Assembly: GCF_024972755.1 (NCBI RefSeq)
Contig: NZ_CP087724.1
Span: 372,001-436,000, forward strand
Reading direction: 5' to 3'
DNA: 64,000 nucleotides
From: Halanaeroarchaeum sp. HSR-CO
GTDB lineage: Archaea; Halobacteriota; Halobacteria; Halobacteriales; Halobacteriaceae
Part shown: in pieces, positions 1 through 64,000 of the stretch
Numbering within the stretch: position 1 is the first letter of the stretch
Layout: each line of letters opens with the position of its first letter
Notes under the pieces: model-generated
What the model was told of the DNA's origin: nothing
The model's input: only the letters and a program-made list of their open reading frames with translations
The model's database searches: none
Made by a program: the position numbers and the translations under genes

Positions 1-301
1 CGAAGACCGTCGCGCCGGGTTCGCCGTACTCCGCCGCGCGTTCGAGGCTCTCCTCGAGTTCGTGGGGACTGGTCGGCAGGAGGGCCCCCTCGCCGAACAC
101 CTCGCGGATGATCGCGACGCAGGCCAGCCCATCGGCGTCGGGGTCGGCGAGGACGAGGACGTCGGCCCCGCTCGCTCGCTCCGCTATCTCCTCGTCCTTG
201 CGCTCCTCGGCGACGTCGTCGGGGACGAAGAAGCCGGTGCCGGGGATGAGCGATTTCCGTTCGAGCGAGAGGTCCTCGTCGTCGATGACCCAGTCTTGCA
301 T
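1..301 (-). CDS. DHH-family phosphoesterase, 5' part only
   Basis: The gene starts with an ATG at 301 and runs off the left edge, so about 100 codons are visible. Residues 50-62 read VLADPDADGLACV, the DxDADG signature of the DHH phosphoesterase superfamily (RecJ, NrnA and GdpP relatives). These enzymes use an Asp/His-bound metal pair to cleave phosphodiester bonds in single-stranded DNA, short RNA or cyclic dinucleotides. The DHH triad itself and any DHHA1 domain lie outside the window, so the substrate cannot be decided. The next gene upstream, a Usp protein, is on the same strand 41 nt away. Confidence 0.8.
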   Translation of the reverse strand, partial: MQDWVIDDEDLSLERKSLIPGTGFFVPDDVAEERKDEEIAERASGADVLVLADPDADGLACVAIIREVFGEGALLPTSPHELEESLERAAEYGEPGATVF

Positions 302-342
302 ACCGACTGGTCGGGCCGGCGGGCCAAGAATGACCCGGTTGG

Positions 343-780
343 TCAGGACTCGGCTTCGTCGGTCAGTTGTCGGACGGTGAGCACGGGGACCGGACAGGTT
401 CTGACGACGCGTTCGGCGACGCTCCCGATGAGAAAGCGGTTCTCGCCGTGCCGGCCTCGGGTCCCGGTCGCGACGACGTCGGCGTCGATGTCCCGCGCGT
501 ACGCACTGATTTCAGCGGGGGGTCGTCCCATGCGAACGGCCGTGGTCACTGGCACGGACGCCTCCGCCGCCACTGCATCGACCGCCTCCTCGCCGTGGTC
601 CTCGAGGGCTTCCTGTAACCGGTCGCGAACCTCCTCGGGGGCGGAAGAGACCTCGCTCTCCTCGACCACCGAGAGGGCGTGCACGTCGGCGTCGAAGCGG
701 TCGGCGAGGTCGAGGGCGACCGCCACCGCCCGGCGGACGCTCTCCGAGCCGTCGGTCGCGATGACCACCGTATCTATCAT
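343..780 (-). CDS. Universal stress protein, UspA family
   Basis: A single 145-residue Usp domain, of the usual family length. It begins with the strand MIDTVVIATDGSE typical of the Rossmann-like alpha/beta Usp fold. Near the C-terminus it has TGTRGRHGENRFLIGSVAE (about residues 110-128), matching the G-x2-G-x9-G-S ATP-binding signature, so this copy should bind nucleotide. Usp proteins are cytoplasmic dimers linked to stress survival; the specific role is unknown. A TATA-like element at 805-812 is about 29 nt ahead of the ATG, which suggests a leaderless transcript. It is divergent from a second usp gene at 857. Confidence 0.93.
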   Translation of the reverse strand: MIDTVVIATDGSESVRRAVAVALDLADRFDADVHALSVVEESEVSSAPEEVRDRLQEALEDHGEEAVDAVAAEASVPVTTAVRMGRPPAEISAYARDIDADVVATGTRGRHGENRFLIGSVAERVVRTCPVPVLTVRQLTDEAES

Positions 781-804
781 GACGGAGCCTACCGCCGCCG
801 CGGT

Positions 805-834
805 CTTAAAAGGTGCCGCGGTGCGTTTTTAGTA
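805..834. promoter_or_regulatory. Back-to-back TATA boxes for two divergent usp genes
   Basis: Positions 805-812 read cttaaaag (TATA-like on the minus strand, about 29 nt before the start at 780). Positions 826-834 read tttttagta (plus strand, about 27 nt before the start at 857). Both spacings fit leaderless haloarchaeal promoters. Confidence 0.6.
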
Positions 835-856
835 CCGCCACGACCAACCTGCACCA

Positions 857-1300
857 ATGACACTTGCTGTGGACACGGTGCTGGTCCCCGTCGACGGTAG
901 CGAGGCCGCCGCCGACGCCGCGGAGTACGCGGTGGCCATCGCGGAGCGATACGACGCGGACCTCCACGTCCTCTACGTCCTGGGCGAGACGGTCGCGCGC
1001 GGGATGGAGGCCGGCGACATCGACCGGACCGACGTCGCGGACGAGAGCCAGCTATTCGTCGAGGACGTGGCCGCGATGGCCGAAGATCCGACCCGTGTGG
1101 AGTCCTCGATGGCCTACGGCTTCTCCACAGTCAGGAAGACCCGCCACCCGGGAAGTGTGGTGCTCGACACGGCCGAGGAACTCTCGGTAGATTTCATCGT
1201 CATCCCCAGGGAGTCCCTGGCGGGCGAACACGGTGACGCCCTGGAGAAGGCCGCAGAATACGTGTTGCTCTACGCCAGCCAGCCGGTGTTGTCCGTTTGA
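857..1300 (+). CDS. Universal stress protein, UspA family (divergent copy)
   Basis: A 147-residue Usp-fold protein. The N-terminus VDTVLVPVDGSEAAADAAEY is the canonical first strand and helix, and the C-terminus ends in a short hydrophobic strand (QPVLSV). The glycine-rich G-x2-G-x9-G(S/T) nucleotide loop is replaced by IPRESLAGEHGDALEKAAE. It may therefore be a non-ATP-binding member and a regulatory partner of the divergent ATP-binding paralogue at 343-780, which is an inference. The ATG at 857 is about 27 nt from a TATA-like stretch at 826-834, consistent with a leaderless message. Confidence 0.9.
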   Translation: MTLAVDTVLVPVDGSEAAADAAEYAVAIAERYDADLHVLYVLGETVARGMEAGDIDRTDVADESQLFVEDVAAMAEDPTRVESSMAYGFSTVRKTRHPGSVVLDTAEELSVDFIVIPRESLAGEHGDALEKAAEYVLLYASQPVLSV

Positions 1301-1343
1301 CCCGCGATGTGCCGTCCTCGATTCGATTCGCCCTGGCGGGCGG

Positions 1344-1880
1344 TCACTCGGGGGAGAGTCTGATGGCCATCTCCAGTTCGAAGCTCTCCGCCTCGGTCGT
1401 CTCGAAGCCCACCTTCTCGTAGAGTTTGACCGCCGGCCGGTTCCAGCGCTCGACGGTGAGCCAGACTTTCTCGACGCCCTCCGATTGACCGTAGCCGAGG
1501 AGCGTCCGGAGCAACCGGGTGCCGATGCCCGCTCCCTGAAAGTCCTGGTGGACGAAGATGGCCAGTTCGTAGCCGTCGTCGTCGTCTTCGACGAGGGTGG
1601 CGTGACCCACGACCGCTTCGTCGGACACGGCGACCACGTTCTTGCTCCCCTCCTCGAGCAGGTGGTCCAGCCAGTTCCGGATCCGGTCCTCGCCGATGGG
1701 CGGGATGCCCTGTGCCCTGTCGGCCGGGTCGAAGCCGTCGTACATCTCGACCAGCGCCGGGAGGTCCTCGGACTCGAAGGCTCGCACCGTGATCGAGCGA
1801 TCCTCTCGATCGGTGAACGTAACCGGTGGCACGGGGAACGAGCCGGCCGCCGTCTCGGGGTAGGTGCGCTGGGACGTCAT
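1344..1880 (-). CDS. GNAT-family N-acetyltransferase
   Basis: A 178-residue protein with one GNAT fold, transferring an acetyl group from acetyl-CoA to an amine. The acetyl-CoA pyrophosphate-binding motif is visible as QDFQGAGIGTRLLRTLL (about residues 130-146, Q/R-x-x-G-x-G/A). The later WNRPAVKLYEKVGFE is the typical GNAT strand 5 and C-terminal segment. The acceptor cannot be deduced; N-terminal and small-molecule acetyltransferases share these features. The start overlaps the stop of the upstream Usp gene by 4 nt, so the two are very likely co-transcribed and translationally coupled. Confidence 0.9.
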   Translation of the reverse strand: MTSQRTYPETAAGSFPVPPVTFTDREDRSITVRAFESEDLPALVEMYDGFDPADRAQGIPPIGEDRIRNWLDHLLEEGSKNVVAVSDEAVVGHATLVEDDDDGYELAIFVHQDFQGAGIGTRLLRTLLGYGQSEGVEKVWLTVERWNRPAVKLYEKVGFETTEAESFELEMAIRLSPE

Positions 1881-2245
1881 CTGACCAGGGTGACCGTAAC
1901 GTGTGAGTTGAGCAGGACGAACTCCGCGATGGGCCCGAGCCGGATCTTCCCCATCGAACTCTGCTCGCCGCCGCCGATGACCACCTGTCCGTATCCTTCC
2001 GCTTCTGCGGTCCGGACGAGTTCGCTGCCGGGGTCGCCCTCGAGGTGGCGGATCTCGGCGTCGCAGTCCGCCTCGTCGAGGGCCTGCTGGGCCTCGGCTT
2101 CTATCTCGTCGAAGGACCGGTCGCTCTCCGGATTGTCGACGATGGCAACGGTCAGATCGTCACCGGCTCGCTGGGCTCGTTCCACCGTCTGTCGGAGTGC
2201 CGCGAGCGAGTCGTCGCTTCCCCCGATACCGAGCAACACTTTCAT
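1877..2245 (-). CDS. Universal stress protein-like, short
   Basis: 122 residues from the ATG at 2245, chosen because MKVLLGIGGSDDSLAALRQ is the conserved Usp start; the 53 codons upstream are Arg-rich and unlike a protein. The C-terminal part contains VVIGGGEQSSMGKIRLGPIA, a variant of the Usp nucleotide loop, then LNSHVTVTLV, the last strand. It is shorter than the usual 140-150 residues. It is the first gene of a two-gene unit with the GNAT acetyltransferase (4-nt overlap). Some Usp proteins are acetylated, but whether this pair interacts is unknown. Confidence 0.85.
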   Translation of the reverse strand: MKVLLGIGGSDDSLAALRQTVERAQRAGDDLTVAIVDNPESDRSFDEIEAEAQQALDEADCDAEIRHLEGDPGSELVRTAEAEGYGQVVIGGGEQSSMGKIRLGPIAEFVLLNSHVTVTLVR

Positions 2246-2439
2246 AGGCGGACATCGACGTTCCGTTGCAAAAGGATTACGGGCCGTCGACGTTTCCGCC
2301 CCGAACTGACGGGGTTCGGGGGTCCCCTCATCTCGGTCGGCGTGGCGTCGCATCGTGCAGTCGAGTTCGACCCGTTCCAGCGCCCGACCCGAGTCACGGT
2401 GCAACTATACACTTCGGATGGTAATGGTGGGTAACGGAC

Positions 2440-5400
2440 ATGGAGCCCCAGGACGTATTTCGGGTCCTCGTCGCGACGGCCGACCGTGACATCGCTGAAT
2501 CGACGGCTGCCCGGTTACGGGACCAGGACGCTCGCCTCGACGTTACAGCCGTGAAGGGCATGGACGCCGCCAGGGAACGCCTCCGGCAAACGACTGTCGA
2601 TTGCGTCGTCTCGGGGCACGACCCGCCTGCGTTCGACGCGCTCGGGTTCCTGGAAGACCTGCGTGGGACGCACCCGGATCTCCCAGTCGTCGTCTTTCCG
2701 GAGGACGGCTCGGCGGAACTCGCCGGGGACGTCGTCGCGGCCGGTGCAGTGGGGTACGCTCCACGAACTCCTGATTCGGCGTCTTTCGATCGACTCGCCA
2801 GCAGGGTGATCGCGGCCGTCGAAGAGACGAACGGGAGCGAACCCAGCGAAAACGATGCCCGGGCGGCCGGGCTCGAGTCGGAACTGGCGGCGCTATCGGT
2901 CGAGTTGCTCGGCCGCACGGACGAGGACGTCGACGACCGGATCGACGCGGCACTCGCCCGCATCGGCTCGGCAGCCGGTGCCGACCGGAGCTACCTGTTC
3001 CGGATCGACCCCGACAGTGAGACGCTCTCGAACACCCACGAGTGGGCAGCACCGGACGTCGAGCCCCAGATCGACCGGTTGCAGGACCTGTCGGTCGATA
3101 CGTTTCCCTGGTGGATCGACCGCCTGGAAACCGCTGACAAAATCGCGATCCCCGACGTCGCGGCCCTCCCCGGTGACGCCGACGCCGAGCGGGAACTGCT
3201 CGCCGAACAGGACGTCGGTTCGGTGGTGGTTACTCCGATTCGTCGCGAGGGCGAGTTGATCGGCTTCGTCGGGTTCGACTGGACTGAACCGCGCGCGTCG
3301 TTTCCGCCCTCGTTCGTCGACGCGTTGCGACTCGTGGGCGAACTCCTCGCGAGTGTCCTCGAGCACCGGCGACGTCGACGTGAACTGGAGCGCCGCGAGG
3401 CGTACCTGCAGGAATCGGGGGACATCGTCTCGGTGATGGACCCCGACGGTACGGTACGCTTTCAGAGCGGTTCGACCGAAGACGTGACCGCGTTCTCGCC
3501 CGCGGAAGTGATGGGCGATTCCGGATTCGATCACGTTCACCCCGACGACCGGGAAGCGATCGTGAACGAGTTCGGCTCGTTCGTCACGAAGCCCAACGCC
3601 GAAGTAACAGCCGAGGTGCGCGTCCGGACCAGTGAGGGGGACTGGCGCTGGCTCGAGGTACGGGGCGTGAACAAACTCGAGGATCCGCTCATCGACGGGC
3701 TCGTGTTCAGTTCCCGGGACATCACGGCCCGCAAGGAACGCGAGCAGGAACTCGAGACGGTCAAACAGCGTCTGGAACTCGCGATTGCGGCCGCCGATAT
3801 CGGGATCTGGGACTGGGACATGCGGACCGACGAGGTCCAGTTCACCGACCGGTGGGCGACGATGCTCGGCTACGACCCCGGGGCGATCGACGATTCCCTG
3901 ACGACGTGGTTGGACCGTCTCCATCCGGAGGACCGGGACGCGGTGATGGCCGCCCTCGAGGCGCACATCGAGGGAGAAACCGATTACTACGAGACCGAAC
4001 ACCGGATGCGGACGGCCGACGGCGACTGGCGGTGGATCAGGGACCTCGGTCGCGTCGTCGAACGGGACGGGGACGAGCCGGTCCGCGCGGTCGGGATGCA
4101 TTTCGACGTCCACGAGCGCAAGGAACGCGAACGCGAACTCGCCGAGTTCCGCGAGATCGTCGAGCGGACGGCCCACGCGGTCTACATCACGGACGACGAG
4201 GGCCGGATCGAGTACGTCAACCCGGCATTCGAGCACATCACGGGCTACGACGAACGCGAGGCGGTCGGCCGGACCCCGCGGATCCTCAAGTCCGGCGAGT
4301 ATGATATGGACTATTACGAGGCGTTCTGGGAGGCAATCCTCGACGGCCAGCGGTGGGAGGCCGAGATGATCGACGAGCGAGCCGACGACGAACGGATCGT
4401 TCTGAACCAGACCATCTCGCCGATCACCGACCGGCACGGCGAGGTCGTCAAGTTCGTCGCCGTCGCCCAGGACATCAGCGAGCGCAAGGCGTACGAGCGG
4501 GAACTCGAGCGAACGAGAGCGGATCTTCGAACGATCATCGATCTGGTGCCGGACCTGATATTCGCGAAGAACCGCGAGGGCGAGTACCTGTTCGCCAACG
4601 AGGCGACGGCCGAGGCTTACGGGCTCACCCCCGAGGAACTCGAAGGGACACAGGAGTCCGCGGTCATCCCGAACGAGGAGGATTCCAGTCAGTTCCGCGA
4701 GGACGACCTGGCGGTCATCGAATCTGGTGAGCCCACGACCATCCAGGCGGAGGAGTTGACCACCGCCGACGGGGACACCCGGATCCTGCAGACCACGAAG
4801 ATCCCCTTCGAGATCTCACAAACCGGCGAGGATGCCGTACTCGGCTACGCTCGTGACGTGACAGAACTCAAAGAGTACGAGCGCGAACTCGAGACCCAGC
4901 GAGACAATCTCGAAGTGTTGAGCCAGGTCGTGCGACACGACATCCGCAACGATCTGCAACTCGTACTGGCCTACGGAGAGATGCTTCGGTCGACCGTCGA
5001 CGGCGAGGAAGAAGAGTCCGTCGTACAGATCCTCGAGGCCGCCCGCAACGCCGTGACCATCACGACGACCGCCCGGGAGGTCGCCGACGTAATGCTTCAG
5101 TCCGCGGCCGACCGATCCCCTCGGCGGTTACAGCACGCACTCGAGGAGGCCGTCTCCGACGCGCGATCGACCAATCAGCACGCCCTCCTCCGGGTCGACG
5201 GACCGATCCCGGACGTCACGGTACCGGCGGACGACATGCTCGGCTCGGTGTTCCGCAACCTCCTGAACAACGCCATCACGCACAACGACAAGCCGGTCCC
5301 GGCGGTGACCGTCGACGCGGCGGTCGACGACGACCGCGTCCGTGTTCGGGTCGCGGACAACGGCCCGGGTATTCCCGACGAGCGCAAGGCGACGATCTTC

Positions 5401-5553
5401 GAGGAGGGCGAACGCGGCCTGGATAGCGAGGGAACCGGGCTCGGCCTCTACCTGGTGGCGACTCTCGTCGATCGCTACGATGGGTCGGTAACTGTCGAGG
5501 ACCACGACCCGGAGGGCGCCGTCTTCGTCGTCGAACTGCCACTCGCGGAGTGA
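2440..5553 (+). CDS. Multi-PAS/GAF sensor histidine kinase with pseudo-receiver
   Basis: 1037 residues, predicted cytoplasmic with no membrane segment seen. Order: receiver-like domain (about 1-125), GAF (about 150-305), four PAS/PAC units (about 318-430, 435-565, 567-690, 690-815), HisKA with phospho-acceptor His833 in VVRHDIRND, and a HATPase (about 925-1035) with N box NLLNNAITHND, G1 VADNGPGI and G2 GTGLGLYL. In the receiver the usual phospho-accepting Asp is replaced (VSGHDPPAFD), so it probably cannot be phosphorylated. Such haloarchaeal kinases sense redox, light or ligands through the PAS and GAF pockets. No response regulator is adjacent. TATA-like actatac (2404-2410) is about 32 nt before the ATG. 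Confidence 0.93.
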   Translation: MEPQDVFRVLVATADRDIAESTAARLRDQDARLDVTAVKGMDAARERLRQTTVDCVVSGHDPPAFDALGFLEDLRGTHPDLPVVVFPEDGSAELAGDVVAAGAVGYAPRTPDSASFDRLASRVIAAVEETNGSEPSENDARAAGLESELAALSVELLGRTDEDVDDRIDAALARIGSAAGADRSYLFRIDPDSETLSNTHEWAAPDVEPQIDRLQDLSVDTFPWWIDRLETADKIAIPDVAALPGDADAERELLAEQDVGSVVVTPIRREGELIGFVGFDWTEPRASFPPSFVDALRLVGELLASVLEHRRRRRELERREAYLQESGDIVSVMDPDGTVRFQSGSTEDVTAFSPAEVMGDSGFDHVHPDDREAIVNEFGSFVTKPNAEVTAEVRVRTSEGDWRWLEVRGVNKLEDPLIDGLVFSSRDITARKEREQELETVKQRLELAIAAADIGIWDWDMRTDEVQFTDRWATMLGYDPGAIDDSLTTWLDRLHPEDRDAVMAALEAHIEGETDYYETEHRMRTADGDWRWIRDLGRVVERDGDEPVRAVGMHFDVHERKERERELAEFREIVERTAHAVYITDDEGRIEYVNPAFEHITGYDEREAVGRTPRILKSGEYDMDYYEAFWEAILDGQRWEAEMIDERADDERIVLNQTISPITDRHGEVVKFVAVAQDISERKAYERELERTRADLRTIIDLVPDLIFAKNREGEYLFANEATAEAYGLTPEELEGTQESAVIPNEEDSSQFREDDLAVIESGEPTTIQAEELTTADGDTRILQTTKIPFEISQTGEDAVLGYARDVTELKEYERELETQRDNLEVLSQVVRHDIRNDLQLVLAYGEMLRSTVDGEEEESVVQILEAARNAVTITTTAREVADVMLQSAADRSPRRLQHALEEAVSDARSTNQHALLRVDGPIPDVTVPADDMLGSVFRNLLNNAITHNDKPVPAVTVDAAVDDDRVRVRVADNGPGIPDERKATIFEEGERGLDSEGTGLGLYLVATLVDRYDGSVTVEDHDPEGAVFVVELPLAE

Positions 5554-5596
5554 CCGCCCCGACATTCTTTTGCGCCCGGCGGCGAAAGGCCACTCC

Positions 5597-6481
5597 ATGC
5601 CAGCGGACGAACAGCCGGCTGCGGACCCGGCGGGGCCGGGCGACGAATCGACGGGTAGGGCGGCAGACGAACCGCCCGACGCTGCGGAGGACGTCGAGCC
5701 CGGGGACGCAGACGCGTCGCCGCCCGATTCGGCCCCGGATGGCGCCGAAGACGCGACGGCGTCGGACGAGTACACCGACCCGGGCGGTCAGGCCGTCGCC
5801 GAACCGCCCGCCGGTCGACCGGAGGTCGCCGTCGATTCGGCGGCCGACACACCGACCGACGACGGGGCGGTCGCGTCGACCGACGAGGCAGCGGCGTCAC
5901 CAAGCGGTGACGCGGAAGCGGTCGAAAGCGACGTCCCACCCGACGTCCGCAAGTACGATCGATTCAAGAAGGTCGACGGCGCGCAGTACGACCGCGTCAA
6001 CGATTTCTTGCGCGACCGGACCTACATCACCGCCAGGGAGTGGGCCATCGCGCGTCTGTGCTCGGACTTTCGGACGGAGACCGGCGTCGAGATGACCAAG
6101 ATCGGCGAGAACCTCCCCTACCTGGTGCCGTTCATGACCGACACCTACACCCCGCAGGCGGTCAATCAGGCCCGATCGTCGTTCGAGGAGAAGGTCCGCA
6201 AGGCCGGGGCGACATTCCTCTACGGGGCCATGAGCGACTTCTTCACGGCCGACGAACTCGACGAGGTGATGTACGAGGTGACGGAGGTCGCCAAGTTCCT
6301 CCTCGAGGTCGAGGGCGTGGACCTGGCGGTCGACGAGGAACTCGACTCCGAGGAGCGCATCTCCTCGGTGATGCGAGAGGTGCGACAGGCCAGCGACGAA
6401 CTCCGCTACGAGGGGACGACCTGCCCCAACTGCGGTCACGAGATCGGTGGGGCCGATCACGAGGCACACACCGGCGAGTGA
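5597..6481 (+). CDS. DUF5806-like haloarchaeal protein with disordered acidic N-terminus
   Basis: 294 residues from the ATG at 5597; an upstream in-frame start at 5570 would add nine residues with no support. Residues 1-115 are a low-complexity Asp/Glu/Pro/Ala segment that looks disordered. The folded part (about 118 onward) begins KYDRFKKVDGAQYDRVNDF and resembles, from memory, the uncharacterised haloarchaeal DUF5806 family; a profile search would settle this. Near the C-terminus is one CPNCG knuckle, which could hold half of a zinc site. It starts 43 nt after the histidine kinase on the same strand and may be co-transcribed. No function is known. Confidence 0.8.
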   Translation: MPADEQPAADPAGPGDESTGRAADEPPDAAEDVEPGDADASPPDSAPDGAEDATASDEYTDPGGQAVAEPPAGRPEVAVDSAADTPTDDGAVASTDEAAASPSGDAEAVESDVPPDVRKYDRFKKVDGAQYDRVNDFLRDRTYITAREWAIARLCSDFRTETGVEMTKIGENLPYLVPFMTDTYTPQAVNQARSSFEEKVRKAGATFLYGAMSDFFTADELDEVMYEVTEVAKFLLEVEGVDLAVDEELDSEERISSVMREVRQASDELRYEGTTCPNCGHEIGGADHEAHTGE

Positions 6482-6482
6482 G

Positions 6483-7778
6483 TCAGTCGGGTCGTCTGAC
6501 GTTCCGCCCCGCGTGATCGCCGAACGTTCCGTCGCCGTCCTCGCCTGGCCGTTCGTTCTCCCAGACGACCGTGCCACCCACTACTGTCAGTTCGGGGAAG
6601 AGGCCGTCCATCCCTTCGAACGGCGTCCAGTCGCAGTTCGTGTGCAGATCCTCGGCCCGGATCTCGCGGACTGCGTCGGGGTCGACCAGCACGAGGTCGG
6701 CGTCCCGACCTGCCTCGATGCGCCCCTTGTGTGGCACCGAGAAAATCTCCGCGACGGTGGCCGCGGTCAGGTCGCGCACGCGTTCGTAGCCGAGATGGCC
6801 CTGCTCCGCAGCGGCGAGCAACAGCGGGAGTGCGGTCTCGACGCCGGGGACGCCGCTCGGAGCGTCCCAGATGCTGGCGTCCTTCTCCTCGCGCGTGTGC
6901 GGGGCGTGGTCCGTCGCGACGATGTCGACGGTCCCGTCGGCGACCCGATCGAAGACTGCGAGGCGGCGCTCCTCGCTCCTGAGTGGGGGGTTCATCCGAC
7001 CGAAGGTCCCCAGGTCGGACAGGTCCTCGCGCGAGAGGAAGAGGTGGTGGGGCGTAACCTCCGTCGTGGCCCCAGTCGCGGTCGCCTGGTCGATGCCCTC
7101 GGGCGTGCTCGTGTGGGCGATGTGCAGGGTCGCGCCGACCTCCGTGCCGACCTCGACCGCGCGGGCGACGGCGACGGCCTCCGCTTGCGCCGTCCGGTAG
7201 GCCGACCAGGCGTCGGGGTCGTCCCGATCCCTCGCGTCGTCGTCGAAGTACGAGGCGTCCTCCGCGTGGACGGTGACGACGACGTCCTCCTCGGTGGCAC
7301 GGCGTACTGCGTCCTCGAAGAGCTCCGGATCGATGCCCATGTCACCGGTCGAATCGGCGAGGAACACCTCGCCCAGGGCGAACAGCGGTCGGTCGAACAG
7401 GGTGTCGGGGTCCCAGTCCTCGGTCACGCCCCCGTTGATGCCGAAATCGACCAGCGAATCGCGCGCGAACGCTTCTTTCGCGTCGAAGGCCGCACCGTCG
7501 ACCGTCGGTGGGTCGGTGTTCGGCTGGTCGACGACGGTCGTCACGCCACCGGCCGCCGCGCTGCGTGAGCCGCTGGCCCAGGTCTCCTTGTGCGCGTAGC
7601 CCGGCTGGCGGAAGTGGACGTGCGCGTCGATCATGCCGGGGAGCAGTCGCTTCCCGGTGGCATCGCGAAGGGTCTCCCCGTCGAGGTCCGTTCCCACGGC
7701 GTCGATACGACCGTCGTCCCCGATGCGGACGTCGCGGACCCGCCCGTCGGCGAGGGTAGCGTTCCGGATAACTCGCAT
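6483..7778 (-). CDS. pyrC: Dihydroorotase
   Basis: 431 residues, the size of class I dihydroorotases. The enzyme interconverts N-carbamoyl-aspartate and dihydroorotate in pyrimidine synthesis, in the cytoplasm. The amidohydrolase metal motif DAHVHFRQPG follows the entry strand LLPGMI, with the substrate-contacting Arg after the HxH. Later landmarks are HAEDAS, HIAHTSTPEG (metal His) and VATDHAPH (catalytic Asp of the amidohydrolase barrel). A hydantoinase or allantoinase is less likely because of the HFRQPG form and the TDHAPH motif. It is convergent with the upstream plus-strand gene, the two stop codons being 1 nt apart. Confidence 0.93.
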   Translation of the reverse strand: MRVIRNATLADGRVRDVRIGDDGRIDAVGTDLDGETLRDATGKRLLPGMIDAHVHFRQPGYAHKETWASGSRSAAAGGVTTVVDQPNTDPPTVDGAAFDAKEAFARDSLVDFGINGGVTEDWDPDTLFDRPLFALGEVFLADSTGDMGIDPELFEDAVRRATEEDVVVTVHAEDASYFDDDARDRDDPDAWSAYRTAQAEAVAVARAVEVGTEVGATLHIAHTSTPEGIDQATATGATTEVTPHHLFLSREDLSDLGTFGRMNPPLRSEERRLAVFDRVADGTVDIVATDHAPHTREEKDASIWDAPSGVPGVETALPLLLAAAEQGHLGYERVRDLTAATVAEIFSVPHKGRIEAGRDADLVLVDPDAVREIRAEDLHTNCDWTPFEGMDGLFPELTVVGGTVVWENERPGEDGDGTFGDHAGRNVRRPD

Positions 7779-7802
7779 ACGCGCTCTCCGCGGGCGGACC
7801 GC

Positions 7803-8480
7803 CTAAATCTGGCGGAGCGGCAGGGCGGTCGGCGATTCGTCACCGGCGAGTGCCGTCTCGAGCGCGGGGATGACGCCCTCGACGTCGCCGCCTGCCAGTT
7901 CGACGCTTCCGACCGAGTCCGGGTCGAAGGGCACCCCGAGTGCGTCGTACACGTCGCCGATGACGGTGGCGATCTCCTCGTGGTCGTCGAGCACCAGGAC
8001 GCCCGAGGTGATGGCGGCGTCGGCGGTGACACGCTGGGCCAGGCCGACGACCTTTCCGCCGTCTTGCAGGGAGTGATCGCCCGGGCAGAAGGAGTTGGGT
8101 GGCTCCCCGCGGGTGGCGTCGACGCCGACCGCCCGGAGGGCGCGCTCGACGTCGGCCGTCAGTGCGTCGTATCGGTCGTCGATGCCGGCTCTGCCGTCCT
8201 CGATCGGTTCGTACCGGGCGAACGCCACCGTCGTGCCGGTGTACGCGACGGCCCGCCCGCCCACGCTTCGCTCGACGGCAGGGTAGTTGTGGCGTCTCGC
8301 TCTGCGGACGGCCTCGTCGTATCCCGACTCGATCGCGTCGCGGCGACCGAACGCCACGTGACGGGGTGGCTGCCAGGCCCGGATGGCGGTCTCCTCGTGC
8401 TCGGCAACCCATTCGAGGATACGCCGCGACGTCTCCCGGTCGGTCTCTGCTGTCTTCGCGGTGCCCCGGACCAGACGCAT
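7803..8480 (-). CDS. Lipoate-protein ligase A-like protein
   Basis: 225 residues from the ATG at 8480. It has the biotin/lipoate ligase fold signature PPRHVAFGRRDAIESGYD and a RSVGGRAVAYTG loop (about residues 75-86) equivalent to the lipoyl-AMP-binding RRxxGGGxVxH segment, with Ala in place of the usual third Gly. GGKVVGLAQRVT contains the lysine (GGKVxGxAQ) that contacts lipoate. The family attaches lipoate or octanoate to 2-oxoacid dehydrogenase E2 and GcvH proteins. It ends 24 nt before pyrC on the same strand. The exact acyl substrate is not decided by the sequence. Confidence 0.82.
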   Translation of the reverse strand: MRLVRGTAKTAETDRETSRRILEWVAEHEETAIRAWQPPRHVAFGRRDAIESGYDEAVRRARRHNYPAVERSVGGRAVAYTGTTVAFARYEPIEDGRAGIDDRYDALTADVERALRAVGVDATRGEPPNSFCPGDHSLQDGGKVVGLAQRVTADAAITSGVLVLDDHEEIATVIGDVYDALGVPFDPDSVGSVELAGGDVEGVIPALETALAGDESPTALPLRQI

Positions 8481-8533
8481 ACGTTCCCGTAGGGCTCGGA
8501 GGTGATAAACGGTCCCGGTTGCAATACCCGGGT

Positions 8534-9388
8534 ATGGTGACGGTCTCCGCCGAGGTGCTTTCCTCGTTTCCCCGGTTCTCGCGATACAACTCGCCATACC
8601 CCGCCCACGACGCCGGAACGGCGGTCGATCTGTACCCCGACAGCGACGACGCGCCGAGTCCCGTCGCCGGCGAGGTCGTCGAGACGCGGACCGTCACGTG
8701 TCCCGACCGCTCCTACGCGGCGGCCCACGACCACCTCATCGTCGTCGATACCGGCGAGCACCTGGCTCGCGTGCTCCACGTCGACCCCGGTGTGGAGCCG
8801 GGCGAGGTGCTGTCGCTCGGCGACTCGCTGGGTCGACTCGTCAGGTCCGGGTATTTCGCACCGTGGGTCGACAACCACATTCACCTCGGGTTTCGTGACC
8901 ACGGGACGAACGCCGTCCGCGCGACGGGGTCGCTTCCGCTCTCGGTCGACGTCCCGCTCGAAGCCGTCCCCTGGGATGGCACCGGAACGGTCGTCGACAC
9001 TGGCGAGACGTACGCCATCCTGGACGCCCCGGCACACCCGGATCCCGGAGCGGTCTTTGCGGGTATCGCCGACGATTCGGGGTCGTTCGTACTCGACGGT
9101 GGGCTCCCTCACTACGAGTGGGGCGGCCGACTCGCTACGGAGTCCGCGACCCGGGGGACTGTCCCCGACGGCGGTGACGAATCCGACCCCGTTCACTTCC
9201 TGGGCGAACGGGTCGGGACGGCGCAGGGCGAGGTCGTCCACTGGCGCGACGTGACCGTCCTCGCGAACGGTGGTCCGATCTACGGACTCTCCTTCTTCCT
9301 CGGTCGTGAGTCCCTCTACGCCAAGCTCATCGACCGGCACCACTCGTTCTCGGTGGGAGCCGACGTGGTCGTCGACATCGAGGCCTGA
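8534..9388 (+). CDS. Conserved haloarchaeal protein with M23-like hybrid motif
   Basis: 284 residues from the ATG at 8534, which immediately follows a divergent promoter region. I do not recognise a named family. Residues 16-34 read SPYPAHDAGTAVDLYPDSD and are followed by SPVAGEVVETRTV, similar to the H-x3-G-x-A-x-D plus SP-V-x-G-x-V arrangement of duplicated-hybrid-motif (peptidase M23-like) proteins. WVDNHIHLGF (about 113-122) could provide a second metal-type HxH. No signal peptide is visible, so it is probably cytoplasmic and may not be a murein-type peptidase. Function unknown. Confidence 0.75.
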   Translation: MVTVSAEVLSSFPRFSRYNSPYPAHDAGTAVDLYPDSDDAPSPVAGEVVETRTVTCPDRSYAAAHDHLIVVDTGEHLARVLHVDPGVEPGEVLSLGDSLGRLVRSGYFAPWVDNHIHLGFRDHGTNAVRATGSLPLSVDVPLEAVPWDGTGTVVDTGETYAILDAPAHPDPGAVFAGIADDSGSFVLDGGLPHYEWGGRLATESATRGTVPDGGDESDPVHFLGERVGTAQGEVVHWRDVTVLANGGPIYGLSFFLGRESLYAKLIDRHHSFSVGADVVVDIEA

Positions 9389-9401
9389 GAACCGGGTTCG
9401 C

Positions 9402-9974
9402 TCACTCGAACTGGATCGCGTCGCTGATCGTCGTCTCGCCGAACAGCCAGGCCGCGTGCTCGAGGGCGTACTCCCGGTGTTCGGCTTCGATGTAGCCGAT
9501 CGCGTCCTCGACGAGGACGGGCCGGTAGTCGCGCAGGCCCGCACTGCCGGCGGTGTGGAGCACGCAGACGTTGGCGAGCGTCCCGACGACGAGCAGGTCG
9601 TGGATACCGTGGGTCTCGAGGTACCCCTCCAGATCCGTGCGGTAGAACGCGTCGTAGGTGTGTTTCTCGACGACGTGGTCCTCGTCGTGAACGTCCAGTC
9701 CGTCGACGATCTCGGCCTCCCAGGACCCCTCGAGGACGTGTTCGCCCCATCTGTCGAACTCGTCGTAGTAGTGGGCGTCCTCGAACTGCGCCGGTGGATG
9801 AACGTCTCGCGTGAATACCACCGATGCGCCCGCTGCACGGACTTCCTCGAGGAGGTCGGCGATCGGGCCGATCACGTCCTCACTCGCGGGCGCGTACAGA
9901 CTACCATCCGGGTGGCAGAAGCCGTTCTGGACGTCGACGACGACGAGGGCGGTGTCGGCAGGATCGAATTTCAT
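9402..9974 (-). CDS. Isochorismatase/nicotinamidase-like cysteine hydrolase
   Basis: 190 residues from the ATG at 9974, the usual family length. The catalytic triad is visible: Asp in LVVVDVQNGF, Lys in VVEKHTYDAF and Cys in VGTLANVCVLHTA, the last preceded by the family's cis-peptide region. TRDVHPP and GEHVLEGS resemble the Asp/His metal-site segments of nicotinamidases, so conversion of nicotinamide to nicotinate is a fair guess. Nicotinate phosphoribosyltransferase lies 1.6 kb away at 11623, which supports an NAD-salvage role. It is convergent with the gene at 8534. Other amidase or isochorismatase activities remain possible. Confidence 0.85.
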   Translation of the reverse strand: MKFDPADTALVVVDVQNGFCHPDGSLYAPASEDVIGPIADLLEEVRAAGASVVFTRDVHPPAQFEDAHYYDEFDRWGEHVLEGSWEAEIVDGLDVHDEDHVVEKHTYDAFYRTDLEGYLETHGIHDLLVVGTLANVCVLHTAGSAGLRDYRPVLVEDAIGYIEAEHREYALEHAAWLFGETTISDAIQFE

Positions 9975-10053
9975 GTCTGTGCGTACACACGACCGGGTCA
10001 AAGACGTACCGACCGCCGGAGGGGTTTTGTCCCCGGGCCTCCGACCGTTCCAC

Positions 10054-11547
10054 ATGCGGCGAGCGCTCGGTCTCTTCGCGCTGGTCTTCCTCGTCGTCAT
10101 CGCTGGCTGTGCCGGGACGACCTCGCCGGTCGCCCAGGAGACGACGACGTCACCCACGACCACCGATACCGGACCGACCACCGAGGTGGAACCGCCCGAC
10201 CCACCCACCGATCGGCTCGGGTGGGAGGACGGCTACTGGTACAACGAAACCCTCGACGTCGACCAGACAGATGGGTTGAACGAGTCTGAACGCGATGCCG
10301 TCGTCTCCAGGTCCATGGCCAGGGTCGAGCACGTCCGCGGGCTGGAGTTCGACGAACGACCGCCGGTCGAGGTCATCTCGCGAGACGAACACCGCAACCG
10401 AACGAACGGGAGCTTCGCCAACACGTCCACGAACGGCACCATCCACCAGGACGTCAAGTTCGAGGCGACCTTCCTGATGGGCGAGAAGACGTCGGCGACG
10501 GCCCAGCAGGAAGAAAATCGGGCATCGAGCGTCCTCGGGTACTACTCGCCGAGCGAGGACGAGATCGTCATCGTCTCCGAAAACGCAAAGAACCCACAGA
10601 TCGACGAGATAACGCTCTCACAGGAGCTCTTTCACGCCCTCCAGGAACACCGATTCAACGTCTCCGAGATGGAGGGCAACACCGAGGAGACCCACAACGC
10701 TCGCGCCGGTATCATCGAGGGCGACGGGAACTACGTCGACCATCTCTACGAACAGGAGTGCGAGAACGGTTGGCAGTGCTACGAAGACAGTTCGAGCGGC
10801 GGGGACTCGAGTTCGGGTGGGGACACGCACGTCGGCCTCCTCGCGCTTCGCCTCCAGCCGTACAGCGACGGCCCGGTCTTCGTCGAGGAGTTGTACGAGG
10901 AGGGCGGCTGGGACGCGGTGAACGCCGTCTACGACGCCCCGCCACAGAGTACCGAGCAGACCATCCACACCGAGAAGTATCGCTCAGACGCGCCGACGGC
11001 GGTGACCGTCGAGGACCGGAGTAGCGAGGCGTGGGTGGTCCCGGACCTCGGGAACGGATCGATCGATCACGCTCAGTTCGGCGAGGCCGGGATGTACGTC
11101 ATGCTCTGGTATCCGAGCTACGTCGAGACCGCGGCGGTTCAGAGCGCCCGGGACGTCGTCATCCCGTACTCGAACTTCTTCGCTCCCGGCAACGAACCGG
11201 GCATCGACCAGTACAACTACGCCCACCGATACTCGGCCGGGTGGGACGGGGACCGGCTGGTCCCGTACATGACGAACGAGTCGGCCGAGACGGGCGAGAC
11301 CGGCTACGTCTGGAAGTCGGTCTGGGACTCCGAAGAACAGGCCCTGGAGTTCGTCGTCGGGTACGACCAGCTCCTGGACTATCACGGCGCCGAGCCGGTG
11401 CCCGATCGACCGAACACGTACCGCATCCCCGAGGGCGAGTTCGCTGACGCGTTCCACATCGAGCGATCCGGCGACACGGTGGTCATCGTGAACGCGCCCA
11501 CCGTCGAGGAACTCGACGAGGTTCGCGAGGGTGCCGGGGCCGAGTAG
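10054..11547 (+). CDS. Hvo_1808-family surface lipoprotein
   Basis: 497 residues from the ATG at 10054. A signal peptide with hydrophobic core LGLFALVFLVVIAGC ends in a lipobox (VIAGC), followed by a Thr/Ser/Pro-rich stalk (about 20-45). The mature part resembles the Hvo_1808 family of haloarchaeal surface proteins. TLSQELFHALQEHRF contains a conserved E-L-x-HALQ helix, and AGIIEGDGNYVDHLYEQEC follows, an arrangement reminiscent of metallopeptidase helices (HALQ/H and E further on). That would put a possible hydrolase on the cell surface, but catalysis is unproven. A Ser/Gly-rich insert (SSSGGDSSSGGD) lies near residue 248. Confidence 0.85.
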   Translation: MRRALGLFALVFLVVIAGCAGTTSPVAQETTTSPTTTDTGPTTEVEPPDPPTDRLGWEDGYWYNETLDVDQTDGLNESERDAVVSRSMARVEHVRGLEFDERPPVEVISRDEHRNRTNGSFANTSTNGTIHQDVKFEATFLMGEKTSATAQQEENRASSVLGYYSPSEDEIVIVSENAKNPQIDEITLSQELFHALQEHRFNVSEMEGNTEETHNARAGIIEGDGNYVDHLYEQECENGWQCYEDSSSGGDSSSGGDTHVGLLALRLQPYSDGPVFVEELYEEGGWDAVNAVYDAPPQSTEQTIHTEKYRSDAPTAVTVEDRSSEAWVVPDLGNGSIDHAQFGEAGMYVMLWYPSYVETAAVQSARDVVIPYSNFFAPGNEPGIDQYNYAHRYSAGWDGDRLVPYMTNESAETGETGYVWKSVWDSEEQALEFVVGYDQLLDYHGAEPVPDRPNTYRIPEGEFADAFHIERSGDTVVIVNAPTVEELDEVREGAGAE

Positions 11548-11622
11548 GCGCGACGAGAGAGGAGCCTTTTTCGCCGGCGACAAGTAACACGGTCGTATGC
11601 AAACGTCGCGGAGGGAACAGCG

Positions 11623-12777
11623 GTGACCGACTTCGACATCATCCCCACGGACGCGATTCGGGACGGTCGGGCGACGGACGCCTACTTCGACCGCACGGTG
11701 GCGACGCTAGAGCACGCCGAAAAGAACCCACGGGTCACCGCCGAGGTGACCGCCGACCAGTTCCCAGATGGCGACTTCGAGGTGTTCGCGGGACTCGAGG
11801 ACGCGGTCTCGCTCCTCGAGGGGGTGCCCGTCGACGTCGACGCGATTCCCGAAGGGACGCTGTTCGACGGCGGGCCGGTCCTGCAGATCACCGGTCGATA
11901 CCGCGAGTTCGCCCGGTACGAGACCTCCTTGCTCGGCTTTCTCTCTCACGCGAGCGGGATGACGACCCACGCACTGCGGGCCCGTCGGGCCGCCCCGGAA
12001 TCGACGGTGTTGAGCTTCGGTGCCCGACACGTTCACCCCGCCATCGCGGCGGTCGTGGAGCGCTCCGCGCTGCTCGGCGGACTCGACGGTATCTCGCACG
12101 TGGCCGCCGGCGAGATCCTCGGCCACGAGGCGAGCGGGACGATGCCCCACGCGCTGGTCATCTGTTTCGGCCGCGGGAACCAGGAGGCCGCCTGGACGGC
12201 GTTCGACGCGGCCGTCGAGGACGACGTCCCACGCGTTGCCCTCTGTGACACCTACTCCGACGAGAAGGACGAGGCCATCCGGGCGGCCGAGACCCTCGAG
12301 GGAGCCCTCGACAGCATCCGTCTCGACACGACCGCCTCGCGCCGTGGGGATTTCGAGCACATCGTTCGCGAGACGCGCTGGGAACTCGACGCCCACGGCT
12401 ACGAGGACGTGGGTATCTTCGTCAGCGGCGGTCTCGGCCCGGCGGAGTTGGGGCGCCTTCGGGAGTACGTGGACGGCTTCGGGGTCGGTGGGTACATCAG
12501 CAACGCCGACCCGGTGGACTTCGCGCTGGACATCGTGGAGATCGACGGTGAACCGGCCGCGAAACGGGGGAAACTGACCGGAGCGAAACAGGTGTACCGG
12601 ACGCCCGAGGGGGCCCACCACGTGGCCCTGGCTGGCGAGGAGGCCCCGGGCGAACCCCTTCTCGAACCGGTGATCCGCGACGGCGACGTGGTGGCCGAGT
12701 TCGATCTCGAGGACGCCGCCGATCGCGCGGCCCGGGATGCCGACCGCGTCGGCTTCGCCGCGGACCCGGACGACTAG
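11623..12777 (+). CDS. pncB: Nicotinate phosphoribosyltransferase
   Basis: 384 residues with a GTG start at 11623. The enzyme joins nicotinate to PRPP to give nicotinate mononucleotide in NAD salvage. Recognisable parts are LSFGARHVHPAIA, GEILGHEASGTMPHAL (the catalytic His segment of the type II PRTase barrel), VALCDTYSDEKDEA, RLDTTASRRGD and IFVSGGLGP (phosphate-binding loop). Length and motifs match the shorter archaeal NAPRTase group. It may work with the nicotinamidase-like hydrolase at 9402-9974. It is convergent with the AMMECR1 gene, the coding regions being separated by 1 nt. Confidence 0.92.
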   Translation: MTDFDIIPTDAIRDGRATDAYFDRTVATLEHAEKNPRVTAEVTADQFPDGDFEVFAGLEDAVSLLEGVPVDVDAIPEGTLFDGGPVLQITGRYREFARYETSLLGFLSHASGMTTHALRARRAAPESTVLSFGARHVHPAIAAVVERSALLGGLDGISHVAAGEILGHEASGTMPHALVICFGRGNQEAAWTAFDAAVEDDVPRVALCDTYSDEKDEAIRAAETLEGALDSIRLDTTASRRGDFEHIVRETRWELDAHGYEDVGIFVSGGLGPAELGRLREYVDGFGVGGYISNADPVDFALDIVEIDGEPAAKRGKLTGAKQVYRTPEGAHHVALAGEEAPGEPLLEPVIRDGDVVAEFDLEDAADRAARDADRVGFAADPDD

Positions 12778-12778
12778 T

Positions 12779-13411
12779 TCAGTCGAAGCGGCGCATCACG
12801 CTACCGCCCGGGTCGTTCTCCGCGAAGACCGGCCCCCCGATCCTGTAGACTCCAACGTCGTCGTCCATCCAGGCGTCGTTCGGGAGGCCCGCCTTCCGGG
12901 CCGTCCGGTCGAGATACTCGTAGACGCCCCAGTCGTTATCGACCGGGACTGTGGGGAACATCCACCCCGCTTTCCCCTGCCCCTCGACGGCGACGCCGTC
13001 CCTTCCTACCACGATATCTTCGGTCGGGTCGCTCGTCTCGACGATGCGCTCCGCCACGAAGACGGTCACCGTAATCGAATCCAGTTCCGGCCCCGTCACT
13101 GCCGTTCGGGAGTCCTCGCTCGCCGCTTCGATGGCGGCATCGACGATCGCCATTCCGAGTCGTCGCGATCCCGCCTCGAGTGCCTTCGGCGTGTCGTAGG
13201 CCCCGGCACACCCCCTGAGTTGCCCTCGCGGTGTCTGCGTCTCGAGTCTGACGAACGCCCCGGAGCGGTCGTAGAAGGCGTCCCGCATACTCCCGGGGTC
13301 TTCCCGACGACCGTTTTCCACGAACGCGCGGACCGAGTCCCGCGCCAGTTCGACCGCACGTGTCCCATCCTCGTGGGTCAGTCCGTCCGGCCGTCCCTGT
13401 GACCTGGCCAT
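12779..13411 (-). CDS. AMMECR1-domain protein
   Basis: 210 residues, the length of archaeal AMMECR1 (TIGR00296) proteins. The family hallmark is GQLRGCAGAY (about residues 63-72; the usual form is LRGCIG). This region, with the downstream ITVTVFV strand, VVGRDGVAVEGQGKAGWMFP and the C-terminal WMDDDVGVYRIGGPVF, covers the whole domain. The conserved Cys/Arg/His surface suggests an enzyme, but the reaction is unknown even for structurally solved members. In archaea the gene often sits near radical-SAM AMMECR1-linked genes; none is adjacent here. Confidence 0.9.
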   Translation of the reverse strand: MARSQGRPDGLTHEDGTRAVELARDSVRAFVENGRREDPGSMRDAFYDRSGAFVRLETQTPRGQLRGCAGAYDTPKALEAGSRRLGMAIVDAAIEAASEDSRTAVTGPELDSITVTVFVAERIVETSDPTEDIVVGRDGVAVEGQGKAGWMFPTVPVDNDWGVYEYLDRTARKAGLPNDAWMDDDVGVYRIGGPVFAENDPGGSVMRRFD

Positions 13412-13480
13412 GAATGGAACGTCGTAGGGACGGTACCGACTTCAACCCTTTTATTTCCATTATTGTTCGTTATGGTGTGC

Positions 13481-14512
13481 CTACTCCGGCGACGTCACCC
13501 GTGCCGCACCCGGTTCGAAGGTGAGGACGCGGGTCATTCCGGCTCTGAGGTCTGCGGCGTCCGCCGCGGAGAGACCGACCGTCACCTGTCCCAGGCCGTC
13601 ACAGTCGACGATGGCCGTTCCGCCGGCGTGGTGGCCGATGACCCGACGCACCGAACAGGGCACCGCGTTCGGCCCCGTCGTCTGTCCTCGACGGTGGAGT
13701 GTGACGTCGTCGGGGCGGACGGCCACTGCGACCTCGGAGCGGTCGATCAATCCCACCGCTTCGACGATGGTCGGGCCGACGTCCACGGTCGTCGTCTCGC
13801 CGTCGGTGGCCACGACCGTCCCGTAGAAGATGTTCTCCATCCCGAGGAAGTCCGCCACGAAGGCGCTGTTCGGGGCTTCGAAGACGTCCTCGAACCGACC
13901 GGCCTGGACGATGCTTCCGTCGTGGACGATGGCGAGTCGATCACCCACCACGGCCGCCTCGTCCTGATCGTGGGTGACGTAGACGACCGGGACGTCCAGA
14001 TCCGCGAGGACGTCTCTGAGTTCCAGTCTGAGCCGTCGGCGGATCGGGGCGTCGAGACTCGCCAGCGGTTCGTCGAGCAACAGGACGGCGGGCTCCGAGA
14101 CCAGCGCCCGGGCCAGGGCGACCCGCTGTTTCTCCCCGCCGGAGAGTGTCTCCGGCCGCCGCTCGAGCAGGTCCGTGATGGCCAGCATCTCGGTCGTCTC
14201 GGTGACGTCCGCGGTCGGCGCCGCTCCGAACGCCAGGTTCTCCTCGACCGTGAGATGCGGGAACAGCGCGTAGTTCTGGAACACCATCCCCACCTGGCGG
14301 TCCTCCGGTGGGAGTCGGTCGATGCGCCGACCGTCGAGGGTGATCACTCCCGTGTCCGGCCGCTCGAAGCCGGCGATCAACTGGAGGAGCGTCGACTTTC
14401 CGCTCCCGCTCGGGCCGATGACGGCGGTGACTCCCGGCTCGAAGGTACCGTCGATGGGGCCCAGCGTGAACGACCCGTACGCGATGGAGACGTCCTGCAG
14501 TGAGAGACTCAT
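13481..14512 (-). CDS. wtpC: Tungstate/molybdate ABC transporter ATP-binding protein
   Basis: 343 residues: an ABC ATPase (about 1-235) plus a C-terminal TOBE-type regulatory domain (about 245-343). Walker A is GPSGSGKST, the signature TLSGGEKQRVALARAL, Walker B VLLLDEPLASLD, and the switch His VTHDQ. It powers the WtpB permease from the cytoplasmic face. The TOBE domain of ModC/WtpC proteins can bind oxyanion and feed back on import. It starts 1 nt after the stop of wtpB, as the last gene of wtpABC. ModC or a sulfate-type CysA is the alternative; WtpA and the nearby W/Mo enzymes favour tungstate or molybdate. Confidence 0.88.
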   Translation of the reverse strand: MSLSLQDVSIAYGSFTLGPIDGTFEPGVTAVIGPSGSGKSTLLQLIAGFERPDTGVITLDGRRIDRLPPEDRQVGMVFQNYALFPHLTVEENLAFGAAPTADVTETTEMLAITDLLERRPETLSGGEKQRVALARALVSEPAVLLLDEPLASLDAPIRRRLRLELRDVLADLDVPVVYVTHDQDEAAVVGDRLAIVHDGSIVQAGRFEDVFEAPNSAFVADFLGMENIFYGTVVATDGETTTVDVGPTIVEAVGLIDRSEVAVAVRPDDVTLHRRGQTTGPNAVPCSVRRVIGHHAGGTAIVDCDGLGQVTVGLSAADAADLRAGMTRVLTFEPGAARVTSPE

Positions 14513-14513
14513 C

Positions 14514-15347
14514 TCATGAACTCAGCGTGATCCGCTGGCCGACGTACTGGAGGGCGAGGACCACCGTAAAGCCCGTCCCGAGCAGGATGACCACCAGTGG
14601 CGCCGTCGCCGCGACGCCGTCGGAGATGAAGGTCACCCAGATCTGGGTGGGCATCGTATGTGGGTGATAGGCGGTCATCATCGTCGCGCCGAACTCGCCG
14701 ATGGCCCGCGCGAAAGTCAATACGACGCCGGCGAGGATACTCCCCCTGGCCAGCGGGAGCGAAACCCGGCGGAACGTCTCGATCGGCCCCTTGCCGAGGC
14801 TCCGGGCCGCCTGTTCGATCTCGCGATCGATCCCTTCGAAGCCAGAACGGGCCGTGATGATGACGAACGGCGAGGCCACGAAGGTCTGGGCGAGGATGAT
14901 ACCGAGGTAACTGCCGGTGAGCGAGATGCCGAACGCGTTGGCCAGGCTTCCGAGCGGCGTCAGCTGACCGAACCCGCTCAACAACATCACCCCGCCGACG
15001 ACGGGTGGCATCACCAGCGGTAACACGACCAGTGCGTCCACGAACAGCTTCCCCGGGAAGGAGGTCCGGGCGAGCACGTACGCCAGGGGGACGCCGAAGA
15101 CGGTCGCGATGACCGTCGAGACCGGCGCCGTCAGCACGGAGTACTTGACGGCGTCGAGGACCGCTGGCTCGGCGAACGCCGCGGGCTGGAGGGTATCCGC
15201 CCAGGTGAAAAACGAGACGAACGGATACGCCAGGTAGATCAGCAGGACGGCCCCGAGCAGGACGAAGAGGCCGCGTTCCCGCAGGAACTGCGTCCCCGTG
15301 CCGTACTCCCCACGGGACAGTCGGCCGATACGGGTGGCGACGCTCAT
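14514..15347 (-). CDS. wtpB: Tungstate/molybdate ABC transporter permease
   Basis: 277 residues from the ATG at 15347. Six transmembrane helices are visible, the first at FVLLGAVLLIYLAYPFVSFF. The permease EAA loop that docks the ATPase reads EQAARSLGKGPIETFRRVSLP (shown here in part; about residues 185-205), and FARAIGEFGATMM is typical of ModB/WtpB permeases. It forms the homodimeric channel for the oxyanion. Its ATG overlaps the stop of wtpA by 4 nt, and its own stop is 1 nt before wtpC, so the three genes form one operon. Confidence 0.9.
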   Translation of the reverse strand: MSVATRIGRLSRGEYGTGTQFLRERGLFVLLGAVLLIYLAYPFVSFFTWADTLQPAAFAEPAVLDAVKYSVLTAPVSTVIATVFGVPLAYVLARTSFPGKLFVDALVVLPLVMPPVVGGVMLLSGFGQLTPLGSLANAFGISLTGSYLGIILAQTFVASPFVIITARSGFEGIDREIEQAARSLGKGPIETFRRVSLPLARGSILAGVVLTFARAIGEFGATMMTAYHPHTMPTQIWVTFISDGVAATAPLVVILLGTGFTVVLALQYVGQRITLSS

Positions 15348-16285
15348 GGGAGCACCTCGTCGGGGACCGGCCCGTTGGGAACCGGGAAGGAGTCGTCGAC
15401 GATGAGGCCGTTCTCGGCGAGCAGGTGGGCGTTTTCCAGCAGGTACCGGACGAACGCCCGGCCCGCCGCTGGGTTGTTGGCTTCCGTGGAGACTGTGGCG
15501 TTGAAGAGAATCGGTTTCCCCTGGACTGTGTGCCCATCGTCCATCTCGTAACTGACCGAGCCGTACTGGTCCGCCAGCGCCGGATTCGAGAAATTGAGCT
15601 CGTCCGGGAGCGGGTGGAACTGGAGCCCGTGGTCGATGGCCATGTTCCTGTAGGTGATGGCGGCTACCCGGTCGCCCGTCTCGACGGCCGCGAGCATGTG
15701 AGCCTCCTCCGGGTCGACCTGGAGCCCCTCGATGAGCGCATCGGCCAGTCCGGGTTCGTCGTAGTACTGCTCGGCCAGCCTGAACAGCATCACGGTCCGG
15801 TAGCCAAGCGGGTCGAGGTCCGGGTCCGACCGGGCGATGGTCGCGTCGGTCTCCACCAGCGCCCGATACCACGGCTGGCCGTCTTCGATGCGGGCCGCGA
15901 GGTCGGTGTCCGCCGCGTAGGTGAGGCCGACGCTGTTGGACGCGAACACCACGTCCCACTCGCTTTTGGGCGTCTCGCCCTTCTGGAGTTTATCGCGCAA
16001 CAGTCGGTGGTCCGCACTCACGATGACGTCGGGTCGTTTCTGTCCCTCCAGGACCATCCGCATGACGGCGTTCGAGCCGTGAAACTCCCCGCGGTACTCG
16101 TACCCCGTTGCCTCCGCGAACCGCGGTCCGACGACGTCGTTGAACACGACTGCCAGTGACCCCGCAGAGAGGACCGACACCCGCTCACTCGCCCCGGACC
16201 CCGCACAGCCGGCTAGCGTGCCGATGCCGAGGGCACCGCCCGCCGCGAGCACCTCGCGTCTCGTCACGGTGTCCGTTCCGTTCAT
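15344..16285 (-). CDS. wtpA: Tungstate/molybdate-binding lipoprotein
   Basis: 313 residues from the ATG at 16285. The N-terminus is a Tat-type lipoprotein signal: TRREVLAAGGALGIGTLAGC with a twin Arg and a lipobox Cys. The mature part begins RVSVLSAGSLAVVFND and continues with EFHGSNAVMRMV and PDVIVSADHRLL, matching the WtpA/ModA pattern in which backbone and Ser contacts hold the oxyanion. It would capture tungstate or molybdate outside the membrane for WtpBC. The start is supported by a TATA box at 16307-16315, 26 nt upstream, giving a leaderless mRNA. An upstream extension to 16384 would hide the Tat signal. Confidence 0.9.
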   Translation of the reverse strand: MNGTDTVTRREVLAAGGALGIGTLAGCAGSGASERVSVLSAGSLAVVFNDVVGPRFAEATGYEYRGEFHGSNAVMRMVLEGQKRPDVIVSADHRLLRDKLQKGETPKSEWDVVFASNSVGLTYAADTDLAARIEDGQPWYRALVETDATIARSDPDLDPLGYRTVMLFRLAEQYYDEPGLADALIEGLQVDPEEAHMLAAVETGDRVAAITYRNMAIDHGLQFHPLPDELNFSNPALADQYGSVSYEMDDGHTVQGKPILFNATVSTEANNPAAGRAFVRYLLENAHLLAENGLIVDDSFPVPNGPVPDEVLP

Positions 16286-16306
16286 ACCTGAAGTGAATGG
16301 TTGTGG

Positions 16307-16315
16307 TTTATTTAT
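16307..16315 (-). promoter_or_regulatory. TATA box of wtpABC
   Basis: Reads ATAAATAAA on the minus strand. Its centre is 26 nt from the wtpA ATG, which predicts transcription starting at the A of the start codon. No ModE-like palindrome is evident around it. Confidence 0.6.
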
Positions 16316-16392
16316 CCCTTTCCAGAACCCATTCTCACTCACTTCGTTCGAGGCGCCCCGGTCCACGTAACGTGAATCGGCCACCCCACCGG

Positions 16393-16398
16393 TATATA
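16393..16398 (+). promoter_or_regulatory. rnpB: TATA box of the RNase P RNA gene
   Basis: Reads tatata. The expected start, about 26-28 nt downstream, falls near 16422-16425, just before the recognisable RNA. Confidence 0.6.
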
Positions 16399-16423
16399 GG
16401 GGTGTCTGACCGACCGAACCGCT

Positions 16424-16790
16424 TAGGTGTCGTGGCCGCCTTCGTCTCGACGGCAGCGGGCGCCCGGCCCCCGTGCGCGCTGGCGCATGAGGAAAGTCCC
16501 CCCACCGTCGGGCAGGCGACCGGGTGCAAACCCGGGGCGGGAGACCGCGGGGCCCTGGAACAGAAACGACACGTCTCCGTCCGACCGATGCGGTGTGCGA
16601 CTCCGGTCCGAGTTTCGACGAGGATCGGACAGTTAACCCACCGAGGGCCGACGACGGAGGATCGATGGAACGGCCATCCCTCGCCGGTGCAAGTCCGCGC
16701 GGACAAGGTAGCCCGACGAGCGCGCGGATGCTGAGCCGAATGCCGGGTCGAAACAGAAGGGGGCTTACGACCCGCAGCCAGACCCACTTT
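16424..16790 (+). ncRNA. rnpB: RNase P RNA, archaeal type A
   Basis: The catalytic RNA that trims the 5' leader of pre-tRNAs. The universal core is present and in order: CR-I gaggaaagtcc at 16489-16499, and CR-V acagaagggggcttacg at 16753-16769. Between them are CR-II/III-type segments such as gcaaacccggggcg and a long specificity domain. The separation of about 265 nt and the whole length of about 365 nt fit haloarchaeal type A RNAs. Ends are approximate: the 5' end is inferred from the TATA box, the 3' end from the T-run at about 16789-16793. No protein is encoded here; the ORFs in this stretch are artefacts. Confidence 0.93.
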
Positions 16791-17145
16791 TTCCTGCGCG
16801 AGCGGCTGCGTTGCTCGCTGGGAAAAACTTGGGGAAAAACCCGTCCTCACCCCCTTCGGGGGTTCGTCGGGCCGAGCGCGAAGCGCTCGGGGAATCGGCG
16901 GCCGTCACACGAGCGACCGGGGGAAGCGAGTGTGACTCAGCGAGAGCGTTGCTCTCGCGCGATACCGGGTCCTGACGGACCACTCGGTCGCCGAATGCTT
17001 TTCCCACTGTGACACACTCTCGACGCCAAAACTTCTTATACCAACATCGGGCCACCCTGGGCCATGCTGTAAGGACTGGCTCGGGTGTGGACGAGGCGGG
17101 AGCGCGGTGTCCCACCCCGAGTATCGACACACCGCCTGTTCGCCA
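16791..17145. other. Gene-free stretch with four tandem hairpins and an orphan TATA box
   Basis: No convincing protein gene lies here. The first half holds four short perfect hairpins: 16798-16818 (6-bp stem), 16850-16862 (cccccttcggggg), 16872-16890 (8-bp stem, gaa loop) and 16940-16958 (8-bp stem, gtt loop). The second half has TATA-like cttata at 17035-17040, with the predicted start at the ATG of the minimal ORF atgctgtaa (17064). The GC-rich sequence beyond it can form an imperfect hairpin (about 17087-17122). It could be 3' processing structure for RNase P RNA plus a small RNA gene, or degraded sequence. Confidence 0.5.
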
Positions 17146-17718
17146 CTATGCAAAGGTCACGTTCTGTTCCAGTTCGAACTCCACCGTCCCGTCGACGGTG
17201 TACGTGGTGAAGGTCCCACCGTCCAGGTCGTAGTCGACGTCGACGGCGAGTTCGACCGGCCACTCGTCGTCGAACGACCGGAGGAACCACTCGATGGTCA
17301 CGGTTCCGCGGCCCACCTCCTCGATATCCGGCACGGCGAACTGCCTGCCGTCGCTGTTCTCGTCGCGGGAGAAGTGGACGGCAGGGAAATCTCTCGACGG
17401 TGCCGCGAGGTACACTTCTGGCGCGGGTACGGCGGGCTCTCGCGTCCGAACGGTCACCGAGAGGTCCTCCACGGTCGTCTTCGCCCGGTGCCAGATGGAC
17501 AGCTGCATCCGGATGAGCCCCTGGTCGGTGACGGGGCCATACTGCACAGAGGTGACTGCGACGCGGCCGTCGTCGTCCCGATAGACGAGGTGGGTCTCGG
17601 TGTCCGCATCCTTGACCGTTGGATCCGTCATCCGAGTGGTCGTCGATGGGACCGAACAGCCGGCGAGCGCGCCGACGCCCGCGGTTCCGAAGGCCGCGAG
17701 ATACGTTCGTCGCTCCAT
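17146..17718 (-). CDS. Tat-exported lipoprotein of unknown function
   Basis: 190 residues. The N-terminus MERRTYLAAFGTAGVGALAGC has a twin Arg, a hydrophobic core and a lipobox Cys at residue 21, so it should be anchored on the outside of the membrane. The rest is predicted all-beta, with alternating hydrophobic strands such as GLIRMQLSIWHRAKTTVEDL, and is probably an immunoglobulin-like sandwich. I do not recognise a characterised family. It lies on the same strand as the aminopeptidase (58 nt downstream of it) and the W/Mo operon, but separate transcription is equally possible. Confidence 0.78.
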   Translation of the reverse strand: MERRTYLAAFGTAGVGALAGCSVPSTTTRMTDPTVKDADTETHLVYRDDDGRVAVTSVQYGPVTDQGLIRMQLSIWHRAKTTVEDLSVTVRTREPAVPAPEVYLAAPSRDFPAVHFSRDENSDGRQFAVPDIEEVGRGTVTIEWFLRSFDDEWPVELAVDVDYDLDGGTFTTYTVDGTVEFELEQNVTFA

Positions 17719-17776
17719 ACCGGACGGTCCGGCCGCTGACCGATAATCTCCCCGGTGACTACGATCGGCGTTTGAG

Positions 17777-18877
17777 TTACGCGTCCTCGAACCCGTCCTC
17801 CCAGCGGAACCGGCCGTTGCGCTGGACGACCTCGTCGTCGACGAGCATCCGGGCGTCCTCGGACGTGTCCGTGATCATGTCGACGTGGACGGCACTCTGG
17901 TTGCCCGTCTCCCCCTCGGGCAGGGTGGCGTCGTAGGCCCGTCCCAGCGCGAGGTGGACGGTCTCGCCCATCTTCTCGTCGAAGAGGATGTTGTCGGTGA
18001 CCCGGTCGATACCGCGGTTCATCCCGATGCCGAGCTCGCCGAGCCGTCGCGCTCCCGCGTCGGTCTCGACGGTTTCGGTGACGACTGCCTCTCCCTGTGC
18101 GGCCGACCAGTCGACCACCTCGCCGTCCTCGAAGGTGAGCCGGACGTCTTGGACGCGCCGACCGTCGATGGTCATCGGCACGTCGAACAGGACCGTCCCC
18201 TCGGTGGCGTACGGCGCGGTGAACACCTCGCCGCTCGGGAGATTGTGCGAGTCGTAGGCGACGGAGGCGGCGCTGTTGACCGCAGTCCGTCCCTCGATGG
18301 CCATCGTCAGATCCGTCTCCGCTTTGATCAGTCTGACTTCGCTGCCGTCGTCGAGGACGTCTTTCAGTCGGTCCATCTCCCCGGCGAGTGCCTCCCAGTC
18401 GCGGAGGACCGCGCCGTAGACGAAGTCCTGGTAGGCCCGGTAGGACATCCCGGCCTGCTGGGCGAGCGACCGCGTCGGATGCTGGGTCGATACCCAGTCG
18501 GTGTCCATCCGGGCTTCGCGGATCCCCGCCCGGGACCGGCGGTACTCCTGTCTGGTCTCTCCGGGAACGTCGGCCAGCTCGGCGGTGTTCCGGCCACCGC
18601 CGAGGAGCAGGACGCTGTCCGCGTTTCGATACAGCGCGAGTTCGTGGGCCGGATCCTCGTCGAACTCCCTCTCGCGGGCGTCGAGGTAGGCGCTCTGCAG
18701 TTCGGTAGCGGCGTTGATAATCACCGGGTTCGCTCCCCGTTCCCCGAGCACCTCGAGGACGGCGACCCCGAGGTCGTGAGCCGCCGGCCCGACCGACACG
18801 ACGACGTCGTCGCCGGCGTCGATACGGGCGCTCCAGTCGACGAGGACGGTCGCGTGCTCCCTGACTCGTTCGTCCAT
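17777..18877 (-). CDS. M29-family metal aminopeptidase
   Basis: 366 residues, typical for the thermophilic aminopeptidase (M29) family, which removes N-terminal residues using a pair of metal ions in the cytoplasm. Features include the N-terminal Rossmann-like part (VVVSVGPAAHDLG) and the metal-binding C-terminal part: NLPSGEVFTAP (Glu ligand), LGELGIGMNRGID (Glu), KMGETVHLALGRAY (Glu/His) and SAVHVDMITD (His, Asp). Its start is 40 nt downstream of mobA on the same strand, so it may be the tail of the W/Mo operon by read-through. No functional link to that operon is known. Confidence 0.9.
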   Translation of the reverse strand: MDERVREHATVLVDWSARIDAGDDVVVSVGPAAHDLGVAVLEVLGERGANPVIINAATELQSAYLDAREREFDEDPAHELALYRNADSVLLLGGGRNTAELADVPGETRQEYRRSRAGIREARMDTDWVSTQHPTRSLAQQAGMSYRAYQDFVYGAVLRDWEALAGEMDRLKDVLDDGSEVRLIKAETDLTMAIEGRTAVNSAASVAYDSHNLPSGEVFTAPYATEGTVLFDVPMTIDGRRVQDVRLTFEDGEVVDWSAAQGEAVVTETVETDAGARRLGELGIGMNRGIDRVTDNILFDEKMGETVHLALGRAYDATLPEGETGNQSAVHVDMITDTSEDARMLVDDEVVQRNGRFRWEDGFEDA

Positions 18878-18917
18878 ACCGGCTGCTTACGCTGGCGCCG
18901 AGAAAGGCCTCCCGGAC

Positions 18918-19538
18918 CTACGACCGGTCGATCCGGGTCGCGGCAGTCCGCAAGTCTTCCGGCGTATTGACGTTGAAGAACGTGTCGGTGGACGCCACGG
19001 CGTCCGGATTCCAGACGACGACGTGATTGAGCTCGAAGGCGGGTTCGATCGGGCGTTCGACGCCGCCTTCGAGCGCGTCGTCGAGCGCGTCGACGAACGG
19101 CTCGACGGCGTAGACTGCCTGCAGCGGCTGATACCACCCCTCGTCCTGTCGCGGGAGCGCCGCCTCGACCTGCGCGGCCCGATCGAAGAGAAAGGCGAGG
19201 AAGTCCCGGTCGACGAAGGGCATATCGCAGGCCAGAACCACCGCGTACCGCCCGTTCGCGGCGTCGAGTCCGCGCCGCATTCCGGCCAGCGGTCCCGCGT
19301 TCGGCCGCTCGTCGGGGGCAACGGTGACGGCCGTGTCCTCGAAGACGGCGTCCAGCTGTGATCGCTGGCGTGGGTGACAGTTGACGACGACCTCGTCGAC
19401 GACCGGATCGACGCGGTCGGTCACGTGCCGGACGAGCGGGCGGCCGGCGAGGTCGGCGAACACTTTATCCTGGTCGCCGAACCGCTTCGAGGCACCGCCA
19501 CAGACGACGACCGCGGTGCGGGCGACCGTCTCAGACAT
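18918..19538 (-). CDS. mobA: Molybdenum cofactor guanylyltransferase
   Basis: 206 residues. MobA transfers GMP from GTP to Mo/W-molybdopterin, giving the bis-MGD form used by DMSO-reductase-family enzymes such as the formate dehydrogenase in this operon. The nucleotide loop reads VVCGGASKRFGDQDKVFADL (variant of the GGxSxRMGxDK loop, with Phe for Met). The metal/nucleotide segment is VVLACDMPFVD and the substrate region is NAGPLAGMRRGLD. VNTPEDL near the C-terminus is standard. The start overlaps the upstream AOR gene by 8 nt, making it the last gene of the eight-gene operon. Confidence 0.9.
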   Translation of the reverse strand: MSETVARTAVVVCGGASKRFGDQDKVFADLAGRPLVRHVTDRVDPVVDEVVVNCHPRQRSQLDAVFEDTAVTVAPDERPNAGPLAGMRRGLDAANGRYAVVLACDMPFVDRDFLAFLFDRAAQVEAALPRQDEGWYQPLQAVYAVEPFVDALDDALEGGVERPIEPAFELNHVVVWNPDAVASTDTFFNVNTPEDLRTAATRIDRS

Positions 19539-21399
19539 CGGTTGGGGTGGCCGTTCGCGGGTGCGACCGACTGACTGCCCCTCGGTCGTCGATCAGGTCG
19601 CCGAGACCCAGCCGTTCGAGGGTTCCCGGCTCGATACCCTCGTCGGTCCACCCGCGCAGATCGTAGTAGCGTTCTCGCATCGTCGCGAGTTCGTCTGCGG
19701 AGAACGATAGCTCCGGCAAGTCGGTGCCGGCCGGCGACCCCTGGATCGGCTGGCGGAGTCGGTCGGGCAGGTCGTCGTGATCGACCGTGAACCCTTCCCG
19801 GGCCGCGAAAATCTTCCCGAGTGTGAAGTTTCGCTCGCCGATGCGCAGGGAGGCATCGACGTCCAGGTCTAGCCCGGTGGTGGCCGCGACGAGACTGACG
19901 ATGTCCCGGTAGTTCCGGTCGCGCCCGACCGTGGTCACGAGGTGTGAACAGAACACGAGCGAGTTCACGAAGCTCTGGGCGTTCTCGAAGACGATCACCG
20001 CTTCCGGTTTCCCCGTCGTCTCGGCCATGGCCAGGCCGGTGTCGACGGGGAGCGCCGTCTCCACGGCCGCCCGCTCCAGCAGTGCGTCGTCGAACCCCTC
20101 GGTGTGGGTACCGCCGCGCGGCGAGACCGCCGCCGAGAGTCCAACCCCCTTCTTGCCCCGGGGATCGTGCATACTCGCCGGCGCGCCCTTGATATGAGCG
20201 ACGCCGCCGTCCAGTTCGAGGGCGTCCTCGGTCGCCTTCGGGCCGTCAGCCAGGACCACGCCGATCCCCTCGCGGTGGGCGATCTTCTCGATCAGTTCGA
20301 GGATCGCCCGGGAATCGCCCCACTCGTAGCGCTCCGTGGCCTCCATGGCCGCCGCGATGGCGTGACCCGTACCGATCGTATCCAGGCCGTAGGCGTTACA
20401 GCGGCGATTCGCCTCGGTGATCGTCGCGAGGTCGTCGTTCATCACGAGGCTGCCGAAGGAGACGATAGTCTCGTACTCCGGGCCGCCGGTTCGCACGGTC
20501 TCCTCGTCGATCGTCGTCGAGACCGTGTTCTTGCACTTCACCGGGCAGTTGACACAGCCGTGTTGGTCGACGGTGAGCCCATCGAGGGCTGCACCGCCGA
20601 TCTCGGCCGCTCCCTCGAACGAGCCGTCCGCGAAGTTCTTCGTCGGGAGCATTCCTCGCTCGTTCAGGATCTCGACGTTGGTCGTCGTCCCGAACTCGCC
20701 CCAGGCCATCAGGCGGTCGTTCTCCCGGAGCGACCGCATGAACGCGGTCCGCTCTTCCTGCAGGCGGTCGGGATCCGCGATCGGTGGCGGCGTCGAACCC
20801 CCGACCACGACGCCTTTGAGCCGTTTGGCACCCATGACGGCCGCCAGCCCCCGCCCGGCGGCGGCCCGGGCGTCGTCCGTGATGATGGCGGCGATGCGAA
20901 CCTGTCGCTCGCCGGCCGGTCCGATGCAGGCGGCCGATCGGGCGCCCGGAGCGAGGTCGCCGGTACAGTCGTCCACCCGCCGACCCCACTGGTCCGCCGC
21001 GGGACGCAACGCGGGGTCGCCATCGGTCACTTCGAGGACGACCGGTTCGTCCGCGGTACCCCGGATAACCACGCCGTCGAACCCGGAGAGCGCGAGCTGC
21101 CGTCCGAACCGGCCGCCAGCGAAGGACTCGCCGAGACTGCCGGTGAGTGGCGATTTACTTCCGACCCAGACCCGGGACGCCCCAGGGACCCCCGTTCCGG
21201 TCAGCGGCCCGGTGGTGAAGACCAGCGTGTTCTCGGGACCCAGTGGATCGACGTCCGCCGACTGCCGCTCGAGCAGGAGCCGAATTCCGAGGCCGCGGCC
21301 ACCCAGGTGGTCGCTGAGCCAGCGGTCCGGAATCCCGACGGTCTCGACGGTGCGGTCGTCGAGGTCGACTGCCAGGAGGTTACCGTGGAATCCGTCCAT
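19531..21399 (-). CDS. Aldehyde:ferredoxin oxidoreductase family (tungsten) protein
   Basis: 622 residues, full AOR length. AORs use a W-bispterin site and one [4Fe-4S] cluster to oxidise aldehydes to acids, or run in reverse, with ferredoxin. Pterin-binding signatures are HLGGRGLGIRLLL (about 31-43) and GSLGESFAGGRFGRQLA (about 87-103). Cluster ligands are Cys282, Cys285, Cys289 (HGCVNCPVKC) and Cys484 (LVFCSHLV). The start at 21399 (MDGFHGNLLAVDL) matches the family N-terminus and overlaps the polyferredoxin gene by 20 nt. No Tat signal is present, so it is cytoplasmic. The subgroup (AOR, FOR, GOR or an uncharacterised type) is not decided. Confidence 0.92.
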   Translation of the reverse strand: MDGFHGNLLAVDLDDRTVETVGIPDRWLSDHLGGRGLGIRLLLERQSADVDPLGPENTLVFTTGPLTGTGVPGASRVWVGSKSPLTGSLGESFAGGRFGRQLALSGFDGVVIRGTADEPVVLEVTDGDPALRPAADQWGRRVDDCTGDLAPGARSAACIGPAGERQVRIAAIITDDARAAAGRGLAAVMGAKRLKGVVVGGSTPPPIADPDRLQEERTAFMRSLRENDRLMAWGEFGTTTNVEILNERGMLPTKNFADGSFEGAAEIGGAALDGLTVDQHGCVNCPVKCKNTVSTTIDEETVRTGGPEYETIVSFGSLVMNDDLATITEANRRCNAYGLDTIGTGHAIAAAMEATERYEWGDSRAILELIEKIAHREGIGVVLADGPKATEDALELDGGVAHIKGAPASMHDPRGKKGVGLSAAVSPRGGTHTEGFDDALLERAAVETALPVDTGLAMAETTGKPEAVIVFENAQSFVNSLVFCSHLVTTVGRDRNYRDIVSLVAATTGLDLDVDASLRIGERNFTLGKIFAAREGFTVDHDDLPDRLRQPIQGSPAGTDLPELSFSADELATMRERYYDLRGWTDEGIEPGTLERLGLGDLIDDRGAVSRSHPRTATPTDV

Positions 21400-23380
21400 C
21401 GGTTGGGCGTCCCTCCATCGTTCTACATGACGGGCACACCTCGAGGTCGAGCGCCTCGAGGCTCGCATCGTCGAGTCGGTCGCGCATCGCGTCCAGTCCG
21501 GACTGCGATGCGAACGGTTCCCCACACACTCGACACTCCACGCGGTCCTGCTCGACGACCGTCCGAGTGTCTCCGAGCGATCCCGCTTCGACGGTGATCG
21601 TCTCCGTGACCGTGATGGCGTCTTCCGGACAGCCGGTCTCGCAGAGCCCACAGCCGACACAGGCCGCCGGATCGAAGGACAGCGTGCCGTCGGACTGGGT
21701 GAGTGCACCGGTCGGACAGAGGTTGTCACAGGTATCACAGAGCGTGCACGCCGACTCCTCGACGGCCACCTCTCCCACTCCCGGTGCAGTCACGGTCACC
21801 GTCCCACCGCCCTGGTCGGCGACCATCGCCACGGTGGCATCCCGGCCGAGCGCGTGTCGGGAGTCGAGGGAGACGGCACCGGTCTCGGCCGCTTCGCGGG
21901 CGTCGGACGGCAGCATCGTGGACAGCGTCTCGGCGAGGCCGGCCGGCGAGGCGGTATCGGCGACGTGGACGCGTTCGCCGACGCCGATATCCGCGAGCGC
22001 GCGGTTCGCCGACCGGGCGGTTTCCGTCACGGGGTCGAGGGGCCGTTCGGGGTCGCTCGCCAACAATACGCCGTCGGCACCGAGTGCGACCACGTACTCG
22101 GCGACTGCGTCGGGAACGGCCAGCACGTTCGGCACCGTGATCGGAATCACCGGTGGGGTCGGCCGTCCGGTTAGCGCCGCCTCGAACGCCGGCCGAACGC
22201 CGTCACTGACGAAGGCGACGGCGAAGGGAACCGGTTCGGTGCCGCGCGACAGCAACCCCCCACCGATCTCGTGTGTCTCGAGGAGCGGCCCGACGGCGTC
22301 GCGGACCATCCTCGCGTGGGTGGCGACGTCGAATGTCCGGGTGGGCTCGATCGAATCGGTGGGACAGACAGACACGCAGGTGCCACAGGCGACACAGCGG
22401 TCCGGCCTGATCCGTACGCCGCCATCGCCGGCGATCGAGACCTCGATTGCGTCGTTCGGACAGGCCGCCTCGCAGGCTGAACAGCCGGCCTGGCCGTTCC
22501 GACCGACCGCACAGGTCTCGGCGTCGACGGTGACCGGTTCGGCGTGTCGACGGTCGGCCGCCTCGCGCACCGCCGCCGTGACGCCGGCGCTCTCGGTGTG
22601 CATCCAGATGGTGTCCGCCAGATCGCCGTCGTACTCCGGCCACACGATCTGGTCGGCGGCGAGCGTGTCCGTGTACGGGTCGTCGGCCGGGCGGATCGCG
22701 TCGACGGGACAGACTCCGCCGATCGGTTCGTCGGTTTCGACGGCGACCGGGACGTTCGTGGTGGCCTCGGGATACTGTCTGAGACAGCGCCCACAGCCGG
22801 TGCAGTCCGGCGTCACGCGACTGGAGACGGTGAGTTCGTACCCGCTTTCGGCCTGGGTGACGTCGACGACCGTTCCGGGTCGAACCGCAACGTCGTTCGG
22901 CATCGACGCTGCGGAGAGTTCCCGACCGTCGGCGAGTAGCGTGACGTCGGCGACCGCGGCCAGATCGGTGGCCGCCGTCGGATCGCCGACCACCACGACG
23001 TCGTCGCGTTCGTCGGCCGTCTCGTGAACGAAGTCGGCGCGGTCGGGCATCGCCGCGAGCTCGGCATTACCCGCGCCGGCGACGATCGCGGTCGCCTGTG
23101 GTTCTTGCTGGCCGGCACCCAGGTACGGGCTGATCGTCGCCGTCTGAATGTCGGCGTCCTCGAGCGCCGCGCGGAACGACTCGCGGATCGGATCGTCGCC
23201 AGCGATCAGGAGCACCGCATCCGGATCGGCGTCGAGGACTCGGTCCCTGAGGTCCGCCGCGTGGGCCGATAGTGATGGGGTCGTCACCGTCTCGGCCGCG
23301 GTCAGGGCCCCGGCGACCGCCTCTCTATCGATAGCCGCGGTGCCCCGGCAGTCACTCACGACGGCGACGACGTGGCTCAT
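21380..23380 (-). CDS. Polyferredoxin with HdrA/MvhD-like core
   Basis: 666 residues, soluble. Five [4Fe-4S]-type motifs are visible: Cys193/196/199 with Cys224, Cys290/300/303/307, Cys329/332/335/339, Cys545/548/551/555 and Cys574/577/580/584. A C-terminal CxxC...CxxC knuckle (616/619 and 649/652) follows. Between the second and third pairs (about 386-480), VPNVLAVPDAVAEYVVALGADGVLLASDPER resembles in outline the MvhD domain that passes electrons to heterodisulfide reductase (shown here as a description; key residues GADGVLLA at 434-441), but the Cys of MvhD are absent. The N-terminal 180 residues are also Cys-poor and Rossmann-like. It is probably an electron hub between the AOR and the formate dehydrogenase. 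Confidence 0.85.
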   Translation of the reverse strand: MSHVVAVVSDCRGTAAIDREAVAGALTAAETVTTPSLSAHAADLRDRVLDADPDAVLLIAGDDPIRESFRAALEDADIQTATISPYLGAGQQEPQATAIVAGAGNAELAAMPDRADFVHETADERDDVVVVGDPTAATDLAAVADVTLLADGRELSAASMPNDVAVRPGTVVDVTQAESGYELTVSSRVTPDCTGCGRCLRQYPEATTNVPVAVETDEPIGGVCPVDAIRPADDPYTDTLAADQIVWPEYDGDLADTIWMHTESAGVTAAVREAADRRHAEPVTVDAETCAVGRNGQAGCSACEAACPNDAIEVSIAGDGGVRIRPDRCVACGTCVSVCPTDSIEPTRTFDVATHARMVRDAVGPLLETHEIGGGLLSRGTEPVPFAVAFVSDGVRPAFEAALTGRPTPPVIPITVPNVLAVPDAVAEYVVALGADGVLLASDPERPLDPVTETARSANRALADIGVGERVHVADTASPAGLAETLSTMLPSDAREAAETGAVSLDSRHALGRDATVAMVADQGGGTVTVTAPGVGEVAVEESACTLCDTCDNLCPTGALTQSDGTLSFDPAACVGCGLCETGCPEDAITVTETITVEAGSLGDTRTVVEQDRVECRVCGEPFASQSGLDAMRDRLDDASLEALDLEVCPSCRTMEGRPTDGRIPR

Positions 23381-23985
23381 CGATCGACCTCCAGCCTGTC
23401 CATGTCGACGGCGACCAGTCCCGCCGCGACGTCGGCCACGGCTGGGTAGAACGGGCCGTCGGCCGTTTCCCGGACGTCCGCGGCCAGCGCGTCGAACCAG
23501 TCACCGTGTGCCGCGAGGAACCGAACTTTCGCGTCGGGATCGCTCGCCGCTCGGTTGGAGAGTTCCCGGAGCGCGGCGAGTTCTACGGCCGCGTGGTCGG
23601 CTTCCTCTTTGAGGTCGGCCGCCGGTTCGATACCCAGTGCGTCGTAGTCCCGGGACACCGCTGCGAGTGGTTCGCCGAGGAAGTCGCCGGCGTACCAGGA
23701 TTCGTGGATCTGGAGTTGCGGTCGCGGGCCCACGAACAGGCGCGTGTACTCGGTCGCCAGGCGATCTGCCTCCTCGGCGGGGTCCTCGACCCCGTCGGCC
23801 CACGTCCGAAGCGCCTCGAGGCCGGCAGCGAGTCGATCGTCCGGCGCGACGGCCGGGTCCGGGAGTGCACCGTCGTGCAGCGTACGGACCCACGCCTCCG
23901 TCGGTGGATCCGCGAAGGCGGTGGCGGCGAAGTCGTATAGCTGGGCGAGCGTCGATTCCGCGTCGGGGTCAGTTGTGGGAGTCAT
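23377..23985 (-). CDS. torD: TorD/DmsD-type molybdoenzyme chaperone
   Basis: 202 residues, all-helical, of typical TorD length. These chaperones bind the Tat signal and apo form of a bis-MGD enzyme until cofactor insertion is complete. LATEYTRLFVGPRPQLQIHESWY (about residues 76-98) is the diagnostic E-Y-x-x-L-F-x-G-P region, with the E-S-x-x family contact; DHAAVELAALREL is the following helix. The client is presumably the Tat-signal formate dehydrogenase subunit encoded four genes upstream in the same operon. Overlaps of 4 nt with both neighbours indicate co-translation. Confidence 0.9.
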   Translation of the reverse strand: MTPTTDPDAESTLAQLYDFAATAFADPPTEAWVRTLHDGALPDPAVAPDDRLAAGLEALRTWADGVEDPAEEADRLATEYTRLFVGPRPQLQIHESWYAGDFLGEPLAAVSRDYDALGIEPAADLKEEADHAAVELAALRELSNRAASDPDAKVRFLAAHGDWFDALAADVRETADGPFYPAVADVAAGLVAVDMDRLEVDR

Positions 23986-24929
23986 AGGTCAGTGTCTCCG
24001 GTGAGTCGCAGGGAGAGGCCGTAGAACAGGGCGAGCAGTCCGGCCAGGAGGACGATCGCCACCAGATTCAATCCGATCGTCCAGACGAACCCGAGGCTGC
24101 CGCCCATGAGTGCGCCGGGTTCGAGGTCGAATAGCAGCGTCTCCCCGGTGCCTGGCAGGGGTGCCAGCACGCGGTCCAGAACGATCCCGGAGTAGACGAC
24201 GGCGAAGACGACGAGGACGCCGATGGCGCCGGCGACCTCTGGTGTCCGACGAGCCGTGGACCCGCCGTCGGCGGCGACGCGGCCGTCACCGACCCAGTCG
24301 GCCCACTCCTTGCGGGCGCGTTCGACCGAAACGCGGCCCGTGAACATGGACTCGTCCAGGGGGAATTCGACCATGTGGGTGTCCCAGAGATGGTAGGTCA
24401 CGCCCATCAGCAGCGTGTAGGCGACCACTGCGTGCACGTCGCTGACGATCAAAAACGACGGCTTGTAGGCCAGTAGCAATCCAGGGAAGGTCAACACCAG
24501 TCCGGTGGCGACCAGGACGAGGGACTCCGCGGCGATGATCAGGATCTCCGATTTCTGGATCCAGGTGTACTTCCCCGCGGTCGGTTTGGGGCCCACGCCG
24601 ACGGCCCACTTCGCGTAGGCGATGGCTTCGCGAACGGTCTCGCCGTCCGGGAGCCAGGCGGTGGGAACGTCGCCGGTAAAAAGCCCCAGCAGGACGTAAA
24701 ACGCGTAGTAGAGGAGGACGACGAAGAGGAGAACCCCCACCAGCACGTGGACCAGGATCAGATTGTCGCTCCCGACGAGCGCCGCGATCCACCCGACGTG
24801 GCTCCCGAAGGTGATGCCCAGTCCCGTCAGCAGCAGGGATAGGATCGAGGCCGCCAGCAGGAGGTGGACGTACACCTGGACGCCGGTGAACCGCACCAAT
24901 CCGCCGGTATCCGCGTGGCCGTCGCTCAT
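23982..24929 (-). CDS. Cytochrome b subunit of formate dehydrogenase
   Basis: 315 residues from the ATG at 24929, which overlaps the preceding stop by 4 nt. Four helices similar to the di-haem FdnI/HydC cytochrome b fold are seen: VQVYVHLLLAASILSLLLTG, LVHVLVGVLLFVVLLYYAFY, ILIIAAESLVLVATGLVL and VHAVVAYTLLMGVTYHLW. They carry candidate haem His residues, and two extra C-terminal helices follow (about 235-255 and 285-310). It should take electrons from the Fe-S subunit to the quinone pool. The C-terminal two-helix extension is longer than FdnI (about 215 residues) and may dock another partner. Confidence 0.85.
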   Translation of the reverse strand: MSDGHADTGGLVRFTGVQVYVHLLLAASILSLLLTGLGITFGSHVGWIAALVGSDNLILVHVLVGVLLFVVLLYYAFYVLLGLFTGDVPTAWLPDGETVREAIAYAKWAVGVGPKPTAGKYTWIQKSEILIIAAESLVLVATGLVLTFPGLLLAYKPSFLIVSDVHAVVAYTLLMGVTYHLWDTHMVEFPLDESMFTGRVSVERARKEWADWVGDGRVAADGGSTARRTPEVAGAIGVLVVFAVVYSGIVLDRVLAPLPGTGETLLFDLEPGALMGGSLGFVWTIGLNLVAIVLLAGLLALFYGLSLRLTGDTDL

Positions 24930-25213
24930 GCGATCGCCTCCGTGTCGGACCGTTTGAGGCCGAGGAGCAGGAGGACGGACACTCCGGCGACCACGCCGGT
25001 CACGTACAGCCCGACGATTCCCCGCGCGAGCAGCCACGTGCCAGTGTACGCCTCGTACTGGGCGGGCTGGCCGGCGACGGTCGCGAGCGTATCACGCATC
25101 CAGACGCCGGTCGTGAGACCGGGTGCGGCGGCGTCCAGGGCGAACAACACCACGCCGGCGACGATGACCGCTCCGGAGGCCGCCACGGCGTGTCTGAGTG
25201 TCTTGGTGTTCAT
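24926..25213 (-). CDS. Small two-helix membrane subunit
   Basis: 95 residues with two clear transmembrane segments: AAASGAVIVAGVVLFAL-type helix near residues 10-28 and IVGLYVTGVVAGVSVLLLLGL near 66-86. A periplasm-like loop of about 35 residues joins them. No recognised domain. It lies between the Fe-S subunit and cytochrome b genes and overlaps the latter by 4 nt. The E. coli FdnH Fe-S subunit carries its own membrane helix and the one here does not, so this peptide may supply the missing anchor. That is an inference from gene order. Confidence 0.75.
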   Translation of the reverse strand: MNTKTLRHAVAASGAVIVAGVVLFALDAAAPGLTTGVWMRDTLATVAGQPAQYEAYTGTWLLARGIVGLYVTGVVAGVSVLLLLGLKRSDTEAIA

Positions 25214-25236
25214 CGTTCGGTAATGGGAGAGTCGAG

Positions 25237-25791
25237 TCAGTCACTTCCCACGCCGAAGACGACCTCGGACTCCGCGGCGCTGAAGGCGGTCTCGCTCCCG
25301 CGACTGCGGAGCTCGGAGGCGATCTCCCCCGGCGTCCCGAAGACCAGGGCGTCCGTCGGACAGGTCTCCACGCAGGCCGGCTCCTCGCCGTCTTCGAGGC
25401 GATCGACACAGGTCGTACACTTGTCCATGGTCCCGGCCCCGCCGGTAGTGGCCGATTCCTCGGGGTACTGGGGGGCGCCGAACGGACAGGCCCACGAACA
25501 GTACGAACAGCCGATACAGGTGTCCTGGTCGACCTGCACGAGACCGTGCTCGTCGCGGTGGAGGGCGTCGGTCGGACACACGTCGATACAGGGCGCCTCC
25601 TCGCAGTTATAGCACTGCATCGGCGTGTGGGACTCGCCGCCCGAATAGCGGGTCCCCTCCTCGCCCTCGTTGTGGGTCACGACCTCGATACGCTCGGCCG
25701 AGTGGGGGACGTCCCACTCGACCTTGCAGGCGACCTCACAGCCGCCGCAGTCGATACAGCGGTCGCCGTCGGGAACGACGCGCAGCGTCAT
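25237..25791 (-). CDS. Formate dehydrogenase Fe-S (electron transfer) subunit
   Basis: 184 residues with four [4Fe-4S] motifs in the FdnH/DmsB order: CIDCGGCEVAC (about 13-23), CYNCEEAPCIDVC, CIGCSYCSWAC and the split CTTC...CVETC. These relay electrons from the catalytic subunit toward the membrane. There is no Tat signal and no C-terminal transmembrane helix, so export would be by hitch-hiking on the catalytic subunit. The start overlaps the fdh alpha stop by 4 nt and the next gene begins 23 nt downstream. Confidence 0.9.
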   Translation of the reverse strand: MTLRVVPDGDRCIDCGGCEVACKVEWDVPHSAERIEVVTHNEGEEGTRYSGGESHTPMQCYNCEEAPCIDVCPTDALHRDEHGLVQVDQDTCIGCSYCSWACPFGAPQYPEESATTGGAGTMDKCTTCVDRLEDGEEPACVETCPTDALVFGTPGEIASELRSRGSETAFSAAESEVVFGVGSD

Positions 25792-28739
25792 TCGCCATCA
25801 CCTCCGAGCGGGGTGCGGACGTATCCCTTCTCCTGCTGGAAGGCGAGCTGTTCGTCCGGGAGGTCGGGGATCTGGTCCGCGCTCGCCTTCTCGACGAGCG
25901 CGAGGTTCGCTTTCGTCTCTTGCATCATCGTCTGTGGGTCGTAGCCGTCGGAGGTGCCGATGTTGGCCGAGTCCCCGATGGCCAGCGGCTCGAGACCGTC
26001 GGGATACCGATCGGCGAGCGATTCGCCTTCGAAGACGCCGCCCCAGTGGAACGGGAGGAAGATCTCCTCCTGGTTGACCCGCTCGGTGACCTTCGCCTGG
26101 ACGACGATCGTTCCGCGGTCGGTGCCGACCGTGATCCACTCGCCGGTCTCCACGCCGATCTCGTTGGCGACCGCCGGGTTGAGCTCGGCGTACATCATCG
26201 GTGCACGCTCGGCGGTGTACGGGTTGTTTCGGGTCTCCGCGCCGCCGCCGGTGTGCTCGACCTGCCGGCCGGTCGTCATGATCAGCGGTCGCTCGTCGAC
26301 CATGTTCAGCCGCTCGCGCTGGTTGCCCGCGTTGTCGAGGTTGACCCGATAGAGGTCCTCCAGGCGGTCGTAGTTGGGATACTCCTCGGCCAGGTCGGGG
26401 CGGGGGGTCTCGACGGGTTCGCGGTGGATGGGGACCGGATCGTGGAGGTTCTCCGCCGTCATTCGGGCCCGTCCACGACCGGTCGGGGGATCGGGCTGTT
26501 CGGCGTCGAACTCGCTGTACTCCTCGGGGTCGACGTCGTGGCCCGCTTCGGCGAGGGCCTTCGCGGCGTCGTAGACCGACATGTCCTCGCGTTCGGCGTA
26601 CTCGATCGGGATGGTCTTGGCCGCCGGCGTCTCCGGGTCCGGCAGGACGGTATGCCACATCGGGTACTGCGGAACGCCCTCGACGGTGCCGTCGTACCAG
26701 TCCGGTTCGTAGGGCTCGCGGAGCAGCGTCCCGGCGGGTCCCTCCGTTCCCCAGCGGGCACGGAAGTCGAGGCCACCTTCGGCGGGCGGTTTGCTGTCGT
26801 CGTAGAGGATGGGCGTGCCCGGGTGCTCGTCGTGCCACGAGGGCCATGGCAGCCCGAAGTAATCGCCGGCCAGCGGGTGGTCGTCGGTGACCTCTGCCTT
26901 GAGGTCGTCCGAGCTGAATACGCCCGCGTTCTCCATATGGGCCTTGATCCGCTCGGGCGTCTGTCCGATCATGCCGATCGTCCGCATGCCGAGGTTCCAC
27001 TCGCGGGTGACGTCTTCGACCTCCTCGTAATCGAAGTGCTCGCCGAAGCCCAGTCGGTCGGCGAGATCCTGCATGATCTCGAAGTCCGTCCGGGAGTTGT
27101 GTCGCGGGGTGACCGCCCGCGAGCGCCACTGGATCGACCGGTTGGAGTTCGTAACGCTGCCCTCGGCCTCGAGCTGGGTCGCGGCGGGCAACAGGTAGAT
27201 GCCGTCGTCCCGGTCCGGCAGCGAGGAGGTCAACGCGGGGTAGGGATCGACGCCCACGATGATATCCATGTTCTCCATGGCCTCCTTCATGCGTTTCATC
27301 TCGCTGATGGAGTTCAGCGAGTGCCCCCAGATGACGGCGGCCTTCAGCGGGTTCGGCTGGTGGAAGTCGGTACCCGCCTCGGCGTCGGGGTGGGCGGCCT
27401 CGTACCACCGCGAGACCGTGAGGCCGTTTTTCTCCATCAGATCGGTGCTGTGGAACCGCGAGCGCATGTCCTCGTAGGACGTCGACCCGCTGGTGCTCGG
27501 CGTCTGGTCCCAGACCGACGACCAGTGGTCCCAGGCGCCCGCCCCGAGCCCGTAATACCCGGGGAGCGTATGCGAGAGGATACACGTGTCCGTCGCGCCC
27601 TGGACGTTGTCGTGCCCACGGAGCGGGTTCGCCCCGCCGCCCGACTGCGCGGCGTGTCCCAGCGCGAGGTTGAGGATGGCGTAGACGCGGATGTTCTGGG
27701 TGCCATTGGTGTGCTGGGTCGCGCCCATCGCCCAGTCGACGGTACTCGATTCGGCGTTCGCCAGCGTCTCGGCGACGGATTTGAGGTCCGCGACGTCGAC
27801 CCAGGTGATGTCGGAGACGGTCTCCAGGTCGTACTCGCGAATGGTCTCCTTGACGTCTTTCCACCCGTAGACCCGGTCGCGGATGAACGCCTCGTCGTGG
27901 GCCTCGAGGTTGAAGACGATGTGATAGAGCAGGCCGTAGATGAAGGGGACGTCCGTGCCAGGGCGGAACCGGACGAACTCGTCGGACTGCGCGGACGTCT
28001 TCGTAAAGCGGGGCTCCGCATTGATGACGGTGCCGCCGTTGCGCTGGGCCGCCTGCACGTACTGCATCATCACCGGGTGTGACTCGGTGGTGTTGTGCCC
28101 GATGATGAGGGTGGCGTCCTGGTGCTGGAAGTCGTTGATCGGGTTGGTCTGGGCGCCAAAGCCCCAGGTGTTCGCGAGACCGGCGACGGTGGTAGAGTGA
28201 CAGATACGGGCCTGATGGTCCACGTTGTTCGTCCCGTAGAAGGCCGCGAACTTGCGGAACATGTAGGCCTCTTCGTTGCTGACCTTCGCCGACCCCATCC
28301 AGAAGGTGCTGTCCGGACCGTACTCTTCACGCACCCGCGAGAGTTCGCTGGCGATGTCGTCGAGGGCCTCCTCCCAGCTGACCGGGACCCACTCGCCGTT
28401 CTCCTTTTTCATCGGCTCTTTGAGCCGGGTCTCGGAGTTGACGGTGTCCACGAGGCTCGCGCCCTTCGCACAGAGTCCGCCCTGGTTGATCGGGTGGTCG
28501 TTCCAGGTTTGCTGGCCCACGACCGCGTCCTCTTCGACCTCCATCTTGAGACCGCAGCCGACCGCGCAGTGCGTACAGATGGTCTTGACGGTTTCGGGGT
28601 CGGCGGACCCCGTCTCGCCCGCGTCGTCGTCTTCGGTGCCACTTTCGGCCAGAACTCGTCCGCTACCCGCGGCAGCGGCCAGCGCCGTACCGCTAGCCGC
28701 TTTGAGGAAGTTCCGGCGTTCGAGTTCGAGACTCGACAT
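25788..28739 (-). CDS. fdhA: Formate dehydrogenase catalytic subunit (Mo/W-bis-MGD, Cys type)
   Basis: 983 residues from the ATG at 28739 (an in-frame ATG at 28748 adds three). It opens with a Tat signal (ERRNFLKAASGTALAAAAGS), so it faces outside the membrane. A [4Fe-4S] cluster is bound by Cys55, Cys58, Cys62 and Cys90, followed by the electron-relay Lys92. The metal ligand and catalytic pair are Cys180-His181 in QARICHSTTVAG, at the place of the SeCys-His of FdnG. That pair, FdnG-like surroundings (NNVDHQAR; NDFQHQDATLIIGHN) and the operon partners favour formate dehydrogenase over nitrate or polysulfide reductase. The molybdopterin dinucleotide-binding domain fills the C-terminal about 150 residues. 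Confidence 0.88.
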   Translation of the reverse strand: MSSLELERRNFLKAASGTALAAAAGSGRVLAESGTEDDDAGETGSADPETVKTICTHCAVGCGLKMEVEEDAVVGQQTWNDHPINQGGLCAKGASLVDTVNSETRLKEPMKKENGEWVPVSWEEALDDIASELSRVREEYGPDSTFWMGSAKVSNEEAYMFRKFAAFYGTNNVDHQARICHSTTVAGLANTWGFGAQTNPINDFQHQDATLIIGHNTTESHPVMMQYVQAAQRNGGTVINAEPRFTKTSAQSDEFVRFRPGTDVPFIYGLLYHIVFNLEAHDEAFIRDRVYGWKDVKETIREYDLETVSDITWVDVADLKSVAETLANAESSTVDWAMGATQHTNGTQNIRVYAILNLALGHAAQSGGGANPLRGHDNVQGATDTCILSHTLPGYYGLGAGAWDHWSSVWDQTPSTSGSTSYEDMRSRFHSTDLMEKNGLTVSRWYEAAHPDAEAGTDFHQPNPLKAAVIWGHSLNSISEMKRMKEAMENMDIIVGVDPYPALTSSLPDRDDGIYLLPAATQLEAEGSVTNSNRSIQWRSRAVTPRHNSRTDFEIMQDLADRLGFGEHFDYEEVEDVTREWNLGMRTIGMIGQTPERIKAHMENAGVFSSDDLKAEVTDDHPLAGDYFGLPWPSWHDEHPGTPILYDDSKPPAEGGLDFRARWGTEGPAGTLLREPYEPDWYDGTVEGVPQYPMWHTVLPDPETPAAKTIPIEYAEREDMSVYDAAKALAEAGHDVDPEEYSEFDAEQPDPPTGRGRARMTAENLHDPVPIHREPVETPRPDLAEEYPNYDRLEDLYRVNLDNAGNQRERLNMVDERPLIMTTGRQVEHTGGGAETRNNPYTAERAPMMYAELNPAVANEIGVETGEWITVGTDRGTIVVQAKVTERVNQEEIFLPFHWGGVFEGESLADRYPDGLEPLAIGDSANIGTSDGYDPQTMMQETKANLALVEKASADQIPDLPDEQLAFQQEKGYVRTPLGGDGE

Positions 28740-28771
28740 ACAGTGCATTAGTTTTGCCTAACGCCCCATAG

Positions 28772-28888
28772 TATTGAGTCCAATATACAATGGTCATTTA
28801 ATATGCGGTACGAAATTCGGCAGAAAATACCATACAGCGGCACGATTCCGATTCACCACCTTCTACGGCCCGTTAATATTGTACAATA
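28772..28888 (-). promoter_or_regulatory. fdh operon promoter with two TATTG/CAATA palindromes
   Basis: 28772-28785 is tattg-agtc-caata, a perfect inverted repeat. It overlaps the TATA-like gtatattgg (minus strand, 28780-28788) expected to start transcription near 28757, 9-18 nt ahead of the two candidate ATGs. A second site at 28877-28888, tattgtacaata, is a perfect 12-bp palindrome sharing the same half-site. The arrangement looks like an operator at the TATA box plus an upstream auxiliary site. The regulator is not encoded next to it. Confidence 0.5.
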
Positions 28889-29138
28889 CTCCCAATCATA
28901 ATGGAGGTTTCATTCGAATCCAGTTACGATGCGTCGAGTGCGGCGAAAACGTGTCCATTTATCGTTACGCCGGGACGTGGGCGCTCGTCGGTGTTGTGGT
29001 CTTGTACGAGACCTGGGGGCGACATCGGCGTCTCTGCCGCGATTCTCGATAGAATATTCGTGATATTCAATCGCGATGCGATCCGATTCCGTACGACAAG
29101 AGTGAGCGGGCAGCGGTGAACGTCGGCGACCGGCCAGA
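28889..29138. other. AT-rich gene-free stretch upstream of the fdh operon
   Basis: With the promoter region above, about 390 nt between fdhA and valS have no convincing gene and lower GC than their surroundings. A 92-codon plus-strand frame (28774-29052) starts inside the fdh promoter and has non-haloarchaeal composition. Small palindromes such as gaatattc (about 29052) are present. Nothing else is recognised. Confidence 0.5.
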
Positions 29139-31778
29139 CTAGGGGAAGACGAGGACGGTCCCGAAGGCGACGTCGATGACCGCGACCTCCTCGCCGCTCC
29201 CGGCCCGGAACTCCTCTTCGACGGCGACCATATCCCGGTCGAGTTCGACGACCTCGTCGCCGATGTCGACCTCGAAGGCACCGCCGCTATCGAGGCTGGC
29301 CTGGACCTCGGCCGGATCCGCCGCCTGTAACGCCGCCATGACGTCGCCGGCCTTCGACCGGAACTCGGGACCGATCTTCGATTCGTCGGGGTCGACCTCG
29401 ACCGGCGTCAACTCGACGTCCGGGCGCCCCTCCATCATCCGGATCGGGGCGTTGACCGTCTCGCTCAGGTCGTAGGTGTCGACGCCCCGCTCGCGCGGTT
29501 CGTCGAAGTAGACCTCGACCCGTTCGAGGTCGGCGTTGAGGGGCAACCCTTGTTCGGATTTCCAGGCGCGGATCTCGCGGGCGGTCTCCGCGATGATCGC
29601 CCCGGCTTCCTCTGCGTCCTCGTCGGTGACGTCGATCTGTGGCCACGTCGCGGCATGGACGCTTCCCTCGGTGCCCGGCAGGTGGTGCCAGAGCTCGTCG
29701 GTGATGTGTGGGCTGAACGGCGAGAGCATGCGGAGTGCGGCCGAGATGACGGTGTAGAGGGCCTTGCGTGCCGCGTCGCGCTCGCCGGGTCGCCCGCCGT
29801 ACAGTCGTCCCTTCACGAGCTCGACGTAGTCGTCGGCGAGGTCGCTCCAGACGAACTCTCGGACCTGCTGGAGGGCCGCGTCGTAGCGGTACTCCTCCAT
29901 CTGCGCTTCGACGTCCGCGGCGACCTGGGTCGCCTTCGAGAGGATCCAGCGGTCCGCGTCGCGGTAGGCCGGGTCCTGGATGTCGGCGGTGTCCGCATCG
30001 AAGTGGCCGTTGGCGAAGCGGACGATGTTCCAGAGTTTCGTAAGGAACCGCGAGGCGGCGGTGACTTCCTTCCACTGGAACTGCACGTCGCTCCCTGGCT
30101 GGCCGCCCAGGGCGAGCGCCTGGCGGACGGCGTCCGCGGAGTGCTCCTCGATGGCCTCGTCGGGCTGGACGACGTTGCCCCGCGACTTGCTCATCTTGTT
30201 CCCGTCCGGCCCGAAGACCATCCCATTGATCAGGATGGTCTCCCAGGGCTTCTCGCCCGTCAGGCCGCCGGTCCGCAGGAGGGTGTAGAACGCCCAGGTG
30301 CGAATGATGTCGTGTCCCTGTGGGCGCAGGGAGACCGGTTCGAACTCATCGAGACCGAGGTCGTCCGGCCACCCGGAGACGTGCAGCGGCGTGATCGAGG
30401 AGTCCATCCAGGTGTCCATCACGTCGCTCTCGCCGGCCCAGGACTCGCCGCCGCACTCTGGGCAGGCGTCGATCGCGGGTTCGGCATCGGTCGGGTCGAC
30501 CGGGAGTTCGTCCCCGTCCGCGATGTGCCAGTGGCCACACTCCTCGCACTGCCAGGCGGGGATCGGCGTCGCGAACACGCGCTGGCGGGAGATGACCCAG
30601 TCCCAGTCCATCCCCTCGGTCCACTCCTCGAGGCGGGCGTACATGTGCTCGGGGATCCACTCGACCTCCCGGGCCTTCTCGAGGATCTCCTCTTTGCGCA
30701 CCTCGACGAACCACTGGTCTTTCGAGAGGATCTCGATTGGCGTATCACACCGCCAGCAGGTGCCGACGGACTGCTCGACCGGTTCGCTGCCCTCGAGCAC
30801 GCCCGCTGCGTCGAGGTCTTTCGGAATCTGTGCTTTGGCTTCGTCGATGGTCAGCCCTTCGTACTCGCCCGCCTCGGCGGAGAGGGTGCCGTCTTCGGTC
30901 AGCACCGAACGGAGTTCGAGGTCGTACTCGGCCCACCAGGTGACGTCCTGTTTGTCCCCGAACGTCGAGATCATCACGGCGCCGGATCCGAAGTCCGGGT
31001 CGACCTCTTCGTCCTCGATGATCTCGATCTCCTGGCCGAACAGGGGTACCTCGACGGTGTCGCCCACCCGTCCGTCGTAGCGTTCGTCGTCGGGATGGAC
31101 GGCGACGGCCCCGGTCGCGGCGAGCAGTTCCGGGCGGGTCGTGGCGATGACGACGTCCTCGCCGTCGACGCCGGGGAACGTGATGTCGTAGAGTGTGCCC
31201 TCACGGTCCTCGTTTTCCACCTCGGCGTCGGCGATGGCGGTCTGACACCGCGGACACCAGTTGACGGGGTGTTCGTCGCGGTAGACGTACTCGTCGTCGG
31301 CCATGGCGACGAACGACCGCTGGGTCTTCTCCCAGTAGGAGTCGTCCATCGTACGGAACTCCGCCGACCAGTCCTGGGAGAACCCCAGTTCGATCATCGT
31401 CTCCTTCATCGAGTCGATCTGGGTCTCCGTCTGCTCGACGCACATCTCCCGAAACTCCTCTCGGGGAACGTCCGTCCGGTGGATGTCGTGGATCTCCTCG
31501 ACTTTGACCTCGGTGGGGAGGCCGTGGCAGTCCCATCCCTGCGGGAAGAGCACGTCCTCGCCCTTGAGGCGGTGATACCGGGCGGCGAAGTCCATGTACG
31601 ACCAGTTCAGCCCGTGGCCGATGTGGAGGTCGCCGGTCGGGTAGGGCGGGGGCGTGTCGACGATGTAGTCGGTCGCGCCCGTGTCGGTGTACTCGTAGAC
31701 GTCGGAGTCCTGCCACGCCCGTTGCCACTTCGGCTCGATCTCGTTCGGTTCGTACTCGGCTGGAATGTCGTCAGTCAT
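29139..31778 (-). CDS. valS: Valyl-tRNA synthetase
   Basis: 879 residues, the length expected for an archaeal ValRS. It charges tRNA-Val with valine. The class I ATP motifs are [16 protein letters not shown] (HIGH) and [10 protein letters not shown] (KMSKS). The editing (CP1) domain has [31 protein letters not shown] and CPECGG are zinc-type knuckles in insertions. The C-terminus ends with a ValRS anticodon-binding helical domain. The ATG at 31778 ([20 protein letters not shown]) is the family start. The gene stands alone, with about 360 nt before it and more than 1 kb of gene-free sequence beyond its start. Confidence 0.96.
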
Positions 31779-32811
31779 GGATTGAGGGGTCCGGATTCGT
31801 CGCTGCCCGTGGAGTGCCCGAGAGAATCGCGCGTCACCGTTGACTGCGCGAGCCTATCGACGTACTACGGCGGATGCAACGACGCGCATACTCGCATCAC
31901 ACGCGCGCCCGCTGATAAAGATTGCCGTCTCGGACAGGCGTGGCCCTCGGTGTGGCCCCGTTCGGACAGCATGCGTGACCGACCCTCGCGGACAGTCCAG
32001 ATTCACGGCTGCCCGAAACTGGACCCCCGTTCTCCAGTTGCGGGTGGTCATGAGTATACGATGCGGCCGACTCATCAAGACGGCGACCAGGACCGTGCTC
32101 GTCGGGCTGGTTGTCGGGGGTACGTGTTCCGACGACAGTGGGCAGCCACGACGACTGAACGCGAACAGACCACCAGTGTTGCCCCTGCCGAGAGCACCGT
32201 CGTCACCGACGGTGCAGTCCGACGGTTCGAATCAGGTCAGCACCCCGTCCGGCCAGGAGTCGGCCAAACGTATCGGAAAACGATTACAATCATAGAATTG
32301 GTAAATACACGGAGAAGGGGTCGGATCGAGTGATCGCCATCGAGGACAGCCGACCTCTCGTTCCGGAGTACGCCGCGATGTCCGACTCCACCGACACTCT
32401 CGTTTCGCGGATCGGTGCGACCGGACAGGAAGGGCCGAAATGGCGTCTATCGGCGGCCGAACCCGTCGATCTCTCCGCCCGAGGCCGCTAACGGGGAAAC
32501 TGGTCGTGGTGGTGCCCTTTCGAGTCGCCCGCGGCGGCGCATGCTGTCGTTTCTGGCGAGGGTACTGCCGGGTCTGGACGGCGAGACCTGGCGGCCCCAT
32601 CGAAGCGCCGGTTAACCTTCACTGCCGGGAGATTGGGTGCTGGCGCCGGTACGGGAACTCGCTGGATCGAAGTGTCGACGCCCGCTGTAAATCGTATAAA
32701 TTCTGGTAGCAATGAAAAACAATCAGTTACTAAATAATTACGACCGACGCGGAACATCCGGGATCGAGCACGATTCAGTACTGTCGGCGACGGACGACGT
32801 GGCCGATCGGT
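31779..32811. other. About 1 kb without a convincing gene; possible decayed lipoprotein gene
   Basis: No well-supported gene in a kilobase that elsewhere would hold one. A plus-strand frame from the ATG at 32050 reads MSIRCGRLIKTATRTVLVGL and then VVGGTC, which looks like a signal with a lipobox. It continues into Arg/Pro-rich sequence, while another frame (about 32100-32333) reads more like a haloarchaeal protein tail. This may be a frameshifted remnant of a small lipoprotein gene. The right end (32680-32760) is AT-rich. Only the small ORF at 32330-32491 is listed separately. Confidence 0.35.
32330..32491 (+). CDS. Possible small protein, 53 residues
   Basis: A GTG at 32330 opens MIAIEDSRPLVPEYAAMSDS and the frame ends at taa 32489-32491. 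Residues 17 onward (MSDSTDTLVSRIGATG) have acidic, haloarchaeal-looking composition, unlike the frames around it. A weak Shine-Dalgarno-like ggagaagggg lies a few nt upstream, with TATA-like gtaaataca before that. An internal ATG at 32378 is an alternative start. It could also be a fragment of a lost gene. No family is recognised. Confidence 0.25.
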   Translation: MIAIEDSRPLVPEYAAMSDSTDTLVSRIGATGQEGPKWRLSAAEPVDLSARGR

Positions 32812-33219
32812 TCACCCACTCCCGGTGACGGTGACCGGGACGTCCGCGTTGAGGATCACCGATTGTGTGATACTGCCCAGAATCGCCTTCTCCGCGGGAC
32901 TTCGTTTCCGGCCGCCCATGACGATCTCGTCGACGTCCTCGGCTGCTGCGATCTCGAGGATCCCCTCGCTCGGCGGATGGGAAATGTCCCGGGCTTCCGT
33001 CTCGATCCCGGCGTCTTCGAGGAGTCGCTTGGCCGTCCGTACGGTCCCGATTCGGTCCGCGCGCTGCATTTCGGCGGGTGTCGATCGCTCCTCCCCGGTC
33101 ATCGTATGGACGAGGATCGCGTGGACTTCCTCCGCCGAACAGGGCAATTTCCGTACGTATTCGGCCTGACGCCGTGCCCGCGCCTCGTCGCTGTCCAGTG
33201 GCAAAAGGACGGTGTACAT
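32812..33219 (-). CDS. Universal stress protein-like
   Basis: 135 residues from the ATG at 33219; the GTG at 33228 would add three residues. The start MYTVLLPLDSDEARARRQAE is the Usp first strand with Leu-Asp in place of the usual Val-Asp-Gly-Ser. The C-terminal part has IVMGGRKRSPAEKAILGSIT, a recognisable G-x-x-K/R ATP-loop variant, and NADVPVTVTGSG as the last strand. It therefore has the UspA fold, possibly nucleotide-binding. A TATA-rich stretch (33243-33262) just upstream fits a short leader. It stands alone between two unrelated regions. Confidence 0.87.
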   Translation of the reverse strand: MYTVLLPLDSDEARARRQAEYVRKLPCSAEEVHAILVHTMTGEERSTPAEMQRADRIGTVRTAKRLLEDAGIETEARDISHPPSEGILEIAAAEDVDEIVMGGRKRSPAEKAILGSITQSVILNADVPVTVTGSG

Positions 33220-33383
33220 TGCAACCACTTCTGTCGTTTAAGATAGATATATTTATATTTACTGTTGAAACCGGCGACCGCCGCTCGCCCGCCGAATTCG
33301 GCGTTCGCAGCGCACGTCGGTTGCTGCTCCGACCGGATTCGGCCACGTTTCGAACCCGTCATTCGACCGAGGTCCTCGCCCGT

Positions 33384-34367
33384 TCAATCGGCCAGGTCGA
33401 CGACGGTCCCCAGGTCCCGTTCGTCCGCCAGGTCGTAGACGTACTCGGCGGTGGCGGCGTCCATGACGGCCGACCCGACGCTGTCGACGACCACGATGCC
33501 GTCTGGGGGGTCGACCGCGCCGGCGAGAAGATCGCCGTACGGTAGCAGGTCGTCTTCGTCGATCGGGGCCTCGCGGACGTCGCCGATGTCGGCGACTTCC
33601 TCGGGGACGTCGGCGAAGACGGCTGCGGCGCGTTCGAAGGTCGTCGGCCCGATCTCCTGCATCTCCGGCGTGTAGGCGCCGATCGCGACCACGACGGTGT
33701 CGTCGCCGAGTTCCTTCCCGTCGAACACCGGTGCTGGGCTGGTCGTCGCCGTGACGACGAGGTCCGCCCCCGCGACAGCCGTGGCTGCGCTGTCGGCGGC
33801 CGTCACCGGCGCCTCGATTTCGTCGTCGAGTTCGGCGACCGCCGCGTCGAGGATCTCCCCGTCGAGGTCGAAGAACGTCACCGATTCGATGGTGGTGGCG
33901 GCGTCGATCGCGCGGATCTGCCATCGCGCCTGTGTCCCCGCTCCCACGACGCCGATCGCGAGATCGCCCGTCGTCAGATGCCGAGCGGCCAGCCCGCCGA
34001 TCGCGCCGGTGCGAGCGCTCGTCACGTGGGTCCCGTCCATCAGAGCGACAGGAAGCCCGGTTTCCGCGTCGTTCACCGCGATCTGTGCGTTGACCGTCGG
34101 GAGGCCCCGGTCGGGATTGCCATCGTGGACGCTCACCAGTTTCGTCGCGAAGTACGGGGCGCCGTGGATGTACGCCGGCATGACCAGCCCGGTTCCGTAC
34201 GGCTCGTCGGGCGCCGCTTGGTTGCGACCGATGCCGACCGGATAGTGTGGTCGGTCCGGCCGTTCGACATCGCCAGTCCGTTGCTTCTCGAAGGCGTCCT
34301 CGATGACGTCAAGTACCGTATCCATCTCCAGGACTGACCGGACGTCGGAGGCGGTGAGTATGCGCAT
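33384..34367 (-). CDS. Ornithine cyclodeaminase / mu-crystallin family protein
   Basis: 327 residues. The family reduces or deaminates amino acids with NAD(P): ornithine cyclodeaminase, alanine dehydrogenase, or imine and ketimine reductase. Seen are YFATKLVSVHDGNPDRGLPT (substrate-binding Lys region), the dinucleotide loop GVVGAGTQARWQIRAI (about 137-152), THVTSARTGAIGG and the late VVVDSVGSA. The archaeal alanine dehydrogenase of Archaeoglobus belongs here, so the substrate could be Ala, Orn or another amino acid. It is divergent from the FAD oxidase at 34494 (126 nt apart), at the left edge of a transport and oxidation island. Confidence 0.88.
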   Translation of the reverse strand: MRILTASDVRSVLEMDTVLDVIEDAFEKQRTGDVERPDRPHYPVGIGRNQAAPDEPYGTGLVMPAYIHGAPYFATKLVSVHDGNPDRGLPTVNAQIAVNDAETGLPVALMDGTHVTSARTGAIGGLAARHLTTGDLAIGVVGAGTQARWQIRAIDAATTIESVTFFDLDGEILDAAVAELDDEIEAPVTAADSAATAVAGADLVVTATTSPAPVFDGKELGDDTVVVAIGAYTPEMQEIGPTTFERAAAVFADVPEEVADIGDVREAPIDEDDLLPYGDLLAGAVDPPDGIVVVDSVGSAVMDAATAEYVYDLADERDLGTVVDLAD

Positions 34368-34462
34368 CGTTTACACACTACTCTCTCCGTTCCGGTCCTT
34401 ATCGTTTACCCTTCGAGCGATCGAGATCGGTCTCTTACCGCGGGGTCGCCGGGAGCGTAGTG

Positions 34463-34469
34463 AATTAAG
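34463..34469 (+). promoter_or_regulatory. TATA-like element of the FAD oxidase gene
   Basis: Reads aattaag, centred about 28 nt before the ATG at 34494. This predicts a leaderless or two-nt-leader mRNA. Confidence 0.45.
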
Positions 34470-34493
34470 GTCCTGCACTATCGACGGTGGAGT

Positions 34494-35645
34494 ATGCGAG
34501 TGGCAGTTATCGGTGGCGGAATTATCGGGATGGCCAGCGGGTACTATCTCGCACGCCGTGGCGCCGACGTTACCGTCTACGAGCAGGGGGGCATCGGGAA
34601 CGGGAGCACGGAGCGGTCGGCTGGCGGGATTCGACGACAGTTCTCCACGCCCGTGAACGTGAAACTCTCCGATCGGAGTATCGAAGTCTGGGATCGCTTC
34701 GAGGAGGAGTTCGGCGAGGACATCGACTACCGCCGATCCGGCTATCTCTTTCTCGCCCGCTCGGCGGACGTGGCCGAGCAGTTTCGCGAGACGGTGGCGA
34801 TGCAAAACGACCTGGGCGTCCCGACCGAACTCGTCGACCCGGAACGGGCGGCAGATATCGTCCCGGAACTCGACGCGGCGAAGTTCCGCGTGGGGATGTA
34901 CCTCGACACGGACGGGTTCGCCGACCCCCACCTGGCCTTGCAGGGGTTCGCCCAGGCCGTTCCCGCGGTCGGCGGCGCCGTCGAGACGAAGACGGCGGTG
35001 ACCGACGTCCTCACGACGGATGGCGCCGTGACGGGCGTCGAGGTCGAGGGCGAGCGTGTCGAGACCGACTTCGTCGTCAACGCCGCCGGTCCCTGGGCAC
35101 ACCGGGTGGCCGAGATGGCCGAGGTCTCGGTGCCCGTCCGTCCCAAGCGGCGGCAGGTGCTCGTCGTCGAGCCCCAGCGAGAACTCCCCGAATCGGTGCC
35201 GCTGACGATCGATCTGGAGACGGGCGTATACTTCCGCCCCGAGCGGGAGGGGACCGCACTGGTCGGCGGGCACTTCGACGACGAAGACGATCCGGACCGG
35301 GACCCGGATCACTACTCACAGCGCCCCGACATGGACTGGCAGATCGAGGCCCTCGAACTGGCGACGGACGTGGCGGGGTACTTCGGCCCGGACGCCCGAA
35401 TCCGTCGGGGCTGGGCGGGACTGTACGCCGTGACGCCCGACCATCATCCTATTCTCGAGGAGACCATCCCGGGATTGGTCTCGGCGATCGGCTTCTCCGG
35501 TCACGGCTTCCAGCAGGCGCCGGCGACGGGCCAGATCGTCACGGAACTGATCTTCGACGGCGAGCCGTCGCTCGTCGACGTCTCACAGCTGACCAGCGAT
35601 CGGTTCGAGACGGGGGACCTGATCGACGAACGGAACGTGGCCTGA
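34494..35645 (+). CDS. FAD-dependent amine/amino-acid oxidoreductase (DAO family)
   Basis: 383 residues, of sarcosine oxidase and D-amino-acid oxidase length. The N-terminal FAD-binding Rossmann motif is VAVIGGGIIGMASGYYLARR (GxGxxG) with the ribose-binding YEQGG. SAGGIRRQFS follows, as in SoxB-type oxidases. FVVNAAGPWAH is the second FAD contact and the C-terminal GFSGHGFQQAPATGQ is the flavin-closing motif. It should oxidise a secondary or primary amine of an amino acid to an imine. The natural acceptor (oxygen or an electron carrier) is unknown. Context with LivKHMGF and a 2-oxoacid oxidoreductase suggests it generates a 2-oxoacid. Confidence 0.88.
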   Translation: MRVAVIGGGIIGMASGYYLARRGADVTVYEQGGIGNGSTERSAGGIRRQFSTPVNVKLSDRSIEVWDRFEEEFGEDIDYRRSGYLFLARSADVAEQFRETVAMQNDLGVPTELVDPERAADIVPELDAAKFRVGMYLDTDGFADPHLALQGFAQAVPAVGGAVETKTAVTDVLTTDGAVTGVEVEGERVETDFVVNAAGPWAHRVAEMAEVSVPVRPKRRQVLVVEPQRELPESVPLTIDLETGVYFRPEREGTALVGGHFDDEDDPDRDPDHYSQRPDMDWQIEALELATDVAGYFGPDARIRRGWAGLYAVTPDHHPILEETIPGLVSAIGFSGHGFQQAPATGQIVTELIFDGEPSLVDVSQLTSDRFETGDLIDERNVA

Positions 35646-35652
35646 ACGGGCC

Positions 35653-36354
35653 CTACCCGCCCAGGTAGTTCTCCTGGACCTCGGGGGCGTCCAGCAAGGC
35701 GGCACAGTCGTCTTCCATCTGTATTTTCCCCTGCGTCAGCACGTAGCCTCGGTCGCCCCGCTTGAGTACCTCCTCGGCGTTCTGCTCGACGACGAAGATC
35801 GCCGTCCCCTCGGCATTGATCGCATCGATCTCGTCGAAGAGCTCCGTGACGAGGTTGGGCGCGAGGCCGGAACTGGGCTCGTCGAGGACGAGTAGATCGG
35901 GTTCGGTGATCAGTGCTCGCGCGACCGCGAGCATCTTCCGTTCCCCGCCCGAGAGTGTCCCGGCTTTCTGTTCGGTCCGTTCCTCGAGACGGGGGAACCG
36001 CTCGTAGATCTCCGCGAGAATCTCCTCGGGAATCTCGTCCCGTGTGTATGCGCCCATGCGGAGGTTCTCCTTGACGGAGAGCGGGGCGAAGACGTTCTCC
36101 TCCTGGGGAACGAAACTCACGCCGCGACGAATGATCTCCTCCGGATCCGTCTGGAAGATGTCCTCGCCCCGTAACCGGACCGATCCGGACAGCCGATCGG
36201 CGAATCCGAAGATCGACTTCAACAGCGTCGTCTTTCCGGCTCCGTTGGGGCCGATGAGCGCGACGTACTCCCCCTCGTCGACGGTCACGCTCACGTCGTG
36301 TACGATCTCCAGATCACCGTACCCCGCCGTCAGATCTTCGACGTCGAGTAGCAT
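35653..36354 (-). CDS. livF: Branched-chain amino-acid-type ABC transporter ATPase LivF
   Basis: 233 residues, the size of LivF. Walker A is GPNGAGKTT, the signature TLSGGERKMLAVARAL, Walker B LLVLDEPSSGLAPNL, and Q-loop VPQEENVFAPL. LivF is one of the two ATPases of the LivKHMGF importer. It is encoded on the opposite strand to livKHMG, separated by a roughly 230-nt divergent region, an unusual split since livF normally follows livG. Its stop is 7 nt from the stop of the convergent FAD oxidase gene. Confidence 0.9.
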   Translation of the reverse strand: MLLDVEDLTAGYGDLEIVHDVSVTVDEGEYVALIGPNGAGKTTLLKSIFGFADRLSGSVRLRGEDIFQTDPEEIIRRGVSFVPQEENVFAPLSVKENLRMGAYTRDEIPEEILAEIYERFPRLEERTEQKAGTLSGGERKMLAVARALITEPDLLVLDEPSSGLAPNLVTELFDEIDAINAEGTAIFVVEQNAEEVLKRGDRGYVLTQGKIQMEDDCAALLDAPEVQENYLGG

Positions 36355-36524
36355 CAGTGCCGCCCTCCGTTCGTGGGATGTACTCCCAATCGCGGTGAAT
36401 GTTTACCCATGCCACTCCAAATCAGGGCCGCCATAGTGAATCTTGCCCTCCGGGGCACCGTTCCTCGTCGAATATACTGCAAATCTATCAAAATCTCGAC
36501 TGGGGCTACGTCCTGTTTCAGTTA

Positions 36525-36558
36525 ATGATATTTCATGATATACCGGGTAGTTTTATAA
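36525..36558 (+). promoter_or_regulatory. livK promoter with a 10-bp-spaced direct repeat
   Basis: TATA box ttttataa at 36551-36558 lies about 31 nt before the ATG at 36586. The other in-frame ATG at 36562 would be upstream of the predicted transcription start, which decides the start codon. Just upstream, atgatat occurs at 36525-36531 and again at 36535-36541, one helical turn apart, as expected for an activator or repressor site. Confidence 0.55.
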
Positions 36559-36585
36559 CCAATGGGTGGTATATCTCCGGTTGTC

Positions 36586-37962
36586 ATGCCACAGCCTGGC
36601 AAGCAGCTAGATCTGGATCGGCGCCGGTACCTTAAACACCTCGTCGGCGCGGGAGCGATGGTCGGCCTCGCGGGTTGTTCGGGCGGCGACGGTGGTGACG
36701 GCGGCGACGGCGGTGATGGCGGGTCCGACGACGGGACCACCGTCGAGGGAGATACCGACGTAAGCGAGGACAGCATCGTTATCGGCCAGCCGGCGAGTCT
36801 GACCGGCAAGTGGGACTTCCTCCAGAAGGCCGCGACCGCGATGACCGAGATGACCCTCGCACAGATCAACGACGCCGGCGGTCCACTGGGTCGGCAGGTC
36901 GAAGTCAGTCGCCGGGACACCGGCGTCGACCCTCAGGAAGCCAGAACGGTCGTCGAGCAACTGACGAACGTCGACGGAGCCTCGGTCATCAACGGACTCT
37001 TCTCGAGTGAGATCGCCCCCCTGCAGGACTTCCTCATCGACAACGAGGTACCGGTCATCACCCCGTGGCCGGGGAGCCGCGACCTCGACGATTTCGGCGG
37101 CGACAACGGGACGCCCGGGGACCTCAGCGACGACGAGTGGGTGTGGCGGACGATCATCAGCGACTCGGTCCACACTGCCGGCGCCGCACTGAAAATGGCC
37201 GAAGAAGTGGACACGGTAGCGGTATTGAACGGCACGAGCGCAGGTGAACGGTCGTGGGCGGAAGCGTTCATGGGCGCCGCTGCCGTTATCGACGACCTGG
37301 AAGTCGTCACTCAACTGGAGGTAGAAGAGGGGAAGAACTCCTACCAGAGTGACCTCTCTCGGCTCTTCGGTAACGAGTTCGACGGGTGGGCCTTCTCGCT
37401 TGGGCTCCAGGACGCCATCACGCTGCTGCGGGAGTGGTCACAAGGTGGCTACGGGAAACCCGTGATGATCGAGGACGGACTCCAGCAATCGGAACTCGTC
37501 AACACGCTCGGCAGTCGTCTGGAGGGCGATGACGTGTTTGTGACGGCCGGTTCGACGTCCGGACCCGCGGCCGAAACCGTGCTGGACCAGTTCACCGAGG
37601 AATACCCCGATCAGGACACTCATCCCTGGGGAATCGCGATGTACGACGCGATCACGGTGGGTGCGCTGGCGATCCACCGGGCGGGGTCGACGGATCCGAC
37701 CGAGGTAGAGAAGAACATCGGTCCGGTCTCGCGCCCGCCGGGGACGGAGGTGACGAATTTCGCGGACGGCAAAGAAGCGCTCGACAACGGCGAGGACATC
37801 AACTTCAAGGGCGCCGTCTCTGCCGTCGAGTTCACCGACAAGGGCGACGTGGTCGGTGACGCGAGCGTCTACGACGTCACCCCAGACGGCTTCACCCAGA
37901 CGGGGACCGTCAACGCCGACGACATCCAGGCGATCCTCACCGATTCGGAATACGGGTCGTAA
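36586..37962 (+). CDS. livK: ABC transporter substrate-binding lipoprotein (LivK-like)
   Basis: 458 residues from the ATG at 36586, chosen from the promoter spacing. The Tat lipoprotein signal is RRRYLKHLVGAGAMVGLAGC. A Gly/Asp-rich linker follows, then a periplasmic-binding-protein type I domain starting ENSIVIGQPASLTGK-like (about residues 64-80, SEDSIVIGQPASLTGKW). AQINDAGGPLGRQVEV and DPQEARTVVEQL are standard LivK landmarks. It would bind an amino-acid-like solute outside the cell. The ligand cannot be named: such proteins also bind amides, urea and aromatic acids. First gene of livKHMG. Confidence 0.9.
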   Translation: MPQPGKQLDLDRRRYLKHLVGAGAMVGLAGCSGGDGGDGGDGGDGGSDDGTTVEGDTDVSEDSIVIGQPASLTGKWDFLQKAATAMTEMTLAQINDAGGPLGRQVEVSRRDTGVDPQEARTVVEQLTNVDGASVINGLFSSEIAPLQDFLIDNEVPVITPWPGSRDLDDFGGDNGTPGDLSDDEWVWRTIISDSVHTAGAALKMAEEVDTVAVLNGTSAGERSWAEAFMGAAAVIDDLEVVTQLEVEEGKNSYQSDLSRLFGNEFDGWAFSLGLQDAITLLREWSQGGYGKPVMIEDGLQQSELVNTLGSRLEGDDVFVTAGSTSGPAAETVLDQFTEEYPDQDTHPWGIAMYDAITVGALAIHRAGSTDPTEVEKNIGPVSRPPGTEVTNFADGKEALDNGEDINFKGAVSAVEFTDKGDVVGDASVYDVTPDGFTQTGTVNADDIQAILTDSEYGS

Positions 37963-37977
37963 TCCAAGAGCGAAACG

Positions 37978-38859
37978 ATGGCGTTGGCTCAATCGGTCAT
38001 TTTCGCGCTGGAAGCGGGATCGTACCTCGCGGTCGCCACGGTCGGGTTCACCCTGATCTACGGCGTCGTGAACATGATCAACTTCGCGTACGGAGAGTAC
38101 ATGACGATCGGCGCCTATACCGCGTTCATTTCGATGCAACTCTTCGACGTCGGCGTGTTACTGACGATCCCGATCGTTATCGTCGTCTCGATGGTCGCGG
38201 GCTACGCGATTTCACGTGTTACCTTCGTGCCGATGCGGGGTGCCGGAGCAGTTCCGTTGTTGCTCGCTTCGATCGGCCTGGGGATGTTGTTGCGCAACGG
38301 GTATCGACTCGTCGGCGGTGCCAACATCCGGTTCATCGACTTTCGCGTGCAGGTGTACCGGACCGAGGCGCTCGGTGGATTCTTCATCAACACCCGCCAC
38401 GGGCTGGTCATCGGGAGTGCGTTCGTGGTGTTCGTCCTCATCCACGTCCTGATGACGCGAACGAACGCCGGGATCGCCATGCGAGCGACCAGCCACAGCG
38501 AACTGCTCGCTCGGGCCTCCGGCATCAACACGGACCGCGTCCGGCGGAACGTCTGGTTGATGTCCTCCGGGCTGGCTGGCTTCTCGGGGTTCCTCCTCGG
38601 CCTCACCTCTTCGATCGCCCCACTGATGGGCTTCGACGAGGTGTTGCTCGTCATCGCCGCCGCGATTCTGGGCGGGGTCGGGAGCGTCTATGGCGCGGTC
38701 ATCGGTGCGTACGTGATCGGCTTCGTGATGATTTTCTCATCGTCCTATCTTCCCGGAGCCATCTCTAATCTCGGGACCGTGTTTGCCTTCCTGCTCCTGA
38801 TAATCATGTTGCTCGTCAGACCAACGGGAATCGCCGACGTAGCGGAGGGTGACGTATGA
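37978..38859 (+). CDS. livH: Branched-chain amino-acid-type ABC permease LivH
   Basis: 293 residues with about eight transmembrane helices. The opening GSYLAVATVGFTLIYGVVNM and INFAYGEYMTIGAYTAF are the LivH signature, the latter being the conserved N-F-A-x-G-x-x-x-x-x-G-A-Y. The EAA-type loop MRATSHSELLARASGINTDRV (about 163-183, in part) contacts the ATPases, and ILGGVGSVYGAVIGAYVIGF closes the protein. It forms one half of the channel with LivM. It begins 15 nt after livK and overlaps livM by 4 nt. Confidence 0.92.
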   Translation: MALAQSVIFALEAGSYLAVATVGFTLIYGVVNMINFAYGEYMTIGAYTAFISMQLFDVGVLLTIPIVIVVSMVAGYAISRVTFVPMRGAGAVPLLLASIGLGMLLRNGYRLVGGANIRFIDFRVQVYRTEALGGFFINTRHGLVIGSAFVVFVLIHVLMTRTNAGIAMRATSHSELLARASGINTDRVRRNVWLMSSGLAGFSGFLLGLTSSIAPLMGFDEVLLVIAAAILGGVGSVYGAVIGAYVIGFVMIFSSSYLPGAISNLGTVFAFLLLIIMLLVRPTGIADVAEGDV

Positions 38860-39905
38860 CGACCGTTCCGTCGATTCCGACCGTCGGACGGGATGGTGAC
38901 GGTCACCTCTACGTCCTGGCGGCTCTTATGGCGGTCGCGGGGATCGCGATCAAAGTGGCAGGCGTCGGTGTGGCCTTCCCCAGTCAGGGCCTCGTCGTCC
39001 TCGAAGTCCTCTCGTTCCTGCTCCTGTACGGTCTGGTGATTCTCGGCCTGAACGTCCAGTTCGGCTACACGGGGCTGGTCAACTTCGGCCCGGTCCTGTT
39101 CTTCGCTGTGGGGGCGTACACGACGGCCATGCTCGCCTCGACAGCCGGTACCGCTACCTCGGCGATCACCTTCGGATTGCCGTGGGGGGTCGCGCTGATC
39201 GCTGGCGTGGTCCTCGCGGGGATCGTCGGTGGCCTCCTTGGCGTGACGACACTGGAACTCCGTGGAGATTACCTCGCGATCGTCACGCTGGCGGCCGCCG
39301 AGATCTTCCACGGGGTGGCCTACAGCTTGCAAAACATTACCGGTGGCCAGAACGGCATCGGACAGGTGCCAACGATCTTCGACGCGTCGACGAACGAGGC
39401 CTCCGCAATCGTGGTGATCCTCGTCCTCGGCGGCCTCCTGCTCGCGTCATACGGCGTGATCAATCGCCTCACTGAATCGCCTTACGGCAGGGTATTGCGG
39501 GCGATTCGCAGCGACGAGGACGCGACCGAAGCGCTCGGCAAACCGACCTTCGATTACAAACTCTGGGTGATGGTCTACGGTGCCGCACTCATGGGACTGG
39601 CCGGCGGCCTGCTCGCCCTGTACAACGGGGCCATGGCTCCCGGGTTCGTCACGATCGACCTCACGGTGACCGTCTGGGTCGCCATGTTGATCGGCGGTGC
39701 CGGCAACCATCGTGGCGTGATCGGCGGGCTGGTGATCGTGATGGGGTTCCGGCTGCTCACTCGCTTTTTCAACCAGGCCTTCCCGGTCTCACAGACGGAG
39801 TTCGCCTCGTTGCGCCTGATGATGCTGGGGCTCTTGCTCATCGTCATCATCCGCTACAGGCCCGAAGGACTCTGGGGTAACCCCGAGGAGATGGAGGTGA
39901 GCTAA
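38856..39905 (+). CDS. livM: Branched-chain amino-acid-type ABC permease LivM
   Basis: 349 residues with about nine hydrophobic helices and a longer N-terminus than LivH, as usual. ILGLNVQFGYTGLVNFGPVL is the LivM equivalent of the conserved G-x-x-N-F-G motif. GRVLRAIRSDEDATEALGKP is the ATPase-docking loop, and MLIGGAGNHRGVIGGLVI the C-terminal motif. It pairs with LivH. ATGA overlap with livH and a 2-nt gap to livG indicate one transcript. Confidence 0.92.
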   Translation: MTTVPSIPTVGRDGDGHLYVLAALMAVAGIAIKVAGVGVAFPSQGLVVLEVLSFLLLYGLVILGLNVQFGYTGLVNFGPVLFFAVGAYTTAMLASTAGTATSAITFGLPWGVALIAGVVLAGIVGGLLGVTTLELRGDYLAIVTLAAAEIFHGVAYSLQNITGGQNGIGQVPTIFDASTNEASAIVVILVLGGLLLASYGVINRLTESPYGRVLRAIRSDEDATEALGKPTFDYKLWVMVYGAALMGLAGGLLALYNGAMAPGFVTIDLTVTVWVAMLIGGAGNHRGVIGGLVIVMGFRLLTRFFNQAFPVSQTEFASLRLMMLGLLLIVIIRYRPEGLWGNPEEMEVS

Positions 39906-39907
39906 TC

Positions 39908-40669
39908 ATGGCGATCTTCGAAACCAGTGATCTGGCCAAGGAGTTCGGCGGGCTCCGCGCCCTCGACTCCGTCTCGGTATCGATAGATCGGGGCGAACTG
40001 GTCGGTCTGATCGGCCCGAACGGTGCCGGGAAGACGACGTTCTTCAACTGCGTCACCGGGTTCCTGGAGCCGACCGCCGGGACCGTCTCCTTCCGCGACG
40101 AGGAGGTGACGGGGCTGCCGGCCCACGAACTCCCTCACCGCGGTATGGTGCGGACCTTCCAGCACTCTCGCGCGCACGGGACGATGACGGTTCGCGAGAA
40201 CGTCAAACTCCCCGCGCTCGACCATCCGGGAGAACGGGCGAAACACGCACTGTTACAGACGGACGCAATGAACGACCGGGAGGCGGAAATCGACGAGCGA
40301 GCCACCGAACTGATGGATCGGTTCGGCCTCCTGGAGAAAGAAGACCAGTACGCAGCCCAGCTCTCGGGTGGTGAACGGAAACTCCTCGAGATCGCCCGAT
40401 CGCTGATTACCGATCCGGAGCTGTTGTTGCTCGACGAGCCCTACGCCGGCATCGACGAGAAGTCGATGCAGACCATCGCCGACTACGTCCGGGAGCTCAA
40501 CGAGGAAGGCGTGACCTTCATCGTGATCGAACACGGCCTCGAGGCCCTCGTCGAACTGGTCGAGCGGCTCGTGGTACTTCACGACGGCGCCGTCATCGCC
40601 GACGGCGACCCCGACTCCGTCATTCGGGACCCCCAGGTCGTCGAGGTGTACCTGGGCAGCCGGGAGTGA
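39908..40669 (+). CDS. livG: Branched-chain amino-acid-type ABC transporter ATPase LivG
   Basis: 253 residues, LivG length. Walker A is GPNGAGKTT, the LivG-specific VRTFQHSRAHGTMTVREN region follows, the signature reads QLSGGERKLLEIARSL, and Walker B LLLDEPYAGIDE with switch His VIEHGLEA. It energises import with LivF. It is the last gene of livKHMG; 18 nt beyond its stop the 26-bp tandem repeats begin. Confidence 0.92.
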   Translation: MAIFETSDLAKEFGGLRALDSVSVSIDRGELVGLIGPNGAGKTTFFNCVTGFLEPTAGTVSFRDEEVTGLPAHELPHRGMVRTFQHSRAHGTMTVRENVKLPALDHPGERAKHALLQTDAMNDREAEIDERATELMDRFGLLEKEDQYAAQLSGGERKLLEIARSLITDPELLLLDEPYAGIDEKSMQTIADYVRELNEEGVTFIVIEHGLEALVELVERLVVLHDGAVIADGDPDSVIRDPQVVEVYLGSRE

Positions 40670-40686
40670 GCGGTCGACTCCCGGTC

Positions 40687-40790
40687 GTGAGACGCTGCGT
40701 CTGCTCCCGGCAGTGTGACGCTGTGTCTGCTCGCGGCAGTGTGACGCTGCGTCTGCTCCCGGCAGTGTGACGCTGTGTCTGCTCGCGGCG
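40687..40790. repeat. Four tandem copies of a 26-bp unit
   Basis: Copies start at 40687, 40713, 40739 and 40765. The consensus is gtgtgacgctg[c/t]gtctgctc[c/g]cggca. Copies 1 and 3 share gcgtctgctcc, and copies 2 and 4 share gtgtctgctcg, so the true unit is a 52-bp dimer duplicated once. Copy 1 has gtgag for gtgtg, and a possible degenerate copy precedes it at the livG stop. The period is not a multiple of three and there are no spacers, which argues against coding or CRISPR. It may act as a transcript end or recombination site. Confidence 0.9.
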
Positions 40791-40933
40791 TTCTCGACGC
40801 CACCGGTCCGTGTCTCGGCTCTTCGGTTGCCTGGCGGCTTCGGTTCTGGGCACCTGGTCCGTCAGTTCCACCGCCGTCGGTTGGTGGGCAGCATGCAGTA
40901 AGATGTATGCCCCCGTATTACGAACCGAAACGT

Positions 40934-41167
40934 ATGGCTGTACTCGAGGCGACGACGGGTGAGGCCGTCCGTATCTCGCTCGACAAGCAACTCTGTAAAG
41001 GGTGTGAGATCTGCGTCTCGCAGTGTCCGACGGACGTCTTCGGGATGGCTGGCTCGCCACCGGAGCGATATCCGGTCGTCGAGGCCGTCGACGACTGCGT
41101 GGACTGTGGCATCTGCGAACTCATCTGTCCGGATTTCGCGCTGTCGGTGGAGGGCGTCGATGAGTGA
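40934..41167 (+). CDS. korD: 2-oxoacid:ferredoxin oxidoreductase, delta (ferredoxin) subunit
   Basis: 77 residues from the ATG at 40934. Two [4Fe-4S] motifs are complete: CKGCEICVSQCP (about 21-32) and CVDCGICELICP (about 55-66), both with the following Pro. This is the architecture of KorD/VorD/PorD, the chain that moves electrons from the ThDP site to soluble ferredoxin. The extended upstream frame (to 40775) would add sequence from the repeat region and is rejected. The stop overlaps the alpha-subunit start by 8 nt. Confidence 0.9.
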   Translation: MAVLEATTGEAVRISLDKQLCKGCEICVSQCPTDVFGMAGSPPERYPVVEAVDDCVDCGICELICPDFALSVEGVDE

Positions 41168-42311
41168 CGCCGCCACTCCGCTGGGGGCGACCGACGTGTT
41201 GCCCCCCGGCAATCGGTTCATGACCGGCGACGAGGCGATCGCCTACGGAGCCATCTACGCCGGCTGTCGGTTCTTCGCGGGCTATCCGATCACGCCGGCG
41301 AGCGAAGTCGCCGAGACGATGTCCGCCGAGCTTCCGAAGGTCGGCGGGCGGTACGTACAGATGGAAGACGAACTGGGGTCGATCGCCGCGGTCGTCGGCG
41401 CCTCCTGGAGCGGTCGGAAGGCGATGACGGCGACATCCGGCCCCGGATTCTCGTTGATGCAGGAGAACCTGGGCTACGCCATCATGACCGAGACGCCACT
41501 GGTGCTCGTGGACGTGCAACGAAGTGGTCCCTCGACCGGGCAGGCCACCCTGCCGGCCCAGGGGGACGTCCAGCAGGCCCGGTGGGGAACGCACGGCGAC
41601 CACCCGATCGTGGCGCTCACCCCCGCCTCCGTCCAGGAAGCGTTCGACATGACGGTGCGGGCCTTCGACATCGCCGAGCGCTATCGCACGCCGGTCGTGT
41701 TGCTCGCCGACGGGATCATCGGCCACGCCCGGGAGAGTTTCACCGTCCCAGAGTCGGTGTCGACGGCGAGTCGGACGGTCGCCACGGCTGACGACGAGCG
41801 GGTGTTCGGCGACGAGGATGTCGCGCCGATGCCCCAGTTCGGCGAGGGATTGCGGGCACACGTGACCGGCTCCACCCACGAACCCGACGGGATGCGGGAC
41901 GTCAACACCCAGGCGGTTCACGACGATCTGATCAGGGGGATGCACGAGAAGATCGAGCAAAACGCCGATGACATCGTCGAGGTCGACGCCTGGCACGCCG
42001 AGGACGCGGACACCGTGGTCGTCGCCTACGGGATCACGGCGCGGACGGCGGCGGGCGCCGTGGAACGACTGCGGGACGACGGCATGGACGTGGGACAGCT
42101 CACGCTGAAGACCCTCTGGCCGTTCCCCGAAGACCACGTCGAGGCCGCGGCGGCGGGGGCGACCGAGATATACGTCCCCGAGCTGAATCTGGGACAGATA
42201 ACGCGGGAGGTCGAGCGCGTGACCGATCGGCCGGTGACCGGACTCGACCGGATCGGCGGGGAGCCGTGGACGGTCGACGAACTCGTCGCCGAGATCGGGG
42301 GTGACCGGTGA
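41160..42311 (+). CDS. korA: 2-oxoacid:ferredoxin oxidoreductase, alpha subunit
   Basis: 383 residues from the ATG at 41160. It has the pyrimidine-binding PYR-type domain of the KorA/VorA group: AGCRFFAGYPITPASEVAE (about 36-54), YVQMEDELGSIAAVVGASW and ATSGPGFSLMQENLGYA. The C-terminal third has VVAYGITARTAAGAVERLR, the domain II transketolase-C-like fold, and ends in the KorA-typical ELNLGQI. It catalyses oxidative decarboxylation of a 2-oxoacid to acyl-CoA with the beta chain. The substrate (2-oxoglutarate, branched 2-oxoacids or others) is not fixed by sequence; the Liv context favours an amino-acid-derived 2-oxoacid. Confidence 0.9.
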   Translation: MSDAATPLGATDVLPPGNRFMTGDEAIAYGAIYAGCRFFAGYPITPASEVAETMSAELPKVGGRYVQMEDELGSIAAVVGASWSGRKAMTATSGPGFSLMQENLGYAIMTETPLVLVDVQRSGPSTGQATLPAQGDVQQARWGTHGDHPIVALTPASVQEAFDMTVRAFDIAERYRTPVVLLADGIIGHARESFTVPESVSTASRTVATADDERVFGDEDVAPMPQFGEGLRAHVTGSTHEPDGMRDVNTQAVHDDLIRGMHEKIEQNADDIVEVDAWHAEDADTVVVAYGITARTAAGAVERLRDDGMDVGQLTLKTLWPFPEDHVEAAAAGATEIYVPELNLGQITREVERVTDRPVTGLDRIGGEPWTVDELVAEIGGDR

Positions 42312-43660
42312 TGTCGACGTACGACCTCCTCGAGTACCTCCGGGAGGACCAGCTTCCACACACGATGTGTCCGGGATGTGGCGGCGGAACGGTCCTGAAC
42401 ACGTTCGCCGCCACGATCGACCGGATGGGTATCGACCGGGACGACCTGTTGCTCGTCTCGGGGATCGGCTGTTCGGCCTGGATCCCCAGCCCCAACTTCG
42501 AGGCGGACACGCTGCATACGACCCACGGGCGGGCGATCGCGTTCGCGACGGGAGCCAAGGTCGGCAATCCGGCCCTCGAGACGGTCGTGATCTCGGGCGA
42601 CGGCGACCTCGCCGGTATCGGCGGCAACCATCTCCTGCACGCCGCCCGCCGGAACGTCGACATCACGGTGATTCTGGTCAACAACTTCACGTACGGCATG
42701 ACCGGGGGACAGGTGGCACCGACGACCCCCCACGAATCGATGACGACGACCTCTCCCTACGGCAATCCCGAGGACGCCATCGACATCGCCGCCGTCGCGG
42801 ACTCGGCCGGCGCGTCCTTCGTCGCCCGTCAGGTCACCTCCCGACCGCAGCAACTCATCGGCACCCTCACCCGCGCGATCGAGAACGACGGGTTCTCCCT
42901 CGTCGAGGTGATCTCGCAGTGTCCGACCGTCTACGGTCGGCGAAACGAGATGGCCAGCGCCCCCGAGATGCTGGACTGGATGGAAGCGCAGGTGCAAGCC
43001 GGTGACCTCGAGGTGGGGCCGATCGCCCAGCGGGACCGAAGCGAGTTCGTCGCCGCGAGCGAGGCGGTCGAGCAACGGGCGATCCGCGAGCACGTCACCG
43101 AAGATCGGGCTGCACCGACGAAAACCGGCGACGACCTGCTGTTGCGGATCGCCGGCGAAGGGGGCCAGGGAACCGTCGTCGCCGGGACGATCATCGGCGA
43201 GGCCGCCGCGATCAACGGTCGCAACGTCTTCAAGACCGAAGAGTACGGCTCGCGCGCCCGGGGCGGCGTCGCCAGTTCCGATCTCATCATCTCCGATACC
43301 CGCATTCACGAAGCCAAGGTCCCCGAGGGTGCCGCGGACGTGCTCGTCGCCCTGACGGACGCATCACTCGCGGACCACCGTTCGGTCTTGCGCGAGGGCG
43401 GCCGACTGATCGTCGACGCCGACCGCGTCACGGAGCCGCCAGCGGCCGCGGAGCGGGTCCCCTTCACCGGTATCGCCACCGACGTGGCTACCGAACGGTC
43501 GACGAACATGGCCGTGCTGGGCTATCTCAATGCGGCCCTCGACATCGCCGACGATTCCGTCGTCGAGGAATCGATCGAGAGCAATCTCGACGCGTCGATC
43601 GAGGACAATCTGGCCGTCTATCGCCGGGCCACCGACGAACCGACGGACGCCGATTCGTAA
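42311..43660 (+). CDS. korB: 2-oxoacid:ferredoxin oxidoreductase, fused beta-gamma chain
   Basis: 449 residues from the ATG at 42311 (a GTG at 42308 is possible). Residues 1-260 are the beta ThDP-binding chain: CPGCGGGTVLNTF with Cys20/Cys23, IGCSAWI, and the ThDP motif GDGDLAGIGGNHLLHAARRN followed by VNNFTYGMTGGQ. Residues about 275-449 are a gamma chain: RIAGEGGQGTVVAG, KTEEYGSRARGG and the IISDT strand. Beta and gamma are usually separate genes or gamma is fused to alpha, so beta-gamma fusion is notable. It overlaps or abuts korA. The complex D-A-(BC) would be complete. Confidence 0.92.
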   Translation: MSTYDLLEYLREDQLPHTMCPGCGGGTVLNTFAATIDRMGIDRDDLLLVSGIGCSAWIPSPNFEADTLHTTHGRAIAFATGAKVGNPALETVVISGDGDLAGIGGNHLLHAARRNVDITVILVNNFTYGMTGGQVAPTTPHESMTTTSPYGNPEDAIDIAAVADSAGASFVARQVTSRPQQLIGTLTRAIENDGFSLVEVISQCPTVYGRRNEMASAPEMLDWMEAQVQAGDLEVGPIAQRDRSEFVAASEAVEQRAIREHVTEDRAAPTKTGDDLLLRIAGEGGQGTVVAGTIIGEAAAINGRNVFKTEEYGSRARGGVASSDLIISDTRIHEAKVPEGAADVLVALTDASLADHRSVLREGGRLIVDADRVTEPPAAAERVPFTGIATDVATERSTNMAVLGYLNAALDIADDSVVEESIESNLDASIEDNLAVYRRATDEPTDADS

Positions 43661-43703
43661 ACGCCGGCTGGGGTTCCCGTGGTGGCTGCCCCTTTCGAAC
43701 CGC

Positions 43704-43708
43704 TTTAT
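43704..43708 (+). promoter_or_regulatory. TATA-like element of the ThDP enzyme gene
   Basis: tttat at 43704-43708, within cgctttatcc, centred 26 nt before the ATG at 43732. This predicts a leaderless message separate from korDAB, 71 nt after the korB stop. Confidence 0.5.
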
Positions 43709-43731
43709 CCGCGGTGGACTGAACTCGGAGT

Positions 43732-45372
43732 ATGCAGATCAGCGACGCAGTGATCGATACCCTGCGGGCTAACGATATCGACACGATCTTCGGCATTCCG
43801 GGCAAGCAGACCCTTCCGCTGAACGAGAGCATCGGCCAGCGCCCGGACGTTCGCTATGTCATGGCCAGACACGAGACGAACGTCTCCCATCAGGCGTGGG
43901 GATACGCGGAGACCAGCGGTCGAATGGCGGCGACCGTGGTGATCCCCGGGCCGGGCGATATGAACGCGATGAACGGCCTGAAGAACGCGCTCAATGACAA
44001 CACGCCACTCGTGCACATCGCCGTCGAGACCGAGCCGCACGTCCGCGGCGGGGACGGGATTCACGAGACGCCGCCGGAGACCTACGACACCGTCGTCAAG
44101 GAGAACGTGCTCGTCGAATCGCCCCAGGCAACCATCCCAGCACTCCAGCGCGCTATCACGATCGCCCGCACCCCTCCGAAAGGACCGGTACGCGTCGGTA
44201 TCCCCAAGAATTTCGTTCCGATGGACGTCGACATCGCCGACGTCCCGTCACCGGTGGAGCCGAAACCCGTCGGCCCGTCGGCGGACGCCATCGAACGGGC
44301 CGCCGCCGCCCTCGACGGGGCGGACGCCCCCTTCGTCATCGCCGGTGGCGGCGTCCGGTCCGCCGACGCCACTGACCTCCTTCTGGCGGTCGCAGAGCGT
44401 ATCGACGCGCCCGTGGCGACGACCTACAAGGGGAAGGCGACCGTTCCCGAGGATCATCGGCTGTTCGCCGGCGTCATCGGCGGCGGGACGAGCACCGAAC
44501 TTCGAACTGCCCTCGAGGCCGCCGACGTGGTGCTCGCGGTCGGGACCGACTTCGACGCCGTCTGGACGCGGGAGTGGTCCTACGACCTGCCGACGGAACT
44601 GATCCACGTGACCCTGGACCCGGCGCACGTCGGTCGCGGCTACGATCCCAGCGTGGGCATCGTCGGTGACGCAGGACGAACGCTCCGGGCCCTCGAATCC
44701 GCGGTCGGGGCTGCACCCGAGGCGTCGAGAACCGGGGCCGATCGGGCCGCGACCGTTCGCGAGGCCAGGAGGGAACGCCTGGCCCCACTCGCGGCGGTGG
44801 AGACGGCCCCGTTCACCACCGTTAGCGCGCTCCGCACACTGCGCGATGCCCTCCCGCGGGAGACTGTCGTGGCCGCGGACGCGGGCGGCTCCCGGATCTG
44901 GACGCAGGTCGCGTTCCCCACGTACGCGGCCAGGGCGTACGTCAACCCGGGTTCCTGGGCCACGATGGGGGTCGGCCTTCCGGCCGGTATCGGGGCGACA
45001 CTCGCCAATCCGGACGCCCCGGTCGCCGTCTTCACCGGCGAAGGTGGGCTGTTGATGTGTCTCGAGGAGCTTCACACCGTCGCAGCCGAGGACCTCTCGA
45101 TTACGGTGTTCGTGTTCACGAACGACGATTACGCGGTCATTAGCGAGGAAGCCGAGCGCGAGTACGCGCTCGGCGAGGGGGCCTACGGCTGGGGGAACGC
45201 ACCCCTCGATATCGTCGCGATCGCGGAGGGAATGGGTCTCGAGGCCGTCCGCGTGGAGACGATCGCGGACCTCGACGACGTCGCCCGGACGGTCACCGAC
45301 GATGTGCCGAGGGTCGTGAGCATCCCGACCGACCCCGTCGAACCGCAAGCAGGCACCTATATGACCCAGTGA
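43732..45372 (+). CDS. ThDP-dependent decarboxylase/acetolactate-synthase-like enzyme
   Basis: 546 residues, the three-domain PYR-central-PP architecture of acetolactate synthases and 2-oxoacid decarboxylases. The PYR domain has FGIPGKQTLPL and ARHETNVSHQAWGYA, where the Glu would activate ThDP. The PP domain has VNPGSWATMGVGLPAGIGA and GEGGLLMCLEELHTVAAED followed by FTNDDY. In most relatives the metal-binding motif begins GDG and ends NN; here it is GEG and ND. Benzoylformate- or phenylpyruvate-type decarboxylase, acetolactate synthase or sulfoacetaldehyde acetyltransferase are all possible. It lies between korDAB and the iclR gene, so a 2-oxoacid substrate shared with Kor is likely. Confidence 0.88.
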   Translation: MQISDAVIDTLRANDIDTIFGIPGKQTLPLNESIGQRPDVRYVMARHETNVSHQAWGYAETSGRMAATVVIPGPGDMNAMNGLKNALNDNTPLVHIAVETEPHVRGGDGIHETPPETYDTVVKENVLVESPQATIPALQRAITIARTPPKGPVRVGIPKNFVPMDVDIADVPSPVEPKPVGPSADAIERAAAALDGADAPFVIAGGGVRSADATDLLLAVAERIDAPVATTYKGKATVPEDHRLFAGVIGGGTSTELRTALEAADVVLAVGTDFDAVWTREWSYDLPTELIHVTLDPAHVGRGYDPSVGIVGDAGRTLRALESAVGAAPEASRTGADRAATVREARRERLAPLAAVETAPFTTVSALRTLRDALPRETVVAADAGGSRIWTQVAFPTYAARAYVNPGSWATMGVGLPAGIGATLANPDAPVAVFTGEGGLLMCLEELHTVAAEDLSITVFVFTNDDYAVISEEAEREYALGEGAYGWGNAPLDIVAIAEGMGLEAVRVETIADLDDVARTVTDDVPRVVSIPTDPVEPQAGTYMTQ

Positions 45373-45470
45373 GGTGTCGATCGTCGGCGCCTCGTGGCCG
45401 ACCGGACCGGCCGAGGGGACGTACCGGTTCCGGCATCGGTCACAGGAGGGGGCGTTTGGCTATGGGGAAC

Positions 45471-45478
45471 GATTATGT
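45471..45478 (+). promoter_or_regulatory. TATA-like element of iclR
   Basis: Reads gattatgt, centred about 28 nt before the ATG at 45502, fitting a leaderless message. Confidence 0.4.
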
Positions 45479-45501
45479 GTGGTCGGGGAGTACGTGCCGG
45501 C

Positions 45502-46269
45502 ATGCCAAACGGACCGTCGACGATCGACGCGCCGATCAAGGCGACGACGCGCTCGTTCGAGATCGTCGAGGAGATCATGCGGCGGGACGGGGCCGGCGTG
45601 ACCGAACTCGCTGACGCGCTGGGGTACTCGAAGAGTACGATCCACGACCACCTCAGCACGCTCCGCGAGGCCAACTACGTCCGTCGCGAGGACGACCGTT
45701 ATCGGGTCGGCTTGTACTTTCTTACCCTCGGCGGGCACGCGCGACGTCACGAGGACCTCTACGAGTTCGGCAAGGGCGAAGTCGACGACCTCGTCGCGGA
45801 GACGGGGGAATCGGCCAAGATCGCCGTCGAGGAGAACGGTCGCGGGATCTATCTCTACAAATCCCGCGGGGAGAACGCCGTTCGGACCCATTCACACGCC
45901 GGGACCCGGGTGTACCTCCATTCGACGAGCGTCGGCAAGGCGATCCTCGCGCACCTCCCGCGCGAGCGCATCGACGCGATCGTCGCCGAACACGGCTTGC
46001 CGACCTGGACCGACCGGACCATCACGACCGAGGCGGCCCTCCGCGAAGACCTCCGGGCGGTCAGGGAGCGTGGCTACGCGATCGACGACGAAGAGCGGAT
46101 TCGTGGGCTCCGCTGTGTCGGGGCGCCGGTGATCCGGGACGGCGACGTCCTCGGCGCGATCAGCATCTCCGGACCCACGCGTCGGTTCGACGACGCATAC
46201 ACGGAACGGATGGGGGGTATCGTCCGGGACGCGGCACGCGTCATCGAGATGAACGCGAAGTACGCCTGA
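45502..46269 (+). CDS. IclR-family transcription regulator
   Basis: 255 residues from the ATG at 45502, chosen by promoter spacing and family length. The N-terminal winged helix-turn-helix covers TTRSFEIVEEIMRRDGAGVT and TELADALGYSKSTIHDHLST (recognition helix about 40-58). The C-terminal IclR ligand domain has SVGKAILAHLP, RGLRCVGAPV and AISISGPTRR. Family members bind small carboxylates and repress or activate adjacent catabolic genes, so it probably controls the Liv/Kor/ThDP island in response to an intermediate. It is the last gene of the island; a GAACA/TGTTC repeat lies 3 nt after its stop. Confidence 0.93.
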   Translation: MPNGPSTIDAPIKATTRSFEIVEEIMRRDGAGVTELADALGYSKSTIHDHLSTLREANYVRREDDRYRVGLYFLTLGGHARRHEDLYEFGKGEVDDLVAETGESAKIAVEENGRGIYLYKSRGENAVRTHSHAGTRVYLHSTSVGKAILAHLPRERIDAIVAEHGLPTWTDRTITTEAALREDLRAVRERGYAIDDEERIRGLRCVGAPVIRDGDVLGAISISGPTRRFDDAYTERMGGIVRDAARVIEMNAKYA

Positions 46270-46650
46270 TCTGTTCTGCAATACGGAACACAATCGGCCG
46301 TATCACGTCCCGACCGTGACCCTCGAGCGTCGCCGCGACGATATCCACACGGCGTCGACCGGATCCTCCTCTATCTTTCCAGTGTAGTGTTGGATAACCA
46401 GCCCTCGAATCGGTGCTGTTCTCGATCGGTCGTCTCCGCTGTCCGACGGTACCGGGCACCAGAACACCATAGAACAATGGCTGTTCCGGGACGAATTCCG
46501 CGGATCGGCCGTACCATCCACGTAATGCTGGGGGAGATGACCAGTCCGTCGATCCGTTCCGGAAGAACGAACGAGTCGGACGCGTCTCGGTCCGCCCTCG
46601 CGTCGGTCCTGGGGAACGGACGGTACCGCCTCGGTGACGGTCCGGGGGAC
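46270..46650. other. Gene-free region with two TGTTC/GAACA inverted repeats
   Basis: About 380 nt between iclR and rdfA without a convincing gene. 46272-46290 is tgttc-N9-gaaca and 46472-46486 is gaaca-atggc-tgttc; both are perfect 5-bp inverted repeats with the same half-site in opposite order. The first could be the 3' hairpin of iclR. The second lies in otherwise featureless sequence near the direct repeat agaacaccat/agaacaatgg (46461-46480). Confidence 0.5.
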
Positions 46651-47250
46651 CTACCGCTCTTCGTCGCGCTCCGCCTCCCAGTCGTCCGCGCGGTCCTGTA
46701 GGAACGCCCGGAGGTCGTGGGACTCGCCCGTCTCTCGGTCGATCAGTCGGACCTCCTGGTGGACGTCCCAGCGGTCGCCGTCGACGGTCGCGGTCGCGTC
46801 GACGCTACGCCGGAGGATGTTCTCTTCGCGATCGAGCAGCCCGTGGACGCGTTCGAGCGTGACGGCCGGATCGAGGGGTGTCTGGGTGTCCCGTTCGGTG
46901 TTCACGTCGAGGTGGCGCCGCAGGTAGGACCGAACGGTCATGTGCGTGACCCACTCGTGTTCCAGGGCCTCGACGTCGACCCCGTTGGTCCGCAGTCGCC
47001 GCCGCAGGTCGGACTGGTCGCTTTTCGACGCGGAGCCGTCTGGGTCGCCGAGGATCCGATAGACGGATTCCGGGGCGAACGGTCGCTCCCCCAGGAACGC
47101 CTTGGTCACCTCGACGTTGACGAAAGCCGCCAGATCGCGGAGCGAGTCGCCCTCGACGTCGTACCGGCGCTGCAACCGCGAATCGAGATCGTCGAGGTCG
47201 TACCGGTCGACCAGCCGGGCGACCTTCAATCGGGAGGCGTCGTCGGTCAT
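46651..47250 (-). CDS. rdfA: Rod-determining factor RdfA
   Basis: 199 residues, matching the haloarchaeal RdfA family, which in Haloferax is needed to form rod-shaped cells. The N-terminal KVARLVDRYDLDDLDSRLQR and the following GDSLRDLAAFVNVEVTKAFL helices, then PESVYRILGDPDGSASKSDQ, are the family hallmarks as I recall them. The C-terminal part is charged and helical. No enzymatic motif or membrane segment is seen. Its start overlaps the stop of the SMC-related gene by 4 nt, the partnership commonly found in haloarchaea. Confidence 0.85.
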   Translation of the reverse strand: MTDDASRLKVARLVDRYDLDDLDSRLQRRYDVEGDSLRDLAAFVNVEVTKAFLGERPFAPESVYRILGDPDGSASKSDQSDLRRRLRTNGVDVEALEHEWVTHMTVRSYLRRHLDVNTERDTQTPLDPAVTLERVHGLLDREENILRRSVDATATVDGDRWDVHQEVRLIDRETGESHDLRAFLQDRADDWEAERDEER

Positions 47251-49166
47251 GCGCTCTGGCGTTCGAAGTCGGGGGCCGCGATCGTCGGCCGGTCGATCGC
47301 GCTCGCCTCCTCGGGGAGGAGGGCGGTGATCAGAAACGGTGCGTACTCGTTGATGTACTCGAAGAGCCGTTCGAGCCGGGTGGCATCGATCGATTCGACG
47401 GAATCGAACAGGACCATCGGCACCGTCTCGTCGAGGTCGTGGACGAGATAGCCCGAGAGGGAGAGGACGATCCCGATGACCTCGCGTTCGGACTCGGAGA
47501 GGCTTTCGAGGGTGTCCTCGTAGACCGTCCCCTCGGCCGATTCCCGGACCAGATGGATGTCGAATACCGTGGCCGTCGACCCCTCCGAGGCGATCCGTTC
47601 GATCCAGACCCGAGTGATGTTGTCGTACCCGAGTCGATCGATCACGTCCGCCATCTGGGCGTTGAACTTCTCGACGATCTCCCGTTCGGTCCGCTCGATC
47701 GTACTGCGAGCGGTCTCGAGGTCCGCGGTGACCGTCGCCAGTTGCTCCTCGATCGACTCCTTCCGTGCGATCTGCTCCTCGATGTCTGCGATCTCCTCTC
47801 TGACGGACGCCAGTCGCGTCTCGAGTTGGCCGCGGCGGTGCTGGAGTCGGCTGAGCCGCTGGTAGGCCTCCGGGAGGTCGCTATCCCGGAGCGCCTCGGT
47901 CTCGGCGACCCGATCTTCTGCTGTTTCGATGTCCTGTTCTACGTCCTGCAGGTCGGCCTGGAGCGACTCCAGCGCCGATCGTTCGGCCTCGATCGTGGTC
48001 GCCGTCTCTCGGCGCTCGGCCTCCAGGCGCTCCCGTCGTTCCTTCTCGTCCTCGATGGACCGGAGTTCCGCCGTCAGGTCGGCCTTTTTGGCTCGGAGTT
48101 CCTGTAGCTGGTCGTTTTTCTCCGCCCGAACCGTCTCCAGGGTCTCGATTCGCCCTTCGATCCGGGACCGTTCGACCTCGCTGCCACACGTCCAGCATCG
48201 GACCGTACTCGTCTCCGGATGCAGGTCGGCGGTCACGTCCTCGTCGCTATCGAAGACGCCGATGACGTCCTCCCCCTCGAGAATCGACCGGTTGTTGGCG
48301 ATGATGTCGTTCAGGTCCGCGATCGTCGACTGGAGCGCGCTGATGTCGGTCGCCACTCGTCGTTGTTCCGCGTTCAACTCCTCGATTTGCCGTTCGGCGA
48401 CCGATAGTTCCGCCAGTTCGGCCTCGATTTCGGCCAGTTCGTCCTCGTACGTCTCGATCGACGACTCGGTCTCGTCGATCTCCGCCTCCGTGCGCCGTCG
48501 CCGCTCGCGCAGTTCCTCGAGTTCCTCGAGTCGGCGTTCGGCGTCCCTGATCTGCTCGCTGGTCGTCTCGTACTCGTCGATCTCCGCCTGCACCGCCTCG
48601 ACGTCCGCCTCGACCGCTGCGAGGTCCGATTCCAGCGCTCGCTCCCGTTCGCGACGGTCCGGGAGGTCCTGCTGGACGGCTTCGATCCGGTCGAGTTCCC
48701 CCTCGAGTGAGGACCGCTCTTGTTTGAGCGACCGGATCTCCGCGTTGATCGCGGCCGTGTCGACCCCGCGCATCAGTATCTCGCGGAGTCCGTCGCCGCC
48801 GTTCCGGACCGCCGTGCGGGCCGGATTGGTCGCGAAGAGTGCGGCGTAGGTATCGACCAGTTCTGCCCGGTCGGACATGGGGTCGCCGCCACGAACGACG
48901 GCGCCGTCGGTGCTCGAGTACGTCCGCGTGGCGATGGTCTCCCCCATCGTCACCGTCACCTCGCCCGCCTCCGTGTCGGATTTCAGGGTCGCCGCGGCGC
49001 GATCGGCACCGAGGGCAGCTGCGATCGACCGCAGAAAGGACGTCCGGTTCGTCGCATTCTCCCCGGAGAGGATCGTCACCCCGGGCGGGATCGTCGTCTC
49101 GAGCGTCTCGATGCCCCCGAGATTGGATATCGCCACGGTCGCTGGAGTCCCGGCTGGGACGGTCAT
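47247..49166 (-). CDS. Archaea-specific SMC-related protein
   Basis: 639 residues with an SMC/Rad50 layout. The ATPase head begins GGIETLETTIPPGVTILSGE and has a degenerate Walker A, GENATNRTSFLRS (about 35-47), where the catalytic Lys is Arg. Long coiled coils run from about 145-290 and 332-490, separated by a Rad50-like zinc hook Cys324-W-T-Cys327. The C-terminal half-head has SLSESEREVIGIVLSLSG (signature) and VPMVLFDSVESIDATRLERL (Walker B-like with Asp-Ser for Asp-Glu). It probably forms hook-mediated dimers that bind DNA or a scaffold. It precedes rdfA in one operon. Cell-shape or chromosome role is inferred from the partner. Confidence 0.88.
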   Translation of the reverse strand: MTVPAGTPATVAISNLGGIETLETTIPPGVTILSGENATNRTSFLRSIAAALGADRAAATLKSDTEAGEVTVTMGETIATRTYSSTDGAVVRGGDPMSDRAELVDTYAALFATNPARTAVRNGGDGLREILMRGVDTAAINAEIRSLKQERSSLEGELDRIEAVQQDLPDRRERERALESDLAAVEADVEAVQAEIDEYETTSEQIRDAERRLEELEELRERRRRTEAEIDETESSIETYEDELAEIEAELAELSVAERQIEELNAEQRRVATDISALQSTIADLNDIIANNRSILEGEDVIGVFDSDEDVTADLHPETSTVRCWTCGSEVERSRIEGRIETLETVRAEKNDQLQELRAKKADLTAELRSIEDEKERRERLEAERRETATTIEAERSALESLQADLQDVEQDIETAEDRVAETEALRDSDLPEAYQRLSRLQHRRGQLETRLASVREEIADIEEQIARKESIEEQLATVTADLETARSTIERTEREIVEKFNAQMADVIDRLGYDNITRVWIERIASEGSTATVFDIHLVRESAEGTVYEDTLESLSESEREVIGIVLSLSGYLVHDLDETVPMVLFDSVESIDATRLERLFEYINEYAPFLITALLPEEASAIDRPTIAAPDFERQSA

Positions 49167-49471
49167 AGCCGAACGAACCCGTGGGCAGTAAAAAAGGTTT
49201 GGGCGTACCCACCTTCCCTATCCAACGTTACAGTGGAAAACTCTGTAGCGATCGGACCGACTGATCGATGCGCGGGGTCCAATCTACGAGGTCCAGCGTG
49301 GACGTTTTCGCCAATCTGAGACATTATAAATGAATACTCCGACTGGGGAGATGTGCCGACGGCCCCCATCCGCCACCGCTCGCAACCGACCGACGCTTCG
49401 CCAGCACTCTCGATCCGTCGGCCCGTATCGAGCCACCGGCCCCTCGGCCTATCGGGGAATCGACGACTGGT
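49167..49471. other. Upstream region of the SMC-related gene
   Basis: About 300 nt without a gene. TATA-like tttataat (minus strand, about 49322-49330) lies about 160 nt before the SMC-related ATG and would give a long leader. No IS end, direct target repeat or missing transposase catalytic part was seen, although the gene beyond it is a transposase-type HTH protein. Confidence 0.45.
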
Positions 49472-50008
49472 TCAGTGGGTACCTTCTGCGTCCTCGATCC
49501 CGAGGTCGTCGAGTGCCGCTCGGAGATTGTCCGCGGGGGATTCGCTCCCGGCTGGTGCCCGTTCCGCTCGCACTGGCCGGTCGATACCGTATTCATCGAC
49601 CAGGTCGTCGATGATTCGGGCGAGGTGTCGCTGCGAGTAGGCGACGCCGAACCCCTCCTCGACGAGCGTGGCGATCTGTCCCATAGTGAGCGGTCGATGG
49701 GTGTCGAGCAGATGTGCGAGCCGCTCTCGCTGGTCCGTAGACAGTTTCGGCGGTCGTCCCCCGCCGAACGCCGGTTCGAGTCCGGTCACGCCAGCTTCGT
49801 TCCAGGCCGCAGTCCATCGACTGGCCGTCGGCTGCGAGATTCCGACCCGGCCGGCCGCCTCGGTGAGCGTATCGCCGGCGTAGAGGTTTTTGACGAAGCA
49901 GAGCCGGCGGACGAGGTAGGCGTCTCCCGAGCGCTGGGCCGCGTCGATCGCCGCGTCGATCTCCGGGTCGTCCAGTCGTCGTTCGACGTCGCGCCGGGGT
50001 CCAGGCAT
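49472..50008 (-). CDS. Solitary IS630-type helix-turn-helix protein
   Basis: 178 residues. Two HTH units are visible: GDTLTEAAGRVGISQPTASR with WTAAWNEAGVTGLEPAFGGG (homeodomain-like Helix-turn-helix 32/29 type), and LTMGQIATLVEEGFGVAYSQ with RHLARIIDDLVDEYG (winged HTH). This is the DNA-binding half of IS630/Tc1-like transposases. The DDE catalytic half is absent: the frame stops at 49472 after an acidic tail and the next 300 nt do not encode it. Either it is a domesticated DNA-binding regulator or the remnant of an element. Many haloarchaea carry such stand-alone proteins. Confidence 0.8.
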   Translation of the reverse strand: MPGPRRDVERRLDDPEIDAAIDAAQRSGDAYLVRRLCFVKNLYAGDTLTEAAGRVGISQPTASRWTAAWNEAGVTGLEPAFGGGRPPKLSTDQRERLAHLLDTHRPLTMGQIATLVEEGFGVAYSQRHLARIIDDLVDEYGIDRPVRAERAPAGSESPADNLRAALDDLGIEDAEGTH

Positions 50009-50172
50009 GCGCTGCTCTCGTGGCTCTAACTATTCAATAGTTTCGACACATTGTGCGCAATTTGACGAACGCCCGCCGCCCTGGAACGTCGGCCGATCGG
50101 CGGGGCTCGGTTGACGGCCACAGCTGTCGGACACATCGCAACGCTCAGGTGACCGCCACTGGTGGGTCACCC

Positions 50173-51069
50173 ATGGAACTCGGCGTCATCGGACTCGGAC
50201 GCATGGGACGTATCGTGGTCGACCGAACGCTCGACGCCGGTCACGACGTCGTCGCCTTCGACATCGACGAGGAAGCAGTGGCGGCGGCCGCGGAGGCGGG
50301 TGCCACCCCGGCCGAATCGATACCCGACGTAGCCGCCCAATTGGGCGAGGACCGCCGCATCTGGCTCATGGTGCCGGCGGGAGACCCCGTCGACGCGGCT
50401 CTCGCGGAACTCGAACCTCACCTCGACGAGGGCGACGTGGTCGTCGACGGTGGGAACTCCTATTTCAAGGACTCCGTCCGTCGGGCCGAGGAGACCGACG
50501 TCGCGTACCTCGACTGTGGGACGAGCGGGGGTCCCGCCGGCGCGGCTCTCGGGTTCTCGCTCATGGTCGGCGGGCCCGAGTGGGCCTACGAGGAACTGGT
50601 CCCCGTCTTCGACGCGGTGGCCACCGGCCCCGACGGGCACGCACGCATGGGGCCCACCGGATCGGGTCACTACGTGAAGATGGTCCACAACGGGGTCGAG
50701 TACGCGCTGATGCAGGCCTACGGCGAGGGCTTCGAGTTGCTCGCCAATGGCCGGTACGACCTGGATCTGGAGACCGTCTCACGGACCTGGAACAACGGCG
50801 CGGTGATCCGCTCGTGGCTGCTCGAACTCGCCGAGGAGTCGTTCCGCGAGGAGGGCAACGACCTCGGTGACGTCGCCGACCACGTCGCCGGCGGGTCCAC
50901 GGGCACCTGGACGGTACAGGAGTCCCTCGAACAGGAGGTCCCCCTTCCGCTCATCTACCAGGCGCTCGCCGAGCGCTTTGGCTCCCGCGATGCGGCACGC
51001 TTCTCGCGGCGCCTGGCCAACCGCCTCCGGTACGGGTTCGGTCGCCACGAAGTCGTCCGAGAGGACTGA
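50173..51069 (+). CDS. gnd: 6-phosphogluconate dehydrogenase, short (decarboxylating) type
   Basis: 298 residues from the ATG at 50173. It oxidises and decarboxylates 6-phosphogluconate to ribulose-5-phosphate. The dinucleotide loop is LGVIGLGRMGRIVVDRTLDA, and the Asp at the end of strand 2 (VVAFDID) points to NAD rather than NADP. VVDGGNSYFKDS, LDCGTSGGPAGA and SGHYVKMVHNGVEY contain the substrate-binding Ser/Gly and the catalytic Lys-Asn pair (K-x-x-x-N). The short form lacks the C-terminal domain of the E. coli enzyme, as in archaea and some bacteria. Stands alone. Confidence 0.92.
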   Translation: MELGVIGLGRMGRIVVDRTLDAGHDVVAFDIDEEAVAAAAEAGATPAESIPDVAAQLGEDRRIWLMVPAGDPVDAALAELEPHLDEGDVVVDGGNSYFKDSVRRAEETDVAYLDCGTSGGPAGAALGFSLMVGGPEWAYEELVPVFDAVATGPDGHARMGPTGSGHYVKMVHNGVEYALMQAYGEGFELLANGRYDLDLETVSRTWNNGAVIRSWLLELAEESFREEGNDLGDVADHVAGGSTGTWTVQESLEQEVPLPLIYQALAERFGSRDAARFSRRLANRLRYGFGRHEVVRED

Positions 51070-51222
51070 AAACCGCCGCAGACGCCGATTGACCCGCCGG
51101 TACCGCCAGGTATTTAGCGTCACCTAATTTCAATCCTGGTAACGCAGTATGAACGGACACCGACCCCGGCGAGGGTCCACGGGTATCGCGGATTCCCGGG
51201 TCGTGGAGCGGAACCCATTTGT

Positions 51223-51238
51223 TTTAGGCGGGCCTAAA
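51223..51238. promoter_or_regulatory. DtxR/SirR-like operator
   Basis: tttaggc-gg-gcctaaa, a perfect 7-2-7 inverted repeat resembling the TTAGG...CCTAA core bound by DtxR-family metal-dependent repressors. It lies 10 nt before a leader ORF (ATG 51248) and about 93 nt before the iron-type ABC ATPase start. Confidence 0.6.
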
Positions 51239-51247
51239 CGAAGCTAC

Positions 51248-51334
51248 ATGCTCTCGGTTATCGGCGTTGTGCCTCCCCGTCGTGCCGGTCGGTCTATCGA
51301 CGCCGGTCGTCCCGCCCCAGGAGGACTGCTATGA
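51248..51334 (+). CDS. Possible 28-residue leader peptide coupled to the ABC ATPase
   Basis: ATG 51248 opens MLSVIGVVPPRRAGRSIDAG and eight more residues, ending in a TGA that overlaps the ATG of the ATPase gene (ctatga, 4 nt). A strong Shine-Dalgarno ggagg (51321-51325) sits inside its last codons. This is the geometry of translational coupling. No family match is possible for so short a peptide; it may be coincidental. Confidence 0.3.
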   Translation: MLSVIGVVPPRRAGRSIDAGRPAPGGLL

Positions 51335-52524
51335 CCGTCAATCACGCTGGGACGCCGAGACACGGTGACTTACAGCAGGACCGACGAACCGAGACGAGCC
51401 CGGCCCCCCGGGGTGACCCGGTCCTCGAACTCAGTGGTGTCTCCAAGCAGTTCGGCGAGGAGCGGGCGGTCCGTGACCTCTCGCTCTCGGTCTACGACGG
51501 CGAACTCGTCACGCTCGTCGGCCCCTCCGGGTGTGGCAAGACCACGACGCTGCGGCTCATCGCTGGGCTCGAACGGCCAGACGACGGAACCGTGACCATC
51601 GACGGATCGGTGGTCGCGTCGGGCGAGGGCGCCGGGTTCGTCCCGCCAGAGGAACGTGACGTTGGCGTGGTCTTTCAGGAGTTCGCGCTGTTCCCGCATC
51701 TCAGCGCCGCCGAGAACGTCGCGTTCGGCATCGATGACCTCCCCGAGGACTGTCGCCGGGAGCGTGTTCGGGAGATGCTCGAACTGGTGGGCCTGGCCGA
51801 CCAGGCCGATTCCACGGTGGACGCCCTCTCGGGCGGACAACGACAGCGCATCGCGCTGGCTCGTTCGCTCGTGCCGGAACCGGAGATACTCCTGCTCGAC
51901 GAACCGTTTTCGAACCTCGACGTCGCCCTCCGCGTCGAGATGCGCGAGGAGGTCAGACGGATCCTCGACGAGACCGGCGTCACCGCCATCTCGGTCACCC
52001 ACGACCAGGAGGAGGCGCTGTCCATCAGCGACCGTATCGGCGTCATGACCGACGGGACGCTGGCCCAGGTCGGCCCGCCGGAGCGTGTCTTCCAGCATCC
52101 GGAATCGCGCTTCGCCGCCGAGTTCCTCGGACAGGCGAGTTTCCTCCCGGCGGCGGTCCAAGAGCAGGCGGTCGAGACGGTCATCGGGCAGATCGACCGG
52201 GGACAGGTGACCGGTCTCTCGTCGGCCTACGAGGGCACCGAGGTCGACGTCCTCGTCCGCCCCGACGACGTGGGTGCCCGTCGGGCCGAGGACGAGGGGA
52301 ACGGTGAGGTGGTCTATCGGCGGTATCTCGGCCCGTCGGTCCTCTACCGGGTGGAACTCGACGCCGGCCCGACGGTGGAGACCATCCACAATCACGCGTC
52401 GTCGCTCGCCCTCGGCGAACGTGTCGACGTGTCGGTGACCGCCGACCACGAACTCGCCTGGTTCCCCGCGGATGGGGACGCCGCTCCCGTCTCTTCGGTC
52501 GGCACGTCGTCATCGCAGGGCTGA
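51331..52524 (+). CDS. Iron(III)-type ABC transporter ATP-binding protein
   Basis: 397 residues. An Arg/Thr-rich N-terminal tail precedes the ATPase (about 30-265): Walker A GPSGCGKTT, signature ALSGGQRQRIALARSL, Walker B ILLLDEPFSNLD, switch VTHDQEEAL. A TOBE-type domain (about 300-380) follows, as in FbpC/PotA/MalK proteins. The DtxR-like palindrome upstream makes iron (or manganese) import the best guess. Permease and binding protein are not adjacent, so it is an orphan component. A good Shine-Dalgarno ggagg is 5 nt before the ATG, unusual here, where most genes look leaderless. Confidence 0.85.
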   Translation: MTVNHAGTPRHGDLQQDRRTETSPAPRGDPVLELSGVSKQFGEERAVRDLSLSVYDGELVTLVGPSGCGKTTTLRLIAGLERPDDGTVTIDGSVVASGEGAGFVPPEERDVGVVFQEFALFPHLSAAENVAFGIDDLPEDCRRERVREMLELVGLADQADSTVDALSGGQRQRIALARSLVPEPEILLLDEPFSNLDVALRVEMREEVRRILDETGVTAISVTHDQEEALSISDRIGVMTDGTLAQVGPPERVFQHPESRFAAEFLGQASFLPAAVQEQAVETVIGQIDRGQVTGLSSAYEGTEVDVLVRPDDVGARRAEDEGNGEVVYRRYLGPSVLYRVELDAGPTVETIHNHASSLALGERVDVSVTADHELAWFPADGDAAPVSSVGTSSSQG

Positions 52525-52558
52525 CTGCGGGCGGTGGAAACACTGGCCCGATGGGGGC

Positions 52559-53134
52559 TCAGTCGACCGTCGAGCCATCTGCGAGCCGCTCGGCCGGTTC
52601 GCCGTCGCAGGTTTCCTCGAGGAGCAGACGTGCCACCGCCAGTGCGGCCTCGGGACCCGCGGCGGTGACGACGTCGTCGGCGGGGACGACGGGCTCCTCG
52701 ACGACCGACGCGGCGTGCCTCGCGAGTTCCTCGCGGAACGGTTCCGCGGTCGTCGCCACCCGTTCGGTCAGGAGACCGCCCGCGCCGAGGGCAAGCGCGC
52801 CGGTTCCGATGCCGACGACAGTGGCGCCGGCGTCGGCCAGTTGCCCGAGACGCTCGGGGAGCTCGGTCGGATAGGTGGGCGTCGGGTCGCCGTCCGCCGC
52901 GGACCGTCCTCCCGGGACCACGACGACGTCGGGCGTGCCGATCAGAACGTCGTCGGGGACGAGAACGATCCCGGCGTCTGCGGTGACCCCGTCACTCGGG
53001 ACGAGACTGAACACCGTCGATTCGATCGCACAGCCGTTCCTCGCCGCCGTCGTCAGGGTGTCGTGAACGCCCACGAGCGAGCGGGCGTCGACACCGTCGT
53101 AGGCGAGAATGCCGATTGAACGCGATTCGTTCAT
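52559..53134 (-). CDS. DJ-1/PfpI-family protein lacking the nucleophile Cys
   Basis: 191 residues, a single DJ-1/ThiJ/PfpI fold: SIGILAYDGVDARSLVGVHD (first strand and acidic residue), DVVVVPGGRSAADG, then VVGIGTGALALGAGGLLTER. In active family members the nucleophile elbow reads V-x-x-x-C-T-G/A; here Cys is replaced by Gly (GIGTGAL), so cysteine-dependent chemistry is not expected. It resembles the AraC-associated glutamine-amidotransferase-like sensors rather than a protease or glyoxalase. It is divergent from tusA, with a 159-nt AT-rich interval between their starts. Confidence 0.85.
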   Translation of the reverse strand: MNESRSIGILAYDGVDARSLVGVHDTLTTAARNGCAIESTVFSLVPSDGVTADAGIVLVPDDVLIGTPDVVVVPGGRSAADGDPTPTYPTELPERLGQLADAGATVVGIGTGALALGAGGLLTERVATTAEPFREELARHAASVVEEPVVPADDVVTAAGPEAALAVARLLLEETCDGEPAERLADGSTVD

Positions 53135-53293
53135 GGATGGTGGTAGTAGCGGGGGGCTCTTAATTCGACACGCTGGGCCGGCAAACCAGGATTTATACGT
53201 AAATCTTACGGTTTACGGACGGATTTTCACAATATTGGAAAGGCGAAACATTACAATATCCTCCAGTGCATACGAGATGACAGGAGACAGAAA

Positions 53294-53536
53294 ATGAGTG
53301 AAAGCGAATTCGAAGCCGACGAGACCGTCGACGCACGTGGATCCGCCTGCCCAGGTCCCCTGATGGACCTCATCGGCAAGATCAAGAACGTGGACGAGGG
53401 AACGGTCGTCGAGTTGCTCACGGGCGACGAGGGCTCGAAAAACGACGTCCCCGAGTGGGTCGAGGAGGCCGGTCACGAACTCCTCGGTACCGTCGACGAG
53501 GGCGACTACTACGCCATCTACGTCAAGAAGACGTAA
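53294..53536 (+). CDS. tusA: TusA-family sulfurtransferase
   Basis: 80 residues, a complete TusA/SirA (IF3-C-like) domain. The signature is VDARGSACPGPLMDLIGKIK, with CPGP carrying the persulfide-forming Cys. These small cytoplasmic proteins relay sulfur for tRNA thiolation, molybdenum cofactor synthesis or sulfur metabolism. The upstream 140 nt is AT-rich with caatattg and acaatat elements that resemble the half-sites at the fdh promoter. An inverted repeat follows at 53566-53599. Confidence 0.93.
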   Translation: MSESEFEADETVDARGSACPGPLMDLIGKIKNVDEGTVVELLTGDEGSKNDVPEWVEEAGHELLGTVDEGDYYAIYVKKT

Positions 53537-53565
53537 TCCGTCCGTCCCCACAGATCGGTGCGACT

Positions 53566-53599
53566 GCGACGCGACTGCAACGCGAAGCGGTCGCGTCGC
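53566..53599 (+). terminator. Stem-loop after tusA
   Basis: gcgacgcgac (53566-53575) pairs perfectly with gtcgcgtcgc (53590-53599), a 10-bp stem with a 14-nt loop, 30 nt after the stop. There is no T-run, so it may be a 3'-end stabiliser rather than a terminator. Confidence 0.4.
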
Positions 53600-53933
53600 T
53601 CGGTCTTCTGGATCGTTTCGGTACTGGACAGTGACATCTCATCGACGCCGGGGTTCAGCCGTGAACCTTCCGTGACGACTGGTTGCGGTAATACTTGGTA
53701 GCTTCACCGGGGCCAATGTTGTTCGTTGACACGTAATTGTCCAACACGCGCGATGGCGAACGAGCGGGAGTGCAGGTTCCATACCGGGCAGGCTTCCGCT
53801 CTCGCCACCGATAGAGAGGGTATCGACGGATATCTGCGTTCCGTTACCGGCCACCTGGTATGCGTTCACCTGACAATCGACCCACATCGACGATGCAACA
53901 CGTTCAAAGCGTCGGGAGAACACGGTCCGTACA
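53600..53933. other. Gene-free stretch before the MATE gene
   Basis: About 335 nt in which I see no gene. Open frames on both strands lack haloarchaeal composition and are extensions of, or shadows to, the MATE gene. No repeat or RNA signature was recognised. Confidence 0.5.
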
Positions 53934-55373
53934 GTGACGGAGACGCGTGTCGAGAGCACCATCACCGAGGGTGGGCTCGTCCGCCCGATGCTGGAACTCG
54001 CGTGGCCGATGGTCGTCATCCAGTTGCTGCAGGTCGCGTACAACCTGGCCGACACCTTCTGGCTGGGTCGCCTGTCGGCGAACGCCGTCGGCGCGCTGAG
54101 CCTCGCGTTTCCACTCATCTTCTTGCTCATCTCCGTCGGGGGCGGATTCACGACCGCGGGGAGCATCCTCGTCGCCCAGTACACCGGTGCGGAGAGTGAG
54201 CGATCCGCCGGACTGGTCGCCGGGCAGACCCTCTCGTTCGTGACGTTCCTCGCCATCGTCCTCGGAGTGGTGGGCTACCTCTCGACCGACGCGATGCTCG
54301 GGCTACTCCCGGCCGGCCCGGAGACGGCGGCGAACGTCGTCCCGCTCGCGGCCGATTACATGAAGATCTTCTTCGTCGGCCAGCCGTTCCTCTTCGGCTT
54401 TTTCGTGTTCTCCTCGCTCATGCGTGGGTACGGGAACACCCGCACCCCGATGCGCGTTATGGTGATCAGCGTGGCCATCAACGTGGTCCTCGACCCGTTC
54501 TTGATCTTCGGCTGGTCGGTCTTCCCCGCGATGGGCATCGAAGGGGCCGCCGTCGCGACCATCTTCTCGCGGGGGGTCGCGACCGTCATCGGCGTGTACA
54601 TCCTGTTCCGCTCGGGCGTCGGTCCCGACGTCTCGATACCGGACCTCTCGCCCGACTTCGATCTGATCACCAAGATTGTCCGAATCGGCGTCCCGAGCGC
54701 CACCGAGCAGTCCATGAGCGCCATGGCGATGATCACGCTCACCGCCATGGTCGTCTCCTTCTCCCCGCCAGTCGTCGCCGCCTACGGCCTGGGCAATCGA
54801 CTCATCTCGCTCGTCTTCCTCCCCGCGATGGGACTCGGCCGGGCGACGAACACGATGGTCGGCCAGAACCTGGGCGCGAAGCAGTTCGACCGGGCCGCCA
54901 AGGCGGTACAACTGGCCGCGAGCGCTGCCGCTTTCGTCCTCTTCGTCATCGCCATCGTGGCCGCGCTGTTCCCCGAACCGATCATCGCGGTCTTCATGCG
55001 CGGGGACACCGCCGACGCCATCGAGACCATCGCGCTCGGCGCGGAGTACCTGCGCATCCGGACCACGGAGTTCGTGTTCATCGGCATCCTGCAGGTCTTG
55101 CTCGGCGCATTCCGGGGGTCGGGGAAGACCTCGACCGCGATGGTGCTCTCGGTCGTCGCCCTCTGGATCGGTCGCGTCCCGACGGTCTACGTCCTGGCGT
55201 TCGTGATGGATCTCGGACCGACCGGCATCTGGATCGGGATGGCCCTCGGGAACATCCTCGGGGCCATCGTCGCCGTCGGCTGGTTCATGCGTGGCACGTG
55301 GCGACAGACGGTCATCGAAGAGGACGGTCCTGAGGGGGTCGTCGACGTACTGGACTCCTCGACCGAAGATTAA
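53934..55373 (+). CDS. MATE-family multidrug/cation antiporter
   Basis: 479 residues with a GTG start at 53934 and 12 hydrophobic helices in two six-helix halves. Family landmarks are PMLELAWPMVVIQLLQVAYN, LADTFWLGRLSANAVGALSL (the D-x-x-x-x-G near helix 2) and, in the second half, IGVPSATEQSMSAMAMI and YGLGNRLISLVFLPAMGLGR. MATE proteins export organic cations or drugs using a Na+ or H+ gradient; haloarchaea favour Na+. No ligand can be named. The 3' end overlaps the convergent hydrolase gene by 4 nt. Confidence 0.92.
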   Translation: MTETRVESTITEGGLVRPMLELAWPMVVIQLLQVAYNLADTFWLGRLSANAVGALSLAFPLIFLLISVGGGFTTAGSILVAQYTGAESERSAGLVAGQTLSFVTFLAIVLGVVGYLSTDAMLGLLPAGPETAANVVPLAADYMKIFFVGQPFLFGFFVFSSLMRGYGNTRTPMRVMVISVAINVVLDPFLIFGWSVFPAMGIEGAAVATIFSRGVATVIGVYILFRSGVGPDVSIPDLSPDFDLITKIVRIGVPSATEQSMSAMAMITLTAMVVSFSPPVVAAYGLGNRLISLVFLPAMGLGRATNTMVGQNLGAKQFDRAAKAVQLAASAAAFVLFVIAIVAALFPEPIIAVFMRGDTADAIETIALGAEYLRIRTTEFVFIGILQVLLGAFRGSGKTSTAMVLSVVALWIGRVPTVYVLAFVMDLGPTGIWIGMALGNILGAIVAVGWFMRGTWRQTVIEEDGPEGVVDVLDSSTED

Positions 55374-56299
55374 CCCTCGTACCCCGGCGCCTCGCGAAGC
55401 GCCTTCTCGAGATGGACCCGGTGCCACTCCGACGAGAGCGACCCGGTGACGTGCCCGTAATTCATCGTCACCAGTTCGTCCGGTGCGTAGGCGTCCTTCT
55501 GCACGGCGTACTCGACGATGCGGTCGTGGCGGGCGAGCAACCCCTTGACCTGTGCGTCCGCCCGGTCGAATGCCCCATCGAAGTCCAGAACTGCTTCGAG
55601 TCGATCGGGGCTCTCCCGGGCGTTCGGCGCCGTCATGTGGCGATACGCGGACGATGTGAACACCTCGCCGAGCCGGGCACCGGCGAAGATGGGCGCATAC
55701 CGCTCTGCGGTCCCGTGAACGGCCCGGTGGAGGTTCGTCACCCAACCGCCGAGACTGATACCCGAGACCACCACCGCTGGTGTCCCCATCTCGTGAAGCC
55801 TCGCGACGAGTGCCTCGATGACCGCGGTCGACGACGCCAGTAGCCCCACGAAGTCCGCGAGGTCGCCCATGCGGCGGACGTATTCCCCCGCCGTTCGGTC
55901 GTGGAACGGCGCCCGAACGACCACGACGTTGGCCCGCAGCTCCTCCCCGTCACCGAAGAGACGATCGACGGACGTCCCGCCGAACATCCCTGACGCGAAC
56001 GGGTCTTCGCCGCTCCCGTGGTGGAAGATCACTGTCGGGTGGCCGACGCCCTTCCACTCCTCGAACCGGTACCAGGCCTGGTACTCCCCGGTCGGCGTCT
56101 GGGCGTCGACGGTCTGGATCGTCGCGGCCCCCGTCACCGCCCTGGCCGCGCCGTCGAATTCCATCCCGTCGACGGCCGCATCCGCGGCGGCATCGACGAG
56201 CGGGGGGCTCTCGAGACTGTCCCGAAAGAACCGTTCGTCCCCGAGAAGAGCCCCGGCCAGCCTGACGGTCAGGTCGTCGATTGATCCGTGGACGTTCAT
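55370..56299 (-). CDS. Alpha/beta-hydrolase-fold protein
   Basis: 309 residues, no signal peptide. After a helical N-terminus the core has HPTVIFHHGSGEDPFASGMF (oxyanion-hole HHG-type loop), VVVVRAPFHDRTAGEYVRRM and the nucleophile elbow VVSGISLGGWVTNLH (G-x-S-x-G, Ser about residue 198). Late HVTGSLSSEWHR may hold the catalytic His. It is most likely a carboxylesterase or peptidase-like hydrolase; the substrate is unknown. TATA-like caataaagc (about 56324-56332, minus) is about 28 nt before the ATG. Confidence 0.8.
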   Translation of the reverse strand: MNVHGSIDDLTVRLAGALLGDERFFRDSLESPPLVDAAADAAVDGMEFDGAARAVTGAATIQTVDAQTPTGEYQAWYRFEEWKGVGHPTVIFHHGSGEDPFASGMFGGTSVDRLFGDGEELRANVVVVRAPFHDRTAGEYVRRMGDLADFVGLLASSTAVIEALVARLHEMGTPAVVVSGISLGGWVTNLHRAVHGTAERYAPIFAGARLGEVFTSSAYRHMTAPNARESPDRLEAVLDFDGAFDRADAQVKGLLARHDRIVEYAVQKDAYAPDELVTMNYGHVTGSLSSEWHRVHLEKALREAPGYEG

Positions 56300-56735
56300 C
56301 GTCGGAGGATACGGGGCGGTCCCGCTTTATTGTTGGCACTATGACTCGATAGGCGTTCACGATGCCGGAAAATATTTCAAAATAATGGTCATTTTCCATT
56401 CTACTCTTTTCTTTGATCACTCGTGTCGGCGTGAATGACTACCGATGACCGCCGAGTGTGTTCGGACGATAGCCCAGAATTCGACGTATTCGAGTGGATC
56501 CGTCGGATCGTCTCGGCAGCCCTCGCCTCTATTCGACGTTCAACGAAGCAGACTCGACAGGGTAGATAACTCCTTTCGCTTTGCGTTCACGGCGGACCGC
56601 CCGGAGCACCAGCGGCAGCACAGCGAATTTATCATTGGAAATTGACTATCCTCGATAGCCGATATGTTATCCCGACGGTACCGAACGTTTGCGTCCTCGA
56701 TTCCCGGACCGATGTGTGTACGGTTTCGTCACTCG
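56300..56735. other. AT-rich divergent region between the hydrolase and MaoC genes
   Basis: About 435 nt with no convincing gene. 56367-56373 (ggaaaat) and 56391-56397 (attttcc) form a 7-bp inverted repeat with a 17-nt AT-rich spacer. TATA-like gaatttatca is near 56628 and gttatcc near 56669, both candidates for the plus-strand gene. Confidence 0.45.
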
Positions 56736-57263
56736 ATGTCGTGGGACGTGAGCTACTACCACACGATCGACGTCGGTGACACTCTCGTGACGGCGGGGCG
56801 GACGGTGACCGAGGCGGACGTCGGCTCCTTCGCGGGCGTGAGTGGCGACGACAATCGCCTCCACACGGACGCCACGTCCATGGCCGATTCGACCTTCGGC
56901 GAGCGCATCGCCCTCGGGCCGCTCGTCTTCTCGATGACGACGGGGTTGCCGTGGGGGCGCCGTCCCAGCGAGGAACGCGACGCGATCGTCGCGTTCTACG
57001 GTGTCGACTCGCTCCGATTCACCGGCCATACGTTCGTCGGCAACACCATCCACGTCGAGTCGACGGTCGCTGCGAAGACGCCCGCCGACCGCGAAGACGC
57101 CGCCGGGATCGTTCGATACGAGACCGAGGTCGTCGACCAGGACGACGAGACCGTCCTGTACTGCGATCCGATCGTGCTGTTCGAGTGTGCGTGTCGCGAT
57201 GGGCCGAAGCGGGTACCGTCGCCGTTCCCACATCCGAAACGTCCCCCTTCATTACAGAACTAA
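56736..57263 (+). CDS. MaoC-like hot-dog hydratase
   Basis: 175 residues from the ATG at 56736 (an in-frame ATG at 56712 is possible). The hot-dog domain starts DVGDTLVTAGRTVTEADVGS and has FAGVSGDDNRLHTD, the conserved region that in R-hydratases contains the catalytic Asp/His (hydratase 2 motif), then GERIALGPLVFSM. Such enzymes hydrate trans-2-enoyl-CoA, often for beta-oxidation or PHA synthesis. The C-terminus beyond about residue 150 is Pro/Arg-rich and not conserved. Nearby SDR, acyl-CoA ligase and 3-hydroxyacyl-CoA dehydrogenase suggest acyl-CoA chemistry. Confidence 0.87.
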   Translation: MSWDVSYYHTIDVGDTLVTAGRTVTEADVGSFAGVSGDDNRLHTDATSMADSTFGERIALGPLVFSMTTGLPWGRRPSEERDAIVAFYGVDSLRFTGHTFVGNTIHVESTVAAKTPADREDAAGIVRYETEVVDQDDETVLYCDPIVLFECACRDGPKRVPSPFPHPKRPPSLQN

Positions 57264-57344
57264 CCGTGTAATGGTGGTGGGGTTCGCCAGCGTCGACAGC
57301 CGGTCCGCTACTCGAGTTTCACATAGCGGAACGGACGGCCGACC

Positions 57345-58124
57345 TCAGGATGGAAGTTCTTCCATGACCGACGGAACGCCCTCGGCGGTGATCGTCTCTC
57401 CCACGACGTAGGAGCTGGCGTCGCTCGCGAGGAACTGCGCGATGTCCGCGATCTCCTCGCTCGTTCCGATCTGTCGATCGACGGACGATCTGTCGATAGC
57501 CGAGGCGGAGACCCCCATCTGTGATTCGACGCCTGGCGTGGCGACGAAGCCGGGGGCGATGCAGTTGACCCGGACGTCTGCGTCGGCCCACTCGTTGGCG
57601 AGGGTGGTCGTGAGATTGATGACCCCCGCCTTGGCGGCGGCGTAGTGGCTCATGTAGGGCGCTCCTTGCTGGCCGGCCACGCTCGCCACGTTGATGATTG
57701 CGCCACCGCCGGCGTCCCGCATGTACTCGCCGGCGACCTGGCTGGCGTGGAAGGTCCCGTGGAGGTTGATGTCCACGATGGTCTTCCAGCCGTTCTCGCT
57801 GATGTCCTCGAACGGTGCCATGAAACTCGCACCCGCGTTGTTCACCAGGATATCGAGGCCGCCGAACGCGTCGACGGTCGTCTCGACGAGGGCTTCCACG
57901 GCGGTACGGTCCATGACGTCGCACTCGACCGCGACGGCCTCCCCCGGTCGATCGCTCTCGGCGATGTCCTCGGCCACGGGGTCGACGTTCTCCTGTTCGC
58001 GGGAGCAGACCACGACGTTCGCCCCGTCCGCGGCGAACTGCTCGGCGATGGTCCGTCCGATGCCACTCGACGCACCGGTAACGATGGCGGTGCGGCCTGC
58101 GACTGAGAATTGGTCGGTCGTCAT
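57345..58124 (-). CDS. Short-chain dehydrogenase/reductase
   Basis: 259 residues from the ATG at 58124, of classical SDR length. NAD(P)-binding TGASSGIGRTIAEQF (about 16-30), NNAG in ILVNNAGASFMAPF, the catalytic Ser after VASVAG and the YAAAK active-site Tyr/Lys are all present. VRVNCIAPGFVATPG follows as usual. It is similar to 3-oxoacyl reductase or glucose/alcohol-type SDRs; the substrate cannot be told. It is convergent with the MaoC gene (about 80 nt between stops). Confidence 0.92.
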   Translation of the reverse strand: MTTDQFSVAGRTAIVTGASSGIGRTIAEQFAADGANVVVCSREQENVDPVAEDIAESDRPGEAVAVECDVMDRTAVEALVETTVDAFGGLDILVNNAGASFMAPFEDISENGWKTIVDINLHGTFHASQVAGEYMRDAGGGAIINVASVAGQQGAPYMSHYAAAKAGVINLTTTLANEWADADVRVNCIAPGFVATPGVESQMGVSASAIDRSSVDRQIGTSEEIADIAQFLASDASSYVVGETITAEGVPSVMEELPS

Positions 58125-58233
58125 TGTCGGTGACTGGTGTCGGAACCGTTCGCCCGGGCCCGTGATAAACCTTGACCGGTTGAGGGCCGGCCAGCGGGGC
58201 CAGGCCGACAGGAACGGTTCCACACCCCCGGTG

Positions 58234-58680
58234 TCAGCCGTCGCGGAACAGCCGGGCGTTGGTCATCCCGGTGGCGACGGGGTGGCCCTCGCCGGTCGGC
58301 GTCTCGCTCTCGACAGGGACACGGGTAACGCCAACGTGTCCGCCAGCCCGGATCACCGTGGCGATGCCGATGAGGTCGCCGACACCGGATCCGAGAGAGG
58401 CGACCGAGTTCTGGATGGTGGCGAGGCCGACCGCGTCCGATTTCTCGGACGCCGTCCGGACGGCGAACGCGCTCGCGGTGTCGACGAGGGTGGACGCCAC
58501 GTCGCCGTGGGCCGAGTTGCAGCCGTTCCGGGCGGGGTTCGTAAGCGTTTCGTCATGCGGAACGCACACCGTGACGTCCCGGATCGATAGACTCGCACTC
58601 GACGCCGAGCATGGAGCGGAAGCCGTGCTGGCTGACGAACGATTCGACGGTGCTTCGACGTCGTCGCCACGTTCCGCCAT
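58234..58680 (-). CDS. PaaI-type hot-dog thioesterase with apparent double frameshift
   Basis: 148 codons from the ATG at 58680. The C-terminal two thirds are a PaaI-family thioesterase domain: PHDETLTNPARNGCN, HGDVASTLVDTASAFAVR and VGDLIGIATVIRAGGHVGVT. Residues 11-36 read as Ser/Ala-rich low complexity, unlike the family. In the neighbouring minus-strand frame the same DNA (58574-58654) encodes STVESFVSQHGFRSMLGVEC and ESIDPGR, which is the expected PaaI N-terminus. Two compensating indels thus seem to have scrambled about 27 codons while keeping the frame open. The product may be inactive, or the assembly wrong at two sites. Confidence 0.75.
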   Translation of the reverse strand: MAERGDDVEAPSNRSSASTASAPCSASSASLSIRDVTVCVPHDETLTNPARNGCNSAHGDVASTLVDTASAFAVRTASEKSDAVGLATIQNSVASLGSGVGDLIGIATVIRAGGHVGVTRVPVESETPTGEGHPVATGMTNARLFRDG

Positions 58681-58794
58681 CGTTACTGCCCCGTCGGCCA
58701 CAGTGGGTCTGTCGGCGAAATTTCCGTGGCCGAACGGCTCCGTTCCATCCCCGCGAGCAATGGGGGCCGGAGCAAACGCCCATTCCCGGCCACC

Positions 58795-59862
58795 CTAGAA
58801 GTCGGTGACGACCGGGATGCCGACCGTGGAGAACTCGTCGAGTTTCTCGATGGTCTCGGGGACGTCGTCCAGGGCGATACGGTCGGTGACGACCGCGCCG
58901 GGATCGATCTTGTCCTCGGCCATCATCTGAAAGATCTCCTCGTACTCGTGGGTGGGCATCCCGTAGGAGCCGTAGAAGTCCACCTCGTCGGCGACCATCT
59001 GATCGACTGGTATCGAGACCGTCCCACCCTCCTCGGCCGTGGTCAGCCCGATCTGGAGGTGCTGGCCACCCTTGTCGAGCGAGGCGAGGGAGTTGCGAGT
59101 CGTCTCCGCGATGCCCAGGGCGTCGACGGCGATGTCGACCCCGCGTCCGTCGGGCGTCTCGGATCGGACCGCTGCGGCCACGTCGTCGACTTCCGGGACC
59201 TGTACCGTGCGGTCCGCGCCGAGGTCGCGGGCCTTCTCGAGGTTCTCCTCGTTCAGGTCAACGGCGACGACGTTCCCCCCGAGGGCGTCGGCGACGTGGA
59301 TCGCGGAGAGGCCCACGCCGCCACAGCCGTGCACGGCCACCCAGTCGCCGGCGGTGAGGTCGACGCGGTGGACGATGCCGTGGAAGGCGGTGGCGAATCG
59401 ACACCCGAGTCCAGCGACGGCGACGGGGTCGACGCCCTCCGGGAGCGCGACCAGGTTGTGGTCGGCGTTCGGGACGGGGTAGTACTCGGCGAACGCGCCC
59501 TGCTGGAAGGGGACCAACCCCATCGGGACGGCGGACTCGCAGATGTTCGACCGGCCCGCCCGACAGTGTCGACACGTCCCATCGGAGAGGTTGAACGGGT
59601 TGGTCACCAGGTCTCCTGTCTCGAACTGCGTCACGTCCTCGCCGACCTCGACCACTCGCCCGGCCGGCTCGTGGCCGAGGATCTGTCCCTTCTGGGTCTG
59701 GACGCCCAACCACTCCCAGTCCCCACGCCACGTGTGCCAGTCGCTCCGACAGACGCCACAGGCTTCGGTCTGCACGACCACGCCGTCGGGCCCTGGGTCG
59801 GGCCGGTCGACCGCCTCGACGGTCATCGGTTCCCCGACGCCCTGAAAGACAACCGCTCGCAT
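58795..59862 (-). CDS. Zinc-dependent alcohol dehydrogenase
   Basis: 355 residues from the ATG at 59862 (an in-frame ATG at 59889 is possible). It is a medium-chain dehydrogenase: catalytic-zinc Cys35 in ACGVCRSDWH, GHEPAGRVVEVG with His64-Glu65, and the Rossmann loop VHGCGGVGLSAIHVA (about 167-181). The structural zinc loop has CRHCRAGRSNIC, three of the usual four Cys; the first is missing. It oxidises an alcohol or reduces an aldehyde with NAD(P). It is convergent to nothing and separated from the thioesterase by 114 nt on the same strand. Confidence 0.92.
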   Translation of the reverse strand: MRAVVFQGVGEPMTVEAVDRPDPGPDGVVVQTEACGVCRSDWHTWRGDWEWLGVQTQKGQILGHEPAGRVVEVGEDVTQFETGDLVTNPFNLSDGTCRHCRAGRSNICESAVPMGLVPFQQGAFAEYYPVPNADHNLVALPEGVDPVAVAGLGCRFATAFHGIVHRVDLTAGDWVAVHGCGGVGLSAIHVADALGGNVVAVDLNEENLEKARDLGADRTVQVPEVDDVAAAVRSETPDGRGVDIAVDALGIAETTRNSLASLDKGGQHLQIGLTTAEEGGTVSIPVDQMVADEVDFYGSYGMPTHEYEEIFQMMAEDKIDPGAVVTDRIALDDVPETIEKLDEFSTVGIPVVTDF

Positions 59863-59911
59863 ATTACTGTGTTCTGATGGATCGGGCATGAACCTTTCCC
59901 GTCGGTCGGCC

Positions 59912-60616
59912 TCACGGTTCCGGGCGTTCGCCGTCCACGACGTCGAGGACCGCCGAGAGCCTGGATATCCGGTAGTCGACGGCGGGGCCGTCCTCGGCCC
60001 CGAACGCCACCGTCGCCATCCCCACGTCCGTTGCACCCTTCATGTCGTTTCTGTACCGGTCGCCGATCATCAGCGAGCGTTCGGCTGGGACACCCGCCGT
60101 CGACAGCGCGGTCTCGAACATCGCCGGGTGCGGTTTGGTCCACCCGACCGCCTCCGAGGAGGTGTAGGAGTCGAAGCCAGCCAGGAGGCCGAACCGCTCG
60201 AGGATCCACTCGCCCTCCTCGTGATCGACGTCGCTGATGACGCCGACGTGACGGTCTGACGCCTGGAGGGTTCGCACGGTCTCGACCGCCTCCGGGTTCG
60301 GCCGTATCAGCCGGTCCATCACGTCGTGGAACAGCGGTCGCCACTCCTCGCGTTGTACGCTCGTCTCGAGGATGGCCGCGACGGCCCGGTCGTATCCGTC
60401 GCGTGCCGGTCGAAAGGTCAGTTCGTCCCGTTCGGCGAAGTACTCGCCGACCACCGTTCGCCACCGTTCGAGTGCGTCGTCGGCGTCCCCACGACAGGGA
60501 TACCGATCGCACAGTTCCTCGACGAAGGTCGCGTGGGCGTGCTGGACGGATTCGAGGGAGAGGATGACGCCCCCGATGTCCCAGAAGACGGCCTGCCAGC
60601 CCGGATCGTCGTTCAT
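59912..60616 (-). CDS. HAD-superfamily hydrolase
   Basis: 234 residues from the ATG at 60616; the longer frame to 60637 is less likely. Motif I is AVFWDIGGVIL (nucleophile Asp; the second Asp is replaced by Gly, as in many IA-subfamily members). Motif II is VGVISDVDHEEG, motif III GWTKPHPAMF (Lys), motif IV MIGDRYRNDMKGATDVGM (Asp pair). The helical C1 cap lies between motifs I and II. It is a phosphatase of unknown substrate, perhaps phosphoglycolate-like or a sugar phosphate. It starts 49 nt upstream of the alcohol dehydrogenase. Confidence 0.88.
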   Translation of the reverse strand: MNDDPGWQAVFWDIGGVILSLESVQHAHATFVEELCDRYPCRGDADDALERWRTVVGEYFAERDELTFRPARDGYDRAVAAILETSVQREEWRPLFHDVMDRLIRPNPEAVETVRTLQASDRHVGVISDVDHEEGEWILERFGLLAGFDSYTSSEAVGWTKPHPAMFETALSTAGVPAERSLMIGDRYRNDMKGATDVGMATVAFGAEDGPAVDYRISRLSAVLDVVDGERPEP

Positions 60617-60702
60617 AGCTGTTCTGGCGGACGGCACTGCTTGAAAGTATCGTCGGATCGTTCTGCTCCCCGCTAGCTACGGGTCCGTGGCCCCGGTCCC
60701 GC

Positions 60703-62355
60703 TCACCTGGCCGGGGCGTTCTCGGCGACCTCCGCTTCGACGTCCTCCGTGACGTACTCCTCGCGGAGGGTCGTCTTCGAGAACTTGCCGGTCGACCCCT
60801 TGGGAATCTCCTTGACGGGGATCACCGCATCCGGTGCCCACCACTTGGGGTAGGACTCGGCGACTCGCTCGCGGAGCTCCTGGGCCTTCGATTCTTCGTC
60901 GACCTCACCGCGGTAGGCGACGAACGCGACCGGTCGTTCGTTCCACCGATCGTGGGGCACTCCGACGACGGCCGCCTCCGCGACGTCGTCGTCGCCCATG
61001 ATCACGTTCTCGACCTCCGCGCTGGCGATCCACTCGCCACCGCTTTTCACGAGGTCGTCTTCGCGATCGACGATGTCAACGTAGCCGTCCTCGTTGACCC
61101 GGGCGACGTCGCCGGTCTTCAACCAGTCGTCCTCGGTCACCACCTCGCGGGTCTTCTCGGGGGCGTTGTAGTACTCGGTCGTGACCCACGGGCCGCGAAC
61201 CCAGAGCTCGCCGAGGTTCTCGTCGTCCCAGGGAACCTCCTCGCCGTCGTCGTCGACGACCTTGAATTCGAGGCCGGGCAGCGAGATGCCCGCGGAGTGC
61301 GCTCGGAGCGCGTCCAGCTCCTCGCCAGCCAGCCCCTCGAATTCGGGTTTCGTCTCGGCGAGATGCGTGACCGGGCTGGTCTCGGTCATCCCGTACCCGG
61401 AGAGCAACTCCAGGCCGAGTTGCTCGCGGTAATCGCGAATGAGGCCCTGGGGGGTCGCCGCGCCGCCGCTGACCAGGACGTCGACACTGGAGAAGTCGAC
61501 GTCGTTTTCGGTCGCATACTCCAGTAGGTCCATCCACACCGTCGGGACGCCTGCGCTGTGGGTCACGCCCTCCTCCTCGATGAGGGTGGCGAGCACTTCT
61601 GCGTCCGGTTGCGGGCCTGGAAGGACCGTCTTCGCCCCCGCGGCGATCGTCCCGAAGGGGAGACTCCACCCGCTCACGTGGAACATCGGAACGATGGGCA
61701 TCTCGACCGAGCCGGCGTCGAGTCCGACATCGCTGGTGAGCAGCGCCATCACCTGGGTCCAGTACATCTTCTGTGTGTACTCGACACCCTTCGGTTTGCC
61801 CGTCGTCCCGGAGGTGTAACACATCCCCGCGGGCTGGTCTTCGGGTAACACCGGGAACTCGTAGGTCGGATCGCCGTCGGCGATGAAGGACTCGTAATCG
61901 ACGACCGGCTCGAGGTCGGTCTCGGGGACGGCGTCGCCCATGACGACGAATAGCTCGACGGAGGAGAACGCCCCCTCGTCGTAGGCACCCTCGAGTTTCT
62001 CCAGCATGACAGGGTCGACGATCACGACCCTGTCCTGGGCGTCGTCGACGATGTGCTGGATGTGCCCATCGGGTAACAGCAGATTGATCATGTGAACCTG
62101 GGCACCCATCGAGGCGACGCCGTAGTAGGCCTCCTGGTGCCAGTGGTTGTTCCACGCGAAGGTAGCGACCCGGTCGCCCCGTTCGATGCCGAAGTCCTCG
62201 AGGGCCGACGCGAGCTTTCGTACTCGTTCGCCGTACTCCGCGAAGGTGAACCGCTGGATCCCTTCGTGGGTTCGGGAGACGATCTCCTGATTCGGATAGA
62301 CGTTTTCCGCACGCCACAGGAACGAACGCAGGTTGAGGGTTGCGCCACCTGGCAT
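60703..62355 (-). CDS. Acyl-CoA synthetase (AMP-forming)
   Basis: 550 residues from the ATG at 62355. It activates a carboxylic acid to acyl-CoA via acyl-AMP. The P-loop is CYTSGTTGKPKGVEYT, the adenine motif GYGMTETSPVTH, the hinge-side Asp is in DWLKTGDVARVN, and the C-terminal lysine segment is IPKGSTGKFSKTTLREEY. The FadD/medium-chain type is favoured by length and the LKTGD form. TATA-like tttatgtata (minus, 62377-62386) is 26 nt before this ATG, so the message is leaderless and the upstream TTG at 62364 is not needed. Confidence 0.93.
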   Translation of the reverse strand: MPGGATLNLRSFLWRAENVYPNQEIVSRTHEGIQRFTFAEYGERVRKLASALEDFGIERGDRVATFAWNNHWHQEAYYGVASMGAQVHMINLLLPDGHIQHIVDDAQDRVVIVDPVMLEKLEGAYDEGAFSSVELFVVMGDAVPETDLEPVVDYESFIADGDPTYEFPVLPEDQPAGMCYTSGTTGKPKGVEYTQKMYWTQVMALLTSDVGLDAGSVEMPIVPMFHVSGWSLPFGTIAAGAKTVLPGPQPDAEVLATLIEEEGVTHSAGVPTVWMDLLEYATENDVDFSSVDVLVSGGAATPQGLIRDYREQLGLELLSGYGMTETSPVTHLAETKPEFEGLAGEELDALRAHSAGISLPGLEFKVVDDDGEEVPWDDENLGELWVRGPWVTTEYYNAPEKTREVVTEDDWLKTGDVARVNEDGYVDIVDREDDLVKSGGEWIASAEVENVIMGDDDVAEAAVVGVPHDRWNERPVAFVAYRGEVDEESKAQELRERVAESYPKWWAPDAVIPVKEIPKGSTGKFSKTTLREEYVTEDVEAEVAENAPAR

Positions 62356-62373
62356 GTTCAACAATCATTATGG

Positions 62374-62388
62374 AATTATACATAAATG
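62374..62388. promoter_or_regulatory. Shared AT-rich promoter core for divergent acyl-CoA synthetase and APH-like genes
   Basis: attatacataaatgt reads as a TATA box on both strands. Toward the minus strand it is 26 nt from the synthetase ATG at 62355. Toward the plus strand the TSS would fall near 62406, ahead of candidate ATGs at 62423 and 62486. Confidence 0.55.
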
Positions 62389-62485
62389 TATGCCACTTCG
62401 TGGCTCACTCGGTGGAACGCGGATGGATCGGCATCGCTACGATCTGGCCGAAATCTATTCCTGGGTGGGCCGTCGAGGGCCCTCC

Positions 62486-63556
62486 ATGACAGAAGACCGC
62501 GAGGAGTACTTCGAACGACTGGTCGACGAGCAGTCGCTGTCGTCGTATCTGACCGCGGAACTCGGCCCGGCAGCGACCTTCGGCGTCGACCGGCACGACG
62601 AGGGCCACTCCAACGAGACGTTGTTCGTGACGTGGGGCGAGCGGGACCTCGTCGTTCGACGACCGCCGCCGGGGGAGACCGCCGACACCGCCCACCAGGT
62701 ACTCAGGGAGTATCGGGTCATGGACGCGCTCCAGGAGACGCCCGTCCCGGTGCCCCCGACCGTCCTCGCCTGCGAGGACGAGTCCATCATCGGCAGCGAG
62801 TTCTACGTGATGGAGCGCGTCGATGGCGACGTCCTCCGTGACGACGAACCGGAGCGGTTCGCCACGCCGTCGCTGCGCGAGCAGGTGGGCGAGACCCTCG
62901 TCGACACGCTCGCGAGCATCCACGCGGTCGACTACGATGCCGTCGGCCTGGCGGATTTCGGCCGGCCCGAGGGCTACACGGCACGTCAGGTCGAGCGCTG
63001 GCAGCGACAGTTGGCCTGGGCGTTCGAGCGGACCGAGGCGGTCCGGGCGATTCCCGAACTCGAGGAGGTTGGTGCGTGGCTCGCCGAGAACGCCCCGACC
63101 GACCACCCGCGATCGCTCGTTCACGGGGACTACAAACTGGATAACGTGCTCTACGCTCCCGGGACGCCCCCGTCCGTCGCCGCCATCTTCGACTGGGAGA
63201 TGGCGACGCTCGGCGACCCGCGGGCCGACCTCGGGTGGCTGCTGGCGTACTGGCGGGACGACACCGAACCGGCGGTTCGGGACGCCGTTCACGCCCCCGC
63301 GTTCACCGCGGCCGAGGGGTATCCGTCCCGCCGCGACCTCGTCGAACGGTGGGAGGCGCGGACCGGATTCACCTTCGAACACGAACGGTTCTATCGCGTG
63401 CTCGCGGTGTACAAGTTGGCGGGGCTCGGCGAGATGTTCTACCGGCGCCACCTCGAGGGGAACGCCGACGACGCGCTCTACCCCGAGATGGAAACGCGGG
63501 TCCCCGCCCTGGCCGAGCGGGCGCTGGCGATCCGGGACGGCAAGGACCCGCTGTAG
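62486..63556 (+). CDS. APH-fold phosphotransferase (ACAD10/11 N-terminal type)
   Basis: 356 residues from the ATG at 62486; an ATG at 62423 would add 21. It is a protein-kinase-like aminoglycoside-phosphotransferase fold: catalytic loop RSLVHGDYKLDNVLY (H-G-D-x-x-x-x-N) and metal-binding IFDWEMATLGDPRADLGW. The GDPRADLGWLLAYWRD form is that of the kinase domain of ACAD10/11, which phosphorylates 4-hydroxyacyl-CoA in a fatty-acid pathway. Flanking acyl-CoA synthetase and 3-hydroxyacyl-CoA dehydrogenase genes support a hydroxyacyl substrate rather than an antibiotic. That role is inference. Confidence 0.87.
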   Translation: MTEDREEYFERLVDEQSLSSYLTAELGPAATFGVDRHDEGHSNETLFVTWGERDLVVRRPPPGETADTAHQVLREYRVMDALQETPVPVPPTVLACEDESIIGSEFYVMERVDGDVLRDDEPERFATPSLREQVGETLVDTLASIHAVDYDAVGLADFGRPEGYTARQVERWQRQLAWAFERTEAVRAIPELEEVGAWLAENAPTDHPRSLVHGDYKLDNVLYAPGTPPSVAAIFDWEMATLGDPRADLGWLLAYWRDDTEPAVRDAVHAPAFTAAEGYPSRRDLVERWEARTGFTFEHERFYRVLAVYKLAGLGEMFYRRHLEGNADDALYPEMETRVPALAERALAIRDGKDPL

Positions 63557-63622
63557 GCGTCGATCGTCGCCCGCTGCTCCGACATCACGAAGATTGATGA
63601 GGGTTCCGGGTGGATTTCGTCC

Positions 63623-64000
63623 ATGGTAGTCGAGCTCGCGGACATCGACCAGATAGCGGTCCTCGGGGCGGGAAACATGGGGCACGGCATCGCCGAGGTC
63701 GCGGCCCTGACGGGGTACGACGTCGTCATGCGCGACATCGAACGGGACCTCGTCGACGACGGGTACGCGGACATCGAGTGGTCCGTCGAGAAACTGGTGG
63801 AGAAGGGCGTCGTCGACGAGGACCCGGCGACGATCATGGCCCGCATCGAGACGACGACCGACCTGGCGGCCGCCGTGACGGATGCCGACGTGGTGATCGA
63901 GGCGGCACCGGAGCGACTCGACCTCAAACGAGACATCTTCACCGACCTCGACGAGTTGACCGACGACGAGGCCATCCTCGCGACGAACACCTCCTCGATC
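63623..64000 (+). CDS. 3-hydroxyacyl-CoA dehydrogenase, 5' part only
   Basis: The gene starts with an ATG at 63623 and runs off the right edge; 126 codons are visible. The NAD-binding fold begins QIAVLGAGNMGHGIAEVAAL (about 9-28), has ADVVIEAAPERLDLKRDIF (about 89-107) and ends at ILATNTSSI, all diagnostic of FadB/HbdA-type 3-hydroxyacyl-CoA dehydrogenases. It converts L-3-hydroxyacyl-CoA to the 3-oxo form in beta-oxidation. Whether an enoyl-CoA hydratase domain follows, as in some archaeal fusions, cannot be seen. It is 66 nt downstream of the APH-like gene. Confidence 0.93.
   Translation, partial: MVVELADIDQIAVLGAGNMGHGIAEVAALTGYDVVMRDIERDLVDDGYADIEWSVEKLVEKGVVDEDPATIMARIETTTDLAAAVTDADVVIEAAPERLDLKRDIFTDLDELTDDEAILATNTSSI

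Follow-up and report, generated by a model that had tools for sequence, protein, structure and literature searches.

The eight-gene cluster at positions 18918-28748 of the window, by which we mean the whole 64,000-nt stretch of DNA analysed here, is mostly explained as a respiratory formate dehydrogenase (FDH) operon, which is real and conserved, and its aldehyde oxidoreductase (AOR) end is, as far as could be found, an undescribed variant. Our reading of the whole, plausible though still short of probable, is that an anaerobic, Halanaeroarchaeum-like haloarchaeon encodes here a respiratory formate:quinone oxidoreductase, along with a biogenesis set of its own and an AOR-family protein dedicated to FDH. 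The preliminary description of this DNA had proposed a candidate for an undescribed system. This appears to hold for the AOR end, as a search of the open-licence literature found no paper describing an AOR in haloarchaeal FDH operons, but not for the membrane FDH, whose orthologues have been published (HTSR_1573-1576 and AArc1_1462-5). Formate respiration in salt-saturated anoxic brines depends on this FDH, and the operon bears on how such cells supply tungsten to one enzyme but molybdenum to others.

Gene content of the formate dehydrogenase operon

All eight ORFs lie on the minus strand in the order fdhA, fdhB, two-helix peptide, cytochrome b, torD, polyferredoxin, AOR and mobA. Neighbouring genes overlap at six of the seven junctions (by 4, 4, 4, 4, 20 and 8 nt), and a 23-nt gap separates the remaining pair, exactly as first described. 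Domain searches along the operon returned the Molybdopterin, Fe4S4 and dinucleotide-binding families, FDH3-beta as best model, Ni_hydr_CYTB, Nitrate_red_del, several Fer4, AFOR_N plus AFOR_C, and MobA. The first gene, fdhA (25788-28748), encodes a 986-aa catalytic subunit (PF04879/PF00384/PF01568) with a Tat motif (ERRNFLKA) and a Cys-His active site (ARICHSTTV), through which it aligns with its best solved relative, 9vap_A (E = 8.5e-240), bearing out the earlier assignment to the Cys type. The product of fdhB (25237-25791) is an FDH3-beta-like, four-cluster Fe-S subunit (PF13247; 9vap_B, E = 4.5e-33). Between fdhB and fdhC lies a two-helix membrane peptide (24926-25213), for which domain searches gave no family, although it is kept in haloarchaeal FDH operons. 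This included a 57% identical copy in the nearest relatives (L036/L037) and 110-aa ORFs at the equivalent place in two further loci (L038 and L039). The cytochrome b gene (23982-24929, from ATG) encodes a quinone-type, FDH gamma-like subunit (PF01292, 60.8 bits; TIGR01583, 36.6 bits); PDB searches with this cytochrome and with the two-helix peptide produced no useful match. A TorD-family chaperone (23377-23985; PF02613, 69.8 bits) and a 666-aa HdrA/MvhD-like cytoplasmic Fe-S protein, the polyferredoxin (21380-23380), follow. The last two genes encode the AOR-family protein (19531-21399; 622 aa from ATG; AFOR_N, 218.8 bits and AFOR_C, 329.7 bits, both above cut-off) and MobA, a molybdenum (tungsten) cofactor guanylyltransferase (18918-19538; TIGR02665, 110 bits; PF12804).

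An M29 aminopeptidase gene on the same strand (17777-18877; PF02073) starts only 40 nt past mobA, so the transcript may extend further. Comparison of the mapped loci revealed no M29 peptidase gene next to the related operons. Approximately 2.5 kb downstream of mobA, also on the minus strand, lie genes for a WtpABC-like tungstate/molybdate ABC transporter (13481-16384; wtpA, 15344-16384; permease, about 14514-15350; wtpC, 13481-14512), which matched ABC_tran and, below the cut-off of 242.75 bits, TIGR03730 (144.9 bits). Elsewhere in the window (40959-45372), a gene for a thiamine-diphosphate enzyme comes after a 2-oxoacid:ferredoxin oxidoreductase pair (POR_N/PFOR_II and TPP_C/POR), a further ferredoxin-linked module.

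Three curated NCBIfam models for FDH all scored below their cut-offs (NF038355, 149.5 of 240 bits; TIGR01553, 342 of 814; TIGR01591, 497 of 666). Judged from its sequence and by these cut-offs, the enzyme is FDH3-like and no member of the FDH3, FDH-N or soluble Fdh-alpha family. The FdnGHI type named in the preliminary description was rejected, as the FDH-N model scored far under its cut-off. Its placement of FDH outside and AOR inside the cytoplasm was supported, and we consider the enzyme very probably a respiratory, Tat-exported membrane FDH. FdhA and FdhB would be loaded and folded in the cytoplasm with TorD and MobA-made bis-MGD, then exported via Tat. From what is known of the families, electrons from formate would reach menaquinone by way of the membrane peptide and cytochrome b.

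Recurrence of the gene order

The order fdhA-fdhB-small gene-cytochrome b-torD-polyferredoxin-AOR recurs in four other haloarchaeal lineages at 34-69% identity, with direct reading of the small gene limited to L038 and L039, and this recurrence makes the arrangement in the window more than chance. The co-regulated FDH-AOR module originally proposed survives as a conserved FDH module that includes the AOR, with seven of the eight genes kept in order; the part assigned to the polyferredoxin as link was not retained (described below). The position of mobA was not conserved either. Its place at the operon end is peculiar to the window, and in L038 and L039 the gene sits elsewhere, leaving an AOR-mobA pair unsupported as an ancestral unit.

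We searched 391 haloarchaeal genomes of the class for the polyferredoxin family, which was found in 110, and mapped 60 of the loci. Three layouts were distinguished. In layout (i), as in the window, an AOR of the same clade (type A hereafter) directly follows the polyferredoxin; this occurred in three genomes, all of another family (G182, G052 and G283), and a fifth type A copy with this layout came from a soda-lake MAG (L153). A transposase-like ORF (2126-3118) interrupts fdhA in G052 (L039:1756-5729), which may have silenced the operon there. Layout (ii), the same operon without the AOR, was that of the closest relatives (G007 and G001; fdhA 78% and polyferredoxin 54% identical). In layout (iii), found in many genera, fdhABC faces a divergent polyferredoxin-torD pair, and another AOR paralogue, often with mobA, lies a few kb off. 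A congener of the window's genome (G093) lacked the polyferredoxin.

Several of these operons belong to systems already known. Natrarchaeobaculum sulfurireducens AArc1 can use formate for growth with sulfur or DMSO, and expresses its membrane FDH (AArc1_1462-5) only anaerobically (PMC6176080); that paper describes the FDH subunits but makes no mention of an aldehyde oxidoreductase. The AArc1 operon (L038) matches the window from fdhA through to the AOR (fdhA 67%, AOR 61% identical), whereas its mobA lies upstream of fdhA. The membrane FDH of Halodesulfurarchaeum formicicum corresponds to HTSR_1573-1576 (PMC5437934). In the loci that probably belong to this organism (L036 and L037), judging from genome size and position, fdhA (78% identical), fdhB (82%), the small gene, cytochrome b, torD and polyferredoxin keep the window's order, but neither an AOR nor mobA accompanies them. 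Beyond the haloarchaea, an FDH3 cluster on a Sulfitobacter faviae plasmid (L096) likewise encodes FDH alpha, FDH3 beta, gamma, TorD and a full-length polyferredoxin homologue, with DUF3305, DUF3306 and a Tat peptide in place of the haloarchaeal small protein and no AOR.

A PsrABC-like reductase locus adjoins the FDH-AOR operon in AArc1 (L038:1535-6673) and in the MAG G283 (L040:626-3651), placing formate oxidation beside probable sulfur reduction in these two genomes.

Distribution and relatives of the polyferredoxin

In the preliminary description, the polyferredoxin was the link from the AOR to either the membrane FDH or quinone. Such an exchange of electrons would fit the invariable position of the AOR gene after the polyferredoxin gene, which it overlaps by 20 nt in the window, as well as the protein's content of at least four [4Fe-4S] motifs and its resemblance to HdrA/MvhD, which take electrons from FDH in methanogens (entry 7bkb). 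A predicted model of modest confidence (pLDDT 62) gave Foldseek matches to HdrA (5odi_A, E = 2.4e-11) and MvhD (5odh_D), from which the HdrA N-terminal and ferredoxin domains and the MvhD domain appear to be present. An MvhD (FlpD) domain also scored above cut-off in a haloarchaeal relative from L056, and domain search detected no FlpD domain in the window protein. However, alignment showed that the FAD-binding GxGxxG motif of HdrA is absent from the window polyferredoxin (VVVGDPTAATDLA; GDPTAATD), and its PDB matches included no WorS chain (9mqx_E, 8c0z_C). Occurrence also argues against a wire between the two proteins, as FDH loci of the nearest relatives (L036, L037), of Sulfitobacter (L096) and of many haloarchaea contain the family but no AOR. 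On a Natronorubrum bangense plasmid (L097), the polyferredoxin gene comes immediately after torD; an NrfD-type molybdoenzyme and arsenic genes lie alongside, and both FDH and AOR are absent. Finally, the polyferredoxin carries no export signal and so would be unable to reach FdhAB on the other side of the membrane. We consider this electron route unlikely, and the connecting role was not supported. The idea that the polyferredoxin is a small subunit belonging to the AOR (WorS type, as in class II-V WORs) was rejected given the lack of a WorS match and its occurrence without an AOR.

Because the polyferredoxin is kept without an AOR, follows TorD and lacks an export signal, we assigned it to the molybdoenzyme accessory set, and it is likely that polyferredoxin and TorD together serve exported molybdoenzymes in this way. 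Remaining in the cytoplasm and unconnected to the AOR, it would aid their maturation, most likely by supplying electrons or clusters. Its counterpart in the Sulfitobacter FDH3 cluster is a 4Fe-4S protein, with which it can be aligned along its length. A 'fer4' gene is listed in bacterial torD-fdh operons (PMC4464133), and the Sulfitobacter homologue is probably this gene. Polyferredoxins accompanying non-FDH molybdoenzymes were also seen at four more loci (L042, L043, L073 and L092).

Two types of AOR-family protein at formate dehydrogenase loci

Type A proteins were rare and confined to FDH operons. At E <= 1e-130, the window's AOR was matched in only 4/391 genomes, in one copy each and always directly after the polyferredoxin in an FDH operon; a GTDB contig scan with the AOR alignment returned two MAG loci only, one of them G283. 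In the tree, type A proteins form one clade. The window AOR and its three nearest relatives retain the four [4Fe-4S] cysteines, Thr243, Glu313 and His448 (PfAOR positions), whilst the second-shell Tyr427 is His in all four, a difference from aldehyde-oxidising WORs. The sulfonate enzyme WOR5 is described as carrying a Tyr-to-His exchange. The window AOR has the fold, the Fe-S ligands, Thr243, Glu313, His448 and the lack of a WorS subunit in common with class I tungsten oxidoreductases (PfAOR, 1aor; WOR83 of Haloferax volcanii, 9q1t), and differs from them in having His for Tyr427, in its restriction to FDH operons and in its separate clade.

These features bear on two catalytic explanations. 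The AOR may be an ordinary cytoplasmic tungsten aldehyde oxidoreductase donating to ferredoxin, which shares the operon only through a common need for tungsten and anoxia and exchanges neither electrons nor cofactor directly with FDH. The conserved ligands and residues in all four type A proteins speak for this, as do the ability of class I AORs to act alone with ferredoxin (PMC13328260) and the WtpABC-like transporter just downstream, and the full cluster site leaves a ferredoxin-linked reaction possible. However, type A was never seen outside an FDH operon, while the remaining AORs in these genomes occur on their own, and Tyr427 is replaced; we regard this explanation as rather unlikely. Alternatively, the AOR could turn formaldehyde, or another aldehyde, into formate (or the acid), which FDH would then oxidise. 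Formate is the FDH substrate, and one known subfamily of AORs is formaldehyde:ferredoxin oxidoreductase (1b25 was among the AOR matches). Such a chain is nevertheless improbable, as the FDH active site is extracytoplasmic and formate would first have to leave the cell, the tree did not firmly group the AOR with FOR, and the neighbours examined included no obvious formaldehyde-generating gene.

Among haloarchaea with FDH, the majority have an AOR paralogue of another kind, type B (L041-L098, L133-L148 and L163-L182; e.g. L056:15055-16728). The AOR near other haloarchaeal FDH loci is a separate clade without cluster ligands, and orthology with the window's AOR was rejected. All four cluster cysteines and the catalytic residue Glu313 were missing from 34/34 FDH-linked copies, whereas Thr243, Tyr427, His448 and conserved stretches around the pterin site were kept. 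As its nearest relatives in the tree bear a cluster, the cluster was probably lost. Type B was present in 104/110 genomes with the polyferredoxin, within 12 kb of it in 66/88, and mobA lay within 1.5 kb of type B in 15/45. In genomes without the polyferredoxin, type B was within approximately 6 kb of a cytoplasmic FDH (TIGR01591, 755.8 bits) in 11/20, sometimes at a spacing of 17-120 nt. FDH or polyferredoxin occurred in 200/202 genomes with type B compared to 98/189 without it, an association spanning many genera, although related genomes are not independent and Fisher values overstate it. In several genomes, type B lies far from any FDH. AArc1 (G182), G052 and G283 carry both types, the window's genome has FDH and type A without type B, and G017 has FDH with neither. 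The H. formicicum-like genomes combine an FDH operon lacking type A with a type B gene elsewhere.

Without an Fe-S cluster, type B cannot pass electrons to ferredoxin in the usual AOR manner and so probably does something else. Bis-Mo-MPT from the AOR-family protein YdhV is converted to bis-MGD by MobA in vitro and inserted into TorA (PMC9103625). As type B recurs beside FDH and mobA, and the YdhV cofactor is convertible by MobA, a role on the cofactor side is the leading idea for type B and, less firmly, for type A. The E. coli YdhV / class V WOR operon also co-encodes an AOR-family protein, which binds bis-MPT, with Fe-S and membrane proteins, but it specifies a Tat-exported WorS-type complex and has no link to FDH. 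By analogy, the window's AOR-family protein may bind a nucleotide-free bis-pterin tungsten cofactor, from which MobA would make bis-MGD, and holding this cofactor would help to dedicate tungsten to FDH. That the AOR serves FDH on the cofactor side is a tentative proposal. The type A catalytic site, complete but for Tyr427, counts against it, since this speaks for a working redox enzyme and not a carrier. Nor is type A needed for formate respiration, as the H. formicicum-like genomes have the FDH operon without it. A broader version, which we put forward as speculative and somewhat doubtful, is that AOR-fold proteins are tungsten-cofactor carriers on which haloarchaeal FDHs depend, passing nucleotide-free tungsten bis-pterin to MobA, with type B the cluster-less and type A, here, the cluster-bearing version. 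If true, the AOR fold would have a second function, and tungsten a delivery route of its own. An AOR clade tied to FDH operons and a cluster-less paralogue nearly never found without FDH offer a concrete handle on metal routing, and caution that an AOR annotation need not mean aldehyde metabolism. Across the whole of the window's genome (G000) there are five proteins of the AOR family and eight catalytic subunits of the CISM type.
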